Shown here: positions 1 through 64,000 of the stretch, piece by piece
How positions within the stretch are numbered: position 1 is the stretch's first letter
How the letters are laid out: each line of letters starts with the position of its first letter
IMG/VR virus record: IMGVR_UViG_3300008108_000011
Location: 124,001 to 188,000 of that record
Direction: 5' to 3' (one strand)
Source: a virus
DNA: 64,000 bases
Translations under genes and position numbers: made by a program
The notes under the pieces: generated by a model
Told to the model about the DNA's origin: nothing
Databases searched by the model: none
Seen by the model: only the letters and a program-made list of their open reading frames with translations

Positions 1-557
1 TAAAATTATATTCATATAATACAAATGATTTTATTCTAGAAAATCAAATTAATAATTTCCAGTTTGCTTTTGGAAATGTTTTAGGAGTTCCCGATACATT
101 CTTAACAATAGATACAGCTGGAACTTTAAAAATTAATAAAAATTACGACACTGCTGGATCCACAAATAATCACATTCTATTAGATAAGACTCTCAAATAT
201 ATTGAGCTAGATGATATTGCTTTAGCAACCGCCGATTCTTCACTAATTAAAGGAACCACCAACAGCGCAGCAACATCAGTATACAACACAACTACACATA
301 AAGGTGCTAAAGTTGTGGTAGTTGCTGATAATATTACAACTGGTGATAGACATATCGTTGAATATAATGTTATTCATAAAAACTCAAATATATACGTTAA
401 TGAGTATGGCAACTTAGATACAGGAACAGAACAATTTACCGCTTTATTTGATTTTGATGGTTCTGATAATGTTCGTGTTACTTATACATTAACTTCTGGT
501 GTTTCTTCTGGAGACAACGTTGTGATTACTACTACCAAAACTCAAATTAAGAAGTAA
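1..557 (+). CDS. 3' end of a structural/tail-fibre-like protein (partial)
   Basis: The reading frame is open from the first complete codon at position 3 to the TAA at 555-557, so the start lies upstream of the window. About 184 residues are visible. They are rich in Asn, Thr, Asp and Ser with short beta-type stretches and no membrane segment or catalytic motif. This composition matches the Thr/Asn-rich virion proteins that follow. An internal ATG at 315 would give only 80 residues, but the uninterrupted upstream frame argues against a start there. The exact function is unknown; a virion surface or fibre component is inferred from composition and position. Confidence 0.6.
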
Positions 558-563
558 TAAAAG

Positions 564-1070
564 ATGGCAACTACTATAAAAACCTTTAATTCGGAAGGTG
601 GGTTTGGTGTAAATCAAGTCACACTAGTTACAGATAAATTAGATATTCAGAATGTCAATACATTCAATTTAAAAAATTCTAATTATACTGATGCCTCACG
701 AACAGATTATATTTTAAGGGGATTAAATACATCTGTTCTAACTTTAGATGGAACTTTTCCAATAACGTTAGCATCAAACACTATTAACTTTATTACTGGA
801 TATATTGTTGCAGTTAATCCAACTGGAGTTGGTCATTATTCAGTAAAGATTGAATCTGCAGTAACATGTAATTCGTCGGGAGATGTTCAAGTTTTATCCG
901 AAATTTTTACAACAGTAAAAGATAGCGTACCTACTGGTCAGACTTGGACAGTTGCTAGTTACGATTCTGGCACAGCAAATCAATTTAGTTACACTACAAC
1001 AAGAGGCGGAACAACCGATACTATTAAATGGATTGCAAACACCCAAGTAGTATCAGTTTCTTGGTCATAA
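564..1070 (+). CDS. Hypothetical virion protein, beta-rich
   Basis: A 168-residue protein that starts 6 nt after the preceding stop. It is rich in Thr, Ser, Asn and Val, has no signal peptide or membrane segment, and is probably all beta. No family motif is recognised. Its place directly before the giant fibre-like gene, with the same composition, suggests a small structural or fibre-associated protein. The function is unknown. Confidence 0.6.
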   Translation: MATTIKTFNSEGGFGVNQVTLVTDKLDIQNVNTFNLKNSNYTDASRTDYILRGLNTSVLTLDGTFPITLASNTINFITGYIVAVNPTGVGHYSVKIESAVTCNSSGDVQVLSEIFTTVKDSVPTGQTWTVASYDSGTANQFSYTTTRGGTTDTIKWIANTQVVSVSWS

Positions 1071-1073
1071 TAA

Positions 1074-1080
1074 CTAAATA
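1074..1080 (+). promoter_or_regulatory. Late-promoter-like CTAAATA box
   Basis: CTAAATA lies in the 51-nt gap before the giant fibre gene, 41 nt upstream of its ATG. It resembles the TAAATA core of T4-type late promoters. The distance is longer than for the other boxes in this window, so the call is weak. Confidence 0.3.
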
Positions 1081-1121
1081 ATACAGAAGAAAAAACAGAA
1101 CTCTAGAGGCATTACGAGAAA

Positions 1122-4100
1122 ATGAGTTTAGAATTTAATGCTGATAAGCAGATAATCAAATCAACAAATCCTCAACTTATTGGTAGTGATGATCTCACTA
1201 TTAGAGCTGGTTCTGGATCGGATGAAAAGGAAGTTTTTAGAGTTCAATTAGATGATACTACGAAGTTACCTCGTATTGGTATCAACCGAACTGGTCAAAA
1301 AATCGAAAAGATTTTAATTGATCAAGGATTTAATGGTAGTGGATATACTACCCAACCATCTGTTATTATTGGTCCTCCAGATCTTACTAATGGTATTCAG
1401 GCACAAGCATCTGCAATCATCTCTGCTGGTTCTGTAGTAGCAATTGTTGTTGATAATGTAGGTTCTGGATATCTTTCAGCGCCATCAGTAAGTATTCTCG
1501 GAGGCAATGGAAATGGTGCTGCTGCTACTGCATATCTAGATACTGTAGATTACGAACTAGATGTTAATGGTGCTATTAGAACATCTACTTCAATTATTTC
1601 AGATACTGCAAGAATCCTAAACCTAGATATTGATAATTTTGTAACTCCAGATGCAAAATTTCGTGCTCCATCCTTAAAAACGTATGCTAACAACACAGGA
1701 ATATTGTGGGCACCATCTACATCTATAAGTATCAATGAAGTTTGGTATTACGGTAATAATATTTACCAAGCATTAAACACAGGTCTCAGTGGAAGCACTC
1801 CACCAACTCATATTGATGGAACCCAAACAAATGGAACTGTAAGTTTCAAACATATTGGATATAGAGTATCTAGCCCTCTATTGAAAGGATATAACCAGGA
1901 TATGAGTTATCCTCGTTCTATCACGCCTCCTTTTGGTGATGACTCAGATAAAGTTGCTACCACTGAATACGTTCTAAACCTCGCTACGAATGACGTTGGC
2001 GGCCGTGTTTATGTTTCTGCAGAGATTGGCAATGATTCGAATAATGGTAGATCTGCAGCTGCTCCCGTAAGAACGATTAAGAGAGCATGTCAGATTGCTT
2101 CACAGACAAAAGGTGTCAAAGAAACAGTTGTTGTTTCTGGTGGTGAGTATGTAGAAGATAACCCAATTTCTATTCCGCCAGATTGTTCAGTTGTTGGCGA
2201 CTCACTTCGTATTGTTATTGTTCGCCCAAACAATCCGAACAAGCACATGTTCAAGTTTGCGGACAAGAATTATATTTCTGGTCTAACATTCAGAGATAAA
2301 ATTGATAGTAATGGAGATCCTATTGCTACTTGGAAATATGCTTGTGTCTTTGACGACAAGCAAAGAATTTATTATGATCCAGCATCTGGTGGAGATTTTA
2401 AAAGAGATTTTCCAATTGGTCATCAAATTTTCGGTCCTGCAAAAATTAGAGTTACTTTCCAAACAAACACTGGAGGAACTGCTATTGCTGAAAACGAATA
2501 TGTAACTGGTGTAAACACTGGTGCGGTTGGTGTTGTAACGGCAAGAACGTTTTCTAGTGGAACAGTTAGTGGAACTATAGATATTAAAGTTCTTAGTGGT
2601 TCTTTCCAAACTGGTGAAACATTTACATATCCAGGTGATGGTGCCAGATCATGGCAAGCGAATACAACTTATACTCTGAATACTATTATCTACAATGGTA
2701 ATAATGTTTATTCCGTAACTACTGCAGGAACTTCTGCTTCAACTTCTCCAACTCATACAACTGGAGCAGAATCTAATGGAACTGCGACTTTAACTTGGAT
2801 TCGTAATGTATATAACTTGATTGCTATTCAGGTAGAGTCAATTAGAGCAGAGGGAGAAGTTGTAGAGCATGTTACCGATACTACAACTACTCTACCTATC
2901 ACCAGAGTTGATGGTTCTCTCCAAGCAGATCCAACAGTTGGTGGTATTGTTCTTTATACAAACCCATTGGTAGGAAGAACAAACTTCCACAACTTCAAAG
3001 AAAACCAAGAGATTGAAATTTCTGGTTTACCAACTTCAAACCCAGATCTTTCTTCTCTAAACGGTAAGCAAAGAGTCTTCAAAATTATTAGAGATGCTGA
3101 CGGAAGATCCAGACGTATTGTTCTTTACAAGCAACTAGCGGCATTTAGTGATGTTAACTACATTCCATCGAATGCATCAGTAAAATCTGCAAACAACTAC
3201 ATTACTCTATCCCTATTAAACTCACCAAACAAATTCCCACTTCCTTCATTTGTTTTAAGACGTTACCAGGATGCTTGCAACTTAATTAGAAATAATATTG
3301 ATTTCATCAAGGATGAAACATATCTACAAATCCAGGATGAATTTAGCCCCAACTTCTCAATTTCGTCAATTCAAACAACAACTGGAACTGGTGCTGATGC
3401 TGGTTATGTAATCTTCAGAATTACTACCACTGGCAATCATGGATTCTATCTAAATGATACTGTATCCATTTTTAAGAATGGATTGAATAATAATATTAAT
3501 GGAACATTTACTGTAAGCAATAAAGTAAGTAATACAGTATTTGAAGTTAAGTGGTTAGGTGTTATTGGAACACTTGGTTTAACTTCTGGCACCATTTACA
3601 CCACAAGTTCAACTCCTGCTCTATCAGCAAGTGCTTACGTTCAAAGAGCATTCACTATTCCAAACGAAGCAAAGTGCCGTAGAGATATTGGGCATATTGT
3701 TAATGCCATCATCATGGATCTTGAGTATGGTGGCAACTATAACGTTATCGAAGCCGCCAAGACTTATAGAAATGGAACTCAAATTGGTTATGTCAGCAAC
3801 GAGATTGCAGAAACAGTAAGATCAGTAGAGATTGCTCGTAATCTTTGCATTCTTGCAATGCGTCGTTGGAGAACTGGAAACGGTCAAATAGCAGATCCAC
3901 TATATACACCAGTATATTCTAATGTAGCGCGTTATTACGACACATCAGTAGTTCAGGATACATCTAACCCTGCATGTAATGATGTTGCAAATGCTATTAC
4001 AACACTTGCATACACTTTCACTGATACATTATCAAACAATGCTGATGGTAGAAACCTAGATGCCGCTATTCAGATTGCACGTAATACTGACTTCATTGCA

Positions 4101-7100
4101 TCTGAAGCACTTGGATATGCTAAGGCACTATATCCTTCTCTTGGTTTAACAGCAGACCAAGAAAGAAAGTGTAAGAGAGATATTCGCTACGTTCTTGCTG
4201 GTCTAAGAAGAGACTTGATTCTAGGCGGAAATGCTGGTATTGTTACTGCTGCCGAATCATATTTTACAGGAACTGAACTTACTGGTATCCCAACAGGAGA
4301 GTTGGCAGCAACTCGTTACGCATTCACTAAAGTAAAAGAGCTAGCACAACTAGCAATGCGTAACTGGAAAACAGGAACGAATGGAACTGGAGCAACATAC
4401 ACTCCGACTTACGAAACATCCATTTCTCTGTTCATTGACAACACTTTAATTGTTGACCCTGCTTCATCTAAGTGTGCCAATATCGTCACAGCAATTGACA
4501 CTGAAATGACATTGCTTGATGGTATTCTTGCTGGAACTACCGTTGCTGGAACTACTACTAAAACATATGGCACGCTTTATTCACCAACTATTACATATCC
4601 AGATGGTGTTCTTTATGATGCAGACAATAACTATATTACTCCAAGAGGAGTGTGGGATGATCTGCCAGCAATTGAAGCATCGCCATATATTCAAAACGCT
4701 TCTGTTATTTCGTTCTTAGGGGGTGGCGGTTGTGAAATCGATGGAGATAAGGTAACTCAACCAAACTCACCTTTCCCAGGTCTAGAACTTAATGGTGCAG
4801 CATCATATCCAAACCAAGGTAAATCCATGGTTGCTGCTCAGTTCACCATCGTTTCATTTGGTGGAACAGGATATAGGGTAGTCAACGATGGTTACTGTCA
4901 GTTGGTTTCTGTGTTCGTTCTATTCTGTGCTGATGGTGTTTATGCTGATAGTGGTGGTTATGCTTCTGTTACCAACGCTGCTACCAACTTTGGTATCTAT
5001 GCTCTAAGAGCTCGTGGATATAGAAAAGATCCATACACATTTGATATTGGAACTATTACTAATATCACCACATCTGTTACTGGTAAAACAGAAATTTCCG
5101 TCAGTGGTTTGGGTAGAAGACCATTTGAACATTATGTTGTAAAGATTGATGGATATAGAAACACAAATACCAACATAGAATATTTCATTGATTCGGTAAG
5201 AAACGTAACTGTTGGTCCACCTTTCAGTGCTACTATTGTCTTAAACGATGGCGCAGACTTCACCAAACTTTCTACTGGTGTTCCTGTTGGAATTTCTAAC
5301 TCAGAATTTGTAGGTAAGACTATTAAGTTACATAGACCTTCTATTGTTAACTCATCTGGTCACACTTGGGAATTTGCTGGATCTGGAACAAACTACAATG
5401 CTCTACCAGAAAATGGTGGTATCAAAATTGAAGCATACGAACAAGTATCTGAATACTATGGTCGTGTTTATACATCAGGAACCGACGAACTTGGTGACTT
5501 CAAGGTAGGTTACTTCGCACGTATTGAAAACAGAACTGGTGCAATTACCTTTACTGGAACAGTTACCATCTCGGAAGTTGAATTCCTCAAACTGAAGGGC
5601 GGTGACGTTGTTGTTACTGGATTCGATGCTTCTAATACTTTAGGTGGTGCTTTTACTACTGACTCTAAACTACCGACTCAAAAGGCAGTTAAGGATTATA
5701 TCTCAAATAATCTTGGCCCATACATCAAAGGAGCACTTGCTGGTGACATTGCCATTCAAGCAGATACATCAGTATCTTACATTCTTAATAATGATTTAAC
5801 TAGCTTGTATCTTGGATTCGCAGTAGATACCGCTTTAGTATTCAACACAGGAAATATCTTTACTGGTTCTGGATCTGGTGGTCAAATTCAAGCAACAGAA
5901 TACAGAGAAGGTGTAGTTTGGAAGATTAACATCACGAATCCTGGATCTGGATACACAGTTCCACCCAATATCGTCATTTCTGGTGGAAATCCTCAAGGTG
6001 GTGCGGTATCAGCAACTGCTACTTGCACCATTGCTAATGGTCAAGTTGTTTCTGTAACCATCACAGAAAATAACGGTTATATTGGTGGTAAAGGATACAC
6101 CACGCAACCTTCAGTCGTATTCACTGGTCCAGGTGGTGCTGGTGTTACTGCTACTGCTTCTGCTCTCATTGAAAACAGGTTGTATGGTGATATCGTCAAC
6201 AACATCAAGATTGTTGATACCGATACAGTAACATCTAATAATTCACCAACAGGCACAGTAGTTGATATTTCTCGTGTTGTTAATACTTCATCAAAGATTA
6301 ATGGTAACTGGGTATCTCTATCTTCTAACCAGATTTCTGCAGATGCCATTACTTCTGGTATTATCGCTACTACTCGTCTGGCACAAAACTCAACGGAAGC
6401 AAACTCTTTTACATTCCTAAGAGGAGATCAATCTTATGCTCCTGTTCTTCAATCACTCAAAGGAACAGAGACAAGATACTTTGCTAAGTTGACAAATGCT
6501 GTTTCATCTGGTTCGAGCACATTTGTGTTTGAAACAAACGCAAACATTCTCAAGGGGCATGGTATTGTTAATGACGTTAACGGCATTCCACTAGGAACAT
6601 TAGTTAACTCTGTAATTACTGCTGCTGGATTCACTACAGTTCAGTTAAACAACCCAGTAACTCAAAATATTTCCTCTGGAACAGTAATTCAGTTTACTCG
6701 CCCAGCATCTCCACTTATTATTGATACTTCTTACACCATTGGAAACTTTGTAGATAGTATTGTTGTTGCAAATGGGGGGAGTGGATTTACGAATGGAACG
6801 TATTATGATGTTTCTTTAAGTGGTGGAACTGGAACTGGATTAAAAGCAAATATTACTGTTGCTGGTAATGCTGTAACAACTGTGGCGGTAACAAGTGGTG
6901 GAGTTAATTACACTGGTGATTTTAGTGTTACTTCTGCTCCTTCTGTGATTGGTTCTGGTTCTGGATTAGTTCTTCTGGCTAAAACCGCTACAACCAACAA
7001 AAACTATGCTAATGCTGCTATTGATGTTAAGAGAGTTGATGATTTAACTATTTCTTCTGATCCATATGGTTCAGTTGGTGTAGCTAGATTCCAAAAGTCA

Positions 7101-9278
7101 CAGTTCACTTTAAACGCTGCTGGCAATGGATCAGTAACTCTCAAGACTGGTGCAGATAGCGGATTGGATGCAGACTTACTTGATGGTGCCCAGGGTGCTT
7201 ACTATCTAAATGCAAGCAACTTAAATTCAGGAACATTATCTGTTGACCGTCTTGCTGGAACATATAATATTTCTATCTCTGGTCAGTCAGGTAATACCTT
7301 ACGTCTGATTACTTCTACAAACAACCCAACTTCATCCCCTTCCCCCAACTCATTTGCCGAAGGTATTATTGCTGACACGAGAAATAATATATCAGATAGC
7401 TTAGATGATGGTGGAACTAAACATCTAGTTCTTACACTCAGAAATGGTTCTTCGGGATTTGACGCTACTTATGGTGGAGTAAGACAACTTGCTTTTACCG
7501 ACAATAATAATATGTGGCTCCGTGGTTCTGGAACGGGAGTTACTACATTTGGTTCTTGGGCAAAAGTGTGGACAGATCTTAATGATGGTCCTGGAACGGG
7601 ATTGGATGCTGATAAACTCGATAACCGTCAAGGTTCATTCTACCAAAATGCTTATAACTTAAACTCTGGCATTATCAGCGATAACCGTTTACCATCTTAC
7701 CAGACACAAAAGAGTTTTAATAGTGGAGTAAAAGTTCTTACTACAACTAATAATCCATATTATGATATTTACGTCACTGGTTTCGTATTAACTGCATCGC
7801 CATTCCTTGCTGGTCAGACTGTTAACCTCTATGATGTTAATTCACAGGGAACTGGAACGATTCTGATCACTAACGTCGCCACATATAACGATGCTGACGA
7901 CGCACTAGATTACAGCATCATCAGTGGTGTTCTAACAACTGGAACATTCACTGGCGCTCAAACGATCGGAACTGCTTCCAATAGAGTTGCATTCCAAGAT
8001 TATACTCTCAGAAATCAGGGAACATTCGAAACTGCTTCACTTGAGAGTTTAACTGGAACTGCTCTGCTCAAGCTTGGTAGAAAGGATGGCACTGCATCAT
8101 CCCCTGCTATCTATTTTAGCAGCAGCTCTTCAGCAGCATCCAACTACAACGTTGCTCTGGTTGCTTCTGGTGGTAGCAACACAGATGGTAGCGGTAACCT
8201 CAACATCGTTGCTGGTTCTGTTGATGCAGTTACAATCAATAACAATAAGATTTGGAACGCTGGTAACCTAACTCCAGCAACTAACAATGTTGCAAATACC
8301 GTTGTTCTCCGTGATGCTTCTGGTAACTTTGCCGCTGGCACAATCACTGCTAGTGTCACTGGTGCTGCTTCTCTCAACGTATTGAAGGCAGGCGATACAA
8401 TGACAGGTCAGTTGAAGATTGCCTTCAACAGTGGTCTTGGGGTTAGTGAAACAGGTGGGTCTGGAGCAAGGTTGACTATTACATCTGCTGGAACTGGTGC
8501 TATCATTTATCAAAATGATAACTCCGCAATTATTTTTCAAACTGATACTGCAGCTGAACAAGGCAGATTTAGACAAACTGCTGCGGGCGGCGGTTTCCAA
8601 ACCAAATTACTATCTGTAAATAACAACACATCTGATGCGAGTGTTACTGGTGGATTGGGCGCTGATATTGATGCTCCATGGATCAGAATAGGCGATGCAA
8701 CTACAGATAGAACCTATACTAATGGTCAGGGTATCAAATTCCATGATAATGCTGTTCAACATTATTCTATTGGTCAACTTGGCGGCAAATTCTTAATTGC
8801 TCAAACTGGTTCAAGTGGAAATTCATTATTCCCAAGCACAACTTCGACAGTTGGTATCTATATGGATTCCAACTCAAGAGTTGGTATTAATATTGCTCAA
8901 AGCAATACATTAACTTATCAACTACAAGTTAATGGTTCCTTCGCTGCCACTTCCAAGTCATTCCGTATTCCCCACCCAACCAAAGAGAACCATGACCTCG
9001 TTTATGGTTCGTTGGAAGGACCAGAGCACGGCGTATATGTTCGTGGTAAGTCATCTGGTGTTATTGAGTTACCTGATTACTGGGTTGCTCTTGTCGATGA
9101 GAACACCATCACCGTTCAACTCACTCCAATCGGCAATCATATGTCATGGGTTGAGAAGATTGAAGATAACAAGATCCTTATTGGTGGTGGTGAGGCATTC
9201 TACTTCGTTCAGGCGATGCGTAAGGATATTGAGAAGTTAGAGGTTGAAGTTGAGTTGCCTGTTGAGGAGGAAGAGTGA
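1122..9278 (+). CDS. Giant tail-fibre-like structural protein (2718 aa)
   Basis: At 2718 residues this is the largest protein in the window. Visible parts in order are: GSGY/PSV repeat units near residues 65-130; a pectate-lyase-like right-handed beta-helix stretch near 290-400; two related helical units (KCRRDI near 850, KCKRDI near 1015); more GxGY repeats near 1610-1670; and fibre repeats of the LDxDLLDG type near 2015 and 2160. The C-terminus (about 2605-2718) contains the SLEGPEHGVYVRG motif seen at the ends of cyanophage fibre proteins, and the last residues are acidic. It probably forms an elongated trimeric fibre or whisker on the virion for host recognition. No catalytic dyad was identified. 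It overlaps the next gene by 4 nt. Confidence 0.8.
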   Translation: MSLEFNADKQIIKSTNPQLIGSDDLTIRAGSGSDEKEVFRVQLDDTTKLPRIGINRTGQKIEKILIDQGFNGSGYTTQPSVIIGPPDLTNGIQAQASAIISAGSVVAIVVDNVGSGYLSAPSVSILGGNGNGAAATAYLDTVDYELDVNGAIRTSTSIISDTARILNLDIDNFVTPDAKFRAPSLKTYANNTGILWAPSTSISINEVWYYGNNIYQALNTGLSGSTPPTHIDGTQTNGTVSFKHIGYRVSSPLLKGYNQDMSYPRSITPPFGDDSDKVATTEYVLNLATNDVGGRVYVSAEIGNDSNNGRSAAAPVRTIKRACQIASQTKGVKETVVVSGGEYVEDNPISIPPDCSVVGDSLRIVIVRPNNPNKHMFKFADKNYISGLTFRDKIDSNGDPIATWKYACVFDDKQRIYYDPASGGDFKRDFPIGHQIFGPAKIRVTFQTNTGGTAIAENEYVTGVNTGAVGVVTARTFSSGTVSGTIDIKVLSGSFQTGETFTYPGDGARSWQANTTYTLNTIIYNGNNVYSVTTAGTSASTSPTHTTGAESNGTATLTWIRNVYNLIAIQVESIRAEGEVVEHVTDTTTTLPITRVDGSLQADPTVGGIVLYTNPLVGRTNFHNFKENQEIEISGLPTSNPDLSSLNGKQRVFKIIRDADGRSRRIVLYKQLAAFSDVNYIPSNASVKSANNYITLSLLNSPNKFPLPSFVLRRYQDACNLIRNNIDFIKDETYLQIQDEFSPNFSISSIQTTTGTGADAGYVIFRITTTGNHGFYLNDTVSIFKNGLNNNINGTFTVSNKVSNTVFEVKWLGVIGTLGLTSGTIYTTSSTPALSASAYVQRAFTIPNEAKCRRDIGHIVNAIIMDLEYGGNYNVIEAAKTYRNGTQIGYVSNEIAETVRSVEIARNLCILAMRRWRTGNGQIADPLYTPVYSNVARYYDTSVVQDTSNPACNDVANAITTLAYTFTDTLSNNADGRNLDAAIQIARNTDFIASEALGYAKALYPSLGLTADQERKCKRDIRYVLAGLRRDLILGGNAGIVTAAESYFTGTELTGIPTGELAATRYAFTKVKELAQLAMRNWKTGTNGTGATYTPTYETSISLFIDNTLIVDPASSKCANIVTAIDTEMTLLDGILAGTTVAGTTTKTYGTLYSPTITYPDGVLYDADNNYITPRGVWDDLPAIEASPYIQNASVISFLGGGGCEIDGDKVTQPNSPFPGLELNGAASYPNQGKSMVAAQFTIVSFGGTGYRVVNDGYCQLVSVFVLFCADGVYADSGGYASVTNAATNFGIYALRARGYRKDPYTFDIGTITNITTSVTGKTEISVSGLGRRPFEHYVVKIDGYRNTNTNIEYFIDSVRNVTVGPPFSATIVLNDGADFTKLSTGVPVGISNSEFVGKTIKLHRPSIVNSSGHTWEFAGSGTNYNALPENGGIKIEAYEQVSEYYGRVYTSGTDELGDFKVGYFARIENRTGAITFTGTVTISEVEFLKLKGGDVVVTGFDASNTLGGAFTTDSKLPTQKAVKDYISNNLGPYIKGALAGDIAIQADTSVSYILNNDLTSLYLGFAVDTALVFNTGNIFTGSGSGGQIQATEYREGVVWKINITNPGSGYTVPPNIVISGGNPQGGAVSATATCTIANGQVVSVTITENNGYIGGKGYTTQPSVVFTGPGGAGVTATASALIENRLYGDIVNNIKIVDTDTVTSNNSPTGTVVDISRVVNTSSKINGNWVSLSSNQISADAITSGIIATTRLAQNSTEANSFTFLRGDQSYAPVLQSLKGTETRYFAKLTNAVSSGSSTFVFETNANILKGHGIVNDVNGIPLGTLVNSVITAAGFTTVQLNNPVTQNISSGTVIQFTRPASPLIIDTSYTIGNFVDSIVVANGGSGFTNGTYYDVSLSGGTGTGLKANITVAGNAVTTVAVTSGGVNYTGDFSVTSAPSVIGSGSGLVLLAKTATTNKNYANAAIDVKRVDDLTISSDPYGSVGVARFQKSQFTLNAAGNGSVTLKTGADSGLDADLLDGAQGAYYLNASNLNSGTLSVDRLAGTYNISISGQSGNTLRLITSTNNPTSSPSPNSFAEGIIADTRNNISDSLDDGGTKHLVLTLRNGSSGFDATYGGVRQLAFTDNNNMWLRGSGTGVTTFGSWAKVWTDLNDGPGTGLDADKLDNRQGSFYQNAYNLNSGIISDNRLPSYQTQKSFNSGVKVLTTTNNPYYDIYVTGFVLTASPFLAGQTVNLYDVNSQGTGTILITNVATYNDADDALDYSIISGVLTTGTFTGAQTIGTASNRVAFQDYTLRNQGTFETASLESLTGTALLKLGRKDGTASSPAIYFSSSSSAASNYNVALVASGGSNTDGSGNLNIVAGSVDAVTINNNKIWNAGNLTPATNNVANTVVLRDASGNFAAGTITASVTGAASLNVLKAGDTMTGQLKIAFNSGLGVSETGGSGARLTITSAGTGAIIYQNDNSAIIFQTDTAAEQGRFRQTAAGGGFQTKLLSVNNNTSDASVTGGLGADIDAPWIRIGDATTDRTYTNGQGIKFHDNAVQHYSIGQLGGKFLIAQTGSSGNSLFPSTTSTVGIYMDSNSRVGINIAQSNTLTYQLQVNGSFAATSKSFRIPHPTKENHDLVYGSLEGPEHGVYVRGKSSGVIELPDYWVALVDENTITVQLTPIGNHMSWVEKIEDNKILIGGGEAFYFVQAMRKDIEKLEVEVELPVEEEE

Positions 9279-9949
9279 TGGCGATTGGATATGGGAATGT
9301 ATTGCCAGGTTTAGATAATATTGTTCTTTGTGTTGATGCTGGAAACCCCAAAATATATGTTGCTGGTAATACAACATACACTTTAAATAATGGATTGCAA
9401 CCTCCATCAAACGGATATTTTACTTTTGATGGATCTGATGATAGTATTAGTGTTCAAACTGTATATTTAAACACTCCCTACACAGGAAAAACCATAATTG
9501 TTGCAGCCTGGATGGATTCTGATGTTGTTTTTACAACAAGTTATTATAGAGCTATGATTGGTGGTGTTGGTGATAGGAATGCAAATTTTTACATTAGAAC
9601 TAGAGGACCAAATCCAAATGATTATGATTTACATTTCAGCACGGGACCATCTGGAGCATATTATGGAACTTTGAGTTCTGGAATCACTTTAAATACCCAA
9701 CAGTGGTATATTTTTGCAGTTACGCAATCTTCACTAGATGGTGCTCATAATTATTATATGAATGGATCTCTGATATCAACCAATCCTTCCACTTGGTATT
9801 CTTATGGTCAAAACTCCACAGAATACTTGGGTAGAGCTGATAATTTCTGGAAGGGAAGAATTGGTTATTGGTATGTTTATAATAAATCTTTTACCGCAGA
9901 AGAAATAAAAAGACATTTTGATTTAACCAAAGGGAGGTTCGGAATCTAA
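9275..9949 (+). CDS. LamG/concanavalin-like lectin-fold protein 1
   Basis: A 224-residue protein overlapping the fibre gene by 4 nt (ATGA) and the next gene by 1 nt. The N-terminus (GLDNIVLCVDAGNPK) and the C-terminus (YVYNKSFTAEEIKRHF...RFGI) frame a beta-sandwich typical of LamG-like jelly-roll domains. It is the first of three tandem paralogues. These phage LamG proteins are thought to decorate fibres and bind glycans. That role is inferred; the fold call rests on the characteristic end motifs and length. Confidence 0.65.
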   Translation: MMAIGYGNVLPGLDNIVLCVDAGNPKIYVAGNTTYTLNNGLQPPSNGYFTFDGSDDSISVQTVYLNTPYTGKTIIVAAWMDSDVVFTTSYYRAMIGGVGDRNANFYIRTRGPNPNDYDLHFSTGPSGAYYGTLSSGITLNTQQWYIFAVTQSSLDGAHNYYMNGSLISTNPSTWYSYGQNSTEYLGRADNFWKGRIGYWYVYNKSFTAEEIKRHFDLTKGRFGI

Positions 9950-10719
9950 TGGCACTAGGACATTCTCCCTCTATTGTAGTTGATAGCAGTTTGTATAGTT
10001 GGTTTGATTTTACTAATACAAATTCATATGTAGCACAAAATAATCAAGCAACAATTTATAGTTTATTAAATAATGGATATAATTGGAGCACCGCTAATTT
10101 TTCTGGCACAGTAAATACCACAACATACGGAACAATAGCAAAAGGATTACTATTTGATGGTAATGCTCAAATGCTTACCCAAAATGGTGGTAACAGTTAT
10201 TATTATGGATGGGATCCAACTGGAACATATGGCACACCAACATTAACAAATGAAATGTGGGTATATCCCTACGAGGGAAATGGTGTTCTTTTTACGCGAC
10301 CTTGGAATGGATCTGGTAGATATAATGTTTGGGTGTTTCCTGGAAGTTTTTATATTGCTTCTGGTGGTAGTAGTTCATCACAACCTTCATCGCAAATTAA
10401 TTATCCAGTAGATTTATCATCATTTGGCAAACCAGTTCATATAGTATGTTGGGCAAATCAAACTCAAATGGGGTATTATATTAACGGAGGTCAATATTCT
10501 GGTTCCCAAAACCATGGTATAACTGGTGGTGGTGATTACTATGGGAATGGTATTGGCGCTGGTTATATGACTTTATATCCATATGGTCAAGGGTGGAGTG
10601 GTAATACTGGGTTTAGTATTAACGGTGTTTTATATCAAGCAAGAGTTTATAATAGAGTATTAACATCAAGTGAAGTTCAGGGAAATTTTGCAGCACACGC
10701 AGCGAGGTATGGATACTAA
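9949..10719 (+). CDS. LamG/concanavalin-like lectin-fold protein 2
   Basis: A 256-residue paralogue of its neighbours, starting on the A of the previous TAA. The Gly/Tyr/Ser-rich middle and the C-terminal pattern ARVYNRVLTSSEVQGNF...ARYGY match the end of the LamG-like domain in the flanking genes. The N-terminus is more divergent (VDSSLYSWFDF instead of VLCVDAGN). It is probably a sugar-binding or fibre-tip decoration protein. No signal peptide or catalytic residue is seen. Confidence 0.6.
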   Translation: MALGHSPSIVVDSSLYSWFDFTNTNSYVAQNNQATIYSLLNNGYNWSTANFSGTVNTTTYGTIAKGLLFDGNAQMLTQNGGNSYYYGWDPTGTYGTPTLTNEMWVYPYEGNGVLFTRPWNGSGRYNVWVFPGSFYIASGGSSSSQPSSQINYPVDLSSFGKPVHIVCWANQTQMGYYINGGQYSGSQNHGITGGGDYYGNGIGAGYMTLYPYGQGWSGNTGFSINGVLYQARVYNRVLTSSEVQGNFAAHAARYGY

Positions 10720-11447
10720 TGGCAGTTTACGCAGGTCCTGATTTAATTGAAGACGGATTAATTTTTTGCATAGATCCAGGAAATTCTAAGAGTTGGAATG
10801 GTTCTTCTTTATTGGATATAGCAGGTAATAGAACATTATCATTAGTAAATACTTCTGGAACTGCAATATCATATTCGCCAAGCAACGGAGGAATATTAAA
10901 ATTTAATAATGGGTCAAATTATATTCAGTGCCCTTCTGACAGCGATTTGAAATTAACATCTTCATTTTCTATGTTTATTTGTTATAGATTAAATCAAGCA
11001 TTTGGCGATCAAAATTTAGCAAATGGTGATACTAAATACAGAACTTTATTCGGTAAACCAAATTATAATGAATATGGAATTATTATGGAATGGTATACTG
11101 GAAATCCATTATTATTTGATTTTATTGGAACTGATAATCAAAGAAATCCACTTGGTTTATCTTATACGTTTGGATATTCAACATGGAGTATTGTTGCTTA
11201 TACTTACAGTGTTTCTAGAGGATTTCAAAAAAGCTATATGTATAAATCAGATGGAAGTACTTCATTTGTAACAAGAAATACTACTTCTACAGTAAGAACA
11301 ACAGATGATCCTGTAAGAATAGGAAGTGCTGGGTCTGGATATCAGATAGATTTAGATATTGGACCAGCAATGATTTACAACAAAGCATTATCAGATGCAG
11401 AAGTTCAACAAAATTTTGAAAGACTTCGCGGAAGATTTGTAATATAA
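10719..11447 (+). CDS. LamG/concanavalin-like lectin-fold protein 3
   Basis: A 242-residue third member of the tandem set, overlapping the previous stop by 1 nt. The N-terminal GLIFCIDPGNSKSWNG and C-terminal AMIYNKALSDAEVQQNF...RFVI are classical ends of phage LamG-like domains. Its TAA stop is part of a TATAAATA late-promoter-like box serving the next gene. It probably encodes a fibre-associated glycan-binding protein; the substrate is unknown. Confidence 0.65.
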   Translation: MAVYAGPDLIEDGLIFCIDPGNSKSWNGSSLLDIAGNRTLSLVNTSGTAISYSPSNGGILKFNNGSNYIQCPSDSDLKLTSSFSMFICYRLNQAFGDQNLANGDTKYRTLFGKPNYNEYGIIMEWYTGNPLLFDFIGTDNQRNPLGLSYTFGYSTWSIVAYTYSVSRGFQKSYMYKSDGSTSFVTRNTTSTVRTTDDPVRIGSAGSGYQIDLDIGPAMIYNKALSDAEVQQNFERLRGRFVI

Positions 11448-11450
11448 ATA
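11443..11450 (+). promoter_or_regulatory. Late-promoter box TATAAATA
   Basis: A perfect TATAAATA, the T4-type late promoter box, ends 22 nt before the next ATG. The stop codon of the upstream LamG gene (11445-11447) is embedded in the box. Confidence 0.6.
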
Positions 11451-11472
11451 CTCAATAAAAGGCTTATAGGAA

Positions 11473-13560
11473 ATGGCAAATTCTGATAAGGATATCCTTA
11501 TAACGCCGAATAAAGGCACTACATCATTACCAGAAGTTAGTTTTGTCGGTCAAGTAAACTCACCGATAAGACTTCGTGTGCTTGATGATAATACATTATC
11601 CTTTGAAGGTTCTGCTGGTCAGTTATTTTCGATCAACAATAACTTAACCACTGGAACAATCTTTGCAGTTTCTGATGTTTCTGGTGTTCCTGGATTATCC
11701 TATGATGCTGGTGGAGCATTAAAATTAACTCCTTTCAATGGAGTTACGATGGTTGGTGGAACAACCACAGCAACTTCACCAAAACTAGTAACAGTTCAAA
11801 GCAACGCTGGAACAAGATATTCATTCCAAATTCAAGTCAACTCTGGTATTACAGATGGGCAATATGATGGTATAGGATTTACTCAGGGATCTGGTGGAGC
11901 AACTCCTTTAGGTGGTATTCGTTGTGAATATAGAAGCAGTGGATCTCCAGATTTTGGTTGGTATACCAGAAGCGGTGGTTCCACAGAAAGTATAAAATTA
12001 AAACTATGGAACTCTGGAAATCTTTCTATTGGAACTGCAGATCAAACAGAATATACTCGTTTGAATGTTCTCGGTGGAAATGGTATTACTATTAGAGCTG
12101 ATAGTTCATCTACCAGTAATAGATACATTTATTTCAGACAAGCGCCAAACGACTATGGTTTCCGTATCACGCAAGATGATGCTTCCGTTGGTATGCTTTT
12201 CTTCCGAGCAGTTGATGCTGGAAATGACACTAACCCATTAATTACTTTAGACAGACCAACACTAAGAGTTGGCATTGGAAATTTTAGCACATCTGCTAGA
12301 CCAGGATATACTCTTGATGTTAATGGCAATATCAACTTCTCTGGTAACTTATACCAAGCAGGTTCAATCTTCAAAACTCTCCCAACCCAAGATGCAACAA
12401 CTGATGGATCCGTTCTTAGAACTCGTTGGAATCCATCTGCATCTACATACGAAGCATATTGGACACATGACCTTGATGCAAACTATCGTCTAGAGAACCC
12501 AGATCAGTGGGCATTCCGTTATATCATTAATAGGGGTTATACAGTTGCTGGATATCAAAATGCTAACCCATGGAGAAACGGTAACAGAACTTCACATCCA
12601 TCAGACGTAACAATTTCCATTGGGGATGTTATTGATTATTCTGCTGCTTATATTGGCGGTTCTCATAATGGAGTAAATCTCTTTGTTTACAACTGTGCTA
12701 ACTCTTGGTTGCCAGCTTCTGCTTCCACATGTTCCATGAGCATGATTACAGAGACAAATAGAGGTCTCAACACATCTTGGAATGACACTAGAGCACGTAG
12801 TTATTCTGGTGCTTGGCTCGACTTTATGGGTAACCAGTGGAGAACAAATGCTGGTAGAAATAGAGCATATATCAGTTCTGGCAATGGCAACACATCCAGA
12901 CATGATCTGATCACAGAAGCAATGATTGCTGAAATTGGCGGCACAATTTCATACGTTTCTCACGCGGAAGGTGAATTTTTTGCTTGGCTATCGCAAGGTC
13001 AGAACCGATTTGAATTCTCAACAGAAACATTTACAGCATGGTCCAGTTATTCACCTGCTCCTGGTTGCGATGGAATTAACAAGCACCAAGCAACACGTAT
13101 TGGTTTCTTCTATTGTTCGGAAGGTGGTAACACAGATAGAAACGTAACTAAGAGAAGAGATACTGATGCCGTTATTTTAAGATCTGGGATTACTAAACCA
13201 GAAACTGGTGGTGAGGAGAACCTACATACTGGTATGAACAAAGGTTATTGTATTTCAAACTATAATTATGCTCAGAACAATAACGCATGGATTTATCAAT
13301 ATTATAATGATGTAATTCGTTTTGCTGATGGCACTCTAACGTATCGTAAAGGAATTCCTGGTGCTTCATCAGGAACTGGTCAAGAAGGTGGAGATATGCA
13401 AGGTGCTGGTATTCCTCCAAGGTCTTATATGACATATGCAGGTGGTCAGCAAGTTGCTCCAGGAACAATGGTTTATGGTGGATCCACTGGTGCTACATTA
13501 CAAGGTGGTGCCCCATTAACAGATGGTTCTGGCGCAACAGGTGGAATTGGAACATATTAA
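11473..13560 (+). CDS. Tail-fibre-like structural protein
   Basis: A 695-residue protein preceded by AGGA and a late-promoter box. The N-terminal third resembles phage fibre shafts (repeated TLDVNGNINFSGNLYQ-type units near residue 280). The C-terminal half has many aromatic and Gly residues and a run ending in Gly/Ala/Thr-rich sequence, as in receptor-binding tips. There is no signal peptide. It probably belongs to the tail-fibre or neck-whisker system. The gene just downstream has features of a fibre-assembly helper, which supports this. Confidence 0.65.
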   Translation: MANSDKDILITPNKGTTSLPEVSFVGQVNSPIRLRVLDDNTLSFEGSAGQLFSINNNLTTGTIFAVSDVSGVPGLSYDAGGALKLTPFNGVTMVGGTTTATSPKLVTVQSNAGTRYSFQIQVNSGITDGQYDGIGFTQGSGGATPLGGIRCEYRSSGSPDFGWYTRSGGSTESIKLKLWNSGNLSIGTADQTEYTRLNVLGGNGITIRADSSSTSNRYIYFRQAPNDYGFRITQDDASVGMLFFRAVDAGNDTNPLITLDRPTLRVGIGNFSTSARPGYTLDVNGNINFSGNLYQAGSIFKTLPTQDATTDGSVLRTRWNPSASTYEAYWTHDLDANYRLENPDQWAFRYIINRGYTVAGYQNANPWRNGNRTSHPSDVTISIGDVIDYSAAYIGGSHNGVNLFVYNCANSWLPASASTCSMSMITETNRGLNTSWNDTRARSYSGAWLDFMGNQWRTNAGRNRAYISSGNGNTSRHDLITEAMIAEIGGTISYVSHAEGEFFAWLSQGQNRFEFSTETFTAWSSYSPAPGCDGINKHQATRIGFFYCSEGGNTDRNVTKRRDTDAVILRSGITKPETGGEENLHTGMNKGYCISNYNYAQNNNAWIYQYYNDVIRFADGTLTYRKGIPGASSGTGQEGGDMQGAGIPPRSYMTYAGGQQVAPGTMVYGGSTGATLQGGAPLTDGSGATGGIGTY

Positions 13561-13573
13561 TAGGAATTAAAAA

Positions 13574-14365
13574 ATGGAAAGAGTTTATTACTTAATAAAA
13601 GATACTTCACTATTCTCAATCATATATGATCTCAGAGTTTTGAGATCTTTGTTGAATTGGTATGCTGTTTCTATGCCAGCATCCGAAGAATTGATGTTCA
13701 AAGAAATTGTGAAGGGAAAATATTACCCGTTAGATCCTATTACTGGATTTAAGGGGTTTAAAACTTTTGCTGATATTAGAGGTCAAATTAAAATAGTTCA
13801 GCAAGAAGCAAATGGAGAAGTTGTTGCATTTCAATCTGAAGGTGTTTTCAATTCCGTAGAAGATGATCCAAAAGCTGGTGTTAATAAAATTGTTCTTGAT
13901 GTTGATGACGAGAGAAGAAATGCTGTTATAAACGCTATGAGGTTGGTAGCAAAAGCAGTTATAGAAGAAGAGTTTGATAAAAAATTTATGGAATTAGATA
14001 CTTCTTCTAATATGGAATCTTTGTCATTTGAACTACAATATGAAGAAGCATTAGCATATCAAAGTAATAAAGATACGGAAGTTCCTTTGTTAACTGCATT
14101 AGCTGGTGCTAGAGAAATATCTGTTGAAGAAATGGCAGAAAAAATTATTAGTGGGCGTCTAGTATATAAGCAAAAAATTACAGATCTTCTAACAAGAATG
14201 ACTTGGATAAAAGCACAATTCAAAAATGCCTCCACAATTAGAGATCTAAATAGATTATACGAAGACTATTTCAGCATTGCAATGCCAGAATCACAAGCTA
14301 TTGAAGAAGGTAGAGTTGTTGATTTTAAGCGTGTTGTTCCTGTAGGAATTGGTCTAAGATTTTAA
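13574..14365 (+). CDS. Hypothetical protein, possible tail-fibre assembly helper
   Basis: A 263-residue protein preceded by AGGA. The N-terminal half is not recognised. Residues about 165-240 form a helical segment (LLTALAGAREISVEEMAEKI, then DLLTRMTWIKAQFKNAS and a Leu-rich helix) that resembles the C-terminal helical region of phage tail-fibre assembly chaperones of the DUF4376 type. Its position right after a fibre-like gene fits. The match is by eye only, so a virion protein is equally possible. Confidence 0.4.
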   Translation: MERVYYLIKDTSLFSIIYDLRVLRSLLNWYAVSMPASEELMFKEIVKGKYYPLDPITGFKGFKTFADIRGQIKIVQQEANGEVVAFQSEGVFNSVEDDPKAGVNKIVLDVDDERRNAVINAMRLVAKAVIEEEFDKKFMELDTSSNMESLSFELQYEEALAYQSNKDTEVPLLTALAGAREISVEEMAEKIISGRLVYKQKITDLLTRMTWIKAQFKNASTIRDLNRLYEDYFSIAMPESQAIEEGRVVDFKRVVPVGIGLRF

Positions 14366-14383
14366 TCATAAACAGGAATTGTT

Positions 14384-15127
14384 ATGTTAAGTAAAGAGAC
14401 TATTCTGCAAAATGCAGTGCAGTTTGCTACTGGTCAAACTGATTATCAAAATGATAATTTTGTGATGAATTCTCACGTTACAAAGTATCGTCAAATTCGC
14501 CAAGCACTTTTAGAAATTGAAAATAGATATCACGGCATCAGAAAAATTAAACTTGATGTTCGTAGAGACGAAATTAAAATTAAAGCACTTCAACGAGATT
14601 TAGAGAAGTGTGAGGATGATCTAGAAGCAGAATTAATTCGTATTGATATCGAAGATTTAGAATCTGATAATGATATCCGCAGAAGAAAATTAACTAGACA
14701 AGAACAAGAAATAGATGTTTTTGTCAAAAGAGTTCAAGAAAATGTAGAAAGCGAAGAAGATATTCAAAGATACTTTGATCAAGATCCAGAGGAAGAAAGA
14801 AAGTATTGGATTGCTCGCATGGGCAAACAAGCTGCTATGGATATCCTTTCTTTTGGGAGAATTAGCACAGGCAACTTAGATTCTATTGCCATGCTTCCAG
14901 AAGAAGAACAACTTCAAATTCTTTCAATTGGTTTTCAGTATTCCAATCTTCTTGGTGGTCAGTTAGCAAAAATTGAAGGTAGAACTAGAGAGTATACACA
15001 ACAACTATTGTCAGATTCAGCAAATCTAAGATTACCAACATTTGAAGGTATCGAAGATAATATGGAATTGAAGATGATTAATTCACTTAAGGAGATTGTT
15101 GAGCAGAAAAAATTAAAAGGAAATTAA
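14384..15127 (+). CDS. Hypothetical coiled-coil protein
   Basis: A 247-residue protein with a long charged coiled coil at about residues 45-125 (alternating Glu/Lys/Arg with Leu and Ile heptads). A globular helical C-terminal part follows (KYWIARMGKQAAMDILSFGR near 145). There is no membrane segment or signal peptide. It lies between the fibre block and the dioxygenase cassette, starting 18 nt after the previous stop. The function is unknown; such genes near T4-like structural loci are often virion components. Confidence 0.5.
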   Translation: MLSKETILQNAVQFATGQTDYQNDNFVMNSHVTKYRQIRQALLEIENRYHGIRKIKLDVRRDEIKIKALQRDLEKCEDDLEAELIRIDIEDLESDNDIRRRKLTRQEQEIDVFVKRVQENVESEEDIQRYFDQDPEEERKYWIARMGKQAAMDILSFGRISTGNLDSIAMLPEEEQLQILSIGFQYSNLLGGQLAKIEGRTREYTQQLLSDSANLRLPTFEGIEDNMELKMINSLKEIVEQKKLKGN

Positions 15128-15128
15128 T

Positions 15129-15878
15129 ATGAATAATAATTTCTGGGATTATAGTGTAATCGAAAACAAAATTGAATTAAATAGTGTTCATAGTATTTTT
15201 TCTATTCCTCTTTTCGAAAGTACTATTATGGTTTCGAATATTGATGAAATAATGTCTGACTTAACAAACAAATATAACTCATCTGATGGCGAAGAACTTT
15301 TGTCTTCAAATGGTTCTGTTCTTTCTCCTCTAGAAGCAGAAAAGCAGAATAATGTATCAGTCAGAGATTCAATTTCATATTATAGTGAAGATACTTTACA
15401 CACTCAATCACTTTATAAAGAATTAGTAACTTCAATTGAATCTATAACAAAAAATATTTTTGATTTGTATGAATATGATTCTATTACCCCACAAGTAGTA
15501 ACAATGTGGGGGAATGTTCTCGGAAACAAGGGTTATATACATGCTCACTCACATAGCAATTCTATGTTTTCTGGTGTATGGTATCCAGAAGATCCACCAG
15601 AAACAGAAGAAGGTTCCTTATCAAATTATATCAAATTTATTGATCCAACAAGAATTAAATTCTTTTTCATGCCACAGATAAAGAAAAAAAATCCATTGAA
15701 TTCTGGAGAAATTTTTATAAAGCCTAGAAAAGGAATGTGTTTGATTTTTCCATCTTGGTTAGAGCATGATACTATTCCAAATGAAAATCCATATTTAAAA
15801 AGATATAGTATTTCATTTAACATTTTCCCCAAAGGAACTTTGGGATATCCAAATTCATTAAATCGCCTTACGTTATGA
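15129..15878 (+). CDS. Putative 2OG-Fe(II) oxygenase (2OG-FeII_Oxy_5/TIGR02466-like)
   Basis: A 249-residue protein, ATG 1 nt after the previous stop. The cupin-like core carries the family pattern WGNV (127-130), HAHSHSNSMFSGVWY (from 138), FPSWLEH (207-213) and RYSISFN (225-231). His138 or His140 and His213 are candidate iron ligands, and Arg225 is a candidate 2-oxoglutarate contact. Family members are Fe(II)/2-oxoglutarate-dependent hydroxylases of unknown substrate, common in cyanophages. It overlaps the next, related gene by 4 nt. The oxygenase fold is likely; activity and substrate are inferred. Confidence 0.75.
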   Translation: MNNNFWDYSVIENKIELNSVHSIFSIPLFESTIMVSNIDEIMSDLTNKYNSSDGEELLSSNGSVLSPLEAEKQNNVSVRDSISYYSEDTLHTQSLYKELVTSIESITKNIFDLYEYDSITPQVVTMWGNVLGNKGYIHAHSHSNSMFSGVWYPEDPPETEEGSLSNYIKFIDPTRIKFFFMPQIKKKNPLNSGEIFIKPRKGMCLIFPSWLEHDTIPNENPYLKRYSISFNIFPKGTLGYPNSLNRLTL

Positions 15879-16525
15879 GCACTCTTGAAATATTCCCACA
15901 AGCTATTGGGAAGTATTCTTTTGATTATGAAAGTAAAATTAAAATTAAAGATCTTTGTTTTGAGATAATCAAAGAGAACTCTTTTTCAAAAAACAAAGAT
16001 AGCAATAATTTATATCATTACTGCAATACTAACAAAGAAAATTTATTAAATTTAGAGCAGTTTAAATGGTTTGAAGAAAAGATCTCAAGATTTGCTGCCG
16101 ACTATATTGAAAATATTTTAGGGTATGAGTTAAAAGATGGTGTGGTAATTACAGACTGCTGGATGAATTTATGTCAAAGTAATGGTGATCAGTTTCTACA
16201 CAACCACGGTAATTCATTTATTTCGGGAACATACTATGTAAATTTCAACCCAGATGTTCATGGTAAATTAAAATTCCAAAATCAAAATATGATGTCAGGA
16301 ATGAACTCTGCTCCTTATCTAGAATTAACAATTAAAAAGAATACAAAGTATAACTCTGGAGGAGCAATAATGAATTATAATGAAGGTGATGTATTGCTAT
16401 GGCAATCACATTTAATTCATGGATATAGTGGTAATAATTCAGACAATCGCATTAGCATCTCATTTAATATTATGCCCAAACATTTTTATAATAACTCATA
16501 TTCATTTAAGGTAGTTAGAGAATGA
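15875..16525 (+). CDS. Putative 2OG-Fe(II) oxygenase, second copy
   Basis: A 216-residue protein overlapping both neighbours by 4 nt. It shows the same family pattern as the preceding gene: HNHGNSFISGTYY (His109, His111), WQSHLIHGYSG (His179, His182) and NRISISFNIMP (Arg192). This predicts a double-stranded beta-helix Fe(II)/2-oxoglutarate enzyme. The two genes are divergent paralogues rather than a recent duplication, since only the active-site motifs are shared. The substrate is unknown. Confidence 0.75.
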   Translation: MSTLEIFPQAIGKYSFDYESKIKIKDLCFEIIKENSFSKNKDSNNLYHYCNTNKENLLNLEQFKWFEEKISRFAADYIENILGYELKDGVVITDCWMNLCQSNGDQFLHNHGNSFISGTYYVNFNPDVHGKLKFQNQNMMSGMNSAPYLELTIKKNTKYNSGGAIMNYNEGDVLLWQSHLIHGYSGNNSDNRISISFNIMPKHFYNNSYSFKVVRE

Positions 16526-17190
16526 TATTAATAGAAAATGATTATCTCGAAAGAGTTTGCCTGATTAATAAAGATGCAAAAATTGAAGAAGTTGTATACG
16601 ATGGAGTTAAATTTAAGTGTATTAGAAACTTTCTGAAAAACCCAGAAGAATACATCGAGTTAATTCAGCAATTTCCAGCAACTAGAGATCACACATATTC
16701 TCCTGGTTTCAGACAAGACATCCCACCATGGGCGGCTAAATTTATTACTCTCTATATTCAAGAACATGTAGGTCAATGGAAACCTGCTAGAGTTTCATGT
16801 AACATTTACAGTGGTAATATGTTGATGAAAGAACATTCAAATTTACCACATTCTGATCCGTTCTATGGTATTTGGAACTTATGGTTAAACAAAAAATGTT
16901 TAGGTGGAACTGCTTTTTGGGCACATAAAAATAAGTTGCATGTTAGTGAGTTGTCAGAAGATGAATACAATCATCTTTTTGAAAAACCTCTCATGGGATC
17001 TGGATATGAAAAGTGGAAAAACTTCAAAGGAGATGAAGACTGGAAGATGACATGTATTGCTCCTATGGAGTATAACACGCTTCTATTCTATAATGGAGGA
17101 TTTTTCCATTCTCCATGGATTCAAGAAAGCTGGTATTTGGATGAGTATAGATACAGTATGGTTGGCATGGGAGATTTTGAAAATGTTTAG
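16522..17190 (+). CDS. Dioxygenase-like protein (DUF6445-like)
   Basis: A 222-residue protein overlapping the preceding gene by 4 nt and the next by 8 nt. It has LPHSDPFYGIWNLWLN with an H-x-D pair (His110, Asp112), GGTAFWAHKN, and a distal FFHSPW (His196) followed by EYRYSM (Arg210). This order of H-x-D, H and R is that of 2OG-Fe(II) oxygenases, and the sequence resembles DUF6445-type proteins. It probably hydroxylates a small molecule or protein. The fold call is moderate and the substrate unknown. Confidence 0.55.
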   Translation: MILIENDYLERVCLINKDAKIEEVVYDGVKFKCIRNFLKNPEEYIELIQQFPATRDHTYSPGFRQDIPPWAAKFITLYIQEHVGQWKPARVSCNIYSGNMLMKEHSNLPHSDPFYGIWNLWLNKKCLGGTAFWAHKNKLHVSELSEDEYNHLFEKPLMGSGYEKWKNFKGDEDWKMTCIAPMEYNTLLFYNGGFFHSPWIQESWYLDEYRYSMVGMGDFENV

Positions 17191-18868
17191 TTTACCAATT
17201 AATCCAAAGATCGATGAGAACTTTGCTAATAATATTCTCATTCCTTTTCTAAAAAAATACAAGGAATACATCTTTGACTTATATTTCACTTGTCGTATGC
17301 CTCCCTTTATGCAGGATGCCATGGGTGATGTATTTGAAGATGACTTGAGGCAGACAACCTTCAATGCTCTGTATATTTCAAAGCAAACTGGTATTCCTCT
17401 GTCTGCTACGTTCAACAATCCGTATGTAAGACCAACGCAAGAAAATTTGGATTTGTTTATCAACAACTTCAAATACATCTACGAAGCTGGTGTTAGAACA
17501 GTAACTCTTCCCCATACTTCATGGATGCTTACAGGTCAAATTCAAAAAGAGATGCCAGAACTTTATGTCAAGAATACTATTCTACATGAAGTATCGAAGG
17601 CAAATGATATTGTCTCACTTGCTAAAGCAGGTTTTCATTACATCAATCTCGATAGAGATTTAATGAGAGATCAAGACCAACTCAGGCGTCTCAAGGAAGC
17701 AAAAGATTATTGTGCTTCCATTGGAAAACCAGTCAAGTTCTCCATGCTTGCTAACGAGGGATGTTGGGGTGGATGCCCTATCATGCCTGAGCATTACCAT
17801 TATAATAACACAAGAGAAAATCACGAACCACCATACTTCGGTAATATTATCAGTCGTGTATCGTGTTCTAAGTGGGAGCAGCAAGATAGCTCAGCAGTTT
17901 TGAAGTCAGCAAATTTACCACCTTGGAAAAAGGATTGGGAAGAGATGTTTGATCTTGGTATTGATGTTTTCAAACTACATGGCAGAGAAAGTGTAATGCG
18001 TTTGAAGGAGAGTATGGATATTATTCATCGCTGGGCGAACGATGAAGAACTTCTATTCCCAGAACTCAATACTTATATCGAAAATAAGAGTTTGAAGGAA
18101 AGACCTATCGATATCTGGCGCGAGAAGATCAAAACTTGTAAGTTTGATTGTTGGGATTGTAACTACTGCGAGGCAGTAATTGACGCCCATCACAAAAAGC
18201 AAGATAGAGTTCTACACCCACTCGTTCAACTTACCCTCGATGCTATTGACAAATCAGCAACTGGCGATACAAAATTCAATCCACAAGGATTCAATATCGA
18301 AGGATTATCTTCTGATAGAGTTCGTCATTTCCTCAACCACCTCTGCTCAGATTCTAAGAATACCTACTTAGAGATTGGTTGCTATACTGGTAGCACATAT
18401 TTCGCTGCTATCATGGGAAATGATATCATGTCGTATGCTGTGGATAATTTTGCTGCCCCCATTGCTCCTGCCAGAGATGATATTGAATGGAAGGGGTGTG
18501 AGAATCCAAAAGCAGAATTGGCAAGAAACAACATCTTGTTTGGCAGTTTAAAATCTGTTATAATAGACACAGATGCTAGGCAACTCAATGCTTCGCATTT
18601 TTCCAAAAAACCCAACATCATATTCTATGATGGAGAGCACGATGAACAGCAAATAGATTGTTTGAATACTTTATTACCAAATTTACAAAATACTTTTATA
18701 TTGGTAGTAGATGATGCAAACTTTGACGGAGTTGTTCGGGGAACCGAAAAATTTGTAGGTATAAATAATCTACGAATACTATTTGAAAGGCAAATAATTA
18801 CGCCTCAAATAGAAGACGCCACAAGTTGGTGGAATGGATTACACATTTTAGTTCTATCAAAACCCTGA
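17183..18868 (+). CDS. U32-like Cys-rich protein fused to a class I methyltransferase
   Basis: The ATG at 17183 gives 561 residues. An in-frame ATG at 17057 would lie deep inside the previous gene, so the 8-nt overlap is preferred. The N-terminal half looks like a TIM-barrel U32-type protein with NEGCWGGCP (Cys194, Cys198), Cys228 and a cluster CKFDCWDCNYC (Cys319, 323, 326, 329), a plausible Fe-S site. The C-terminal part (about 375-561) has LEIGCYTGST (396-405) and an acidic FYDGEHDE at 481-488, as in SAM-dependent methyltransferases of the Methyltransf_24 type. A two-domain modification enzyme is inferred. The substrate is unknown. Confidence 0.6.
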   Translation: MFSLPINPKIDENFANNILIPFLKKYKEYIFDLYFTCRMPPFMQDAMGDVFEDDLRQTTFNALYISKQTGIPLSATFNNPYVRPTQENLDLFINNFKYIYEAGVRTVTLPHTSWMLTGQIQKEMPELYVKNTILHEVSKANDIVSLAKAGFHYINLDRDLMRDQDQLRRLKEAKDYCASIGKPVKFSMLANEGCWGGCPIMPEHYHYNNTRENHEPPYFGNIISRVSCSKWEQQDSSAVLKSANLPPWKKDWEEMFDLGIDVFKLHGRESVMRLKESMDIIHRWANDEELLFPELNTYIENKSLKERPIDIWREKIKTCKFDCWDCNYCEAVIDAHHKKQDRVLHPLVQLTLDAIDKSATGDTKFNPQGFNIEGLSSDRVRHFLNHLCSDSKNTYLEIGCYTGSTYFAAIMGNDIMSYAVDNFAAPIAPARDDIEWKGCENPKAELARNNILFGSLKSVIIDTDARQLNASHFSKKPNIIFYDGEHDEQQIDCLNTLLPNLQNTFILVVDDANFDGVVRGTEKFVGINNLRILFERQIITPQIEDATSWWNGLHILVLSKP

Positions 18869-18875
18869 GGATACT

Positions 18876-19070
18876 ATGGATACAACACAACTTAAAGAAA
18901 ACTTCACCACTCAACTTACTACTGTTGATGGTCAAATTGCGAAACTAGAAGAAGAACTAGCAAAAGCAAAAGAATATCGCCTCAAGCTACAAGGTGGATT
19001 AGAGACTCTAGACCTTCTTAATCCCCCCACAGAAGAAGAAACAGCAACGGAAGAAGTAGCAGCAGAATGA
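18876..19070 (+). CDS. Small coiled-coil protein
   Basis: A 64-residue acidic protein with a GAGG ribosome-binding site. Residues about 15-45 form a Glu/Lys/Leu coiled coil (DGQIAKLEEELAKAKEYRLK). The C-terminus is Glu/Thr-rich and probably disordered. It sits between the fusion methyltransferase and a dioxygenase gene with short gaps. No family is recognised and the function is unknown. Confidence 0.55.
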   Translation: MDTTQLKENFTTQLTTVDGQIAKLEEELAKAKEYRLKLQGGLETLDLLNPPTEEETATEEVAAE

Positions 19071-19074
19071 TTTC

Positions 19075-19569
19075 ATGACTTATGAAATCATTGATGATTA
19101 TTTGCCACCAGTTGTTCATCAAAATTTATACAATTTTTTGATGAACAACATGTTTCCGTGGCAATTTGTTAATGCAGTAAATAGCGAAGATGAAGATAAA
19201 AATTTTGTAAATAATTTTTATTTTATCCATCTTTTCTATGGAATGCACAAACCAACCAGCGAACATTTTGAATTGGTAGTTCCTTTACTAAACAAATTAA
19301 ATCCAAAAGCTTTAATGAGAATAAAGGGTAATCTTTATACTAGAACAGAAAATTTGGTTCATCACTCTCAACATTCCGACTATAAATTTAAACATAAAGC
19401 AGCAATATATTATGTCAATGATAATGATGGTTACACCATTCTTCACGATGGAACCAAAATAGAAAGTGTTGCTAATAGAATGTTATTGTTCGATGCTTCA
19501 AGATTACACAATTCAACAAACTGCACCAACACAAAAGTTCGCTGCAATATAAACTTCAATTATTTTTAA
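19075..19569 (+). CDS. Putative 2OG-Fe(II) oxygenase (prolyl-4-hydroxylase-like)
   Basis: A 164-residue protein with HSD (His100, Asp102), YYVNDNDGYTILHDG (112-126), FDASRLHNS (His145) and VRCNINFNYF (Arg156). These give the full H-x-D...H...R set of Fe(II)/2-oxoglutarate dioxygenases and the layout of the small cyanophage members of the P4Hc group. It is the fourth oxygenase-like gene of this cassette. The next gene, gp13, starts a new transcription unit behind a terminator-like hairpin. The substrate is unknown. Confidence 0.75.
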   Translation: MTYEIIDDYLPPVVHQNLYNFLMNNMFPWQFVNAVNSEDEDKNFVNNFYFIHLFYGMHKPTSEHFELVVPLLNKLNPKALMRIKGNLYTRTENLVHHSQHSDYKFKHKAAIYYVNDNDGYTILHDGTKIESVANRMLLFDASRLHNSTNCTNTKVRCNINFNYF

Positions 19570-19577
19570 TATAAATA
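19570..19577 (+). promoter_or_regulatory. Late-promoter box TATAAATA (upstream copy)
   Basis: TATAAATA begins right after the dioxygenase stop codon and ends 45 nt before the gp13 ATG. A second copy follows at 19585-19592. Confidence 0.45.
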
Positions 19578-19610
19578 CCCTTCTTATAAATACATAAGAA
19601 GGGATTTTTT
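19578..19610 (+). terminator. Intrinsic terminator hairpin with late-promoter box in its loop
   Basis: A 9-bp perfect stem (CCCTTCTTA at 19578-19586 with TAAGAAGGG at 19595-19603) has an 8-nt loop and is followed by A and six T (19605-19610). The loop and inner stem contain the second TATAAATA. The hairpin can end transcripts of the dioxygenase cassette. Confidence 0.65.
19585..19592 (+). promoter_or_regulatory. Late-promoter box TATAAATA for gp13
   Basis: TATAAATA lies in the loop of the terminator-like hairpin, 30 nt before the gp13 ATG. This suits late transcription of the neck and tail genes by a gp55-type sigma factor. Confidence 0.6.
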
Positions 19611-19622
19611 ATAGGGCTTTAC

Positions 19623-20435
19623 ATGTCAGCATCAAAGCCAGCAACCAGAGAGGAGTTAAAGCAATACTGCCTCCGAGAGTTAGGCAAACCAGTTTTAGAA
19701 ATCAACGTAGCAGATCAACAACTAGAAGATCGCATTGATGAAGCTCTGCAGTTTTTCCAGGAGCGTCATTTTGACGGTATGGATAAAATGTATCTAAAAC
19801 ATACGTTAACTCAAACCGAAGTAGATAGATTTAAAGGAAATAATATCACACACAACACATCAGAAGGTGACGTGTGGACTGAACGAGGTAACTACTTAGA
19901 TTTACCAGATCATATTATTGGCGTAGAAAAAGTATTTGGTGTAACCTCTAGCAGCATTCGTGGAGATCTCTTTGGTATCGAATATCAAATCTTCCTTAAT
20001 GACCTATACGCTTTTGGTTCGATTGATATTCTAAACTACTACATGGTTAAGAGTTATATCGAAACACTCGATATGGTTCTGAATACAGGTGCTCTGATTC
20101 GCTTCAGATTTACCAAGAGAGATGGTCGTCTCTACATTGACTATGATCCTCAGATGCTAACTAAGGATAAGATTCTTATCATCGAGTGCTATAGAGCATT
20201 GGATCCCACAGACCTCACAAAGATTTGGAATGACTTCTGGTTAAAGAGATATACCACTGCACTATTCAAGCGTCAGTGGGGGCAAAATCTTATCAAGTTT
20301 AATAATGTTCAACTACCTGGCGGTGTCTCACTCAATGGTCGTCAGATTTATGAGGATGCAATCAGAGAGATTGAAGATATCGAATCTAAGATTATTTCTG
20401 ATTATGAACTACCACCACTAGATATGATTGGATAA
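19623..20435 (+). CDS. 13: Neck protein gp13
   Basis: A 270-residue protein (T4 gp13 has 309) with the typical start (TREELKQYCLRELGKPVLEI) and the DQQLEDRIDEALQFFQERH helix of cyanophage gp13. In T4, gp13 and gp14 form the neck that closes the filled head and joins the tail. It overlaps gp14 by 1 nt and is followed by gp15, as in other T4-like phages. Late expression is suggested by the TATAAATA box upstream. Confidence 0.9.
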   Translation: MSASKPATREELKQYCLRELGKPVLEINVADQQLEDRIDEALQFFQERHFDGMDKMYLKHTLTQTEVDRFKGNNITHNTSEGDVWTERGNYLDLPDHIIGVEKVFGVTSSSIRGDLFGIEYQIFLNDLYAFGSIDILNYYMVKSYIETLDMVLNTGALIRFRFTKRDGRLYIDYDPQMLTKDKILIIECYRALDPTDLTKIWNDFWLKRYTTALFKRQWGQNLIKFNNVQLPGGVSLNGRQIYEDAIREIEDIESKIISDYELPPLDMIG

Positions 20436-21334
20436 TGGCAAAGAGTCAATACTTCCCCCAGTATGGTGGGAACACATCAGAACAAACATTAGTGCAAGAT
20501 CTTGTAGACGAACAGATCAAACTGTTTGGGCAAGATGTTTACTATGTTCCAAAAACAATGTTGATCGATAAAACCTTGAATGATGTAATTCTTTCAAAGT
20601 TTGAAGACAAAGTAATGATTGAAATGATGCTCATTAATGTAGAAGGTTTTGGTGGTTCTGGTGCGGTAGCAATGTCTAAGTTCGGTCTCAGATTATCTGA
20701 CGAGATCACATATGCTGTATCCAAAAGAAGATGGATCAACTATGTAGAAACAGAGATTGATACAAGAGTTCCTAATAGACCGAATGAAGGAGATCTTCTT
20801 TATGTTCCTATGACAAACAATCTTTATGAGATTAAGTTTGTTGAAAGAGAAGTTCCTTTCTATCAGTTAGGTAAAAACTATATTTTTGCTTTGACTTGCG
20901 AACTCATCGAAAACGCAGACAACTATTTCGATACTGGAGATCCTGTCATTGATGATCTCACACAAGAATCTCATGTCTTCCCAGTCTTCATGAAGACTGG
21001 TGGAACAGGTGTATTTACTCCAGGGGAGATTGTAGAGCAAACATACACAGTTGACGGTGCTCCTGTTACAACAACTGCCACAGTTGCTGACTGGAATCCT
21101 ACTACACGCAAACTAAGATTGACATATATAAATGGTGTATTAAAGCCAAACGTTGCTCTAGAAGGGCAAGACAGTGGTGCTACATGGATCGTAGATACAT
21201 TCTCTACGATTGATTTTGATATTGACAACTATGATAATGATCAAAATAAAGTAATGGAAGAGAAAGCAGATGCAATTCTCGACTTCACTGAAGGTAATCC
21301 ATTTGGTGAATACGGAAATATGGGAGTATTCTAA
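20435..21334 (+). CDS. 14: Neck protein gp14
   Basis: A 299-residue protein (T4 gp14 has 256). It opens with YFPQYGGNTSEQTLVQDLVDEQIKLFGQDVYYVP in short segments typical of T4-like gp14, and has GRQ-free acidic C-terminal sequence ending EGNPFGEYG. It forms the neck with gp13. The gene order and 1-nt overlaps on both sides support the call. The extra length relative to T4 lies in a Thr/Val-rich insertion near residues 190-255. Confidence 0.88.
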   Translation: MAKSQYFPQYGGNTSEQTLVQDLVDEQIKLFGQDVYYVPKTMLIDKTLNDVILSKFEDKVMIEMMLINVEGFGGSGAVAMSKFGLRLSDEITYAVSKRRWINYVETEIDTRVPNRPNEGDLLYVPMTNNLYEIKFVEREVPFYQLGKNYIFALTCELIENADNYFDTGDPVIDDLTQESHVFPVFMKTGGTGVFTPGEIVEQTYTVDGAPVTTTATVADWNPTTRKLRLTYINGVLKPNVALEGQDSGATWIVDTFSTIDFDIDNYDNDQNKVMEEKADAILDFTEGNPFGEYGNMGVF

Positions 21335-22131
21335 TGTTAGGAAATCGTTTTTACCACGAAATCATTAAAAAGAATGTAAAGGCATTTGGAACTATTTTCA
21401 ATAATATTCAAATTGAAAAAAGAGATCCCGATACTAATGCAGTCATTCGCCAGGAAAAGGTGGCACTTGCATATGGCCCTAAGAGTAAGTTTCTTGCTCG
21501 CTTAGATCAAGACCCAAGCACTGAGCGTAAGGTTAGCATTACGATGCCTCGTATCTCTTTTGAGATGACTGGTATCACCTACGACCCATCTAGAAAAACT
21601 TCTCCTATACAAAAATATCTGAAAAAACAAGATGCAGATTCTGTAAAAGTTCAGTATATGCCAGTGCCATATAATCTTGAGTTTGAACTTGGTATTCTTT
21701 CCAAGAATCAAGATGATGCTCTGCAGATTCTAGAGCAGATTCTACCATTTTTTCAACCATCTTTTAATGTAACAATTAATCTCATTCCAGAAATGAATGA
21801 GAAAAAAGATCTTCCAATCATTTTAAATAACATCAGTTACGAGGATGATTATGAAGACGATATGATGCGTAGAAGAGCAATCATCTACACACTTTCATTT
21901 ACATTAAAGACATATATGTATGGTCCTGTTACCGATTCCGAAATTATTCGCAAGGCAACAGTATTTGAAACTCTCGGTGATTATCAAGAGCACAGAAGAG
22001 CAGTTCGTTACGATGTAACTCCAAGAGCTCTCACAGACCAGGATGGAGATAATGATGTAGATGCAGCGGATGATGCACTACTCATGCCAGATGATGACTT
22101 TGGATTTAACGAGGGGATTACATTACTATGA
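21334..22131 (+). CDS. 15: Tail sheath stabiliser/completion protein gp15
   Basis: A 265-residue protein close to T4 gp15 (272). The N-terminus (FYHEIIKKNVKAFGTIFNNI) and the conserved KVSITMPRISFEMTGITYDP are those of the family. gp15 forms the hexameric terminator at the top of the contractile tail and connects to the neck. An acidic patch near residues 240-260 is unusual but lies at the tail of the protein. It overlaps gp14 by 1 nt and gp16 by 4 nt. Confidence 0.92.
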   Translation: MLGNRFYHEIIKKNVKAFGTIFNNIQIEKRDPDTNAVIRQEKVALAYGPKSKFLARLDQDPSTERKVSITMPRISFEMTGITYDPSRKTSPIQKYLKKQDADSVKVQYMPVPYNLEFELGILSKNQDDALQILEQILPFFQPSFNVTINLIPEMNEKKDLPIILNNISYEDDYEDDMMRRRAIIYTLSFTLKTYMYGPVTDSEIIRKATVFETLGDYQEHRRAVRYDVTPRALTDQDGDNDVDAADDALLMPDDDFGFNEGITLL

Positions 22132-22535
22132 GCACATTTGAAGACAACATGGAAGAGATCTTTGACATAGCACCCATTGAACAAACGACTGAAATGATTA
22201 CTCAAGCAAATAGTGAGATTAGCGTTGATGCTAACAAGGATTATGAATATACCAGAGGGCAGTTATACACCCTCATATCACAGGGTCAGGAGGCGGTGCA
22301 AGGCGCTTTAGAGGTTGCTCAGGAGTCAGGGCACCCTAGAGCATATGAGGTTGCTGTGAACGCTATGAAGCAGGTTGCAGACATGTCTGACAAGTTGATT
22401 GATCTTCAGCACAAGATGAAGAATCTAAACAAGGAAGATAAGAAGTTAACACCAACCACAGTCAATAACACAATGTTTATTGGCACAACGGCAGATCTTC
22501 AAAAGATGATTAAAGATGCCGCCAAGAATAAATAG
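22128..22535 (+). CDS. 16: Terminase small subunit gp16
   Basis: A 135-residue, mostly helical protein (T4 gp16 has 164) with a central helical pair (LYTLISQGQEAVQGALEVAQ and AYEVAVNAMKQVADMSDKL) typical of T4-like small terminases. It recruits DNA to the large subunit gp17 during packaging. Position after gp15 fits. Unlike T4, three other genes stand between it and gp17. It overlaps gp15 by 4 nt. Confidence 0.85.
   Translation: MSTFEDNMEEIFDIAPIEQTTEMITQANSEISVDANKDYEYTRGQLYTLISQGQEAVQGALEVAQESGHPRAYEVAVNAMKQVADMSDKLIDLQHKMKNLNKEDKKLTPTTVNNTMFIGTTADLQKMIKDAAKNK
22527..22534 (+). promoter_or_regulatory. Late-promoter-like AATAAATA box
   Basis: AATAAATA overlaps the last codons of gp16 and ends 20 nt before the next ATG. 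The second base differs from the best late boxes here, so confidence is modest. Confidence 0.35.
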
Positions 22536-22554
22536 AAAATAAACGGAAAAGACA

Positions 22555-22824
22555 ATGAGAGTTAAAATCTTAGGAAGTGCTGTAACCCTTACAACTACAC
22601 CCAATGTAGTTGGTTCAACTGCTGTTGATATTCTACTTGTTCACGATGCTGGCGGTAATACTGGAAGAACAATCACGCTTTATGAAAATGATGGAACTAC
22701 TGTAGTTGGTTCTTTTTTCTCTAATCCTGGCACAGAGATTGTTATTCATAAAAAAGCAGATCAAAAACTCAAAGTTGATACTGGAACAGATGTAAGAGCT
22801 ACTCCTATTGCTTATTTCTCATGA
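22555..22824 (+). CDS. Small hypothetical beta-rich protein
   Basis: An 89-residue protein rich in Val, Thr and Gly with predicted alternating beta strands and no signal or membrane segment. It overlaps the next gene by 4 nt. The length and pattern resemble small head-decoration or tail-associated beta-sandwich proteins, but no family is recognised. It probably belongs to the virion, given its late-box and its place within the terminase/neck block. Confidence 0.55.
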   Translation: MRVKILGSAVTLTTTPNVVGSTAVDILLVHDAGGNTGRTITLYENDGTTVVGSFFSNPGTEIVIHKKADQKLKVDTGTDVRATPIAYFS

Positions 22825-23540
22825 AAAAGAAAGTTCCTACAGAGAAAGAAATCGCCAAGAAGCATAGTGTCTCTGTTGACACTATTATTAGACAAGCAGA
22901 GATTGGTTCTACTGTGGAACGAGAGCATGTCACCACACATGAAGAAGCATATGGTATTGCTCTACAACATTTAGATGAGTTCCCAGATTACTACACACAC
23001 CTACTTAAGATGGAAAAAGAACTAAAAGCACAACACAAGAAAAGAACTGTTAAAGAAATGTGGGCAATCTGTGAAAACCATGTAGCAGTTGCCATGGGTA
23101 AAGAGATCGATGACGAAGGTGGAATGATTATGAGTCAACTTGATACTATTGAGAATGCAGTGACTCGTCTTCGCACAGTTGTAAGTGATCCTAAAATGCA
23201 ACTACCAGGATGGGTGCAGTCTAAAGTAACTCTTGCTTGCGACTACATTGATACTGCTGCTGACTACATGACAAGTAAGAATGAATCTGTTGAAGTTTCA
23301 GAATCTGCTTGGACTCGTAAGGAGGGTCAGAACAAAAATGGCGGGCTCAACGAAAAAGGAAGAAAATCTTACGAAAGAGAAAATCCAGGAAGCGACCTTA
23401 AGGCACCTTCAAAAAAGGTTGGAAATCCCCGTAGGGCGTCATTTTGTGCAAGAATGAAAGGTATGCGTAAGAGACAAAAAGATAAGAATAATACTGGCGA
23501 AGATCGTCTATCTAAATCTCTTCGTGCGTGGAATTGCTGA
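22821..23540 (+). CDS. DUF5661/DUF6321-domain protein
   Basis: A 239-residue protein. The N-terminal part (EKEIAKKHSVSVDTI, then EREHVTTHEEAYGIALQHL) resembles DUF5661. The C-terminal part (about 165-239) has W-x-R-K-E-G, NGGLNEKGRKSYE, RRASFCARMKGM and a final LRAWNC, the pattern of DUF6321, a basic domain frequent in marine phage proteins. Both functions are unknown. It is encoded 4 nt into the preceding gene. A sigma-70-like promoter for the next gene follows directly. Confidence 0.65.
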   Translation: MKKKVPTEKEIAKKHSVSVDTIIRQAEIGSTVEREHVTTHEEAYGIALQHLDEFPDYYTHLLKMEKELKAQHKKRTVKEMWAICENHVAVAMGKEIDDEGGMIMSQLDTIENAVTRLRTVVSDPKMQLPGWVQSKVTLACDYIDTAADYMTSKNESVEVSESAWTRKEGQNKNGGLNEKGRKSYERENPGSDLKAPSKKVGNPRRASFCARMKGMRKRQKDKNNTGEDRLSKSLRAWNC

Positions 23541-23562
23541 CATAAAAAGTTACTATTGTAAC

Positions 23563-23590
23563 TTGACAAACATTCATTACCCTATATAAT
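23563..23590 (+). promoter_or_regulatory. Sigma-70-like promoter TTGACA-16-TATAAT
   Basis: Consensus -35 TTGACA at 23563-23568 and consensus -10 TATAAT at 23585-23590 are separated by 16 nt, 27 nt before the next ATG. This is the best host-type promoter in the window. Confidence 0.75.
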
Positions 23591-23617
23591 ATCATTACCG
23601 TATCAAGGTAAGACTCA

Positions 23618-23851
23618 ATGGATACAAAAACCTGCCCTAAATGTGGGGCGTGCTGGATCGGTGGGCAACACTACTGGGTAGGCACAAATAAGAAGGGTAA
23701 TGAAACGGAACTCGCTTCATTAGTTTGTGATAGATCAGGTGATGATACCTGCATCAATCCAGCAAGGGGAACCACCAAAGGAGATGGGTGGGAAAAAAGA
23801 TTAAATAGTATGCAAGAAATCGAAAAGGATATTAGAAGAGCAAATGAGTGA
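23618..23851 (+). CDS. Small putative zinc-binding protein
   Basis: A 77-residue protein with CPKCG (Cys6, Cys9), Cys12, and CDRSGDDTC (Cys37, Cys45) that could bind zinc. The rest is polar. It has its own consensus sigma-70 promoter between late-type genes and overlaps the terminase gene by 8 nt. No family is named. It may be an early-expressed regulator or accessory protein inserted before gp17; that is inference. Confidence 0.55.
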   Translation: MDTKTCPKCGACWIGGQHYWVGTNKKGNETELASLVCDRSGDDTCINPARGTTKGDGWEKRLNSMQEIEKDIRRANE

Positions 23852-25508
23852 TAATGTATATCTTGGTAATCCTAATCTAAAGAAAGCTAATACCGCTATT
23901 AGTTTTACAAAGGATCAAGTCGAAGAGTTTATTAAATGCAAAGATGACCCAGTTTACTTTGCAAAGAACTATGTGAAGATCATCTCTCTTGATGAAGGTC
24001 TTGTTCCTTTTGAGATGTATGATTTCCAAGAGAAACTCATTACTAACTTCCATACACATCGATTCAACATTGCCAAACTTCCGAGACAGACAGGAAAATC
24101 AACGACGGTTATTTCCTATCTGTTGCATTATGCTGTCTTCAACGACAACATTAAGATTGCTATTCTAGCAAACAAAGCAGAAACTTCAAGAGAACTTCTG
24201 TCTCGTTTGCAGTTGGCATATGAGAATCTTCCGAAGTGGATGCAGCAAGGTATTATAGCATGGAACAAAGGATCTATGGAACTGGATAATGGTTCCAAGA
24301 TTATAGCAGCATCCACCTCATCATCCGCTGTTCGAGGAAACTCTTTTAACATCATCTTCCTTGACGAGTTTGCGTTCGTTCCTAACCACATGGCGGAACA
24401 GTTCTTCTCGTCTGTATATCCTACTATCTCGTCTGGTAAGACCACAAAGGTTATTATCATTTCTACCCCACAGGGTATGAATATGTTCTACAAGCTGTGG
24501 CACGACGCAGAGCGTGGCAGGAATGGATATGTGCCACTGGAAGTTCACTGGAGCGCAGTTCCTGGTAGAGATGAGAAGTGGAAAGAAGAGACCATCAGGA
24601 ACACCTCTGAGAGGCAGTTCACGCAGGAGTTTGAGTGTGAGTTCCTTGGATCGGTTGATACGCTGATCTCAGCATCTAAGTTACGCTCGATGGTGTTTGA
24701 GGATCCCATACAAGATAATAGTAAAGGATTGAAGGTATACGAGGAAGCAAAGAAAGATCACGACTACATTATGACAGTCGATGTATCCCGTGGAACCAAC
24801 AATGATTACTCCGCTTTTGTCGTATTCGATATTACCACACTGCCTTGGAAGACAGTTGCTAAGTATCGAAACAACGAAATCAAACCAATCCTGTTCCCCA
24901 ACATTATAGAACAGGTTGCCAAGAACTACAATAAAGCATACATCCTCGCAGAAGTCAATGATATTGGTGAGCAGGTAACAAACATTCTTCACTACGATTT
25001 GGAGTATCCAAACATTCTGATGTGTGCCATGCGTGGTAGAGCAGGTCAGATTGTAGGTCAAGGATTCTCTGGCACCAAATCTCAACTTGGTCTGAAGATG
25101 TCAAAGGTGACGAAGAAGGTTGGGTGCTCTAACCTAAAAACATTGATTGAGGATGACAAACTTCTAATCTCAGACTACGAAATCATCAGTGAGCTTACCA
25201 CATTCATTCAGAAGAATCAATCGTTTGAAGCTGATGATGGATACAATGATGACCTCGTAATGTGTCTGGTATTATTTGCGTGGTTGGCAGTTCAACCCTA
25301 CTTTAGGGAGATGACCGACAACGATGTTCGCAAGCGTATCTACGAAGAACAGAAGAATCAGATAGAACAAGACATGGCACCGTTTGGATTTATCTCAGAT
25401 GGTATTAGTGATGTAGAAGAGAAGTTTATTGATGAAGATGGAAATGTTTGGTATACAGATGGATACGGCAATCCTTTTGTCGATGTAGAATACATGATAG
25501 GTTACTAA
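23844..25508 (+). CDS. 17: Terminase large subunit gp17
   Basis: A 554-residue protein (T4 gp17 has 610). The N-terminal ATPase has Walker A RQTGKST (81-87) and Walker B IIFLDEFAF with Asp174/Glu175, followed by the motif III-like STPQGMN (208-214). The C-terminal RNase H-like nuclease starts with VDVSRG (Asp313), and a DDLVM acidic motif lies near 475. It cuts concatemers and pumps DNA into the prohead through the gp20 portal. It overlaps the next small gene by 1 nt. Confidence 0.96.
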   Translation: MSDNVYLGNPNLKKANTAISFTKDQVEEFIKCKDDPVYFAKNYVKIISLDEGLVPFEMYDFQEKLITNFHTHRFNIAKLPRQTGKSTTVISYLLHYAVFNDNIKIAILANKAETSRELLSRLQLAYENLPKWMQQGIIAWNKGSMELDNGSKIIAASTSSSAVRGNSFNIIFLDEFAFVPNHMAEQFFSSVYPTISSGKTTKVIIISTPQGMNMFYKLWHDAERGRNGYVPLEVHWSAVPGRDEKWKEETIRNTSERQFTQEFECEFLGSVDTLISASKLRSMVFEDPIQDNSKGLKVYEEAKKDHDYIMTVDVSRGTNNDYSAFVVFDITTLPWKTVAKYRNNEIKPILFPNIIEQVAKNYNKAYILAEVNDIGEQVTNILHYDLEYPNILMCAMRGRAGQIVGQGFSGTKSQLGLKMSKVTKKVGCSNLKTLIEDDKLLISDYEIISELTTFIQKNQSFEADDGYNDDLVMCLVLFAWLAVQPYFREMTDNDVRKRIYEEQKNQIEQDMAPFGFISDGISDVEEKFIDEDGNVWYTDGYGNPFVDVEYMIGY

Positions 25509-25735
25509 TGGATATCGAAGATGAGTTTTCTTTAGATCACTTATTATTCAGAGAAAGAAAGTGTAGGGTCTGTGGAGAGACTAAAGACCTGATGACTGAT
25601 TATTATGTGATACGAAAAGGAAAGAAATACTTACCATCTTCATATTCTTACGAATGCAAACAATGCACTATAAAAAGAATTATAGGTAACAGAGAAGGGA
25701 AACAAACTATTATGTGGGAATATCCTGATTGGTAA
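25508..25735 (+). CDS. Small zinc-ribbon protein
   Basis: The ATG at 25508, sharing a base with the gp17 stop, gives 75 residues; an in-frame ATG at 25448 would sit inside gp17. CRVCGETKDL and CKQC form a C-x2-C...C-x2-C zinc ribbon of the type found at the N-terminus of phage HNH or endonuclease VII-like proteins. No HNH catalytic part follows, so it is either a stand-alone zinc protein or a remnant. The function is unknown. Confidence 0.55.
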   Translation: MDIEDEFSLDHLLFRERKCRVCGETKDLMTDYYVIRKGKKYLPSSYSYECKQCTIKRIIGNREGKQTIMWEYPDW

Positions 25736-25775
25736 ATTGTTCATGCACTGTTTCCCCATTTGAAATACTCTTTTT

Positions 25776-25783
25776 CATAAATA
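25776..25783 (+). promoter_or_regulatory. Late-promoter box CATAAATA for gp18
   Basis: CATAAATA stands in the 90-nt gap after the zinc-ribbon gene, 42 nt before the tail-sheath ATG, which also has a GAGGAG ribosome-binding site. Confidence 0.6.
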
Positions 25784-25825
25784 TTTGTAGTTAAAAAATG
25801 AACTAATTTCATCGAGGAGACAAAC

Positions 25826-27439
25826 ATGGCAGGTCAAGTATCACCTGGAATTGTTCTAAGAGAGCGTGATTTAACAGCACAAACTGTAGTTAATACTTTA
25901 GCAAACACTGCTGCCTTTGTTGGTAGTTTTGCAAAGGGTCCTGTTGGTGTAGTTACTAATATCGCTACAGAGAAAGAACTCTTAGAGACATTCGGTGCCC
26001 CTAACGCAAATAATTACGAAGATTGGTTTGTAGCTCAAACCTTCTTATCATACGGTGGTCAACTATTAGTAGTAAGAGTTGAAGATACCTCTCTCAAAAA
26101 TGCTGTTGATGACACAACCGCAACAGCAATTCTTGTTAATGACAAAGCAGATTTTGATGCAAATTTTGCTTCATATGACTGGAAATTTGCTGCTAGAACA
26201 GCAGGAACTTGGGCAAACGGTTTAAAAATTGCTATAGTTGATGGTGGAGTAACCAATTACGCAACTGCTACTCTTTACGGAACTGTTCTCTGGAGTACGG
26301 TTGCAAATGATCCAGGTAGTGCCGATGATCTTCACATCGCAGTGTTGGATGCAAACAATAATGTTCTAGAAACATTTTTATATGTTTCACGTTTGTCTAC
26401 TGCCAGAGATTCTCAAGGTGCTTCTAATTACTACAAAGATGTAATTAATAACCGTTCTCAATACATTTATGCAGGACCCGAAAATGCTGCTGCAGGTGAA
26501 TCAGATGTAACTCTCGCTGGTGGTGTTGATTCATACACAACTGTAGTTGCTGATATTACAGCGGCATATGACCTATTCGCAGACGCAGAAGAAATTACAT
26601 TCGATTTTATTCTTGCTGGAGGTAGTCTAGCAGTTGAAGCTGATCAAGTAACAAAGGCACAAAAAACTATTGATCTAGCATCTACAAGAAAAGACTGCAT
26701 TGCTTTCGTTTCTCCTCACAAAGGATTTTTAACATTGGCATCTGCATCAGCAAAGAGAGATGATATCATCACTTTCTTTGATAGTGTAGGAAGCAGCACT
26801 TCATATGCAGTATTTGATAGCGGATATAAGTATATCTACGATCGTTATAACGATACTTACAGATACATTCCTTGCAATGGAGATGTTGCTGGGCTATGTG
26901 TTCAGACTTCATTGAATGCTGAAGATTGGTTCTCCCCCGCTGGAAATGCCAGAGGAAATATTAAAAATGCGGTAAAACTAGCATACACTCCTTCAAAAAC
27001 AGATAGAGACAAACTCTATCTCAAGAGAATCAATCCAATTGCTTCTTTCCCTGGTCAAGGTGTAGTTTTATTTGGTGATAAAACAGCTCTTGCTACTCCA
27101 AGTGCTTTTGATAGAATCAATGTTCGCCGTCTATTCCTCGCGGTAGAAAAGCGTATCAATCAACTTGCTAAGAATGTTCTATTTGAATTAAATGACGAAG
27201 CACTAAGAGCATCGTTCACTAATGCTGCTGTTGGGTATCTAACAGAAGTTCAAGCAAAGCGTGGAGTTATTGATTTCTTAGTTGTATGTGACGACACAAA
27301 CAACACGGCAGATGTTATTGATAGAAATGAGTTTGTTGCTGAGATCTACCTCAAGCCAACTCGTTCAATTAACTTCATCACTCTTACCTTTGTTGCTACT
27401 CGCACTGGAGTAAGTTTTGCTGAAGTCGTCGGTAGATGA
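25826..27439 (+). CDS. 18: Tail sheath protein gp18
   Basis: A 537-residue protein (T4 gp18 has 659; cyanophage sheaths are shorter). The N-terminus SPGIVLRERDLTAQT and the C-terminal VAEIYLKPTRSINFITLTFVATRTGVSF in short segments are diagnostic of T4-like sheath proteins. It forms the contractile outer tube around the gp19 tube. It has a late-promoter box and a strong GAGGAG. The tube gene follows after 31 nt. Confidence 0.96.
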   Translation: MAGQVSPGIVLRERDLTAQTVVNTLANTAAFVGSFAKGPVGVVTNIATEKELLETFGAPNANNYEDWFVAQTFLSYGGQLLVVRVEDTSLKNAVDDTTATAILVNDKADFDANFASYDWKFAARTAGTWANGLKIAIVDGGVTNYATATLYGTVLWSTVANDPGSADDLHIAVLDANNNVLETFLYVSRLSTARDSQGASNYYKDVINNRSQYIYAGPENAAAGESDVTLAGGVDSYTTVVADITAAYDLFADAEEITFDFILAGGSLAVEADQVTKAQKTIDLASTRKDCIAFVSPHKGFLTLASASAKRDDIITFFDSVGSSTSYAVFDSGYKYIYDRYNDTYRYIPCNGDVAGLCVQTSLNAEDWFSPAGNARGNIKNAVKLAYTPSKTDRDKLYLKRINPIASFPGQGVVLFGDKTALATPSAFDRINVRRLFLAVEKRINQLAKNVLFELNDEALRASFTNAAVGYLTEVQAKRGVIDFLVVCDDTNNTADVIDRNEFVAEIYLKPTRSINFITLTFVATRTGVSFAEVVGR

Positions 27440-27470
27440 TTTGTATAGGTAAAACAACGAGGTAAAAACA

Positions 27471-28061
27471 ATGGCAAACTCAAACATTCAAAATTTCTTA
27501 AACACTATTCAGAATGGTGTTAGACCCAATCTATTTGAGGTTCAATTTGCTTTCCCATCAGGATTGACTCTTCCTGCTGGAGTAGATGCAACTTCAACTC
27601 TACTTTGCAAATCTGCTGCTCTTCCAGCATCTAATTTAGGTGTGATTGAAGTTCCTTTCAGAGGAAGAACAGTAAAGATTGCTGGAGATAGAACATTCGA
27701 TACATGGACTGCAACCTTTATCAATGATACTGGTTTTGCAATCCGTGAAGCAATGGAGAAGTGGATGCAAGCAATTAATTATCATGAAAGAAATACTGCT
27801 ACTCACGTCAGCCCTGCTGATACTGGCAGCAATAGATATACAACTGATTTAATTGTTAAACAACTCAAGAGAGATTCAAACGCAGGTGGAACTGCAGTAA
27901 CCTCATACAAACTATGGGGATGCTTCCCAACTAACATTTCTCAAATTGATCTTGCTTATGATAGCAACGATCAAGTTGAAGATTTTACGGTTGAATTCCA
28001 ACTTCAGTATTGGACTCGTGGAACTGGAACTGACACAACTAACGTTGTTGCTGGTGCATAA
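27471..28061 (+). CDS. 19: Tail tube protein gp19
   Basis: A 196-residue protein (T4 gp19 has 163) with the family pattern: N-terminal RPNLFEVQFAFP, then CKSAALPASNLGVIEVPFRGR and a C-terminal QVEDFTVEFQLQYW. It polymerises into the inner tail tube through which DNA passes. It follows gp18 with a GAGG site. No separate late box was seen, so it is probably co-transcribed with gp18. Its stop codon is embedded in the late box of gp20. Confidence 0.94.
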   Translation: MANSNIQNFLNTIQNGVRPNLFEVQFAFPSGLTLPAGVDATSTLLCKSAALPASNLGVIEVPFRGRTVKIAGDRTFDTWTATFINDTGFAIREAMEKWMQAINYHERNTATHVSPADTGSNRYTTDLIVKQLKRDSNAGGTAVTSYKLWGCFPTNISQIDLAYDSNDQVEDFTVEFQLQYWTRGTGTDTTNVVAGA

Positions 28062-28064
28062 ATA
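28057..28064 (+). promoter_or_regulatory. Late-promoter box CATAAATA for gp20
   Basis: CATAAATA spans the gp19 TAA stop (28059-28061) and ends 28 nt before the gp20 ATG. Confidence 0.55.
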
Positions 28065-28092
28065 CAGTATCGGTAAGTGAGACAATTTAAAT

Positions 28093-29721
28093 ATGAGTCA
28101 ACTTTTTGGATTCTCAATTAAAAGCAAAGCGGAGGAATTGAAAGGTCAATCTCCAATTCCTCCCAATGCTGATGATGCAGTAACCACCGTAGCTGGTGGT
28201 TATTTTGGTTCGTACGTAGATATTGATGGAGTAGCGAGAAATGAGTTTGATCTTATCAAACGCTACCGCGATATGTCTATGCACCCAGAGGTTGACTCTG
28301 CGATTGATGAAATTGTAAACGAAGCAATCAACTCTAGTTTAGATGACTCACCAGTTCAAATTGAACTTTCAAATCTTGAAGTAGGCGAACCAATCAAAAG
28401 AAAAATTCGTGAAGAGTTTGATTATCTAAAGCGTCTACTATCCTTTGATACCAGAGCGCATGAAATTTTTAGAACTTGGTATATTGATGGTCGTTTATAT
28501 TACCATAAAGTTATCGATCTGTCTAATCCTAAATCGGGTATTACTGAACTCAGATTCATCGACCCACTGAAGATCAAAAAGGTCAGAGTTCAAAACAAAG
28601 ATCCTAAGTTCAACACAGTTCTTTCGGCAAATAGAGGTGGTGTTGATACAGCAATGTCATATGACTTTGGTGAATATGTAGAATACTACATGTATAATCC
28701 AAAGGGATTTATCAGTTCAACCTTCGATGTCAACAACGCAACGAGTGGCGTCAAGATTGCAAACGATGCTATCACATATGTAACATCAGGTTTACAAGAT
28801 CTCAACAAAAAGATGGTGTTGAGTTTCTTACACAAGTCAATCAAATCACTTAACCAGTTACGCATGATTGAAGATGCGCTGGTTATCTACAGACTTTCCC
28901 GCGCACCAGAACGCCGTATTTTCTACATCGATGTAGGCAATCTTCCTAAGGTAAAAGCAGAGCAATACCTTCGTGAAGTTATGGCTCGCTATCGTAACAA
29001 ACTTGTGTATGATGCACAAACTGGTGAAATCCGCGATGACAAAAAGCATATGAGTATGCTTGAGGATTTCTGGCTCCCTCGTCGTGAAGGTGGTAGAGGA
29101 ACTGAAATCACCACGCTTCCTGGTGGTCAAAACCTCGGTGAACTCAAGGATGTTGAGTATTTTAAAAAGAAACTTTACAACTCACTCAACCTTCCACCAT
29201 CGCGTTTAGATGATGCCAACCAAGGATTTTCACTTGGTCGTTCATCTGAGATTCTACGCGATGAACTTAAGTTTGCAAAGTGGATTGCAAGACTTCGTAA
29301 GAAGTTTAGCGCACTGTTCCACGACATGCTTAAGACTCAACTCATTCTAAAAGGAGTTATCGCTCCTGAAGATTGGGATGAAATGCAAGAGCATATTCAA
29401 TATGATTTCCAGTTTGATAATCATTTTGAAGAACTCAAGCAAGCAGAACTCATGGGCAATCGCCTTCAGGTTGCAACTGCTCTCGATCCTTTCCTCGGAA
29501 AGTATTACTCAATCGAGTATGTAAGAAAGCAAGTTCTTATGCAAACTGATGCTGAGTATGATGAAATCTCCAAGCAAATGGAAGATGAGATTGCGGAAGG
29601 TAAGATTCCCGATCCCATTCATACTAATTTAATGAATGCAGCAACTTTGGAAGTGGGAGCATTGCCTCCGCCACCTCCAGCTCCTGTTGCTCCATCTAAA
29701 CCCAAAACATCAGAAAAATAA
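28093..29721 (+). CDS. 20: Portal protein gp20
   Basis: A 542-residue protein (T4 gp20 has 524) containing the cyanophage portal marker segments DLIKRYRDMSMHPEVDSAIDEI, LEDFWLPRREGGRGTEITTLPG and LPPSRLDDANQ in short form. Twelve copies make the head-vertex channel where gp17 docks. The C-terminus is Pro/Ala-rich. Gene order portal-gp67-gp21-gp22-gp23 is that of T4. Confidence 0.97.
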   Translation: MSQLFGFSIKSKAEELKGQSPIPPNADDAVTTVAGGYFGSYVDIDGVARNEFDLIKRYRDMSMHPEVDSAIDEIVNEAINSSLDDSPVQIELSNLEVGEPIKRKIREEFDYLKRLLSFDTRAHEIFRTWYIDGRLYYHKVIDLSNPKSGITELRFIDPLKIKKVRVQNKDPKFNTVLSANRGGVDTAMSYDFGEYVEYYMYNPKGFISSTFDVNNATSGVKIANDAITYVTSGLQDLNKKMVLSFLHKSIKSLNQLRMIEDALVIYRLSRAPERRIFYIDVGNLPKVKAEQYLREVMARYRNKLVYDAQTGEIRDDKKHMSMLEDFWLPRREGGRGTEITTLPGGQNLGELKDVEYFKKKLYNSLNLPPSRLDDANQGFSLGRSSEILRDELKFAKWIARLRKKFSALFHDMLKTQLILKGVIAPEDWDEMQEHIQYDFQFDNHFEELKQAELMGNRLQVATALDPFLGKYYSIEYVRKQVLMQTDAEYDEISKQMEDEIAEGKIPDPIHTNLMNAATLEVGALPPPPPAPVAPSKPKTSEK

Positions 29722-29724
29722 ATA
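29717..29724 (+). promoter_or_regulatory. Late-promoter-like AATAAATA box
   Basis: AATAAATA contains the portal gene TAA stop (29719-29721) and ends 20 nt before the gp67-like ATG. Confidence 0.4.
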
Positions 29725-29744
29725 ATTTATTATAGGTAAATTAA

Positions 29745-29945
29745 ATGGATACTATTGAAGTTGTAAATGCCATTCGTGATGGTAATCGTGTTCAAGCACT
29801 TGACAAAATTGCTGACATCCTCTACGGAAAAGCAGCAGAAGCAATGAAAGATTATAAGCAAACAGTTGCTCAAACATTTTTCGATCAACCTGAAGCTCCT
29901 GAAGAGGAGGTAGAAGAAACACCAGCAGAGGAACCACAACAATGA
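29745..29945 (+). CDS. 67: Prohead core protein, gp67-like
   Basis: A 66-residue protein with an N-terminal helix (MDTIEVVNAIRDGNRVQALD) and a Glu/Pro-rich acidic C-terminus. The pattern parallels T4 gp67 (N-terminal LIEAIKSND-type helix and acidic tail), and it holds the same place between portal and protease. gp67 is a prohead core component cleaved by gp21. The call depends on position plus pattern because the protein is short. It overlaps gp21 by 4 nt. Confidence 0.7.
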   Translation: MDTIEVVNAIRDGNRVQALDKIADILYGKAAEAMKDYKQTVAQTFFDQPEAPEEEVEETPAEEPQQ

Positions 29946-30586
29946 AACTAATCACCGAAGCAATTGAGGATATTCAAATCCTCGAAGAAGAAACCAACGG
30001 TAAAAAAAATCTTTACATTGAAGGTGTATTCCTTCAAGGAGATATTAAAAACCGCAACGGTCGTGTATATCCCTTTGGCGTTCTAGAACGCGAAGTTGGT
30101 AGATACACTGAACAGTATGTAAATGTTGGTCGTGCTCTCGGTGAACTAGGTCATCCTGATGGTCCTACTGTTAACTTGGATCGCGTGTCACATAAAATTG
30201 TTTCTCTAAAAGCAGAAGGTTCTAATTTTATTGGTAAAGCACAGATCCTAAATACTCCCATGGGAAACATTGCTAAGTCACTTTTGGAATCAGGAGTAAA
30301 GCTTGGCGTTTCTTCAAGGGGCATGGGTTCTATCGAAGAGAAGAACGGTGCCAATTATGTTCGTGATGATTTCATGCTTGCAACTGCTGCCGACATCGTA
30401 GCAGATCCCTCCGCACCTGACGCATTTGTGAACGGAATTATGGAAGGTAAAGAGTGGGTATGGGAAAATGGCATTATTAAGGAAGTTAATATTGCTAAAT
30501 ATCATAAGTATATTTCTGAATCTACCAGAAAAAATCTTGAGGAGAGGTCACTGAAAGCGTTCAGTCACTTCTTACAAAGTTTGTAA
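29942..30586 (+). CDS. 21: Prohead core protease gp21
   Basis: A 214-residue protein (T4 gp21 has 212). GELGHPDG (His71) and LGVSSRGMGS (Ser124 or Ser125) hold the catalytic His and Ser of the herpesvirus-assemblin-like prohead protease family, and the N-terminal NRNGRVYP is conserved. It matures the prohead by cleaving gp22, gp23 and gp67. It overlaps the gp67-like gene by 4 nt. Confidence 0.95.
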   Translation: MKLITEAIEDIQILEEETNGKKNLYIEGVFLQGDIKNRNGRVYPFGVLEREVGRYTEQYVNVGRALGELGHPDGPTVNLDRVSHKIVSLKAEGSNFIGKAQILNTPMGNIAKSLLESGVKLGVSSRGMGSIEEKNGANYVRDDFMLATAADIVADPSAPDAFVNGIMEGKEWVWENGIIKEVNIAKYHKYISESTRKNLEERSLKAFSHFLQSL

Positions 30587-30589
30587 TTT

Positions 30590-30597
30590 CATAAATA
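30590..30597 (+). promoter_or_regulatory. Late-promoter box CATAAATA for gp22
   Basis: CATAAATA lies 3 nt after the gp21 stop and ends 41 nt before the gp22 ATG, which has a GAGG site. Confidence 0.6.
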
Positions 30598-30638
30598 ATC
30601 ATAGAATAAACACATATTAGAATTACGAGGAATCTCAA

Positions 30639-31766
30639 ATGTCAGATAACTTAAACGAAAAGTTTGAGGAGCTTGTAACTGAATCAGAAGTTGGCACTAG
30701 TGCGCTCTCCCCCGCTATCGTTCCTGGTCAATCATCTGGTATCGGTCAATACATGCATCCCGTTACTGGTCAAGTAAGCGACGCACAAACACGCGGCGGT
30801 CACAAAGACTCAGGTTTTGAACTATCCACTTCCCTTGCTCCTGGTCAATCAGAGGAAGATAATGGTGGTTCAACTTTCGAAGAACCAGAAGGAAAGGATA
30901 ATCCTGGAGCAAAAGCTGCTAAGCATAACAGCAAAGTTAGCGATGAGCAAACCCGTGGTAAGCACCAAGATTCAGGTTTCTCGGTTAAGTCATCTGGTTA
31001 TGGTGTCGAAAACGGCCCCAACAATACAAAAGTATTTGGTATGGAAGCAATCAAATATTCCGCTGCGGAAGATGTTGCTGCCCTAACCGAAGGCGAAGAG
31101 TTCTCAGAAGAGTTCAAAGCAAAGGCAACTACAATCTTTGAAGCTGCTGTTAAGTCGCGCATCGAAGAGCAAGTAACTGCTATTGCTTCAACCCTAGAAG
31201 AGCAGTTCTCCGCCAAACTACAAGAGGAAATTGCTACCCTCTCAGAGAAAGTTGATGAAACTCTCCAGTATGCAATCACCACTTGGGTAGAAGAGAACCA
31301 AGTTGCACTCGATGCAGGTCTCAAGCTTGAGATTGCAGAAGAGTTCATGGGTGGTCTCAAAAAAGTTTTTGAAGATAACTACCTCAGCATTCCCGACGAG
31401 AAGATTCAAGTCGTGGAAGAAATGACCGAGGAGCTTTGTGAAATGGAAACACGCCTTAACGAACAGGTTGAGCGTAATATTGAACTTAATAATAAACTCG
31501 CTGGATATCAAAAAACTGTAATCCTCAATCAAATGAGCGAGGGTCTAGTTGATACCCAAAGAGAAAAACTTGCTTCTCTCGCTGAAGGCGTAGAGTTTGT
31601 CTCTGAAGAAGACTTCAAAGGCAAAGTTTCAACCCTCATCTCTAGTTACTTCCCTAAGCATGTTGTAACTGAGCAAGTAACACCTGAAGTCTCTGGCGAT
31701 GCATCTGCAGAACATTCCCCAGTAATGGCGGCATATCTACAGGCGCTATCACGCTGGAGCAACTGA
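30639..31766 (+). CDS. 22: Prohead scaffold protein gp22
   Basis: A 375-residue protein, longer than T4 gp22 (269). The C-terminal two thirds are acidic, helical and coiled-coil-like, as expected for the internal scaffold (EEQVTAIASTLEEQF, then ELCEMETRLNEQVERNIEL). The N-terminal 120 residues are Gly/Ser-rich and contain a 15-residue motif twice (46-60 and 100-114; VSD-QTRG-H-DSGF). The scaffold directs gp23 assembly and is removed by gp21. The repeated N-terminal part explains the extra length. Confidence 0.92.
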   Translation: MSDNLNEKFEELVTESEVGTSALSPAIVPGQSSGIGQYMHPVTGQVSDAQTRGGHKDSGFELSTSLAPGQSEEDNGGSTFEEPEGKDNPGAKAAKHNSKVSDEQTRGKHQDSGFSVKSSGYGVENGPNNTKVFGMEAIKYSAAEDVAALTEGEEFSEEFKAKATTIFEAAVKSRIEEQVTAIASTLEEQFSAKLQEEIATLSEKVDETLQYAITTWVEENQVALDAGLKLEIAEEFMGGLKKVFEDNYLSIPDEKIQVVEEMTEELCEMETRLNEQVERNIELNNKLAGYQKTVILNQMSEGLVDTQREKLASLAEGVEFVSEEDFKGKVSTLISSYFPKHVVTEQVTPEVSGDASAEHSPVMAAYLQALSRWSN

Positions 31767-31811
31767 TCATAACGTAAAAACAATCCACTAAACTCAAAGG
31801 AGTAAAGCAAA

Positions 31812-33227
31812 ATGTCAGATTCAAGACTTTTGCAGGAAAAGTGGGCACCTGTTCTTAATCACGGTGGCCTCCCTGAAATCAAGGATGCATATCGTAAACA
31901 GGTTGTCGCCACCCTGCTAGAAAACCAAGAGCGTGCAGTTCGTGAAGAGTATGGAATGCTCAACGAAGTTGCTGTCAACTCGCTTGGCGCTACTTCCATT
32001 TCACCTGCTGGTTCAGCTCTATCATCTACCAACACTGCTGGTCTCGCTGGTTTCGATCCTATCCTAATCAGCCTAATTCGCCGTTCAATGCCCAACCTTG
32101 TCGCTTATGACATCGCTGGCGTTCAACCAATGAGCGGTCCTACTGGTCTTATCTTCGCAATGCGTGCTCGTTACGAAGCACAAGACGGTGCAGAAGCTCT
32201 ATACTACGAGCCAGACGAAGCATTCTCAACCAACTACGATGCTACTCAGGGCGCTTACAGCGTTCGTAACGCATCTGGTTCAGGTGGAGACGCTGAGGGC
32301 AACAACCCTGCTGTTCTTAACGACGGCACTCCTGGCACCTACGAAGTTGCTCGTGGCATGAGCCGTGAGACTTCTGAAACTCTAGGCGAAGCAAACAAGC
32401 TTTTCCGCGAAATGAGCTTCAGCATCGAGAAGACTTCGGTAACTGCGAAGACTCGTGCTCTCAAGGCAGAATACACCCTAGAACTCGCTCAAGACCTCAA
32501 GGCTATTCATGGTCTTGATGCCGAGCAAGAGCTCGCCAACCTACTCTCAAGCGAGATCCTCGCTGAGATCAACCGTGAGATCATCCGTACCGTCTACACT
32601 GTTGCACTTCCTGGTGCTCAGAACGACGTTGCTACTCAGGGTACTTTCGACCTTGATATCGATTCAAACGGTCGTTGGATGGCAGAGAAGTTCAAGGGTC
32701 TCCTATTCCAGATTCAGCGTGATGCAAACGCTATCGGTCAGTTAACACGTAGAGGTAAGGGCAACTTCATGATCTGCTCAGCAGACGTTGCTTCCGCTAT
32801 GAGCATGGCTGGTATGCTTGACTACGCTCCTGCTCTCAACACTTCACTCAACGTTGATGACACTGGTAACGTATTTGCTGGTGTTCTCCAGGGTGGTATC
32901 CGTGTTTACATCGATCCATTCGGTGCTCCTATCTATAGTCAGTCACAAGCTGCTAAGCACTACTATGTTATGGGTTACAAGGGCACATCACCTTATGATG
33001 CTGGTCTCTTCTATTGCCCATACGTTCCTCTCCAAATGGTTCGTTCGATCAATCCTGACACCTTCCAGCCTAAGATTGGCTTCAAGACTCGTTACGGCAT
33101 GGTCAGCAACCCATTCGTCTCGACCACTAACACCAACGGTATCGCTGGTGCTACTCCTGACGGTTCAACTCTCACTGCTAATACCAACCAGTATTACAGA
33201 AGAGTTAAGGTTATCAACCTCACCTGA
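31812..33227 (+). CDS. 23: Major capsid protein gp23
   Basis: A 471-residue protein (T4 gp23 has 521) with conserved cyanophage gp23 segments LIRRSMPNLVAYDIAGVQPM, GPTGLIFAMRARY, RRGKGNFMICSADVASAM and FYCPYVPLQMVRS. It forms the capsid hexamers. The gene has an AAGGAG site and C-ending codons typical of very high expression. No late box was found in the 45-nt gap upstream, so it is probably read from the gp22 promoter. A strong terminator follows. Confidence 0.98.
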   Translation: MSDSRLLQEKWAPVLNHGGLPEIKDAYRKQVVATLLENQERAVREEYGMLNEVAVNSLGATSISPAGSALSSTNTAGLAGFDPILISLIRRSMPNLVAYDIAGVQPMSGPTGLIFAMRARYEAQDGAEALYYEPDEAFSTNYDATQGAYSVRNASGSGGDAEGNNPAVLNDGTPGTYEVARGMSRETSETLGEANKLFREMSFSIEKTSVTAKTRALKAEYTLELAQDLKAIHGLDAEQELANLLSSEILAEINREIIRTVYTVALPGAQNDVATQGTFDLDIDSNGRWMAEKFKGLLFQIQRDANAIGQLTRRGKGNFMICSADVASAMSMAGMLDYAPALNTSLNVDDTGNVFAGVLQGGIRVYIDPFGAPIYSQSQAAKHYYVMGYKGTSPYDAGLFYCPYVPLQMVRSINPDTFQPKIGFKTRYGMVSNPFVSTTNTNGIAGATPDGSTLTANTNQYYRRVKVINLT

Positions 33228-33245
33228 TTCTCAGGTAAATACTTT

Positions 33246-33270
33246 GACCCCCGCAAGGGGGTCTTTTTTT
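33246..33270 (+). terminator. Intrinsic terminator after gp23
   Basis: A 7-bp stem (GACCCCC at 33246-33252 with GGGGGTC at 33257-33263) closes a GCAA tetraloop and is followed by seven T (33264-33270). Confidence 0.92.
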
Positions 33271-33275
33271 ATGCA

Positions 33276-33283
33276 AATAAATA
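33276..33283 (+). promoter_or_regulatory. Late-promoter-like AATAAATA box
   Basis: AATAAATA follows the gp23 terminator by 5 nt and ends 19 nt before the next ATG, so it could restart transcription for the tail protein gene. Confidence 0.45.
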
Positions 33284-33302
33284 GAGAAAAAAGGATAAGG
33301 TC

Positions 33303-33794
33303 ATGCCTGCAAAATGGTTTGAAGAGCAACCAAGTAATAGAAATTTTCTTGCTCCTTCAGGATTTAAAATATCATTAGAATTATTTCCTGGTGTAGATTT
33401 TTTCTGCCAACAAGCAAGCATTCCAGATATTAGTGTGGGTTTCACCGAAGTATCAACTCCATTTAGAGGAGTTCCTATAGTATCATCTGGTGGTATTACA
33501 TATGGAGATTTACGATTAAAATTTATTATAGATGAAGATCTACATAATTATCAAACTATATTTAAATGGATAGAAAAAAATAATCTTGCTAGGGAGTATT
33601 CTGAAGACACTATAGAATATTCAAAGGGAGAATTATTAATTTTAAATAGTAACATGAAAAGAAATAGAGTAGTTTATTTTACAGATTTATTTCCAGTAAG
33701 TTTAACTGGAGTAGACTTTGATGTTGCTGACACTGATGTGGATTATTTGACAGCAGATGTTACTTTAAAGTTCAGAGAATTTAGATTTAATTAA
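33303..33794 (+). CDS. Tail-tube-family protein, candidate tail completion protein gp3
   Basis: A 163-residue protein with the gp19-like fold signature: an N-terminal FLAPSGFKISLELFPG, then CQQASIPDISVGFTEV and PFRGVPIV, and a C-terminal DVTLKFREFRF. In T4-like cyanophages a protein of this size often lies after gp23 and is annotated as tail completion protein gp3. A tube initiator or other gp19-like protein is an alternative. The tail-tube-like fold is likely; the exact role is inferred from position. Confidence 0.6.
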   Translation: MPAKWFEEQPSNRNFLAPSGFKISLELFPGVDFFCQQASIPDISVGFTEVSTPFRGVPIVSSGGITYGDLRLKFIIDEDLHNYQTIFKWIEKNNLAREYSEDTIEYSKGELLILNSNMKRNRVVYFTDLFPVSLTGVDFDVADTDVDYLTADVTLKFREFRFN

Positions 33795-33805
33795 TGGAGT
33801 AATTT

Positions 33806-34282
33806 ATGAAGTTTGATGATTTGAGAAACCTTTTTAATCATGTTAAATCAGAATGGCAAGAAGATTCACATATCGACTTCCAGTTTAAAAACAAACAATA
33901 CTCAGCAGACCTAGCACAAATCTCGCTAGACATCCCTTATCAACACAATAAATATTTAAACTTCTACAACGATTTTTCTACCGAGAAGACAGCACTGGAA
34001 TTCCAGTATCGTATGAAGTTAAAAGAAAAAAGAGAATATTATCAAGGCGAAGCCGATCCTGAAGTTTACAAAGAAAAACCTTTTGGGCAATCCATCAAAA
34101 CATCCGAGAAGATGAAAGTATACCTCGAAGCGGATGAGGATTTAATTAATATTGAGATGAAAATAGAGTTTATTAATAAGGCACTTTTCTTTTTGGATAA
34201 TGTTCTTAAAATGATTTCCAATAGAAGTTTCCAAATTAAAAACGCTATCGAGTGGGAGAAATTTATTAACGGTAGCACCTAA
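33806..34282 (+). CDS. uvsY: Recombination mediator UvsY
   Basis: A 158-residue, charged, helical protein (T4 UvsY has 137). The central segment (LKEKREYYQGEADPEVYKEKPFG, given in part, with SEKMKVYLEADEDLI) matches T4 UvsY (LDYYSGRGD and SEMKTVLSADKDVL). UvsY loads the UvsX recombinase on gp32-coated DNA. It overlaps uvsW by 1 nt. Confidence 0.88.
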   Translation: MKFDDLRNLFNHVKSEWQEDSHIDFQFKNKQYSADLAQISLDIPYQHNKYLNFYNDFSTEKTALEFQYRMKLKEKREYYQGEADPEVYKEKPFGQSIKTSEKMKVYLEADEDLINIEMKIEFINKALFFLDNVLKMISNRSFQIKNAIEWEKFINGST

Positions 34283-35760
34283 TGACGAATCTTGTCGTAG
34301 CAAAGAAGAATAACATCTTCTTAACAATTAAAGCGGAACCACACGTTCACTATGAACTTGCAGACTATTTCACATTCGATATCCCCAACGCCAAGTTTAT
34401 GCCCCAATATAGAAGTGGCGTCTGGGATGGTAAGATACGACTTTATTCACCAGGAACAGGCGAGCTCTATTGTGGTCTCATCACACACCTCAAAGAGTGG
34501 AGCGGTATCAAAGGTTATTCAATTGAATACCAAGGTAACAAGTTCTATGGAGACGTAGAAGAAAAAAATGATCAGATTACGTTAGAAGGTGTCAGGGGAT
34601 TTATGGCGGCTGTGTGTCCGAATCATAACCCAAGAGATTATCAAGTGCAAGCAGTATATGAGGCACTTCTAAATAACCGCAGGTTACTTTTGTCTCCTAC
34701 TGCATCAGGTAAATCCCTGATGATTTACTCTTTGGTTAGGTATTACTATGCCTCAGAATACAAAAAGACGGGCAAGAAGACGCTCATTATTGTTCCTACC
34801 ACTTCGTTGGTTGAGCAAATGTATAATGATTTTGCCGACTATGGCTGGGATGTTGATAGCTATTGTCATAGAATATATGGTGGAAAAGATAAGAACGTAG
34901 AGAAAGCAGTTATCATTTCTACTTGGCAATCTATCTACAAGTTTCCTAAGCGTTGGTTTGATGACTTCTCCTGTGTCATCGGTGACGAGGCACACCTATT
35001 CAAATCTAAATCTCTTACTGGCATCATGACTAAGTTGCATGAAGCTAAGTATCGTTTTGGTTTCACTGGCACACTTGATGGATCTGCTACTCATAAGTGG
35101 GTGCTGGAAGGATTGTTTGGTGAATGTAAGCATGTTACCAAGACAGAAAAACTTATCAAAGAAGGTCACCTATCTGATTTCAGAATCAAAGTTCTTTTGC
35201 TGAAGCATGAGAGAATGGAGTTCTTTGATTATCAAGGAGAGATTGATGCGATTGTAGATAATCCAAAACGCAATAGGTTGATTAAAAATCTTGTGCGTGA
35301 CTTAGAAGGAAACTCTCTGGTTCTCTTCAACTATGTTGAGCGTCACGGGATGCCACTTTACGAGGCGATAAATAGTGTTGTTGAAGAAGGTCGTAAAGTT
35401 TTTCTTGTCTATGGTGGTGTAGACACTGAAGAACGCGAAGAGATTAGACGCATCACTGAAACTGAAAACAACGCAGTGATTGTTGCTTCATACGGAACAT
35501 TCAGCACTGGCATCAACATTCGTAATCTACACAATGTTGTATTTGCTTCACCTTCAAAATCAAGAGTAAGAAACTTACAGTCTATCGGTCGTGTGTTGCG
35601 TAAGGGCAACAACAAAACTTATGCAACTCTTTATGATATTGCAGATGAGTATTGCAGAACACCACAGAAAAATTACACGCTGAAACATTTAGATGAGCGT
35701 TTGAAAATTTATGAAGAAGAAAAGTTTAATGTAGAAATCATCAAACTCGATTTAAAATGA
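34282..35760 (+). CDS. uvsW: RNA-DNA and DNA helicase UvsW
   Basis: A 492-residue SF2 helicase (T4 UvsW has 503). It has the Walker A-type motif SPTASGKS near 135-142, the DEAH box GDEAHLF near 235, the FTGTLDG motif III near 257, and a C-terminal helicase domain ending with QSIGRVLRKG (motif VI, near 435). It unwinds R-loops and branched DNA, switching replication to the recombination-dependent mode. It lies with uvsY as in T4. Confidence 0.95.
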   Translation: MTNLVVAKKNNIFLTIKAEPHVHYELADYFTFDIPNAKFMPQYRSGVWDGKIRLYSPGTGELYCGLITHLKEWSGIKGYSIEYQGNKFYGDVEEKNDQITLEGVRGFMAAVCPNHNPRDYQVQAVYEALLNNRRLLLSPTASGKSLMIYSLVRYYYASEYKKTGKKTLIIVPTTSLVEQMYNDFADYGWDVDSYCHRIYGGKDKNVEKAVIISTWQSIYKFPKRWFDDFSCVIGDEAHLFKSKSLTGIMTKLHEAKYRFGFTGTLDGSATHKWVLEGLFGECKHVTKTEKLIKEGHLSDFRIKVLLLKHERMEFFDYQGEIDAIVDNPKRNRLIKNLVRDLEGNSLVLFNYVERHGMPLYEAINSVVEEGRKVFLVYGGVDTEEREEIRRITETENNAVIVASYGTFSTGINIRNLHNVVFASPSKSRVRNLQSIGRVLRKGNNKTYATLYDIADEYCRTPQKNYTLKHLDERLKIYEEEKFNVEIIKLDLK

Positions 35761-35761
35761 T

Positions 35762-36181
35762 ATGGAAGAAGAATTTTATGCAACTATTAAATTAACTTCA
35801 GGTGAAGAGATTGTAGCTAAAGTTAGTTACGATCCAGATGATGATGTAGTAGTGGTTTTAGAACCAAGATTAATTGAAAAAGTAGAACAAAAAAAAGGCA
35901 ATGCAATTATAGAAGGTATTGTTTTTGATGATTGGATTAATGCAACTTATGAAAATATGTTTGTTATTCCCCGTAATCAAATTATTACAATGATTGAACT
36001 TGACGAACGCATAGTTTCTTTCTATGAAGATCATCTAGAAGATAAAACAAAATATAAAAAAAGAAGATTCGAAGAAAAAAAATCTGATACAAAAAGACAA
36101 AACCCTAGAAACCATGAAGGTTATCTAGGATCTATTAAAGAAGCTAAGAAGTTATTAGAAGAGATATATAATAAATCTTGA
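35762..36181 (+). CDS. Hypothetical Sm-like small protein
   Basis: A 139-residue protein with an N-terminal beta segment (YATIKLTSGEEIVAKVSYDP) and FVIPRNQIITMIEL near residue 70, a layout like Sm-like beta barrels. The C-terminus is Lys/Glu-rich and disordered. Similar openings (ILLMNSGERIIAGL and VILLKNQEYLIAQI) occur in two other genes of this window at 48183 and 48487. It starts 1 nt after uvsW. The function is unknown. Confidence 0.55.
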   Translation: MEEEFYATIKLTSGEEIVAKVSYDPDDDVVVVLEPRLIEKVEQKKGNAIIEGIVFDDWINATYENMFVIPRNQIITMIELDERIVSFYEDHLEDKTKYKKRRFEEKKSDTKRQNPRNHEGYLGSIKEAKKLLEEIYNKS

Positions 36182-36230
36182 AAGCGCCACATTGCTATTA
36201 TATACTCTTTTGAAGGTTGTGTCAAGCCCC

Positions 36231-36259
36231 TTTACAAAATCTGTTGAGTGTGTTACAAT
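36231..36259 (+). promoter_or_regulatory. Sigma-70-like promoter before gp55
   Basis: TTTACA at 36231-36236 and TACAAT at 36254-36259 are spaced by 17 nt, within the 101-nt gap and 23 nt before the chosen gp55 start. Confidence 0.55.
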
Positions 36260-36282
36260 ACACACACCAATGATTATAAACC

Positions 36283-36798
36283 ATGTTAACTGTCGAAAAA
36301 CCGATGGGTAGAAGAACCACAAAAGAAAACTACGTGAACAACCGCGAGTTTCTCGATGCCCTGATGGTGTATCGACAGCAGGTTGCTGCTGCAAAAGAAT
36401 CAGGTTCACCCAAACCTAAAGTTCCCAATTATATTGGGGAGTGCTTTCTTAAGATTGCTACACACTTATCATACAAACCTAACTTCGTCAACTATATGTT
36501 TAGGGATGATATGATTTGTGATGGTATTGAAAATTGTCTGCAGTATATCGACAACTTCAATCCAGAAAAGTCTACTAATCCATTTGCTTATTTTACTCAG
36601 ATTATCTACTACGCTTTTCTTCGTAGGATTCAACGAGAAAAGAAGCAACTCGAAATCAAATCCAAGATTCTTGAAAGGTCAGGATATGATGAAGTTTTGC
36701 ATACAGACAGTTACAGTGGTGATATGATTGGGTATAATAGCAGCAGTGCTGATATGAATAGCATCAAAGAAAACCTTGAGATCCGATCCAAACGATGA
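36283..36798 (+). CDS. 55: Late-transcription sigma factor gp55
   Basis: A 171-residue protein (T4 gp55 has 185) with the gp55 segments VPNYIGECFLKIATHLSYKPNF, MICDGIENCLQYIDNF and NPFAYFTQIIYYAFLRRIQREKKQL given in part, corresponding to sigma region 2. It directs host RNA polymerase to TAAATA late promoters, with the sliding clamp gp45 as activator. The start at 36283 is used; an ATG at 36304 is an alternative, and neither has a clear ribosome-binding site. It overlaps gp47 by 4 nt. Confidence 0.93.
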   Translation: MLTVEKPMGRRTTKENYVNNREFLDALMVYRQQVAAAKESGSPKPKVPNYIGECFLKIATHLSYKPNFVNYMFRDDMICDGIENCLQYIDNFNPEKSTNPFAYFTQIIYYAFLRRIQREKKQLEIKSKILERSGYDEVLHTDSYSGDMIGYNSSSADMNSIKENLEIRSKR

Positions 36799-37844
36799 CC
36801 GTAGCTCTTATTACTGACCAACATCTAGACGGGAGAAAAGGTAGTGTTGCGTTTTGGGAATACTTCAAAAAATTCTACGACGACATCTTCTTCCCAACAC
36901 TGGAGAGACATGGAATCAAGACTGTTATTGACCTCGGTGATACATTTGATAATCGTAAGGGGATTGATTTCAATGTTTGGAATCGTGTGCGTAGTTATTA
37001 TTTTCAACGTCTTGAAGATATGGGTATCTTCGTTCATATGATTCTTGGCAATCACTGCACCTATTACAAGAATACGAACGAGATTAACTCACCAGAACTT
37101 CTACTGAAAGATTTTAGCAACATCGAAATCTATTCTCGCCCAGAGACAGTAATGATTGATGGTGCTAAGATTCTGATGTTGCCATGGATTAACTCTTCTA
37201 ACTACGAAGAGACAATGCGTTGGATTAATGATACCAGTGCTGAGATTGCTATGGGTCACCTTGAACTATCTGGTTTTGAAGTGACTCCTGGCAATAAACA
37301 AGAGCACGGTATGGATCCCTCTATCTTCAAAAAGTTCAAGCAAGTATTTTCAGGTCATTACCACCACAAATCATCCAGAGGAAACATCACCTATCTGGGC
37401 AATCCTTACCAGATGTTCTGGAATGATTATAAAGACGAGCGAGGATTCCACCTTTATGAACCGACAACAAATAAACTCAAGCGGGTCAAGAACCCTTATG
37501 AGATTTTCCAGAAAATCTATTACAATGATTCTACTGGTTCTCATCTCAGCTTCAATACCTCTGAGTGTGCAAATTCTTTTGTCAAGATTATCGTAGAAGA
37601 TAAGAAAGACTATACCGAGTTTGAAAAATTTGTAGACTCTGTGTTTGCAACTCAACCACATGATGTAAAGATTATTGAAACTCTTGTCAACGATGCGTTT
37701 GTTGAAGATGATGAGAATGTAGAAATTAAAGATACTCTTACACTTCTTAACGAATATATTGACGAGGTAGAGATTGCCGTAGACAAAGCAAAGTTAAAGA
37801 GTATAATGAAATCACTATATATTGAGAGTTGTGAGGTAGTATAA
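36795..37844 (+). CDS. 47: Recombination exonuclease subunit gp47 (Mre11-like)
   Basis: A 349-residue calcineurin-like phosphoesterase (T4 gp47 has 339). Metal-binding motifs are DQH (8-10), DLGDTFDN (46-53), LGNH (84-87), MGHLEL and SGHYHHKS. It is the nuclease of the gp46/47 complex that resects ends for recombination. It overlaps gp55 by 4 nt and the DUF3110-like gene by 1 nt; gp46 follows it. Confidence 0.95.
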   Translation: MTVALITDQHLDGRKGSVAFWEYFKKFYDDIFFPTLERHGIKTVIDLGDTFDNRKGIDFNVWNRVRSYYFQRLEDMGIFVHMILGNHCTYYKNTNEINSPELLLKDFSNIEIYSRPETVMIDGAKILMLPWINSSNYEETMRWINDTSAEIAMGHLELSGFEVTPGNKQEHGMDPSIFKKFKQVFSGHYHHKSSRGNITYLGNPYQMFWNDYKDERGFHLYEPTTNKLKRVKNPYEIFQKIYYNDSTGSHLSFNTSECANSFVKIIVEDKKDYTEFEKFVDSVFATQPHDVKIIETLVNDAFVEDDENVEIKDTLTLLNEYIDEVEIAVDKAKLKSIMKSLYIESCEVV

Positions 37845-38131
37845 TGTATCTTATCACCCTTGCCGAACATACTGATGGTGTTTATTCGGTTGTTGACGAG
37901 GAGGGTGATCATGTGATATACTTTTTCCGAGATGAAGATGATGCTGAAAGATATCTTGGTTTACTTGAAGCAAACGATGATGATGATGCACTTCCCCCCT
38001 TAACAACTCACGAAATTGATATCAAAGCAGGTATTGGTATGTGTGAATTGCGAGGTATGAAATACCTCATCGTTGAACCTGACGACATTATTGTTCCCCC
38101 TAGAACTTATGATAATTTTCAAGACGATTAA
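37844..38131 (+). CDS. DUF3110-like small acidic protein
   Basis: A 95-residue acidic protein (LITLAEHTDGVYSVVDEEGD, then FFRDEDDAERYLGLLE and EPDDIIVPP). The pattern of a short beta strand, a D-D-A-E-R-Y helix and a terminal VEPDDIIVPP resembles DUF3110, a family found mainly in cyanobacteria. It sits between gp47 and gp46, overlapping gp46 by 23 nt. The function is unknown. The family link is by eye and supports a cyanobacterial host. Confidence 0.55.
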   Translation: MYLITLAEHTDGVYSVVDEEGDHVIYFFRDEDDAERYLGLLEANDDDDALPPLTTHEIDIKAGIGMCELRGMKYLIVEPDDIIVPPRTYDNFQDD

Positions 38132-39833
38132 ATGGAAAAACTTTCTTTCTACTGGTGCTCAGTTTACCGAGATTTCACTGACTGATAGAAAGAGTAGTTT
38201 GATTGTGGGAACTAATGGTGCTGGAAAATCAACCATTCTGGATGCTCTCACCTTCTCTTTATTTGGTAAACCATTTCGTAAGATTAATAAGCCACAACTT
38301 CTTAATTCTATCAATCAGTCTGATTGTGTTGTAGAAGTTAATTTTGATATTGGTAATAATAAATACAAAGTGATTCGTGGCATTAAACCAAACAAGTTTG
38401 AAATCTATCAGAATGGTGCGCTACTTAACCAAGATTCATCCGCTGTAGATCAGCAGAAACATTTTGAGCAAACGATTCTGAAGATGAATTATAAATCGTT
38501 TACTCAAATTGTTGTGCTTGGGTCATCGACCTTTGTGCCATTTATGCGTCTTCCATTGGCAGCTCGTAGAGAAATCATCGAAGACATTCTTGACATTCAG
38601 ATCTTCTCAACTATGAATGTCAATTTGAAAGAAAAAATTAAGGTAATTAATGAAGAACTGAAAGACCACGAATATAAACTGTCTCTCGTTAAAGAGAAGA
38701 TTGACATGCAGAAGCAGTTTATGCTTGATATTGAAAAAAAGAATAAAGAAGATATCCAAGAAAAAGAGAATAAGAAAGAATCTTTGTTAACAGAATCTCT
38801 AAATTATGAGACAGAAATCCTCCATAACGACAAGGAAATCGACACTAAGACCGCTGCCGTTTCAGACACGCAGACTCTTAAAGCAACGATCACTAAGGTT
38901 AATACGCTCAGCAACAAAATATCATCCAAACAAAAAACATATAATAAAGAAAAAATATTCTTTGAGCAGAATGATACATGCCCGACCTGTGGGCAGAACA
39001 TTGAGGAGCATTTTAAACAAGAGAAGATCCAAGTTCTCTCGGATAAACTTGTTGAGGTGGAGAAAGCTATGTCTGATTTGGGACAACAACTTTCCGATCT
39101 CCAAAGTAAAGAGAATACCTTTATTCTTTTGATTGATGAAATTAACGAACTCAATCTAAAGAATCGACAACTCAATAATGAAATTAAGTCACTTCATAGA
39201 AGAATTGAAGAGCTGGACGACGACATCAGAAAACTGCGGAATTCAGATGTCAATCAACGGGAACAGTTTTCAATACTTAAATCCCTCAGCGAAGACGGGA
39301 AGCGAATCCAAACAACGATTTCTGAAACAAAAGAAGAAAAAGACTGCTTACTCACAGCGGCGCAACTTCTTAAAGACTCGGGCATCAAAACGAGGATCAT
39401 CAAAAAATACCTCCCGACGATGAACAAACTTATCAATGACTATCTTGATAAGATGGAATTTCCAGCATCGTTTATGCTCAACGAAAGTTTTGAAGAAGTA
39501 ATTAAATCACGTTATAGGGATGAATTTAGTTATGAATCTTTTTCTGAAGGCGAAAAGGCTAGAATCGATATTGCTTTGCTGCTTACTTGGCGTAGCATTG
39601 CTAAACTTAAGAATAGCGTGGATACTAATCTTTTGATTCTTGATGAGATCTTTGACGGGTCACTTGATCAATCTGGTAACAGCGACCTCGGATGGATTCT
39701 AAAAACCTTTGATGACAAAACGAATGTGTTTGTTATCTCCCACCGTGATAATATGGCAGACAAGTTTGACCGCTGCCTACGATTTGAGAAACATAAGAAC
39801 TTCTCATACGTCACAGACGAAACATCAGAATAA
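38109..39833 (+). CDS. 46: Recombination exonuclease subunit gp46 (Rad50-like)
   Basis: The start MIIFKTIKWKNFLSTG at 38109 matches SMC/Rad50-type beginnings; an in-frame ATG at 38073 lies too far upstream. It has 574 residues (T4 gp46 has 560). Walker A GTNGAGKS is at 34-41, the coiled coil is interrupted by a CPTC zinc hook (Cys291, Cys294), and the C-terminal ABC signature FSEGEKARID precedes LLILDEIFDGSLD. With gp47 it processes DNA ends. Confidence 0.95.
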   Translation: MIIFKTIKWKNFLSTGAQFTEISLTDRKSSLIVGTNGAGKSTILDALTFSLFGKPFRKINKPQLLNSINQSDCVVEVNFDIGNNKYKVIRGIKPNKFEIYQNGALLNQDSSAVDQQKHFEQTILKMNYKSFTQIVVLGSSTFVPFMRLPLAARREIIEDILDIQIFSTMNVNLKEKIKVINEELKDHEYKLSLVKEKIDMQKQFMLDIEKKNKEDIQEKENKKESLLTESLNYETEILHNDKEIDTKTAAVSDTQTLKATITKVNTLSNKISSKQKTYNKEKIFFEQNDTCPTCGQNIEEHFKQEKIQVLSDKLVEVEKAMSDLGQQLSDLQSKENTFILLIDEINELNLKNRQLNNEIKSLHRRIEELDDDIRKLRNSDVNQREQFSILKSLSEDGKRIQTTISETKEEKDCLLTAAQLLKDSGIKTRIIKKYLPTMNKLINDYLDKMEFPASFMLNESFEEVIKSRYRDEFSYESFSEGEKARIDIALLLTWRSIAKLKNSVDTNLLILDEIFDGSLDQSGNSDLGWILKTFDDKTNVFVISHRDNMADKFDRCLRFEKHKNFSYVTDETSE

Positions 39834-39839
39834 CTTAAC

Positions 39840-39862
39840 AGGGGTTGCTGCGGCACCCCTTT
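39840..39862 (+). terminator. Possible terminator after gp46
   Basis: AGGGGT (39840-39845) pairs with ACCCCT (39855-39860), with an inner 2-bp GC extension, followed only by TT. The T tract is weak, and the hairpin overlaps the -35 of the next promoter. Confidence 0.4.
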
Positions 39863-39873
39863 CGTCGTATAGT
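39845..39873 (+). promoter_or_regulatory. Sigma-70-like promoter before the VWA gene
   Basis: TTGCTG (39845-39850) and TATAGT (39868-39873) are separated by 17 nt, 23 nt before the ATG at 39897. Confidence 0.5.
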
Positions 39874-39896
39874 AGGTTCATCAACGAAAGAGACCG

Positions 39897-41975
39897 ATGT
39901 TCAACGCCGAAGTCAAGGGCAATCTCGCTCGCCTGCTCGCTACTGAGAATCTGATTGTTGAGCATCGCCCTGTAGAGACGGCGATGTTCAACGTGAAAGA
40001 CCGTATTCTTACCTTGCCGATGTGGGAGAAAGCATCCGCTAACGTATACGATATGCTCGTGGGGCATGAAGTCGGTCACGCTCTATATACCCCTGACAAG
40101 TGGGGTGATGACTATGGCATTCCTCAGTCGTATCTGAATGTCTGCGGATATCGTGAGTTGCATGATGAAGATTTCTTCTGCATCGGTGATCGTAGCCTTG
40201 ATTCGTATGCTTTGATTGACCGTGTGAATCTTTTCTTCAAAGTTGGTATTCATGCTGGAGAAATCTTTGAGTGGAATATCGAAGAGAAAACAATCATCGA
40301 TGAACTTGCTGATGCTGAAACCTTTGAGCAAGTTGTAGATGTTGCCCGCAAGATTCTTGCATACACTGAGCAACAGGAGCAACAGCAGGTTGTTGAAGCG
40401 CAAGGCGACCTTCAGCAATCTACTCAAGGTGGGGGTGATTCCACTCAAGGTGGGGGTGAACCTACCGATGGTGATGGTAATCAACCTCAGCAAACTTCTG
40501 GTGACGGCAACCAAACTAAGGGTGCTGATTCCAATCAACCCAATGAGCAAGGTGAAGGTGCTACCAATGGTGGTGGTCAAACGAATACGCTTGAGTCTGA
40601 AACTGACAAGGCATTCACTGAGAATCAGAAACAACTGATTAGCGATTATCCTCGTGCTAATCATCTGAACTATATTGAGTTGCCTGACATTAAAGTAGAA
40701 AACTTTGTTATTACGAACAAAGAAGTGATGGAAGATTGTAACACCTGTTTCGGTGAGCAGTCTCAAAAACTTTTTGCTGAAGTTGACAAACAGTATCTGA
40801 CTTTCCGTGCGGAAGCTCAACGTGAGGTTAACTACCTTGTGAAAGAGTTTGAGATGCGTAAGTCAGCCGATCAGTATGCTCGTGCTAGCACTGCTAAAAC
40901 TGGCGTTCTTGACACAGCACTTCTTCACACCTACAAGTGGAATGAAGATGTATTCAAGAAAATCAATGTGGTGCCTGACGGTAAGAATCACGGTCTGATT
41001 TTCATTCTCGATTGGTCTGGATCTATGGGTGGTATCTTACAAGATACTGCTAAGCAACTGCTGAACCTCGCATGGTTCTGTAAAAAAGTGCAGATTCCTT
41101 TTGACATCTATGCTTTCACCAACGACTATTGGTATCACAAATCCTACGATTATTCTTCTGGCACTCGCACTAAACCACAGAAGATTCAAACTCCCAAAGC
41201 AGGTCAAGTGCAAATGTGTGAGCACTTCCGTCTGCTAAATCTTGTCAGCAGCAATGGTCGTAACGGCAAAGATCTTGAAGCACAACTGAAAAACTTCTGG
41301 CGTCTTGTTACTGGTGAGAGTGGTTACTCTGGATACTCTATGCCCGCTGGGTATGGTCTGTCTGGCACTCCTCTTCATGAAGCTGCTATTTCTCTGACTG
41401 CACTTATTCCCGACTTCCAGAAGCGCAACAAAGTTCAAAAGACTAATGTTATTATTCTGACTGACGGTGAATCTGCCAGCATCAACTATTACACTGATCA
41501 AAAGTATGGTAGTCGTATGGGAACACAATATGTAACCAATGATTGTGTTCTGCGTGATCGCAAGACTGGTCGTGTGTATCCTCGTTTTGACAATGGTGGA
41601 TACTATGGCAACTCAGATCTTATCACTAAAGTGTTTCTTCAAAATGTTCGTGATCGCTTCCCTGATGTAAACCTGATTGGTATTCGTCTGGTGAATGGTC
41701 GTGGTCTTAACACCACTTACAATGCTGAAGATTGTAAAACGGATTGGAATGAAGTTCAGAAGCAGTGGAAAAAATCTAAGTCTGCTGAACTGGTTGAGCA
41801 TCTTGGTTATCAGGCATTGTATCTGATGGGAACTGATTCCCTCGCTGTCAATAGTGAGTTTGATGTTGAAGAAGATGCTACTGAGAAAGAAATCGGCAAA
41901 GCATTTACTAAAGCACTCGCCAAGAAAGGTGTCAACAAAAAAATGCTTACATCTTTTGCCACGTTGATTTCATGA
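39897..41975 (+). CDS. Metallopeptidase-like and VWA-domain protein (CobT-like partner of CobS)
   Basis: A 692-residue protein. The N-terminus has GHEVGHALYTP with an HExxH motif (His57, Glu58, His61). Residues about 150-240 are a Gly/Gln/Asn/Thr-rich linker that includes two copies of a STQGGG unit. The C-terminal VWA domain has the MIDAS motif DWSGS (Asp372, Ser374, Ser376), a FTND loop and LTDGES. This architecture (metallopeptidase-like plus VWA) is found with MoxR-type AAA+ ATPases, and cobS lies just downstream. CobT, the cobaltochelatase VWA subunit, is the nearest well-known analogue. A chaperone or metal-insertase role is inferred; cobalamin synthesis is not shown. Confidence 0.65.
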   Translation: MFNAEVKGNLARLLATENLIVEHRPVETAMFNVKDRILTLPMWEKASANVYDMLVGHEVGHALYTPDKWGDDYGIPQSYLNVCGYRELHDEDFFCIGDRSLDSYALIDRVNLFFKVGIHAGEIFEWNIEEKTIIDELADAETFEQVVDVARKILAYTEQQEQQQVVEAQGDLQQSTQGGGDSTQGGGEPTDGDGNQPQQTSGDGNQTKGADSNQPNEQGEGATNGGGQTNTLESETDKAFTENQKQLISDYPRANHLNYIELPDIKVENFVITNKEVMEDCNTCFGEQSQKLFAEVDKQYLTFRAEAQREVNYLVKEFEMRKSADQYARASTAKTGVLDTALLHTYKWNEDVFKKINVVPDGKNHGLIFILDWSGSMGGILQDTAKQLLNLAWFCKKVQIPFDIYAFTNDYWYHKSYDYSSGTRTKPQKIQTPKAGQVQMCEHFRLLNLVSSNGRNGKDLEAQLKNFWRLVTGESGYSGYSMPAGYGLSGTPLHEAAISLTALIPDFQKRNKVQKTNVIILTDGESASINYYTDQKYGSRMGTQYVTNDCVLRDRKTGRVYPRFDNGGYYGNSDLITKVFLQNVRDRFPDVNLIGIRLVNGRGLNTTYNAEDCKTDWNEVQKQWKKSKSAELVEHLGYQALYLMGTDSLAVNSEFDVEEDATEKEIGKAFTKALAKKGVNKKMLTSFATLIS

Positions 41976-42625
41976 ATAGTAATTTTGAAAAAAACGGCTT
42001 TCTTGTAGTTCGTAATTATCTAGATCAAATTGGTTTAGATATTAACGTTCTACAAGAATATTTTTATTTGAAAGGATTAACAACGAAAGTCAAAGATGAT
42101 CCTCAAACACCAGGATCTGTAAACTATTATTCTGATTTATTAACAGAAACTATTCTGAAAATATCTAAATCAAAATTTGAAAAATTCACGGGATATAATT
42201 TATTGCCAACTTATAGTTTTTCTAGACTTTATTTGAAGGGAAATAAATTAACAAAACATACAGATAGAATGTCGGCTGAAATATCTGGAACTCTATGCAT
42301 TGATTATTCTGGCGAACATCATTCTGAAATTTATATGTCTCCAACAGATAAAGAAAGTGATGCAACTAAAGTAATATTAAATCCAGGAGATCTTTGTGTT
42401 TATAATGGAATTAAAATGTGGCATTGGAGAGACCGAGTAAAAAATGATTGGTTGCTGCATACTTTCCTTCATTATGTCAATGCAGATGGAGATAAAAAAC
42501 ATTTAGTTTACGATCAAAGATCATACTTAGGAATGCCATCTATTAATGATAAACAATTTAATCAGGGGCACGTATCAAATTATTTTAAGTCATACATAAG
42601 CAACGCTTATCGACAACTCCCTTGA
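41972..42625 (+). CDS. Putative 2OG-Fe(II) oxygenase inside the CobS locus
   Basis: A 217-residue protein overlapping the VWA gene by 4 nt. LTKHTDRMSAEISGT holds the H-x-D pair (His96, Asp98), and IKMWHWRDR has the distal His151 with Arg153. The double-stranded beta-helix core (ISGTLCIDYSG, then NPGDLCVYNG) matches prolyl-4-hydroxylase-like cyanophage dioxygenases. Its position between the VWA gene and cobS suggests that it belongs to the same function. The substrate is unknown. Confidence 0.75.
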   Translation: MNSNFEKNGFLVVRNYLDQIGLDINVLQEYFYLKGLTTKVKDDPQTPGSVNYYSDLLTETILKISKSKFEKFTGYNLLPTYSFSRLYLKGNKLTKHTDRMSAEISGTLCIDYSGEHHSEIYMSPTDKESDATKVILNPGDLCVYNGIKMWHWRDRVKNDWLLHTFLHYVNADGDKKHLVYDQRSYLGMPSINDKQFNQGHVSNYFKSYISNAYRQLP

Positions 42626-42650
42626 CCTCTCACCTCTCTTGCCCTATAAT
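42622..42650 (+). promoter_or_regulatory. Sigma-70-like promoter for cobS
   Basis: TTGACC (42622-42627) and consensus TATAAT (42645-42650) are 17 nt apart, 26 nt before the cobS ATG. The -35 overlaps the stop codon of the dioxygenase gene. Confidence 0.75.
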
Positions 42651-42676
42651 ATCTACATACCAAACAACCCCACACC

Positions 42677-43771
42677 ATGAAAAACTTTGAAGTCGCCCCC
42701 ATGATTGACCGCTTCGGCGCTGTGGTGACCGCTGCTGATGTTCGTGCCTATGCCGATGAGGTTGGTATTTCTTATCAGACTCTCACTAAGAAACTGGAGC
42801 AGTTTAAGGTGCAGCGTGGCATGTGGCATCTGACTGCTGCTGAGCAACTGGAGCAAACTTATAATCAACCCGCTGTGGAACCTGTGGCAGAAAACCCTGA
42901 AAACTTTATTCCTGCGAAAGATGCTTCCTTCGTCAGCTTTGGTAACTTTAGTGATATTAAGAAGATTGTTTCTTCTCGCCAGTATTATCCTATCTTCATC
43001 ACTGGTCTCTCTGGCAACGGTAAAACTTTCAGTGTTGAGCAAGCTTGTGCTCAACTGAAGCGTGAACTGATTCGTGTCAACATCACCATTGAAACCGACG
43101 AGGATGACCTGATTGGTGGTTTCCGTCTCGTCAACGGTGAGACGGTGTGGCATGACGGTCCTGTAGTGCAGGCACTGAATCGCGGTGCTATTCTGCTGCT
43201 TGACGAGATTGACCTTGCCTCTAACAAAATCCTCTGCCTGCAATCGGTGCTTGAGGGTAAGGGCGTCTTCCTTAAGAAGATCGGCAAGTATGTCAAACCC
43301 GCTGCTGGTTTCAACGTTGTTGCTACTGCCAACACTAAAGGTAAGGGTAGCGATGACGGTCGCTTCATCGGCACCAACGTGCTCAACGAAGCATTCCTTG
43401 AGCGTTTCCCTGTGACCTTTGAGCAGGCATATCCTACTCCTAAGGTTGAAACTGCTATTCTCAAGAAAGCTTCTGAGTCTCTCAACTGCTACGATGAAGA
43501 GTTTGTGGGTCGTCTGGTTGCATGGGCAGAAATCATTCGTAAGACTTTCTACGATGGTGGTGTTGATGAAATCATTTCTACTCGTCGCCTAGTGCATGTT
43601 ATTCGTGCCTTCAGCATCTTCGGCAAGCGTAAGAAAGCAATCGAAGTGTGTATTGCTCGTTTCGATGATGAGACTAAGCAATCCTTCATGGAACTCTATA
43701 CTAAGATTGATGCTTCCATTGATGCTCAAACTGAAACTACTCAGCCTGAACTGACTGTTGAAACTCTCTGA
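42677..43771 (+). CDS. cobS: AAA+ ATPase CobS (MoxR-type)
   Basis: A 364-residue AAA+ protein with Walker A GLSGNGKT (110-117), Walker B LLLDEID (Asp176, Glu177), a sensor-1 ATANT near 223 and a pre-Walker VSFGNF. The segment GGFRLVNGETVWHDGPV is typical of the cobaltochelatase CobS subunit and its cyanophage relatives. In bacteria, CobS, CobT and CobN insert cobalt during aerobic B12 synthesis; the phage has no CobN here. It has its own strong sigma-70-like promoter. Confidence 0.88.
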   Translation: MKNFEVAPMIDRFGAVVTAADVRAYADEVGISYQTLTKKLEQFKVQRGMWHLTAAEQLEQTYNQPAVEPVAENPENFIPAKDASFVSFGNFSDIKKIVSSRQYYPIFITGLSGNGKTFSVEQACAQLKRELIRVNITIETDEDDLIGGFRLVNGETVWHDGPVVQALNRGAILLLDEIDLASNKILCLQSVLEGKGVFLKKIGKYVKPAAGFNVVATANTKGKGSDDGRFIGTNVLNEAFLERFPVTFEQAYPTPKVETAILKKASESLNCYDEEFVGRLVAWAEIIRKTFYDGGVDEIISTRRLVHVIRAFSIFGKRKKAIEVCIARFDDETKQSFMELYTKIDASIDAQTETTQPELTVETL

Positions 43772-43977
43772 TGTTTGATAATCTCTCTCGCCACACCCTC
43801 ATCCAACTTAAAGATGGGGGTGTTTTTTCAATTAAATGTAAAGTCATGGAATATCACAGTGGTAAAGATATTCCATGTTACTTGGGAATAAAATATCCGA
43901 CTGGCATCGTGGGTGTTGACTCTTTTACTTCAAGATGCTATACTAACCAAATAGATTCTATTATCAAGGAAATCTAA
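43771..43977 (+). CDS. Short hypothetical ORF containing a terminator
   Basis: A 68-residue ORF overlapping the cobS stop by 1 nt (TGATG). It has no recognised family (LIQLKDGGVFSIKC suggests a small beta protein). A convincing intrinsic terminator covers its codons 8-20, and a sigma-70-like promoter covers its 3' end, so full-length expression would need readthrough from cobS. It may be genuine, but the evidence is limited to the open frame and the translational coupling. Confidence 0.4.
   Translation: MFDNLSRHTLIQLKDGGVFSIKCKVMEYHSGKDIPCYLGIKYPTGIVGVDSFTSRCYTNQIDSIIKEI
43794..43828 (+). terminator. Intrinsic terminator after cobS, inside a short ORF
   Basis: CACCCTCATC (43794-43803) pairs with GATGGGGGTG (43813-43822), 10 bp with one G-T pair, over a 9-nt loop, and is followed by TTTTTT (43823-43828). 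Confidence 0.8.
43916..43944 (+). promoter_or_regulatory. Sigma-70-like promoter with extended -10 for the gp45 operon
   Basis: TTGACT (43916-43921) and TATACT (43939-43944) are spaced by 17 nt, and the -10 is preceded by TGC (43936-43938), forming an extended -10. It lies inside the 3' end of the short ORF, 35 nt before the next ATG. Confidence 0.75.
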
Positions 43978-43979
43978 CT

Positions 43980-44288
43980 ATGCAATGGAAATACAATGAA
44001 GACAAAATCCTTAAAGACGTTGAGGATTATGTAGTGAGCACATACCACGGTCATTACTGTGGGGATGAAGAAGGATACGATGATATCCAAACAATTGATC
44101 TGATGGCGGCGAAGAAACTTGCTGCTCCTTTCTGTCAAGCAAATATTCTTAAGTATGGCAGTCGCTATGGTGATAAGGATGGTCGTAATAAGCGTGACCT
44201 TTTGAAAGTGATTCACTACGCAATGCTTCTGCTTAACTTTGATGGTCACTACACTCGCACACAGAACGGTCTACAGGAGTTTAAATGA
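43980..44288 (+). CDS. Small hypothetical protein, possibly DUF3310-like
   Basis: A 102-residue helical protein with an acidic N-terminal half and KYGSRYGDKDGRNKRDLLKV near 60, followed by a hydrophobic helix. The Y-x-x-R...K-G...D-L-x-K pattern recalls the small DUF3310 phage family, which is mainly helical, but the match is weak. It is the first gene after the extended -10 promoter and overlaps gp45 by 4 nt, so it is transcribed with the clamp and clamp loader. Confidence 0.45.
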   Translation: MQWKYNEDKILKDVEDYVVSTYHGHYCGDEEGYDDIQTIDLMAAKKLAAPFCQANILKYGSRYGDKDGRNKRDLLKVIHYAMLLLNFDGHYTRTQNGLQEFK

Positions 44289-44947
44289 GCACAGTCGCAC
44301 TTTCCCAAACTACTCTGAATATTCTTAAGAACTTTGCCACTATCAACAATGGCATCATTATTAAAAAAGGAAACACGCTACGAACTATCTCAAATGCTGA
44401 GAACATTCTCGCAGCGGCGAACGTTGAAGAATCCTTTCCTCAAACTTTTGCGATTTATGATCTTAACCAGTTTCTGGCTGGTTTATCATTGTTCGATAAT
44501 CCTTCTTTGGTGTTTGATAATGCCGATTATGTTACTATCAAAGATGGGCGTAGTCGTGTCAAATATTACTTTAGTGACCCTGAGATTACACTTAAAACTG
44601 CTCCAGATAAATCCGTAAAATATCCTGGATCTGACATTCAGTTTACATTGTCTGCTGCTAATATTGCTGCTATTCAAAAGGCAACTGGTATTTACAAACT
44701 GCCTGATTTGAATATCAGCTCAGATGAAGAGATCGTTCTCTCAGTGCGCGACAATGAAGTGTCAACTTCCAACACGTATGATATCATTGTTCCTGGCACC
44801 TTTGAAGGAACTCATTCTCTTGACCTCAAGGTTGAGAATATTCGTCTTCTTCAAGGTGACTATCAAGTTGGAGTTTCCAAGCATTACATTTCTGAGTGGA
44901 AGCATCTTAACTTTGATCTTACTTATTATATTGCACTTGAACCTTGA
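44285..44947 (+). CDS. 45: Sliding clamp gp45
   Basis: A 220-residue protein (T4 gp45 has 228). It opens with LSQTTLNILKNFATINNGI, the typical start of T4-like clamps, and has the internal beta-alpha repeats of the PCNA fold. It tethers polymerase gp43 to DNA and activates gp55-dependent late transcription. It overlaps its upstream neighbour by 4 nt and gp44 by 1 nt. Confidence 0.93.
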   Translation: MSTVALSQTTLNILKNFATINNGIIIKKGNTLRTISNAENILAAANVEESFPQTFAIYDLNQFLAGLSLFDNPSLVFDNADYVTIKDGRSRVKYYFSDPEITLKTAPDKSVKYPGSDIQFTLSAANIAAIQKATGIYKLPDLNISSDEEIVLSVRDNEVSTSNTYDIIVPGTFEGTHSLDLKVENIRLLQGDYQVGVSKHYISEWKHLNFDLTYYIALEP

Positions 44948-45888
44948 TGAAAAACTTTTTGTGGGTGGAGGAGTATCGTCCTCGTAAAATCGAAGATTGT
45001 ATCCTCCCTGATTCGTTAAAGAAAGTATTTACTGGATTTGTAGAGCAGGGGGAGATTGCTAATCTCCTTCTGTCTGGTCCTCCTGGAGTTGGAAAGACTA
45101 CAGTTGCCAAAGCCCTGTGTGAAGAGATTGGTGCTTCATATATTGTTATCAACGGTTCGGATGAAGGTCGCTTCCTTGATACTATCCGAACCCGTGTCAA
45201 ACAGTTCGCCAGTTCTGTCAGTTTAACTGGCGCTGGCAAACACAAAGTCGTCATCATTGACGAGGCAGATAATACCACTCATGACGTTCAGCTATCTCTT
45301 CGCGCCTTCGTTGAAGAGTTCCATAGCAACTGTCGTTTCATTTTTACCTGCAACTTCATTAATAAAATCGTTGACCCCCTGCACTCCCGCTGCACGGTCG
45401 TTGATTTCCGCATCAAACCCGAGGAGCAGAAGAAGTTACAGGCGGCGTTCTTTGGGCGCTTACAGACGATCCTAGACGCCTCTGGCGTGGCGTATGAAGA
45501 CAAGGTGCTGGTCAAACTGATCCAACGCTACTACCCCGACTGGCGACGCCTGCTGAACGAAGCGCAGCGCCACTCTGCTGGTGGATCGTTGGATGCTGCA
45601 GTGCTCTGTGATATTGCTGATGTAAACCTAGACCAACTCATGCGAGCAATGAAAGCAAAGGAATACAAGGTCGTTCGTCAATGGGTTGTAGATAATATGG
45701 ATAGTGACCCTAATACTATCATTCGTAAAATTTATAATTCTCTGAGTGAATGTCTTGAAGGTTCTTCTATTCCTCCTGCTGTGTTGGTGTTGGCTAAGTA
45801 TCAGTATCAAATTGCGTTCGTAGCTGATCAAGAGATTAATATGCTTGCTTGTTTGACTGAAATTATGGTGGAGTGTAAGTTTAAATGA
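44947..45888 (+). CDS. 44: Clamp loader large subunit gp44
   Basis: The ATG at 44947 shares a base with the gp45 stop; a TTG at 44944 is less likely. It has 313 residues (T4 gp44 has 319), with Walker A GPPGVGKT (44-51), Walker B VVIIDEAD (101-108) and the SRC motif HSRCTVVDF. Four copies plus gp62 load the gp45 clamp. The stretch 45370-45600 is noticeably richer in G and C than the flanks. The stop codon overlaps the dam start by 4 nt. Confidence 0.95.
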   Translation: MKNFLWVEEYRPRKIEDCILPDSLKKVFTGFVEQGEIANLLLSGPPGVGKTTVAKALCEEIGASYIVINGSDEGRFLDTIRTRVKQFASSVSLTGAGKHKVVIIDEADNTTHDVQLSLRAFVEEFHSNCRFIFTCNFINKIVDPLHSRCTVVDFRIKPEEQKKLQAAFFGRLQTILDASGVAYEDKVLVKLIQRYYPDWRRLLNEAQRHSAGGSLDAAVLCDIADVNLDQLMRAMKAKEYKVVRQWVVDNMDSDPNTIIRKIYNSLSECLEGSSIPPAVLVLAKYQYQIAFVADQEINMLACLTEIMVECKFK

Positions 45889-46775
45889 AATCATTAAAGA
45901 CCCCTCTTCGTTATCCTGGCGGCAAATCTCGTGCCGTCAAGTATCTTATTCCTAAGATGCCTAAAGACATTACCGAATACCGTGAACCTTTTCTGGGTGG
46001 TGGTAGTGTAGCAATTGCGTTTACAAAAGAATACCCAGATATTCCTGTATGGGTGAATGATTTGTATGAACCATTGGTGAATTTCTGGCAGATGCTACAG
46101 AAGTCACCTGATGGTTTGTTCTGTTTACTGGAAGCATACAAGAATACATATGACACGCCAGGCAAAGCACGGGCATTGTTTGACGAAATGAAGATTCAAC
46201 TGAATAGTGCTGACACACCTAACCTCCAGAAAGCTGCTGCTTTTTATGTGGTCAACAAGTGTAGTTTCTCTGGTCTAACTGAATCATCTTCCTTCTCACC
46301 TCAAGCAAGTGATCATAACTTCACTATGCGTGGTATTACAAATCTTTCTAAGTATTCAGAACTGATTGAGAATTGGAAGATTACTTGTGGTTCATATTGG
46401 GATATGATGATGACATCTGCTCCTGTAGGAACGTTCTGGTTCTTTGACCCTCCTTATGATATCAAAGATAATCTTTATGGTAAGAAAGGAGAACTACATA
46501 AAGGATTCAATCACGAAGAGTTTCATGCTTGGATCACTCAGGGTAATGTAAAAGATCGCTGGATGATTACTTACAATACCAATCCAACTCTTATGGAGTG
46601 GTATGATGGTTATTATCAAACCAAATGGGATTTGACTTATACTATGCGTTCAGTAGGCGACTACATGAATGAGCAAAAAGACCGTGCTGAACTTTTGATT
46701 ACTAATTATGACGAAACCATCTCTAACGGAATATTTGAACTCAATAAATCAAACCAAGAAGTCGGTAGTTATTGA
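45885..46775 (+). CDS. dam: DNA adenine methyltransferase (Dam-like)
   Basis: A 296-residue N6-adenine methyltransferase of the D12 class. LRYPGGKSR (motif X), EPFLGGGSVAIAF (the SAM-binding FxGxG motif) and FFDPPYDI (DPPY, 188-191) are present in the D12 order. It lies between gp44 and gp62, where most T4-like phages have no gene. It is likely to methylate adenine, perhaps in GATC, to protect DNA from restriction; the target site is inferred. It overlaps gp44 by 4 nt and gp62 by 68 nt. Confidence 0.85.
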   Translation: MKSLKTPLRYPGGKSRAVKYLIPKMPKDITEYREPFLGGGSVAIAFTKEYPDIPVWVNDLYEPLVNFWQMLQKSPDGLFCLLEAYKNTYDTPGKARALFDEMKIQLNSADTPNLQKAAAFYVVNKCSFSGLTESSSFSPQASDHNFTMRGITNLSKYSELIENWKITCGSYWDMMMTSAPVGTFWFFDPPYDIKDNLYGKKGELHKGFNHEEFHAWITQGNVKDRWMITYNTNPTLMEWYDGYYQTKWDLTYTMRSVGDYMNEQKDRAELLITNYDETISNGIFELNKSNQEVGSY

Positions 46776-47094
46776 CGAGGAATCTGAAAAAGCATATCCA
46801 CCTTTTATTGTCAACAAGTGTCTTGCTGCTTTTCATGATACTATTTTATTTTCAAACGAAATGAATATGTATCCTCATCTCGATAAGAAGATGCAATATG
46901 ACTTTTTTATAAATAGTATCAGCCCGCGTAAGAGATTTTCTCCTTGGGCAAAAAAATCTCAAGTAGAATACCTTGATGCGATTAAGGAGTATTATGGTTA
47001 TAACGACGATAAAGCTCTACAAGCATTGAGAATCTTATCTAAAAATCAACTTGAACACATTAAAAAACTTGTAGACAAAGGTGGAAAAAGATGA
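46708..47094 (+). CDS. 62: Clamp loader small subunit gp62
   Basis: A 128-residue protein. The core (FIVNKCLAAFHDTILFSNEM, KKMQYDFFINSISPRKRF and YYGYNDDKALQALRIL) is characteristic of cyanophage gp62; T4 gp62 is longer (187) but aligns in the PRGKRYGKWAK region. Only the ATG at 46708 covers the conserved N-terminus, so the 68-nt overlap with dam appears real. It overlaps regA by 4 nt. Confidence 0.85.
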   Translation: MTKPSLTEYLNSINQTKKSVVIDEESEKAYPPFIVNKCLAAFHDTILFSNEMNMYPHLDKKMQYDFFINSISPRKRFSPWAKKSQVEYLDAIKEYYGYNDDKALQALRILSKNQLEHIKKLVDKGGKR

Positions 47095-47519
47095 CTCCTG
47101 ATATCGAAGTAGAATGGAAGCAAGCTGATATGGTTGAGGTGACTCTCAATGAACCTGATGATTTCCTCAAAGTTCGTGAGACCCTAACTCGTATCGGTGT
47201 CGCATCCCGTAAAGAAAAAAAGATTTACCAATCTTGTCATATCTTACACAAGCAAGGTAAGTATTATATTGTTCACTTCAAGGAGCTGTTTGCCCTTGAT
47301 GGAAAGAATACCAATCTTTCTGTGAATGATGTTCAACGTAGAAACAGAATTATTCAACTGTTATCCGATTGGGGATTGATTTCTGTTGTTAAAGCAGAAG
47401 CGATTGCTGATGTTGCTCCGTTGAATCAAATCAAAGTTCTTGCTTTCAAAGAGAAAGACGAATGGACGCTTGAAAGTAAATACAACATTGGTCGTAAGAA
47501 GACCGAGATAACCGAATAA
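47091..47519 (+). CDS. regA: Translational repressor RegA
   Basis: A 142-residue protein (T4 RegA has 122) with LTRIGVASRKEKKIYQSCHI and KYYIVHFKELFALDGK, corresponding to the conserved RegA core. It binds ribosome-binding sites of early phage mRNAs and represses them, including those of the gp45-44-62 operon in T4. Here it closes that operon. A clear terminator follows. Confidence 0.9.
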   Translation: MTPDIEVEWKQADMVEVTLNEPDDFLKVRETLTRIGVASRKEKKIYQSCHILHKQGKYYIVHFKELFALDGKNTNLSVNDVQRRNRIIQLLSDWGLISVVKAEAIADVAPLNQIKVLAFKEKDEWTLESKYNIGRKKTEITE

Positions 47520-47527
47520 TATTTGTA

Positions 47528-47550
47528 GGGAGTTCCACACTCCCTTTTTT
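47528..47550 (+). terminator. Intrinsic terminator after regA
   Basis: GGGAGT (47528-47533) pairs with ACTCCC (47539-47544), with a 5-nt loop, followed by TTTTTT (47545-47550). Confidence 0.88.
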
Positions 47551-47564
47551 AATGCTTTCTGATA

Positions 47565-47570
47565 TATAAT
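47565..47570 (+). promoter_or_regulatory. Possible -10 box TATAAT for hsp20
   Basis: A consensus TATAAT lies 57 nt before the hsp20 ATG, but no good -35 exists at the right distance, since the region upstream is the regA terminator. Confidence 0.4.
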
Positions 47571-47574
47571 AATG

Positions 47575-47593
47575 AAGACGCCTTCGGGGTCTT
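47575..47593 (+). other. 5'-UTR hairpin with UUCG tetraloop before hsp20
   Basis: AAGAC pairs with GTCTT and CC with GG around a TTCG loop (47583-47586), with one bulged G at 47580. It lies between the -10 box and the AAGGAG site. C(UUCG)G loops are unusually stable in RNA. Confidence 0.6.
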
Positions 47594-47626
47594 AATCAAA
47601 CTCTCGCTTATTCAAGGAGAATTAAA

Positions 47627-48070
47627 ATGACAAATACTTATACTTGGGATGTTTATACTCCCTTCAACGTAGGATTGGAAAGCATTTTTAATAGACTAGA
47701 TGCGATGTCTGGTCACAATACAAACTATCCTCCCTACAACATCATCAAACACGATGGCGCTAACTACGAAATTGAAATCGCTCTGGCTGGATTTAAGTCA
47801 GACGAGATTGAAGTCTCTACAGAACAGAACATTCTCAGAGTTACCTCGAAAGTTGAGAAACGAGATACTGAAAGAGTGTATGTTCATAAAGGTCTATCAA
47901 GACGTTCCTTCACAAATTCGTGGCAACTCGCAGATGATGTCAGAGTATCCTCTGTAGATTTTTCTGATGGTCTATTAACCATTTCTTTGGAGAAGATCAT
48001 TCCAGAACACCAGAAAAAAACAACTTATACTATTGGTGCTGGTAAACAGGAACTTCTAACTGAAGGATAA
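47627..48070 (+). CDS. hsp20: Small heat-shock protein Hsp20
   Basis: A 147-residue protein with an alpha-crystallin domain: the typical start YPPYNIIKHDGANYEIEIAL, a GLSRRSFTNSW motif and the C-terminal GLLTISLEKIIPEHQK. Small heat-shock proteins are ATP-independent holdases, and T4-like cyanophages commonly carry one. The gene has AAGGAG, its own short UTR hairpin and a terminator downstream. Its stop codon is part of a TAAATA box. Confidence 0.93.
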   Translation: MTNTYTWDVYTPFNVGLESIFNRLDAMSGHNTNYPPYNIIKHDGANYEIEIALAGFKSDEIEVSTEQNILRVTSKVEKRDTERVYVHKGLSRRSFTNSWQLADDVRVSSVDFSDGLLTISLEKIIPEHQKKTTYTIGAGKQELLTEG

Positions 48071-48073
48071 ATA
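48066..48073 (+). promoter_or_regulatory. GATAAATA box at the hsp20 stop
   Basis: GATAAATA contains the hsp20 TAA (48068-48070). It is followed by a terminator hairpin before any gene, so a promoter role is doubtful. Confidence 0.2.
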
Positions 48074-48104
48074 TTCATGGGGTAACCCAAATATCGTCGG
48101 CGCA

Positions 48105-48149
48105 GGGGCGGTGCTGGTCAGAATCAGCACTTGCCCCATTTTATTTTTT
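48105..48149 (+). terminator. Intrinsic terminator after hsp20
   Basis: GTGCTG (48111-48116) pairs with CAGCAC (48125-48130), extended by GGGGC (48105-48109) and GCCCC (48133-48137 region) across a small internal loop. The T-rich run 48139-48149 follows. Confidence 0.75.
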
Positions 48150-48159
48150 GTGGTATACT
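48131..48159 (+). promoter_or_regulatory. Weak sigma-70-like promoter overlapping the terminator
   Basis: TTGCCC (48131-48136) and TATACT (48154-48159) have a 17-nt spacer, and TATACT is preceded by TGG, an extended -10. The -35 half lies in the terminator stem. Confidence 0.45.
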
Positions 48160-48182
48160 ATAAAAACTCTAAGGAGCAAATT

Positions 48183-48563
48183 ATGATTCCGAAAATTTTG
48201 TTAATGAACAGCGGAGAAAGAATTATCGCTGGTCTAGCAGAACTTACCGATCCAGAAGGTAAAGCAATCTGTTTAGTTGCAAGATGCCCTTATCTTCTTG
48301 CTATGATGCCAACAGGTGATGTATCTCCAGATGGCAATCCCGCACAATTTAATGTTAACTTTACCAAATGGATTCCTTATTCGTCAGATGATCAGTTTAA
48401 AATTCCATATAGTTCAGTTACTGCCATTGGCGAAGTAGATCCTGGAATTTTAGAAGTATATCTTGAAAAGTTTGGAGATAAATTAAATGACACAGACACC
48501 GTACAACCCAGTGATTCAAGTGATATTACTGAAGAATCAGGAGTATCTGATAGCGCAGATTGA
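48183..48563 (+). CDS. Small Sm-like protein, paralogue 1
   Basis: The ATG at 48183 has an AAGGAG site 6 nt upstream (48171-48176), so it is preferred to the in-frame ATG at 48111, which lies in the terminator. It has 126 residues. ILLMNSGERIIAGLAELTD at the start matches the paralogue at 48487 and the gene at 35762. The C-terminus is Asp/Ser-rich. Function unknown; an Sm-like beta-barrel is a guess. It overlaps the next gene by 77 nt. Confidence 0.55.
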   Translation: MIPKILLMNSGERIIAGLAELTDPEGKAICLVARCPYLLAMMPTGDVSPDGNPAQFNVNFTKWIPYSSDDQFKIPYSSVTAIGEVDPGILEVYLEKFGDKLNDTDTVQPSDSSDITEESGVSDSAD

Positions 48564-48876
48564 GGAGAGAGAGGAGAGCCCTGAATGCCTCTTAACTAAT
48601 CCTTATAGAATAACTGATTTAACTTACTGGGATCATTCTAACGTTGATTACAAAAACGTTCGCAATCCTGATGCTCTTTTCATTGAGGAAAGCGAAGAAA
48701 AAGAAATCGACAAAGATGGTAATGAAGTGACAGTTATTCAATCAGATTATATTCTGTTGCAAAAGTTTCCCAAGTATACTAACCAAACTCAAATCTACAT
48801 GCGAGCAGATGACATCCTGACCATTTGCGATCCGTCGTATTCTGTGCTAGAATACTACCAGAAGACCCTGGGTTGA
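48487..48876 (+). CDS. Small Sm-like protein, paralogue 2
   Basis: A 129-residue protein starting inside the previous gene (77-nt overlap in another frame). VILLKNQEYLIAQIEEREE and LLTNPYRI mirror ILLMNSGERIIAGLAE and the later CPYLL of its neighbour, suggesting duplication. QIYMRADDILTICDP near the end is conserved in related phage proteins. It ends 3 nt before gp43, and its 3' end contains the gp43 promoter candidate. The function is unknown. Confidence 0.55.
   Translation: MTQTPYNPVIQVILLKNQEYLIAQIEEREESPECLLTNPYRITDLTYWDHSNVDYKNVRNPDALFIEESEEKEIDKDGNEVTVIQSDYILLQKFPKYTNQTQIYMRADDILTICDPSYSVLEYYQKTLG
48825..48853 (+). promoter_or_regulatory. Sigma-70-like promoter with extended -10 for gp43
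   Basis: TTGCGA (48825-48830) and TAGAAT (48848-48853) are separated by 17 nt with TGC before the -10, 26 nt before the gp43 ATG and inside the end of the preceding gene. Confidence 0.55.
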
Positions 48877-48879
48877 CGC

Positions 48880-51372
48880 ATGAAGTTTTATACGAACATT
48901 GAACAGGCGGGGAATCGCATCCTCGTTCGTGGTTATGAGAAAGGTGAGCGAGTTCAGTATCGTGTAGATTATCAACCTAAACTGTACATCCCTTGCAATA
49001 AGCAAACGGATCATAAGAGCCTTGATGGGCGGTATCTTAAAGAGATCCGCCCTGGTTCTATTAATGATTGTCGCCAATATATCAATCAGTATGATGGTGT
49101 GGAGGGATTTGAAATTCATGGAAATACTAGATACTTGTATCAGTATATCAACGAAGCATATCCCGATGACGAAATTCGCTTCGACTCTTCTCTCATTCGC
49201 ACATTTACTCTGGATATTGAAACTGGAGCAGAGAATGGTTTCCCTGATATTGAATCAGCAGACCAAGAGATTCTGCTTATTTCTCTCCGTGATTCTTTTA
49301 CAAACAGGATCACTGTCTGGGGATCAAAGAGTTTCAAGAATGAAGACCGACAGGTTGATTACATCCATTGTAACGATGAGACGAAACTCCTTTCGTGCTT
49401 CCTCAAATGGTGGCAGGAGAATACCCCCGACGTAATTACTGGTTGGAACGTTCAGCTATTCGATATGCCATACATCTGCCGACGTATGGATCGAGTGCTT
49501 GGGGAAGATCATACTAAACTTTTGTCGCCTTGGAAACTAATCTCATCGCGTGAGATTTTCATTAAAGGTCGCAAACAGATTGCATATGATATTCCTGGCA
49601 TTGCCACGTTGGATTACCTTGAACTCTACAAGAAGTTTACATACACCAATCAAGAATCTTATCGTCTTGATCATATTGCTTTTGTAGAACTGGAAGAAAA
49701 GAAGCTCGACCACTCTGAGTTTGATACCTTCAAGGAGTTCTATACTAAAGACTGGAACAAGTTTGTGTTGTATAACATCCACGACGTTCGACTTGTTGAT
49801 CGACTAGATGACAAGATGAAGTTGCTGGAACTTGCGTTCACTATGGCATATGACGCCAAAGTAAACTACGAAGATGTTTACTCTCAGGTTCGCATGTGGG
49901 ATAACATCATCTTCATCTATCTGGCAAAGATGGGTGTTGTCATTCCTCCTAAGAAAGATAGCGTGAAGGATGCTAAGTATGCTGGTGCATATGTTAAAGA
50001 ACCTGTGCCTGGCATGTATGATTGGATTGTGAACTTTGACCTTAACTCACTGTATCCACACCTCATCATGCAGTATAACCTGTCACCTGAGACCCTCCTG
50101 CCACGCCGTAGCAGCGTCAACGTAGACATGCTTCTGGAGAAGCAGTTCGATACCAGCGACCTCGTAGGGGAGACCCTGTGCGCCAATGGCACCCATTACA
50201 CAACCAAGTTTCAGGGGTTCCTCCCCAAGCTGATGGAGAAGATTTATGAAGACCGCACCATTTACAAAAAGAAGATGATTGCTGCCAAGCAGCAATATGA
50301 AAAGACTCCAACGATTGAGTTGAAGAAAGAGATTGCCCGCTGTAATAACATTCAGATGGCGCGTAAGATTCAACTCAACTCTGCCTATGGTGCTATCGGT
50401 AACGAGCACTTCCGTTATTATAAACTTGAAATCGCTGAGGCAATTACTCTTTCTGGTCAGCTATCTATTCGCTGGATTGAGAAGAAGATGAATGCCTATC
50501 TTAATAAAGTTCTAAAGACACAGGATGTTGATTATGTTATTGCTTCAGATACTGATTCTATGTATCTTAATCTGGGTCCTCTGGTTGAGACTGTATACAA
50601 GGGAAGAGAGAAAACTGCTGAGAGCATTGTTACGTTCCTTGATAAGGTCGCTTCGCTGGAACTTGAGAAGTTTATTGAAAGTTCTTATCAAGAACTGGCC
50701 GACTACCTCAAAGCATACGACCAGAAAATGAAGATGAAGCGTGAGAACATTGCTGAGCGTGGTTTTTGGACTGCAAAGAAACGCTATGTTCTTAACGTTT
50801 GGGATAGCGAAGGTGTGCGTTATGCTAAACCGAAGATGAAAATCTGTGGTATGGAAACTGCACGTTCTTCCACTCCTGCTTACTACCGCGATAAACTAGA
50901 GCAGGCATATCGTATCATCGTAACCAAAACGAATGAAGATGTTCTTGACTTCATTAATGAAATCAAGGAAGACACTAAGAAGCAAAATTATCTCAACATT
51001 GCATTCCCTCGCGGGTGTAATGGTCTGAAGAAGTATCGTAGTGCTGCTGACATTTATCAGAAGGGCACACCAATTCAAGTGCGTGGTGCGTTGCTCTATA
51101 ACTATTACATTCGTAAAAACAATTTGGAGCACAAGTATCCAATCATTCAGGAAGGTGAGAAGATTAAGTTCATCTATCTGAAGACACCAAATCCTATCCG
51201 CGAGAATGTTATTTCGTTCTTTCAACAACTGCCGAAGGAATTGAACCTTGACAAATACATTGACTACACGCTACAATTTGAGAAGAGTTTCTTTGAACCG
51301 CTCAAGAACGTGCTAGAATGCATTGGATGGCAAGCGGAACGTAAAGGCAGTTTAACCAGTTTTTTTAGTTGA
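48880..51372 (+). CDS. 43: DNA polymerase gp43 (family B)
   Basis: An 830-residue protein (T4 gp43 has 898). The 3'-5' exonuclease has LDIETG (Asp112, Glu114) and ITGWNVQLFDMPY. Polymerase motif A is DLNSLYP (Asp387), motif B is KIQLNSAYGAIGN near 490, and motif C is DTDS (557-560). It is the replicative polymerase, held by gp45. No intein or intron interrupts it. The N-terminus is complete, starting 3 nt after the previous gene. Confidence 0.97.
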   Translation: MKFYTNIEQAGNRILVRGYEKGERVQYRVDYQPKLYIPCNKQTDHKSLDGRYLKEIRPGSINDCRQYINQYDGVEGFEIHGNTRYLYQYINEAYPDDEIRFDSSLIRTFTLDIETGAENGFPDIESADQEILLISLRDSFTNRITVWGSKSFKNEDRQVDYIHCNDETKLLSCFLKWWQENTPDVITGWNVQLFDMPYICRRMDRVLGEDHTKLLSPWKLISSREIFIKGRKQIAYDIPGIATLDYLELYKKFTYTNQESYRLDHIAFVELEEKKLDHSEFDTFKEFYTKDWNKFVLYNIHDVRLVDRLDDKMKLLELAFTMAYDAKVNYEDVYSQVRMWDNIIFIYLAKMGVVIPPKKDSVKDAKYAGAYVKEPVPGMYDWIVNFDLNSLYPHLIMQYNLSPETLLPRRSSVNVDMLLEKQFDTSDLVGETLCANGTHYTTKFQGFLPKLMEKIYEDRTIYKKKMIAAKQQYEKTPTIELKKEIARCNNIQMARKIQLNSAYGAIGNEHFRYYKLEIAEAITLSGQLSIRWIEKKMNAYLNKVLKTQDVDYVIASDTDSMYLNLGPLVETVYKGREKTAESIVTFLDKVASLELEKFIESSYQELADYLKAYDQKMKMKRENIAERGFWTAKKRYVLNVWDSEGVRYAKPKMKICGMETARSSTPAYYRDKLEQAYRIIVTKTNEDVLDFINEIKEDTKKQNYLNIAFPRGCNGLKKYRSAADIYQKGTPIQVRGALLYNYYIRKNNLEHKYPIIQEGEKIKFIYLKTPNPIRENVISFFQQLPKELNLDKYIDYTLQFEKSFFEPLKNVLECIGWQAERKGSLTSFFS
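51248..51277 (+). promoter_or_regulatory. Sigma-70-like promoter inside the gp43 end, for uvsX
   Basis: Consensus TTGACA (51248-51253) and TACAAT (51272-51277) have an 18-nt spacer. They lie 102 nt before the uvsX ATG, inside gp43. A second -10-like TAGAAT with TGC (51314-51319) is closer. Confidence 0.45.
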
Positions 51373-51378
51373 GGTATT

Positions 51379-52407
51379 ATGAGTTTCCTACAATCTGTTA
51401 TTAAGGAGTTAGATAATGAGTTTGCAAGTGTGGCGGATGACGGAATCGCAACGGGCGATTGCGACGGTTTTGTTGATACAGGGAGCTATATTCTCAATGC
51501 TCTCATTAGCGGGAGCATCTATGGGGGGTTACCCTCCAACAAAATCACCGCGCTTGCTGGAGAATCCTCTACTGGTAAAACATTCTTTGCCCTCTCTATC
51601 GTCAAACATTTCTTAAATAGTAATCCTGAAGCACAGGTAATTTATTTTGAAACGGAATCTGCTGTCTCTAAAGACATGATGGTTTCGCGTGGGATCGATG
51701 TTAAACGTGTAGGTTTGGTTCCTGTTACTACTGTTCAAGAGTTTCGCACTCAGTCTATCAAAGTTGTAGATGAGTATATGAAACTTAAGAAAGAGGATAG
51801 ACCTCCGCTGCTTTTTGTGCTAGACTCTTTGGGGATGCTCTCCACCACGAAGGAGATTGACGATGCCACTGCTGGCAAGGAGACACGCGATATGACTCGC
51901 GCCCAGGTTATTAAATCGATCTTTAGGATTTTGTCACTGAAACTTGGGCAAGCTAGTATTCCTCTAATCGTTACCAACCATACATATGAAGTGGTTGGTG
52001 CCTATGTGCCAACTAAAGAGATGGGTGGTGGCACTGGTCTGAAGTATGCAGCGTCAACTATTCTCTTCCTGTCTAAGAAGAAAGAGAAAGATGGCACTGA
52101 AGTTGTAGGTAACATTATTAAAGTGAAGGCACAGAAGTCTCGCTTTACCAAAGAAAACTCAGATATCGAGACGAGGTTATTCTATGACGCACGGGGATTG
52201 GATAAGTATTATGGATTACTGGAGTTGGGTGAGAAATACGGAGTATTCCAACGTAAGGGGAATCGCGTGGTTGTTGGGGAATCTTCCGTTTATCCTTCTG
52301 TTATCCTTGCCGATCCTGAGAAGTATTTCACGCCAGAGATAATGCAAGCTTTAGATGAATGTGCCTGTAAAGAGTTTCTATATGGAGTAGTGGATGGAGA
52401 GAATTGA
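51379..52407 (+). CDS. uvsX: Recombinase UvsX (RecA-like)
   Basis: A 342-residue RecA/Rad51-family protein (T4 UvsX has 391). Walker A GESSTGKT is at 61-68, the catalytic ETESAVS near 95, and Walker [12 protein letters not shown] near 145. [10 protein letters not shown] near 216-225 is a conserved L2-region feature. It makes strand-exchange filaments with help from UvsY. It overlaps gp41 by 14 nt. Confidence 0.96.
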
Positions 52408-53776
52408 AACGACTATTTTACGCAACCTCCTGTGCAACGAACAGTTCTACAGGAAGGTTGTTCCTTTTGTAAAACCAGATTACTTCAATGAGATTCATGA
52501 ACGTGTAATCTATGAAGAGGTCTGGAACTTCGCAAGCACCTATGAGCTGGTGCCTACGAAAGAAGTATTAACTATCAACCTTGAAGCAAGAAAAGATTTA
52601 AATGAGGAAGTATATCAAAACGCAGTTAAAACAATTGCTGAGTTGTCTACCGATCCAATTGAATATAACTGGTTGCTCGACACCACAGAGAAGTGGTGTA
52701 AAGACAGAGCAATCTACCTCGCCTTGCTTGAGTCAATCAAGGTCGCGGATGGAGGTAATCCAAAAATATCAAAGGATGCGATTCCAGCAATCCTTCAAGA
52801 GGCCCTGGCAGTATCGTTCGATGAACACGTAGGTCACGATTATCTAGAGAATAGTGTAGAACGATATGAGTTCTATCATCGTGAAGAAGATAAGATTCCA
52901 TTTCACCTTGAATACTTCAATAAGATTACCAAAGGTGGTCTGCCAAACAAGACTCTTAACGTAGCTCTTGCTGGCACTGGTGTAGGTAAGTCACTCTTCA
53001 TGTGTGACCTTGCCGCTCATTGTTTATCTATGGGTCGCAATGTTCTCTACATAACTATGGAGATGGCAGAAGAAAAGATTGCTGAACGTATTGATGCTAA
53101 CCTGTTTAACGTCAATATCAAAGACCTTGTGGATTTGCCTGAGACAATCTTCCAAAGTCGCATCAATGAACTGAAGCGTAAAACTCAGGGTCGTCTTATC
53201 ATCAAAGAATATCCTACAGCATCAGCACATGTCGGTCACTTCAAATCTCTTCTTAACGAACTTCAACTCAAGAAGACGTTTAAACCAGATATCGTCTTTA
53301 TCGACTATCTTAACATCTGTGCTAGTGCGAGGTATAAAGGCGCTATCGTCAATTCCTATACTTATGTTAAAGCGATTGCTGAAGAACTACGCGGTCTTGC
53401 TGTGGAACACAATGTTCCTGTTGTCTCAGCGACGCAAACAACCCGTAGTGGTTTTGGCAATAGTGACGTGGATCTTACTGATACTTCGGAATCCTTTGGT
53501 CTACCTGCTACTGCTGACTTCATGTTTGCTCTTATATCGACGGAAGATTTGGAGAAGGATGGTAAAATTATGGTCAAGCAATTGAAGAACAGATACAATG
53601 ACCCTACTGCATATAAGAGATTTTTGGTTGGGGTTGACAGAGCAAGAATGAAGCTCTATAATGTTGATAACGCTGTTGACCTATCCTCTGATAAAGAAGA
53701 GGAGTATGATTTCGAAGAGATGGCAGCACAACAAAGCAAAGATACTAAAAGCAAATTTACCAGTTTTATTTTATGA
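52394..53776 (+). CDS. 41: Replicative helicase gp41 (DnaB-like)
   Basis: A 460-residue protein (T4 gp41 has 475). The N-terminal helical domain is followed by Walker A GTGVGKS (194-200), an [14 protein letters not shown] block, Walker B-like [11 protein letters not shown] near 300 and the arginine-finger region [11 protein letters not shown] near 350. It is the hexameric 5'-3' helicase of the primosome with gp61. It overlaps uvsX by 14 nt and the MazG-like gene by 4 nt. Confidence 0.96.
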
Positions 53777-54177
53777 CAATTGATTTTAATAAGTATGTTG
53801 AATTCGTTGGTTCTGTCACCAGCCCAGCGTCACGAGATACTGGAGAATTTATTCTTCGTATTAGTGATCTCAAATCTCAAGGTGTAGATATTCAACGTCT
53901 GATGACTGCTGCTTGTGGTATCACTGCCGAAGGCGGTGAGTTTACTGAGATTGTGAAAAAGATTGCTTTCCAAGGTAAACCTTATAACGAAGATAATGTC
54001 TTCCATATGAAGCGTGAACTTGGAGATATTCTTTGGTATATTGCTCAAGCATGTATCGCACTTGATATTTCGTTTGAAGAAATTGCTCAGATGAACTTTG
54101 AGAAACTGACTGCTCGATATCCAGAAGGAACTTTCAGTATTGAGCGAAGCGAAAAACGAGTTGCCAACGACGTATAA
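53773..54177 (+). CDS. mazG: MazG-like nucleotide pyrophosphohydrolase
   Basis: A 134-residue all-alpha protein with the metal-binding pairs E53xxE56 (TAEGGEFTE) and E82xxD85 (ELGDILWYI) of the MazG superfamily. Cyanophages commonly carry such a gene; proposed roles are dNTP sanitation or lowering of ppGpp. It overlaps gp41 by 4 nt. A terminator-like hairpin with a TAAATA loop follows. Confidence 0.8.
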   Translation: MTIDFNKYVEFVGSVTSPASRDTGEFILRISDLKSQGVDIQRLMTAACGITAEGGEFTEIVKKIAFQGKPYNEDNVFHMKRELGDILWYIAQACIALDISFEEIAQMNFEKLTARYPEGTFSIERSEKRVANDV

Positions 54178-54185
54178 ACTAATCG

Positions 54186-54217
54186 CCTCTTCTAAATAAT
54201 AGAAGGGGTATTTTTTT
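54186..54217 (+). terminator. Intrinsic terminator with late-promoter box in its loop
   Basis: CCTCTTCTA (54186-54194) pairs with TAGAAGGGG (54200-54208), 9 bp with one G-T pair and a 5-nt loop, followed after TA by seven T (54211-54217). It is the same design as the hairpin before gp13. Confidence 0.65.
54192..54199 (+). promoter_or_regulatory. Late-promoter-like CTAAATAA box in the hairpin
   Basis: CTAAATAA lies in the stem-loop, 22 nt before the next ATG, which has no ribosome-binding site. Confidence 0.4.
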
Positions 54218-54221
54218 AACT

Positions 54222-55478
54222 ATGGCTGGATTAACTTGGGGTCAGTTTAATAGAAGAGATAGATACAAAAGCAACTGGCGTGTAGTGTATGAACGCATGA
54301 AAAATAATTTACCATTCACTCTAGTTCAAAAAAGCACGACAGATTCTGAAGATGGTATACATGTATATTTTTCTAAAGTTGCTATAAGTATCCCTGCTAA
54401 AGTTAATGGTAGATATAAGAAAGATAATATTTTTCTGGATTTAGAACCAAAAAGATTTTCTACCTTTGAAAATTTTTACCGAGAAGTTAAAAAAATTATT
54501 CCTGATAGTATGGTATCTGAAGGTGCGGGAGTTCCAATAACTTTAATATTTTTGCCATCAAGAAATTCCCCAATAAGAAATGGAACAAACACAAATCAGA
54601 TATTGAAAGATTTGGATTTTGGTGGTAGACCTTTGAACGGTCAAGTTAGAAATATATTTTGGGGCAATCTAAAATATTATGTTGATAATGTAGATTCCAC
54701 TTATAAGTTAAACTATCCAACCGCTACTGAAGCGGGGGAAGCAGATTTTATTAATACTTTCAATCAGGAACTGGATGCCATACTTAAAAAAACAGGATTG
54801 TCGTCTATAGATTTAATGGTTGGTAATACAACTTTTGAAAATATTGTTGGTGTTAATAAAGTAGAAGGAACAGTTAAAGCAGACCTAGCATTGGTTGCTT
54901 TAGAAAAAGGAAAGTTGAATGACGTTGGGTGGTTCTCACACAAGCAAGGTAATGTAGCATCTGATTTTCAACAATGGGGTGGTGTTACTCACTATGCTTC
55001 TGACAAACTTGGCGCTGATGAAACATTAGATAAGTTTCCTGAGATTAGAGCATTTGCAAAATATATGGCTTTTTGGTGTGGAAATGGAATGCAGTATGAT
55101 TTAAAAAGTTCTAATGGAGTTGGGTTTACTGCAGTGGCAGAGATAGAAGATAACGATTTAAAAATGGAATCTGTTTACGGCAAAAATTTTGGATCTTCTA
55201 AGTATGGAGTATCAAATTGTAATGGAGTATTACAGGGTTCTCCATCTATTAAAAAAGTGGGGAACAAATATAAATTAGAAATGTCGTCACATATTGTAAT
55301 GAATCCAACCGCCATGACTGGCGGGTATGAACCTGTGTTGATGCTCATAAACAAGGGAGACAGGTCGCAGTATGGGATCCCAGGTGCTAGAATAGCGGTG
55401 CAGCCACGGGCGAGCAGGAAAGCAAAGTTCATCGTGTCTAAAGATCGCAACGGAAACTATCAGATGAATCCAGCATGA
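54222..55478 (+). CDS. Hypothetical protein, possible PD-(D/E)xK-like nuclease
   Basis: A 418-residue protein of unrecognised family. It has a Glu-containing helix (EADFINTFNQEL near 177-188), KADLALVAL near 218 and GWFSHKQGNVASDFQQWGG near 235-253. A Glu helix, an Asp strand and an x-x-Lys strand in this order recall the PD-(D/E)xK nuclease core, with Ser in place of the usual acid before His-Lys. This is weak evidence. No signal peptide or membrane helix is seen. The gene has no clear ribosome-binding site after the terminator T-run, and it overlaps the next gene by 4 nt. Confidence 0.45.
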   Translation: MAGLTWGQFNRRDRYKSNWRVVYERMKNNLPFTLVQKSTTDSEDGIHVYFSKVAISIPAKVNGRYKKDNIFLDLEPKRFSTFENFYREVKKIIPDSMVSEGAGVPITLIFLPSRNSPIRNGTNTNQILKDLDFGGRPLNGQVRNIFWGNLKYYVDNVDSTYKLNYPTATEAGEADFINTFNQELDAILKKTGLSSIDLMVGNTTFENIVGVNKVEGTVKADLALVALEKGKLNDVGWFSHKQGNVASDFQQWGGVTHYASDKLGADETLDKFPEIRAFAKYMAFWCGNGMQYDLKSSNGVGFTAVAEIEDNDLKMESVYGKNFGSSKYGVSNCNGVLQGSPSIKKVGNKYKLEMSSHIVMNPTAMTGGYEPVLMLINKGDRSQYGIPGARIAVQPRASRKAKFIVSKDRNGNYQMNPA

Positions 55479-56686
55479 GCAAGAACACTCACCTCGAACA
55501 CTTAGAAGACAGCATCTTGTTTGATGGCAAAGAAGGCGCTAATGATGCGTTTGCTTTTCTTGATGCTCTTACTAAAACTTTTAGCGGAACTCAAACCAGC
55601 AACTTTAAAATCACTACTAAGTGGGATGGTGCTCCTGCTGTAATTTGTGGTGAAGATCCAGAGAACGGTCAGTTTTTTGTTGGAACTAAATCTGTTTTTA
55701 ATAAGACTGAACCCAAGATTAACTACACTGATTATCATATTGAAGCAAACCATGGCAACTCTTCTGGTCTGGTAGAGAAACTTAAAGTAGCACTGGAACA
55801 TTTTCCTAAGCTGGGAATCAAAGGAATCATTCAGGGAGACTTGTTGTTTACCGATGATGCTAAAGAAGAGAAGATTGATGGTGTAGATTATCTCACGTTT
55901 ACTCCTAACACTATCACCTATGCTATTCCGAAAGGAACTGACGCATACAAAAAAGCAAAGCGAGCCAAGATTGGTGTAGTGTTTCACACTCGCTACGTTG
56001 GTTCTAGCATTGCAACTTCTAACGCTACGTTCGGTGTTGACATCAGTAAGTTTAATAATACTAATGATGTCTTTGTAATCAGTGCTGAGGTAGATACTCT
56101 TGGTAGTAATATGATTCTTAATGCAACCGAGAAGAGAAATCTTAATAACATGAAGAGAACTGCTCCCGCTGCTCTTCGTAATGCTGGTGCGTTCTTGGAT
56201 GAGATTTCGCAACAGATTAACTCCAAAGATAATTTTAGTGTTGGAACTCGTCTTAAAACTTACTTCAACACTTATGTAAGAGAAGGTAAGCGTATCAGTA
56301 ATGTTAATCGTTTTATCGATGACTTCAAGAATGCTTATCATGAAACCATGATGAAGGAAGTTAACAAAGTGAAGCAGGAGAAGACCAAGGCTGCTAAACT
56401 GAAGAAACTCTATGATGGTATCGAGTTTGTGGATTCCAACATCGCTGGATTCAAAGCAACGATTACTCTCTATGTTATTCTTCAGAATGCTAAAAATATG
56501 TTTGTGAAGAAACTGGAATCTGCTGATAGCACTCGCACGTTTCTTCGCACTGATGATGGATTCCGTGTTACTGCCCCTGAAGGATTTGTTGCTATTAAAG
56601 ATGGAAATGCTACCAAGCTTGTTGATCGTCTTGAGTTTAGTTTGGCAAACTTTACTCTCGCAAAGAACTGGGTAAAGGGAAACTAA
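55475..56686 (+). CDS. KxDG nucleotidyltransferase/ligase-like protein (DUF6267-like)
   Basis: A 403-residue protein with TTKWDGAPAVICG (Lys49-Trp-Asp-Gly52), the motif I of covalent nucleotidyltransferases (ligases and capping enzymes). FFVGTKS, KGIIQGDLLFT and KIGVVFHTRY follow in the order expected for motifs Ia, III and IV. The C-terminal half is helical. It resembles the DUF6267 group of marine phage proteins. A ligase-like activity on RNA, DNA or protein is inferred; a motif V lysine pair was not identified with confidence. Its stop codon is in a CTAAATA box. Confidence 0.6.
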   Translation: MSKNTHLEHLEDSILFDGKEGANDAFAFLDALTKTFSGTQTSNFKITTKWDGAPAVICGEDPENGQFFVGTKSVFNKTEPKINYTDYHIEANHGNSSGLVEKLKVALEHFPKLGIKGIIQGDLLFTDDAKEEKIDGVDYLTFTPNTITYAIPKGTDAYKKAKRAKIGVVFHTRYVGSSIATSNATFGVDISKFNNTNDVFVISAEVDTLGSNMILNATEKRNLNNMKRTAPAALRNAGAFLDEISQQINSKDNFSVGTRLKTYFNTYVREGKRISNVNRFIDDFKNAYHETMMKEVNKVKQEKTKAAKLKKLYDGIEFVDSNIAGFKATITLYVILQNAKNMFVKKLESADSTRTFLRTDDGFRVTAPEGFVAIKDGNATKLVDRLEFSLANFTLAKNWVKGN

Positions 56687-56689
56687 ATA
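56683..56689 (+). promoter_or_regulatory. Late-promoter-like CTAAATA box
   Basis: CTAAATA includes the preceding TAA stop (56684-56686) and ends 9 nt before the next ATG, which may be too close for use by that gene. Confidence 0.25.
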
Positions 56690-56698
56690 CTAATAAAA

Positions 56699-57253
56699 AT
56701 GTTTAAGAGAGTAGTCATTACTTTCGGTCGCTTCAATCCTCCTACCATTGGTCATGAAAAACTCATTGATGCTGTAGCAAGAATTGCTGGAACCGATGAC
56801 TATAAAATCTATACCAGTCATACCAAAGACAAGAAGAAGAATCCTCTATCTTCCGAACAGAAAGTAGGATACATGAAAAAGATGTTTCCGAAACATAAAA
56901 ATAATATTATGCTTGATACTGATCTGAAGACAATCATTAAAGTTCTTCAGAGTTTGCAGGGTGAATATTCGGATCTTACTCTTGTAGTTGGCAGTGATCG
57001 TGTGCAGGAAATGGATACTTTGATCCAACGTTATAATGGAACAGAGTATACATTTAGAACTCTTGAAACAAAATCTGCTGGCGAAAGAGATCCTGATGCT
57101 GACGGAGCAACTGGAATGTCTGCTAGTAAAATGAGAGAAGCAGCAACTAATGCAAACGTTGCTGAGTTTCGTAAAGGTATACCATCTACTTTAGACGATA
57201 AAGAAATGATGAAATTAATGACAGACGTTAGAGAAGGGTTGGGTATTAAATGA
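56699..57253 (+). CDS. HxGH-type nucleotidyltransferase
   Basis: A 184-residue protein with GRFNPPTIGH (10-19), a variant of the GxFxPxHxGH motif, then LVVGSDR (95-101) and GMSASKMR (139-146), equivalent to ISSTxxR. Together these define the cytidylyltransferase-like fold used by NMN adenylyltransferase, phosphopantetheine adenylyltransferase and glycerol-phosphate cytidylyltransferase. The first His of the usual HxGH is Thr here (TIGH), as in some phage homologues. The substrate is not predictable. It overlaps the next gene by 4 nt. Confidence 0.75.
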   Translation: MFKRVVITFGRFNPPTIGHEKLIDAVARIAGTDDYKIYTSHTKDKKKNPLSSEQKVGYMKKMFPKHKNNIMLDTDLKTIIKVLQSLQGEYSDLTLVVGSDRVQEMDTLIQRYNGTEYTFRTLETKSAGERDPDADGATGMSASKMREAATNANVAEFRKGIPSTLDDKEMMKLMTDVREGLGIK

Positions 57254-57537
57254 AATCACTTAAAGAACTGTTAGCACAATCAAAACAAAAATCTTATATG
57301 CTTGGCAATGTATTTGCTGAGGGTGATTGGATTCAAAATTCTAATGGTGAAGCGGGAAGAATTCATCGCCGTGGAGTCAATTATGTTATTGCTGTAACAG
57401 AAGAAGGTAAAATGTTTCGTGCTTGGGTGAAAGATATTAAAGAACATTGTGGGTGTGAAGATAAAAATATGACAGATAAGGAGAAAGTCAAGTCATTTAT
57501 AAATAAAAATAAACGACAAAAGAACAATGACAATTGA
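57250..57537 (+). CDS. Hypothetical small protein
   Basis: A 95-residue protein with a central beta-rich part (GDWIQNSNGEAGRIHRRG, then NYVIAVTEEGKMFRAWVKDI) that resembles a KOW- or SH3-type barrel, and a Lys/Asn-rich tail. HCGCED contains two Cys. The function is unknown. It overlaps both neighbours by 4-11 nt, which suggests translational coupling in the operon that starts at 56699. Confidence 0.5.
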   Translation: MKSLKELLAQSKQKSYMLGNVFAEGDWIQNSNGEAGRIHRRGVNYVIAVTEEGKMFRAWVKDIKEHCGCEDKNMTDKEKVKSFINKNKRQKNNDN

Positions 57538-58252
57538 CGAGTTTTCAAAAAGTCTAATTCAAGCGGCAGTTGCTGAGTTAGATGAAGCATGGGAAAAGCC
57601 TGAGAAAGAAGAGAAGGGAGAGAAAAAGCATACTGAAGGCAAGGATGAAGAGAAAAAAGAATTAAAAAAAGAAGCAAGAGACATGCCTGGCAATCAAGAG
57701 AAGATTGATGCCAATAAGAATGGTAAAGTAGATGCTCATGATTTTGCACTTCTTCGTGCTAGAAAGGGCAAGAAGTCAGTTAAGGAAATGTGGGAGAAGG
57801 CAGCAGAGGTTCAGGAAGGTTGGGCTAAAAAAAAAGCCGTAGATGAGGGCAAGAAAGTAGAAATCGAAATCATGCCTCAGGTTGATACTCCTAACGATCC
57901 AGAACCACCTACAGGAAAGAAAGCAAAGAAAGAAGTTAAGAAAGAAGAGTTTGCTGCTGAAGGTAAGAACAAGGAAGGTAAGGAGCAAGGTGCTGACGGC
58001 AAAGCTTGCTGGAAAGGATATAAGTATGCTGGCACAGAGAATGGTAAAGACAAGTGTGTGAAGGCAGGATATGAAATGGAAGGTGGCGAAGAACTTCAAG
58101 AGAAGCGTCTTTCTGCTAAAGAAAAAGCAAAGAAAGAAAAGTTTGTTAAGGGCATGAAGAAGAAGTTCAGTTCTTTCAAGTCTAAGTATGGTGCTAAAGC
58201 AAAAGATGTGATGTATGGAACTGCCACCTCGATGGCAAAGAAAGCAGCCTAA
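57527..58252 (+). CDS. Lys/Glu-rich protein with an EF-hand-like loop
   Basis: A 241-residue, very highly charged protein. Residues 61-72 (DANKNGKVDAHD) fit an EF-hand or dockerin-type calcium loop: Asp61, Asn63, Asn65, Gly66, Asp69, Asp72. The rest is Lys/Glu-rich, with a DGKACWKGYKYAGT-type motif near 155-168 that recurs in cyanophage proteins. It may be an internal head or DNA-associated protein. No enzymatic motif is seen. Confidence 0.5.
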   Translation: MTIDEFSKSLIQAAVAELDEAWEKPEKEEKGEKKHTEGKDEEKKELKKEARDMPGNQEKIDANKNGKVDAHDFALLRARKGKKSVKEMWEKAAEVQEGWAKKKAVDEGKKVEIEIMPQVDTPNDPEPPTGKKAKKEVKKEEFAAEGKNKEGKEQGADGKACWKGYKYAGTENGKDKCVKAGYEMEGGEELQEKRLSAKEKAKKEKFVKGMKKKFSSFKSKYGAKAKDVMYGTATSMAKKAA

Positions 58253-58255
58253 ATA
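58249..58255 (+). promoter_or_regulatory. Late-promoter-like CTAAATA box
   Basis: CTAAATA contains the preceding TAA stop (58250-58252) and ends 27 nt before the small gene at 58283, which also has GGAGG. Confidence 0.4.
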
Positions 58256-58282
58256 AGCCGTCATCCATTCTCGGAGGTCATC

Positions 58283-58456
58283 ATGGGCGCAGTAGTAGCA
58301 GTAGTCAAACCACTACTTATTTCGATTGCGACTCACCCAGCGGTCAAGAATCTTGTTATTGAACTTCTAACAAAGTATGTGAAGTCAACAGATAATAGCA
58401 TTGATGATGTCGTTCTTGAGTTGGTTAAAGATAAACTCTTTACACCACAAGCATGA
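58283..58456 (+). CDS. Small hydrophobic protein (57 aa), candidate lysis component
   Basis: A 57-residue ORF with a GGAGG site 5 nt upstream. The N-terminus MGAVVAVVKPLLISIA is hydrophobic, interrupted by one Lys and one Pro, and the C-terminal half is amphipathic and charged. It overlaps the next small membrane-protein ORF by 4 nt. The strong ribosome-binding site and the pairing support expression. A membrane-active or lysis role is inferred. Confidence 0.5.
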   Translation: MGAVVAVVKPLLISIATHPAVKNLVIELLTKYVKSTDNSIDDVVLELVKDKLFTPQA

Positions 58457-58617
58457 TTACTTGTTTTCTGACGAACTGGGGTGTCACAATAGTTCTTGGT
58501 TTTCTTTTATCATTATCTGAATGGTTATCAAAAACAAAAAGAACTGAAGCAAATGGTATCTTAGATTTCATTCAATTGTTTCTAAGAACCGTATTACGCA
58601 AGGGAGACCAGAAGTAA
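58453..58617 (+). CDS. Small membrane protein (54 aa), holin-like
   Basis: A 54-residue protein starting at the ATGA overlap. One transmembrane helix covers about residues 8-22 (NWGVTIVLGFLLSLSEWL), followed by a basic amphipathic part (FIQLFLRTVLRKG). The LGFLL-LSE-motif with a short polar C-terminus resembles small membrane proteins found widely in tailed phages and sometimes suspected to be holins. The gene ends just before a strong terminator. Confidence 0.5.
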   Translation: MITCFLTNWGVTIVLGFLLSLSEWLSKTKRTEANGILDFIQLFLRTVLRKGDQK

Positions 58618-58631
58618 GGTCTCCTTTTTTT
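58603..58631 (+). terminator. Intrinsic terminator after the small membrane genes
   Basis: GGAGACC (58603-58609) pairs with GGTCTCC (58618-58624), 7 bp over an 8-nt loop, with a T run 58625-58631. The upstream arm is inside the end of the 54-residue gene, and the loop holds its TAA stop. Confidence 0.88.
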
Positions 58632-58638
58632 ATAAATA
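58631..58638 (+). promoter_or_regulatory. Late-promoter box TATAAATA
   Basis: A perfect TATAAATA directly follows the terminator T-run and ends 35 nt before the ATG at 58674. Confidence 0.6.
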
Positions 58639-58673
58639 CTTTTTAGAATACGAATATTTTATAGAGGAAACCG

Positions 58674-59543
58674 ATGGCAATTTTCGGAACAATCGACGCT
58701 AAAGCGTTGGCAACAAATGTAAGTGTTACCAACGGTAGCACAACTGTTACTACAACTGGTGACTTCACCAACAGAGCAACTGCTGACTTTGTTCAGAACG
58801 GTGATGTTCTTTCATTAGGTGGTGTTCAGTATACTGTTGAGTCGGTAGTTTCAGCAACATCACTCAAACTCAGAACAGCATATGCAGGTTCAACAGGAAC
58901 TGTTCTTGCTGCTAATGCTATTCGCAGAACTGCACCAAAAGAAGTTGCAACTCTTCTCCTTGATGAGAATGGTCAACTAGCACACTTCCCAACGGGAACA
59001 AGTCTCATCTTCATCGATGACACTGAAGCTGCTCTAGATGAGAACAAGGTTCGTGGTCTCAAGTGGCCAGGTTGGTGGGCATATAGAACCTATACTGATG
59101 GTGATGGCAATACTCGCCATAAGGCAGAGTGCCTAGCATTCGCTAATCAGACTGCCGCTAACGCTGGTGACTATGGCACCGCTCAGGGTGGAACAGAAGA
59201 TAATCCTGCTGCTGATGTAGTATCTGCAGTTACTATCACTGGTCAACCTGCTGCTGTAACTGGTGCTGCTACTCCTTACACTGGAACATTCACAGTTACA
59301 ACTTCGACAACTGGCACACCTGGAACTCTTCTATATCAGTGGCAGTATCAAACTGCTACGCAGACAACCAAGTGGACTAATGTTACCAACACTGGTGTAT
59401 ACACTGGTGCTACAACTGATACTCTCACACTTACTGCTGCTGCTAAGGCAACCTATGATGGTTATAAGTATCGCGTGAAGATTACATCTGCTGGTGGAAC
59501 TGAGGAAGTCATTTCCAACTCTGCTTCTATTACCTATGCATGA
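58674..59543 (+). CDS. Virion protein with an Ig-like C-terminal domain
   Basis: A 289-residue protein. The N-terminal part (MAIFGTIDAKALATNVSVT, then ATADFVQNGDVLSLGGVQYT) is typical of cyanophage structural proteins. The last 100 residues (about 185-289) form a Thr-rich Ig-like beta-sandwich with LLYQWQYQT and the final YKYRVKITSAGG and ISNSASITY. Ig-like domains on phage capsids or tails aid weak glycan binding. Its late-promoter box fits a virion role. The exact location is unknown. Confidence 0.7.
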   Translation: MAIFGTIDAKALATNVSVTNGSTTVTTTGDFTNRATADFVQNGDVLSLGGVQYTVESVVSATSLKLRTAYAGSTGTVLAANAIRRTAPKEVATLLLDENGQLAHFPTGTSLIFIDDTEAALDENKVRGLKWPGWWAYRTYTDGDGNTRHKAECLAFANQTAANAGDYGTAQGGTEDNPAADVVSAVTITGQPAAVTGAATPYTGTFTVTTSTTGTPGTLLYQWQYQTATQTTKWTNVTNTGVYTGATTDTLTLTAAAKATYDGYKYRVKITSAGGTEEVISNSASITYA

Positions 59544-59549
59544 TGATGT

Positions 59550-59909
59550 ATGATTTTTAATGAGTTGACACCAGACAACTGGTTGTTGTTTGCAATCAAA
59601 AACTACAACAACCCGTTGTCTGTTACATATGATGACTTTGAAGAAGACCTTCAAAAGTTCAAATATATTAAAAGATTATTGAGACGCTATGATACTACTG
59701 GTGAGTTGAAACATCATTTGATTCTCAATCATATCATAACACTATATAATGTATTCAATGACGCAGCAACGCTGCTTCTATTCTATAAAATAGAATCGCA
59801 ATACTGGTCAATCTTAAAAGCATACATGTTGTTTTTAGATAGATTGCCAGAGAATGTAGATACAACAGATGTAGACGAACAATGTCTGAAACTTCTAAAA
59901 CTACTGTGA
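59550..59909 (+). CDS. Conserved-looking helical hypothetical protein
   Basis: A 119-residue helical protein with a hydrophobic, regularly spaced C-terminal half (LILNHIITLYNVFNDAATLL, then YWSILKAYMLFL). Its pattern of NWLLFAIKNYNNP, DLQKFKYIKRLLRRY and HIITLYNVF is one often seen in uncharacterised T4-like phage proteins. No transmembrane segment is certain. It overlaps the next gene by 28 nt. The function is unknown. Confidence 0.55.
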   Translation: MIFNELTPDNWLLFAIKNYNNPLSVTYDDFEEDLQKFKYIKRLLRRYDTTGELKHHLILNHIITLYNVFNDAATLLLFYKIESQYWSILKAYMLFLDRLPENVDTTDVDEQCLKLLKLL

Positions 59910-60628
59910 ATGAAATGATGGCAGGTGATGGATCGTCACTAGCACTTCCTCCTGCCTTTGTCTTTGTTAACACAGCAAAGAAAAAGAAAAACTTGAAAAA
60001 GACCAAAGATGAAAAGATTGATGGTCGCAAGAAGAGTGCTAAAAAACTAATCCAACGTGTAATGTCTAGGAGGAAAACTAAAATGTCTGAAGAGAATATG
60101 GAAAATATTTCGGAGGCAACATCCGAAACTGAAAAGGCGCAGAAGCAAATTAAAGCTTCTAAGCAGATGAGAGCGAAGAGAGAACTTCAATCAAAGCGCA
60201 CTGCTGCTAAGCAACAAGCACAAGATAAGTCGGATGAAATGAATACTTTGCTTCGTGCTCGCATGGCAGATTTTAAAAAGAAGTCAGCACAGAAGCAACA
60301 GAAAGCTTCAAAACAAATTATGAAAAAAGAGGAAGTGGAAATGATTTCTCAACCAAGAACTGGTTCAGCAGGTGGTGTAGATGTATTTACCACTGCTCTT
60401 AAAGTTGCTGAAGAAGGAACTGGATGGGGTAGAGATCCTGAAACATCATTTGCAAATCTTGTATTCAATGATGGCACTTCTGGTAGAATCGGTGTCTTTG
60501 ATGCAAAGAGAATCCTTGCTGCATACGAAAGTCTATCACCAGAGAACAGAGATAAGTTCCGTGTCATGCTAAACATGAGTGCTTCATCTTATCAGAAAGC
60601 ACTTGACTTTGCTGTAAGAAACGTCTGA
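59882..60628 (+). CDS. Lys/Gln-rich hypothetical protein
   Basis: A 248-residue protein. Residues about 30-150 are highly basic and Lys/Gln/Ala-rich, probably coiled coil or disordered. The C-terminal part (about 160-248) is compact (GVDVFTTALKVAEEGTGWG, then SPENRDKFRVMLNMSAS). The start at 59882 overlaps the previous gene by 28 nt and has no clear ribosome-binding site; ATGs at 59915 and 59918 are alternatives. It may be an internal virion or DNA-binding protein. Function unknown. Confidence 0.5.
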   Translation: MSETSKTTVNEMMAGDGSSLALPPAFVFVNTAKKKKNLKKTKDEKIDGRKKSAKKLIQRVMSRRKTKMSEENMENISEATSETEKAQKQIKASKQMRAKRELQSKRTAAKQQAQDKSDEMNTLLRARMADFKKKSAQKQQKASKQIMKKEEVEMISQPRTGSAGGVDVFTTALKVAEEGTGWGRDPETSFANLVFNDGTSGRIGVFDAKRILAAYESLSPENRDKFRVMLNMSASSYQKALDFAVRNV

Positions 60629-60639
60629 TAAGGAGTGTC

Positions 60640-61032
60640 ATGCCGTTTGGGAAAGACCTTTCAGTATTAGAAGCGAAGTTTCAAATATATGAAGATCTCT
60701 CCAAAGAGATGCTTGACAAGCTTGAAAGAGCGGTTGATAAGATAAGTGAGAGCAATCAAAATGTTGCTCTCATTTTAGAACGACATGAAAATAGATTAGA
60801 TCAAGTAGATAGATCAGAAGCAGCAATCTTGGAACTTATTAAAGGTATCAATGCTAAGCTAGAAAAACTTGAAAGAAAAGTAGAAGACCTTTCTAAGTTT
60901 CGTTGGATTACTATGGGAGTTGCTACTGCTGCTACTGTGGTAATTGGATCAGCGGCATTCTTCGGTAACCTCTTGACACTAGGAAAAACGGATGCTACTA
61001 TGGGAGGAGCGACCACACAACTTACAAAATGA
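60640..61032 (+). CDS. Coiled-coil plus membrane anchor protein (XhlA-like)
   Basis: A 130-residue protein with an AGGAG site. Residues about 10-85 form a coiled coil, then one membrane helix (about 88-112, RWITMGVATAATVVIGSAAF) and a short polar tail. This is the order of haemolysin XhlA-type phage proteins, which assist lysis. A tail or membrane scaffold is also possible. It overlaps the primase gene by 4 nt. Confidence 0.5.
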   Translation: MPFGKDLSVLEAKFQIYEDLSKEMLDKLERAVDKISESNQNVALILERHENRLDQVDRSEAAILELIKGINAKLEKLERKVEDLSKFRWITMGVATAATVVIGSAAFFGNLLTLGKTDATMGGATTQLTK

Positions 61033-62015
61033 ATTATATTGACACCAAGTATATTGGTTTGGTCTCTTCACAACTCCTTAAGTTTACTGAGAAAAAGAAA
61101 GGCACCTACAACTTTCGTTGCCCATATTGTGGCGACTCAGAGAAGAAGCAGAATAAAGCACGGGGGTATCTCTTTTCTATGAGAGATAGTTTTGTTTTCA
61201 AGTGTCATAACTGCGGCGTTACTCGTAACTTTTCTCAGTTTCTCAAAGATCAAAGTGTAAATCTTCATGATGAGTATGTCATGGAGCGTTATAAAGAAGG
61301 TATGACGGGTAAGAACTATCAGGTGAAGACACCTGACTTCAAACCATTTGTCACTAAACCAGTGTTCAAGAAGAATATTTTTAGTGAACTGTTAAATATC
61401 GATTCCCTAAATACTACACACCCAGCAAAGCAATATCTGCTCGACCGAAAGATACCAGAGAAATACTTCTCAAACTTCTATTACGCAGAAGACTTCAACG
61501 CTTGGGAAAAGAACGATAATAAAATTAAAGAACCTAGAATTATACTCCCACTAATCTCGGAAGATGGAAATGTATTCGGATATCAAGCAAGGTCTCTTAA
61601 CAAGAATGCAAGCCTTCGCTATATCACTACCATCTTGGATAAGCAATATCCTAAACTATTTGGACTTGATCGTATAGACAAAAATGAAAATATCTACATT
61701 ACGGAAGGACCGTTTGACTCCCTCTTCATATCTAACTCGCTTGCTATGTGTGGAGCTGATGTTAATCTTGGTGACTGGGGGATTAACGATCCTACTTGGA
61801 TATACGATAACGAACCAAGAAACAAACAAATCGTCGAGCGTATTAACAAAACCATACAGCACGGAAATAAGATAGTTATCTGGCCAGATAGTGTCAAAGA
61901 AAAAGATATCAATGATATGTTTCTGGCTGGTCATAACGTGCAATCTATGGTAGAATGTAATACCTATTCTGGTTTAGAAGCACAAGTAAAATTTAACCTC
62001 TGGAAGAAAATATGA
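61029..62015 (+). CDS. 61: DNA primase gp61
   Basis: A 328-residue protein (T4 gp61 has 342). The N-terminal zinc-binding domain has CPYCGD (Cys31, Cys34) and CHNCG (Cys59, Cys62), as in phage primases. A TOPRIM-like part follows with IYITEGPFDSLF (Glu226), and DSVKEKDINDM contains the acidic pair. It synthesises primers with helicase gp41. It overlaps nrdA by 4 nt. Confidence 0.92.
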   Translation: MNYIDTKYIGLVSSQLLKFTEKKKGTYNFRCPYCGDSEKKQNKARGYLFSMRDSFVFKCHNCGVTRNFSQFLKDQSVNLHDEYVMERYKEGMTGKNYQVKTPDFKPFVTKPVFKKNIFSELLNIDSLNTTHPAKQYLLDRKIPEKYFSNFYYAEDFNAWEKNDNKIKEPRIILPLISEDGNVFGYQARSLNKNASLRYITTILDKQYPKLFGLDRIDKNENIYITEGPFDSLFISNSLAMCGADVNLGDWGINDPTWIYDNEPRNKQIVERINKTIQHGNKIVIWPDSVKEKDINDMFLAGHNVQSMVECNTYSGLEAQVKFNLWKKI

Positions 62016-64000
62016 GCAACGGTATCAAAGTTAAAAAGCGTGACGGATCTACAGAATCTCTTAACCTTGATAAGATTCACACGATGGTAGAATGTGCCTG
62101 TGGTAGTCTTGCAGGAGTATCGCCATCTCAAGTAGAAATTCAATCTGGTATTCAATTCTATGATGGCATTACCACAAACGAAATTCAAGAAATTCTTATC
62201 AGGTCGGCTAGTGACCTCATCGATCTTGACGCTCCAAATTATCAGTATGTTGCTGCTCGTCTCCTTTTGTTCGGTTTATATAAGCAAGTCTTTGGAGCTG
62301 ATTGGAAGCACGGGTTCCCATCTGTAGGAGAGCATTTGACCAAAGGCATTCTTAAAGGTATTTACGATAAGGAGCTTGCTGGTAAATATACTGACGAAGA
62401 GTGGGATAAGATTAATAGTTTTATTGACCACGATCGTGACTATCTTTTCACCTATGCTGGTCTTCGCCAGGTGGTAGATAAATATCTGGTGCAGGATAGA
62501 AGCAGTGGAAGTGTTTTTGAGACTCCCCAGTATGCTTATATGTTGGTTGCTGCCACTATCTTTGCAGAGTATCCCCAAGTAAATCGTCTATCTTATGTCA
62601 AGCGATACTACGACGCAATCAGCAAGCACAAAATCAACGTTCCCACACCTATCTTGGCAGGGGTTAGAACTCCACTTCGACAATTTGCGAGCTGTGTTCT
62701 TGTTGATAGTGATGACACCCTCGATAGCATCTTTAGCAGTGACATGGCTATTGGTCGTTATGTTGCTCAACGCGCAGGAATCGGCATCAACGCAGGTCGC
62801 ATCCGTGCTCTCAACAGTAAGATCAGAGGGGGAGAAGTATCGCATACTGGGGTTATACCGTTTCTCAAAAAGTTTGAAGCGACTGTCAGATGTTGTACGC
62901 AGAATGGCATACGAGGTGGATCCGCGACAGTACACTTCCCAATCTGGCACAAAGAAATAGAAGATATCATTGTATTGAAAAATAATAAAGGAACCGAAGA
63001 TAACCGTGTTCGTAAGTTAGACTACAGCATTCAAATCAGCAAACTGTTCTATGAGCGATTCATCCGTAACGAAGACATCTCTCTCTTCTCACCACATGAC
63101 GTGCCTGGTCTTTCAGATGCTTTTGGGCTTCCTGGTTTTGACGAGTTGTATGGCGTTTACGAACGAGATGCTTCTATTCCAAGAAAAACTATTGGCGCTC
63201 AAGAACTATTTCTTTCACTCCTAAAAGAGAGAGCAGAGACTGGTCGTATCTATATTATGAATATCGACCACTGCAATGAGCACTCTTCTTTCAAAGATAA
63301 GGTTTGGATGAGTAACCTCTGCCAAGAGATTACCCTACCAACCAATCCTCTACAGCACATTGATGATATCAATGGTGAGATTGCTCTGTGTATTCTCTCT
63401 GCTGTCAACGTAGGTAAGATTAAGCATCTCGATGACTTAGAAGAACTCTGTGACCTATCTGTAAGGGCGCTGGATGAGTTGATTGATTACCAAGAGTATC
63501 CCGTGGTTGCTGCTGAAGCATCCACCCGTAATCGCCGTTCACTGGGTATTGGTTACATCGGTCTTGCTCACTGGTTAGCTCGTCATCAAGTTAAGTATTC
63601 TGATGATTCTGCTGCTCATCTGGTGCATAATCTTACTGAAGCATTTCAGTACTATTTACTGAAGGCTTCTAATCAACTTGCTATTGAGAAAGGTAAATGT
63701 GGTTACTTTAGTCGCACTAAGTATGCAGATGGAATTCTTCCAATCGATACATATAAAAAAGATGTAGACGAAATCGTTCCACATAATCTCCACTATGATT
63801 GGGAAAATCTTAGACAATCCATCTTGGCACACGGTCTCAGGAACTCAACACTGTCCGCACAAATGCCTTCAGAGAGCAGTTCCGTTGTGTCAAACGAGAC
63901 AAATGGAATCGAACCTCCCCGTGCCTTCCTGTCCGTTAAGAAGTCGAAGAAAGGTGTTCTTAAGCAGATTGTTCCCCAGTATCAATCTCTTAAAAACTAC
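62012..64000 (+). CDS. nrdA: Ribonucleotide reductase large subunit NrdA (class I, 3' end missing)
   Basis: The ATG at 62012 overlaps the primase stop. The frame is open to the end of the window (663 codons), so the C-terminus is missing (T4 NrdA has 754). Cys228, then N435-C437-E439 (SNLCQE) and Cys460 align with E. coli Cys225, N437-C439-E441 and Cys462. AGIGINAGRIRALNS and MPSESSSVVSNETNGIEPPR, given in part, are classical. An N-terminal ATP-cone-like segment is present (KVKKRDGSTESLNLDKI). It makes dNTPs for phage DNA. NrdB should lie downstream. Confidence 0.96.
   Translation, partial: MSNGIKVKKRDGSTESLNLDKIHTMVECACGSLAGVSPSQVEIQSGIQFYDGITTNEIQEILIRSASDLIDLDAPNYQYVAARLLLFGLYKQVFGADWKHGFPSVGEHLTKGILKGIYDKELAGKYTDEEWDKINSFIDHDRDYLFTYAGLRQVVDKYLVQDRSSGSVFETPQYAYMLVAATIFAEYPQVNRLSYVKRYYDAISKHKINVPTPILAGVRTPLRQFASCVLVDSDDTLDSIFSSDMAIGRYVAQRAGIGINAGRIRALNSKIRGGEVSHTGVIPFLKKFEATVRCCTQNGIRGGSATVHFPIWHKEIEDIIVLKNNKGTEDNRVRKLDYSIQISKLFYERFIRNEDISLFSPHDVPGLSDAFGLPGFDELYGVYERDASIPRKTIGAQELFLSLLKERAETGRIYIMNIDHCNEHSSFKDKVWMSNLCQEITLPTNPLQHIDDINGEIALCILSAVNVGKIKHLDDLEELCDLSVRALDELIDYQEYPVVAAEASTRNRRSLGIGYIGLAHWLARHQVKYSDDSAAHLVHNLTEAFQYYLLKASNQLAIEKGKCGYFSRTKYADGILPIDTYKKDVDEIVPHNLHYDWENLRQSILAHGLRNSTLSAQMPSESSSVVSNETNGIEPPRAFLSVKKSKKGVLKQIVPQYQSLKNY

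Follow-up and report, generated by a model that had tools for sequence, protein, structure and literature searches.

The location of a run of oxygenase-like genes between the fibre and neck genes of a cyanophage raised a question: what would such enzymes do there? The window (the whole stretch of 64,000 nucleotides that was analysed) is the part from 124001 to 188000 of a 192.7 kb virus record with the gene content of a cyanophage-type, T4-like myovirus. In it, six plus-strand genes, termed A to F here, are packed tightly into positions 15129–19569: A (15129–15878), B (15875–16525), C (16522–17190), D (17183–18868, its ATG lying inside a longer ORF), E (18876–19070) and F (19075–19569). A overlaps B, and B overlaps C, by 4 nt; C and D share 8 nt; gaps of 7 and 4 nt separate D from E and E from F. 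Upstream lies a fibre-type block, comprising a 2718-aa fibre gene (1122–9278), three shorter genes, and plus-strand homologues of T4-GC 351, 352 and 353. The first of these homologues (11473–13560; 695 aa, phrog_1417) is a fibre-like protein with the database label “sericin 1 precursor-like”, and its conserved part is the C-terminal domain (12379–13557). The 352 homologue (13574–14365) has 263 residues, and 353 (14384–15127; phrog_1409) is a coiled-coil-like protein of 247 residues. Downstream, the neck genes gp13 (19623–20435, plus strand), which forms the right border, and gp14 follow. Gene calls and neighbours thus bear out the coordinates and the fibre/neck placement given in a preliminary description of this DNA, and the compactness reported there was confirmed (overlaps of 4–8 nt, gaps of 4–7 nt).

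Is the cassette transcribed with the fibre genes? 353 and the genes A-B-C-D lie too close together to leave room for a separate promoter, and sigma-70-like promoter matches occurred at chance level. A T4-type late-promoter-like box, TATAAATA, is found on the plus strand at 11443–11450, 23 nt before the start codon of 351. It is weak evidence, because such boxes were not significantly enriched (the window has seven, where chance alone would give 4.5). Further boxes precede gp13, and together the boxes before 351 and gp13 would be compatible with a late operon. The preliminary description had the cassette end at a terminator. A hairpin with a run of T’s, terminator-like, is indeed present at 19578–19603, where it overlaps a further TATAAATA box (19585–19592), but terminator-like matches were not enriched in the region (8 found vs. 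5.3 expected). On this arrangement, the fibre-type genes and the cassette are presumably co-transcribed. The small coiled-coil gene that had been counted in the cassette, E (64 aa; T4-GC 357/phrog_580), is present and adjoins its neighbours, but its family is widespread in cyanophages and occurs also in phages without D, such as S-SM1. E is probably unrelated to the cassette and outside the cassette proper.

We examined whether A, B, C and F resemble 2-oxoglutarate (2OG)-Fe(II) oxygenases by family and by motif. For PF13759 and TIGR02466, A and B both scored above the curated cut-offs; C (phrog_1644) did so for DUF6445, whereas F, a phrog_274 protein, fell below the cut-off for PF13640 (19.5 vs. 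27 bits). A, B and F are members of the known phage families phrog_81 and phrog_274, which comprise cyanophage 2OG-Fe(II) oxygenases. When the four families were aligned with relatives from environmental contigs and isolates, the residues kept throughout were mainly the metal ligands (HxH or HxD and a distal H), which were invariant in all four; the arginine predicted to bind 2-oxoglutarate, about 10 residues after the distal histidine, was invariant in A, B and C. The conserved residues are H140/H142/H213/R225 in A, H109/H111/H182/R192 in B, H110/D112/H196/R210 in C, and H100/D102/H145 in F, in which R156 is kept in 30 of 32 sequences and is lysine in two. Because they are conserved in relatives, these motifs are more than chance occurrences. 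Motif and family therefore support the earlier reading of all four as 2OG-type oxygenases, that of F through sub-threshold matches and the motif.

Structure prediction extended this view for C. Its model, built from 14 sequences (pLDDT 83, pTM 0.80), matched only 2OG-type proteins at E<0.001 in a Foldseek search of the PDB, OGFOD1, ABH2, NO66, PolD, LH3 and Tpa1 among them; as modelled, C folds as a 2OG oxygenase. The C profile also aligned weakly with the mimivirus procollagen lysyl hydroxylase L230 (E 0.08), and the F profile weakly with PHD2/EGLN1, over most of F’s length (E 0.6–1); we take both as hints only. The double-stranded beta-helix expected under the preliminary description stands for A and B by their curated cut-offs and for C by its model and Foldseek matches; for F, it is suggested by the sub-threshold PF13640 score and the weak profile match. 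The label “DNA endonuclease V” (T4 denV) attached to F is wrong: no endonuclease family in Pfam or NCBIfam matched up to E=1, and the 2OG motif is present.

Could the oxygenase-like proteins instead be structural components of the virion that are no longer enzymes? They are encoded among structural genes, and both PHROGs and GenBank call C-type proteins “minor coat protein”, a label that we found to be unsupported. Such a role leaves it unclear why the catalytic ligands should be invariant despite relatives down to 23–45% identity. In the virion of S-SCSM1, a phage with 24 such proteins, 45 proteins were detected, 29 of them structural and 13 of unknown function; that no oxygenase is named among them in the accessible part of that report (PMC9602691) argues mildly in the same direction. 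We regard a purely structural role as very unlikely.

The remaining gene, D, had been described as a cysteine-rich fusion of a U32-like protein and a methyltransferase. Its model (pLDDT 80, pTM 0.53, with cysteine loops below 50) comprises two domains: a seven-cysteine U32-like TIM barrel at about residues 1–345 and a class I methyltransferase at about 375–561. In Foldseek searches, the N-terminal domain matched the U32 protein Mk0906 (5d88; E 2e-6, TM 0.70 by target length) and, with lower TM-scores, other TIM barrels (pyruvate kinases, MetF); the C-terminal domain matched class I O-methyltransferases, including TrmR (8k1f) and MeT1. At the sequence level, the tie to U32 is indirect. D has no match to PF01136 (U32), yet it aligns at 55 bits with a Chloroflexota protein (L117) that itself matches this family. 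When the D family was compared by hhalign with U32 proteins, four from E. coli, the probability was 3.7%, both alignments being shallow and the result of no use; PDB sequence searches with D gave noise only. The methyltransferase domain has a Rossmann fold and invariant motifs (E397-x-G399-x3-G403, i.e., ExGxxxG; D421; D483; D510-D511) and scores below the cut-off of PF13578 (Methyltransf_24; 17.2 vs. 26.3 bits), which its closest cellular relative, L213, passes at 48.6 bits. D is a member of T4-GC 354/phrog_1458, known merely as a hypothetical protein; its isolate homologues are 53–55% identical over the whole length and have the same 351–353 neighbours. Its identification as a two-domain protein and the description of its seven cysteines are new here.

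These seven cysteines (C194-x3-C198, followed by P; C228; C319-x3-C323-x2-C326-x2-C329) were kept in all 22 aligned D proteins. Known U32 oxidases have the spacing C-x6-C-x15-C-x3-C (PMC11574389), and TrhP depends on an essential glutamate-cysteine motif (PMC6599085). D has neither the canonical spacing nor the TrhP motif, and for this reason we describe D as U32-like, not as a U32 oxidase. Thus, both domains of the proposed fusion were matched, while its U32 part proved divergent, with a spacing that is not canonical.

The same comparison bears on whether D might modify RNA. D resembles the U32 oxidases TrhP, RlhA and UbiU/UbiV in its 5d88-like TIM barrel and its conserved cysteines, and its pairing with an O-methyltransferase recalls the trhP-trmR operon, in which TrhP and TrmR act in sequence in B. 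subtilis (PMC6599085) to make mo5U in tRNA; TrmR was also among the best Foldseek matches. D differs from those enzymes in being fused and phage-encoded, in its other cysteine spacing, and in lacking a direct PF01136 match. With TrhP’s essential motif absent and no tRNA genes in the stretches examined, we set this activity aside. No RNA-binding domain was recognised in D, and the gene is co-inherited with fibre genes, not with translation genes. RNA modification is, in our judgement, extremely unlikely.

Where else does such a barrel occur? A search of 251 Chloroflexota genomes with the D profile had hits in four of them: five genes, each encoding about 410 aa (E 2e-24 to 4e-28), all with the seven cysteines of D. 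The seven-cysteine U32-like genes of Dehalococcoidia (L201–L204, L206) are the closest cellular relatives of the N-terminal domain. They differ from D in that they stand alone, beside reductive-dehalogenase-like genes, and have no fibre context. A reductive dehalogenase (PF13486) is the neighbour in loci L208, L209 and L212; the neighbours in L210 and L211 are homologous to these, that of L210 matching only ferredoxin-type models. In two of the five loci (L210, L211), an O-methyltransferase gene lies between the U32-like gene and the dehalogenase-type neighbour, an adjacency reminiscent of the fusion in the phage. L116 and L117, the U32 relatives found first in Chloroflexota, adjoin acyl-CoA ligases, an observation that provided no lead. 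In a scan of genome contigs, D matched just two, both in MAGs and both resembling phage DNA.

Cellular methyltransferases bring up another substrate. The enzymes might modify the host surface or small lipids or sugars, for example to block superinfection or prepare lysis, with D hydroxylating and O-methylating a lipid or sugar. The mycobacterial sugar methyltransferase MeT1 is among the structural matches of D, and the closest cellular relative of its methyltransferase domain belongs to Methyltransf_24. No glycosyltransferase, transporter or lipid gene is present in the cassette or among its constant neighbours, however, and we consider this explanation distinctly improbable.

What, then, travels with D? 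In tblastn searches of 50,697 phage records, D, 353 and the C-terminal domain of 351 each matched 123 records (77 Synechococcus, 38 Cyanophage and 8 Prochlorococcus entries in each set; the sets were compared by totals and this breakdown only), and the whole of 351 matched 125; many of these records are near-identical isolates. Among environmental loci with at least 4.5 kb of upstream DNA, 351 and 353 lay upstream of D in 46 of 46. Synteny in related phages, fixed beforehand as a refutation test of the preliminary description, was thus found, with D accompanied by 351–353.

The oxygenases behave differently. The number of different ones flanking D ranges from zero to seven: loci L061, L063 and L066 have 351–353–D with no oxygenase between, Syn33 and P-SSM4 have a single one, the A-B-C-D order recurs in L016, L018, L019 and others, and in eleven loci (L047, L054 and others) D is followed by six or seven different oxygenases in succession. 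FAD tryptophan halogenases (PF04820) are added in L021, L022, L025 and L027; none was found in this phage. The 353–D and D–gp13 intervals contain 178 ORFs. Ten families, each with an invariant HxD or HxH, account for 149 of them, and nine of the ten families match 2OG families by Pfam, PHROGs or the fold of C; this count is descriptive only, because many of the loci are close relatives. Even S-SM1, whose annotation lacks T4-GC 351–354, has consecutive oxygenase-type genes following its fibre genes. D is accordingly the constant gene, co-inherited with 351 and 353, and the oxygenases are cargo that varies in number, family and side of D. The idea of one pathway with a fixed gene set did not survive these comparisons.

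This genome has a second array (L191), which places oxygenases in another fibre operon: behind the short tail fibre gene (phrog_4924, Collar domain) come an oxygenase, a tail assembly chaperone and two further oxygenases, an order shared by S-PM2, Syn1, S-CAM4 and ACG-2014e. Of the nine oxygenases that family searches found in this genome, possibly an undercount, seven sit in its two fibre operons. The probability of such clustering, about 1e-7, assumes independence and 230 genes and is weakened because tandem oxygenases may stem from duplication. With 351–353–D co-inheritance and this second array, the context for a virion component as a plausible substrate, suggested in the preliminary description, has become stronger.

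The main rival to that view is that the fibre-neck interval simply collects auxiliary metabolic genes, and that the targets of the oxygenases are host metabolites or 2-oxoglutarate/nitrogen signalling, unconnected with the fibres. Indeed, petE and gnd lie in this interval in S-ShM2, and ho1 and pcyA in Pelagibacter phage Mosig; because metabolic genes share the interval, this is the strongest counter-argument. It also agrees with proposals in the accessible parts of published work, on 2OG level and NtcA (PMC3037559) and on reprogramming of host metabolism (PMC9602691). Such a hotspot leaves unexplained why D is tied to 351 and 353, why oxygenases are interleaved with the short-tail-fibre chaperone, and why up to seven different ones stand in consecutive arrays. 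Moreover, the same arrangement of fibre, oxygenases and neck in one interval is found in Mosig, whose host is not a cyanobacterium. We judge the hotspot explanation unlikely, albeit one to be taken seriously.

Our preferred reading, to which we give slightly less than an even chance, is that the cassette is an oxidative tailoring module in a fibre operon, modifying fibre proteins post-translationally. As related viruses keep such sets behind a tail-fibre gene, the enzymes may chemically decorate the fibres that grip the host. The co-inheritance of D, 353 and 351, the missing promoter gap, the invariant ligands, the folds of C and D, the interleaving at the short tail fibre, and Mosig all argue for it; the metabolic genes in the fibre-neck interval and those 351–353–D blocks that have no adjacent oxygenase weaken it. 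The activities, cofactors, substrate and purpose that we infer would be as follows. During virion assembly, D and a changing set of 2OG-Fe(II) oxygenases would modify side chains of new fibre proteins. The first target would be the C-terminal domain of 351, with 353 perhaps an assembly partner. The oxygenases would hydroxylate residues using O2, Fe(II) and 2-oxoglutarate, while the U32-like domain of D would perform an Fe-S-dependent oxidation, probably a hydroxylation, the product of which the fused methyltransferase would methylate. D would be the dedicated enzyme of 351 and the oxygenases exchangeable additions, such that another oxygenase set would give the receptor-binding surface another chemistry. 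Protein hydroxylases offer a precedent of sorts: PHD2/EGLN1, OGFOD1, Tpa1, LH3 and mimivirus L230 show weak profile or fold likeness to C and F, but the sequence E-values are only 0.08–1, and the proposed phage function would be analogous. To our knowledge, no phage enzyme of this kind has been characterised.

How does this compare with what is known? Cyanophage 2OG-Fe(II) oxygenases are diverse and numerous per genome, with 24 in S-SCSM1 (PMC9602691) and nine in S-SZBM1 (PMC9146016). Sullivan 2010 (PMC3037559) proposed for them an effect on 2OG level and NtcA/nitrogen signalling, and a role in DNA repair has been discussed (PMC9146016). As far as the accessible parts of these papers go, the genes are treated as scattered metabolic or DNA-repair genes, and arrays behind fibre genes and tail chaperones are not noted. 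For oxygenases elsewhere in these genomes, nitrogen-signalling, metabolic or DNA-repair roles are compatible with our results. Cyanophage oxygenases, and the gene T4-GC 354 as such, were already known; the domain identity of D, the seven-cysteine clade, the D-fibre co-inheritance, the oxygenase arrays in fibre operons and the corrected phrog_274 label are new as far as the open-access literature shows, in which we found no paper on phage fibre modification by such enzymes.

The role of these oxygenases, several per phage and once 24, has since 2010 been guessed to lie in host metabolism or DNA repair; the fibre-operon context provides a concrete alternative. A broader proposal, possible but rather doubtful in our estimation, is that Kyanoviridae fibre operons carry exchangeable cassettes (a 351-dedicated D, shuffled 2OG oxygenases and some FAD halogenases) whose hydroxyl, methyl or halogen marks on receptor-binding proteins would make chemistry, alongside sequence, a source of diversity in adsorption. 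If the tailoring reading is true, D, with its unusual double cysteine set, would represent a new branch within the U32 fold, and abundant aquatic viruses would depend on enzymatic side-chain chemistry for the function of their fibres and for their host range.

The cassette is not the only site of oxygenase genes in this phage genome. Outside the window, at 776-6261 of another stretch (L191; G000:C1:66000-78000), lies a second fibre-linked oxygenase array, in which a short tail fibre gene is followed by an oxygenase, a tail assembly chaperone and two further oxygenases; the same gene order recurs in four isolates (S-PM2, Syn1, S-CAM4 and ACG-2014e). In the same stretch, two neighboring ORFs (9922-11435) resemble, by sequence, a split carbamoyltransferase with its domain order reversed. 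Two more 2OG oxygenase genes, at 1747-2340 and 8651-9346 of a third stretch (L192), adjoin no recognized fibre gene; a helicase gene is located about 2 kb ahead of the second of these oxygenase genes.

Two fibre or fibre-like proteins of the window have features of their own. The C-terminal domain of the fibre-like protein 351 (12379-13557) has no Pfam match; motifs of the GY.GG type and others rich in W/N recur along it, suggestive of a repeat fold, possibly a propeller. The 2718-residue fibre protein (1122-9278) has a sub-threshold match to PF22252, the PNGase F-II N-terminal domain (21.2 vs. 27.6 bits).

In four environmental loci (L021, L022, L025 and L027), the interval between gene 353 and D, the U32-like/methyltransferase fusion gene, carries FAD-dependent tryptophan halogenase genes (PF04820) interspersed with the oxygenases and beside fibre genes. 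A halogenase was sought in the present phage, and none was found. In Pelagibacter phage Mosig, whose host is a heterotrophic SAR11 bacterium, the fibre-to-neck stretch combines an oxygenase run with genes annotated as heme oxygenase and as phycocyanobilin:ferredoxin oxidoreductase.

The “DNA endonuclease V” (denV) label carried by cassette gene F (19075-19569), and by phrog_274 generally, was rejected as a misannotation: the family is 2OG-oxygenase-like. This error affects hundreds of cyanophage proteins.

The closest cellular relatives of D’s N-terminal domain are found in Chloroflexota genomes (L208-L212), where reductive dehalogenase-like genes adjoin them; in two of these loci, an O-methyltransferase gene sits between the two. 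These relatives constitute a putative class of rdhA partner, seven-cysteine and U32-like, not described before.

Follow-up and report, generated by a model that had tools for sequence, protein, structure and literature searches.

Three enzyme-like genes stand in a row behind mazG in the genome of a marine T4-like virus, and the locus raises the question of whether they belong together and what they might do. The window analysed here is a stretch of 64,000 nucleotides, part of a virus record of 192,732 bases, with a T4-like gene order of the cyanophage type. The original prediction had noticed a MazG gene and a terminator, followed by three overlapping or adjacent open reading frames, and all of these were found again. 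The three genes lie on the plus strand at 54222..55478 (418 residues, here called slot 1), 55475..56686 (403 residues) and 56699..57253 (184 residues), the first two overlapping by 4 nt. Upstream are a gene in the gp41 helicase position of the relatives (52394-53776; order as in the relatives) and mazG (53773-54177; PF03819, E-value 6.4e-9). The gap between mazG and the cassette holds a terminator-like hairpin (54185..54209, plus strand), identified by a pattern scan as a 10-pair stem followed by ATTTTTTT, and ending in a T run. A CTAAATA motif upstream of slot 1 was considered as a late promoter and dropped; it lies within this hairpin, and its 10 copies in 64 kb are by estimate close to chance.

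The middle gene encodes a full-length member of Pfam family DUF6267 (PF19782, E-value 3.5e-127), which is without assigned function. The family corresponds to cyanophage cluster T4-GC 71. In an alignment of 101 proteins, in which the relatives are 24-70% identical to the window protein, K49, D51, G52, K72, D122, H171, E369, G370, K381 and R385 are invariant in 101/101 sequences. Ligase-type motifs are formed by K49-x-D-G52, D122, E369-G370-x-V372 and K381-x-V-x-R385, which match ligase motifs I (KxDG), III, IV (EGxV) and V in order and character. The KWDG at Lys49 that had drawn attention to this gene is thus fully conserved in its Lys, Asp and Gly, so the objection of a variable lysine does not hold. 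The distance from E369 to K381 is 12 residues; in T4 Rnl1, 13 residues separate the matching positions. T4 had been said to lack an equivalent of this gene combination at this place, and for the middle gene this is borne out, as a search of T4 with the DUF6267 profile gave no match.

In the AlphaFold model of the DUF6267 protein (pLDDT 92.3) the motifs are located on or beside strands, in the order known from ligases. A helical insertion (about residues 217-350) precedes motif IV, and no room is left for an OB domain after motif V. A Foldseek search of this model against the PDB ranked human DNA ligase I first, at an E-value of 0.098 and below significance. Lower in the ranking, likewise without significance, came ligase IV, archaeal ligases, REL1, T4 Rnl2, a Naegleria RNA ligase and capping enzymes; carbonic anhydrases and other unrelated folds were interspersed. 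In a viral structure library the query retrieved DUF6267 relatives and then, below significance, several giant-virus RNA ligases. PDB chains yielded nothing meaningful when searched by sequence and by profile, and hhalign comparisons with T4 gp30-type ligases and Rnl2 were negative, albeit with profiles of only three and one sequences. The family therefore resembles the covalent nucleotidyltransferases (DNA ligase I, T4 Rnl1/Rnl2, REL1, capping enzymes) in its KxDG, acidic motif III, EGxV and motif V lysine, in that order, and in weak structural matches. It differs from them in the long helical insertion, in having KxVxR rather than KxK at motif V and in the missing OB domain, and no sequence or structural match to them is significant. 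We consider it very probable that DUF6267 proteins have the covalent-nucleotidyltransferase fold, and they are best read as divergent KxDG enzymes of the ligase type, with catalysis as a prediction.

Slot 1, originally listed as a possible PD-(D/E)xK-like protein, is nuclease-like on independent evidence. Residues 215-345 of the window protein match the PADLOC restriction endonuclease profile REase_II PDLC03396 (E-value 2.2e-6), and PDLC03459 matches 46/56 aligned slot-1 relatives (best 4e-16). A motif K219-x-D221 ... S239-H-K241 is conserved among the 56 aligned proteins (D in all 56, K241 in 55, S in 53). In the AlphaFold model (pLDDT 92.4), D221 and S239-H-K241 are borne by a helix-strand-strand-strand core at 171-241, in which the adjacent strands 222-228 and 231-241 carry the conserved D ... 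(D/E/S/N)-x-K arrangement. MspI ranked first in a structure search of the PDB (E-value 0.3, not significant), and neither sequence nor profile comparison with PDB chains gave anything meaningful. By profile, motif and model, slot 1 thus encodes a restriction-endonuclease-like PD-(D/E)xK protein, and cleavage is predicted. Its likeness to type II restriction and nicking endonucleases lies in profiles covering the D...S-x-K region and in the core fold. Unlike these enzymes, it has no adjacent partner methyltransferase, has a serine where Asp/Glu would be usual, is linked to a ligase-like gene and in relatives bears the N-terminal tag described below. Restriction-modification is a weak reading, as methyltransferase genes do not turn up consistently.

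In other phages the same slot is filled by proteins without detectable similarity to the window slot 1. These proteins were grouped in 28 clusters, of which at least two (4 and 6) look like structural genes that are merely upstream. Many other clusters show D..SLK, D..EIK, D..EVK or D..ELK. A nuclease motif pattern, composed after inspection of the sequences, was present in 15/28 cluster representatives versus 18/117 control clusters (Fisher p 6e-5). A Pfam search with slot-1 proteins of the other families gave no meaningful match; an unrelated slot-1 family (L313) matches a different REase_II profile (1e-9). Unrelated nuclease-like families occupy the slot elsewhere.

The third gene, known in cyanophages as 'cytitidyltransferase', had been described as cytidylyltransferase-like from the strings GRFNPPTIGH, VVGSDR and SASKMR, all of which are present. 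They belong to GR-x-N-P-x-T-x-GH and S-x-S-K-x-R motifs in which G10, R11, N13, P14, G18, H19, G98, D100, R101, S141 and R146 are each found in 41/41 proteins. The protein matches PF01467 (E-value 3.1e-8, 34.3 bits, cut-off 21) and phrog_3041 (E-value 2.1e-66) and, as judged from these motifs and family profiles, is an HxGH (CTP_transf_like) nucleotidyltransferase. Its best NCBIfam matches are NMN/NaMN adenylyltransferases, all far below the curated cut-offs; for the NMN adenylyltransferase equivalog TIGR00482 it scores 30 bits against a cut-off of 112.45. Only weak matches to PDB chains were obtained.

The association of the three genes, which the original prediction rested on, is shared by many other phages. 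When slot 1 alone was used as query, DUF6267 was found in 65/80 metagenomic loci, in 39 of them less than 200 bases from slot 1; several of the 15 loci without DUF6267 end shortly past slot 1. With the window DUF6267 as query, an HxGH gene lay within 200 bases in 77/80 loci. The loci counted are not independent, many being close relatives. On these neighbourhood counts, the idea that the three genes came together by chance is rejected. The same succession of nuclease, DUF6267 and HxGH genes also occurs in Synechococcus and Prochlorococcus phages, in Pelagibacter phage HTVC008M, in Stenotrophomonas phage DLP6 and in Vibrio phage EniLVp02. A Vibrio gene downstream of DUF6267 carried the label 'DNA helicase'; on checking, it has a UvsW.1 domain and an HxGH-type domain, and it was therefore counted as the third gene. 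In S-PM2 and uncultured phages DUF6267 and HxGH are fused into one protein, and phrog_455 covers both parts. Exceptions are phiN3, with slot 1 and a distant HxGH-like protein but without DUF6267 (its gp360, suspected to be DUF6267, is not), two isolates of ACG-2014f, in which DUF6267 and the HxGH gene are far apart, and one locus with a different order (L191).

The N-termini of many of these proteins resemble a known targeting signal. T4 sends its internal proteins into the prohead by means of an N-terminal tag of 10 residues. Targeting depends on residues 4 and 7 of the tag, and cleavage after L/I-x-E, carried out by gp21, on residues 8 and 10 (PMC9026906). DUF6267 relatives begin with MYSFKQYLNE/AKNTHLEH, MLSFKTFITE/EKNTH and similar sequences (slash after the glutamate), and among 134 distinct N-termini F-K-x-(F/Y)-(L/I)-T-E precedes a conserved KNTHxxH. 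A fixed pattern in the T4 register was found in 113/231 DUF6267 proteins, 72/251 HxGH proteins and 42/214 slot-1 relatives, in contrast to 59/1240 other ORFs and 0/41 MazG proteins. The pattern was composed after inspection. As the counts are drawn from related sequences, the corresponding p-values (1e-59, 4e-26 and 7e-12, respectively) greatly overstate the significance. All three proteins are tagged in 13 loci. The pattern occurs in 4/267 ORFs of T4, two of which start with MKTYQEFIAEA and have sizes that fit IPII and IPIII. A gene for a gp21-type prohead protease was present in 5/5 genomes searched. The window's own three proteins do not match the fixed pattern; therefore, packaging is claimed for relatives, and head packaging in the window's own phage is not supported.

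Published virion proteomes bear on the HxGH protein. S-SZBM1_140, an HxGH protein, was present in purified virions, whereas neither DUF6267 nor slot 1 is in the S-SZBM1 virion list (PMC9146016). In the S-SZBM1 genome its gene adjoins DUF6267, and the protein begins with MRFRQFIIE/A and is thus tagged. The HxGH protein ORF154 of S-CREM2 was also found in the virion proteome, with carry-over of soluble protein into virion preparations considered possible by the authors (PMC10665884), and NMNAT-like proteins of S-SCSM1 and S-CBWM1 were found in virions (PMC9602691). The authors of these latter studies interpret the protein as an NMNAT (PMC10665884, PMC9602691).

The tags in many relatives, together with the conserved trio, suggest a kit for processing nucleic acids that arrives together with the viral DNA. 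We propose, with moderate confidence, that the genes form a conserved three-enzyme cassette of T4-like phages to cut, adenylylate and seal, which in many relatives is packaged in the head and co-injected. The proposal builds on observations of how the genes are ordered, of conserved motifs and tags, of genes for a prohead protease and, in published proteomes, of the HxGH protein in virions; from these we infer that the proteins are catalytically active, what they act on, how they would be coupled through a cofactor and that they are injected. The slot-1 nuclease would cut or nick DNA, be it of the host, of a competitor or at phage ends. Lys49 of DUF6267 would accept a nucleotidyl group (AMP being the most probable one) and transfer it to a nucleic-acid end in the manner of ligases, whereupon ends would be sealed or capped. 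The HxGH enzyme would pass a nucleotide on to a small acceptor that carries a phosphate, perhaps turning NMN into NAD+, and might supply or regenerate a cofactor; hypothetically, an NAD+-using DUF6267 would release NMN, from which an NMNAT would restore NAD+. Tagged proteins would enter the prohead, be trimmed by the gp21-type protease and be injected together with the phage DNA, so as to work on nucleic acid of the host or the phage when infection begins. A bolder version, which we put forward tentatively and regard as doubtful, is that DUF6267 represents a new lysine-adenylylating ligase-type family, the sole one in many T4-like cyanophages, which together with an exchangeable restriction-type nuclease and the HxGH enzyme forms a kit that many phages pack into the head and inject, to cut host DNA and mend or cap that of the phage.

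DUF6267 could instead be the replication and repair ligase that T4-like cyanophages otherwise lack, working unpackaged in the infected cell with the neighbouring replisome genes, with the nuclease and HxGH enzyme as repair accessories. No DNA ligase (PF01068, PF01653) or RNA ligase (PF09414) was detected with Pfam in the window genome plus eight other DUF6267 records (six cyanophages), some of which may be incomplete. The cassette adjoins gp41 and MazG and is near UvsX and DNA polymerase, and DUF6267 is untagged in the window and in many cyanophages. However, DLP6, EniLVp02 and G001 hold, like T4, a canonical ligase (PF01068), the former three in addition to DUF6267; moreover, the tag is common on DUF6267 of other phages, motif V is not followed by an OB domain in the fold, and the host ligase could serve. 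We consider this explanation unlikely as a whole. As no DNA ligase could be recognised in the cyanophages examined, DUF6267 might also supply a general ligase there, although the host enzyme may equally do so.

The original prediction had named RNA or DNA repair or NAD-type salvage as fitting purposes, and two further explanations take up the first and the last of these. If the set mended tRNAs that host defence nucleases had cleaved, and so served an end like that of T4 Pnkp and Rnl1, this would be in line with the RNA ligases among the weak structural matches of DUF6267 and with the RNA-repair sets that phages are known to carry (PMC7824862). We judge it quite improbable: Pfam and PHROG scans recognised no polynucleotide kinase/phosphatase gene in the cassette, slot 1 resembles a DNA restriction enzyme, and the best structural match of DUF6267 is DNA ligase I. 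Even less credit is given to an NAD-centred set, in which the HxGH protein is an NMN adenylyltransferase restoring NAD+ during infection and the other two are passengers. The NCBIfam ranking and the naming by the virion-study authors favour it, but every NCBIfam match is far under its cut-off, a Pfam scan of the adjacent genes showed no further NAD enzyme, and the tight linkage and fusion with DUF6267 speak against passengers.

The proposed cut, adenylylate and seal cassette can also be compared with known packaged proteins. Its tagged relatives share with the capsid-targeted, injected T4 proteins IPI-IPIII and Alt a ten-residue N-terminal tag in the same register and the L/I-x-E rule; they differ in being three enzyme-like proteins unrelated to the IPs, and the window copies are untagged. 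The chlorovirus PBCV-1 packages restriction enzymes that are presumed to degrade host DNA within minutes, so that delivery of a restriction-type nuclease with viral DNA, proposed here, has been published for PBCV-1 (PMC7019647). That virus is unrelated, however, and its restriction enzymes have methyltransferase partners. The parts of the cassette belong to or resemble known superfamilies; the kinds to which it can be likened are capsid-targeted T4-type injected proteins and ligase- and restriction-type enzymes. We know of no ligase-like or HxGH partner of the PBCV-1 endonucleases. The ligase-type motifs of DUF6267, the cassette and the tags are proposed in the present analysis; the literature searched, which left out most subscription journals, contains no mention of DUF6267 and no earlier report of the family assignment, the cassette or its tags. 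Both DUF6267 and the HxGH protein that accompanies it occur widely in the abundant T4-like cyanophages, where they are annotated without function or doubtfully. If the proposal is true, it names a candidate for the ligase that cyanophages appear to lack, offers a reason for the recurrent 'cytidyltransferase' in cyanophage virions and widens the T4 concept of head proteins that are injected, so that it takes in a set of several enzymes for nucleic acids.

The HxGH gene is followed on the plus strand by a gene for a 95-residue protein (57250..57537; phrog_4808, E-value 3.5e-20; phrog_395), which is equivalent to the C-terminal domain of longer HxGH proteins of other cyanophages; in S-CAM9 it matches the HxGH protein over the C-terminal part. 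Its N-terminus, MKSLKELLAQ, may be a weak form of the capsid tag.

In the S-PM2 record AJ630128, DUF6267, the ligase-like member of the cassette, is split (L096:3995-5774): its ORF has 192 aa, and the rest of DUF6267 is matched by the next ORF, a 'cytitidyltransferase' (as the HxGH protein is annotated in cyanophages) of 390 aa. The match is continuous in the later S-PM2 record LN828717, and BFVD holds a fused S-PM2 protein of 591 aa. A frameshift or sequencing error is the likely origin of the split. In Vibrio phage EniLVp02, the product of the gene annotated as 'DNA helicase' (L088:4999-5886) consists of a UvsW.1 domain and, after it, a nucleotidyltransferase domain of the HxGH type.

Two jumbo phages, K64-1 and phAPEC6, have an HxGH relative (L089:3480-4531; L090:3471-4522) immediately downstream of a gene for a DNA adenine methyltransferase, and DUF6267 is absent beside this pair. 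The window encodes a Dam-type DNA methyltransferase of the MethyltransfD12 family (45885-46775), which is a candidate self-protection gene and the only such candidate of this family detected in the genome. A PF01555 methyltransferase is located outside the window (record 74326-75141).

A gp21-type prohead protease is encoded at 29942-30586 (PF03420 match, record 153999-154442), and the phage therefore possesses an enzyme that would trim capsid-targeting tags. In the related phage genome G001 (37314-41234 and 96556-98106; L348, L349, L351), further proteins have N-termini resembling this tag (MKSFKSYIKE, MKSFKKFVAE, MKTFSKLLSE), making them candidates for other head-internal proteins. Downstream of the cassette, a 241-aa protein rich in lysine and glutamate (57527-58252) contains a weak dockerin/EF-hand-like stretch, DANKNGKVDAHDF. 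The product of its positional counterpart in cyanophage S-SZBM1, _139, was detected in virions (PMC9146016).
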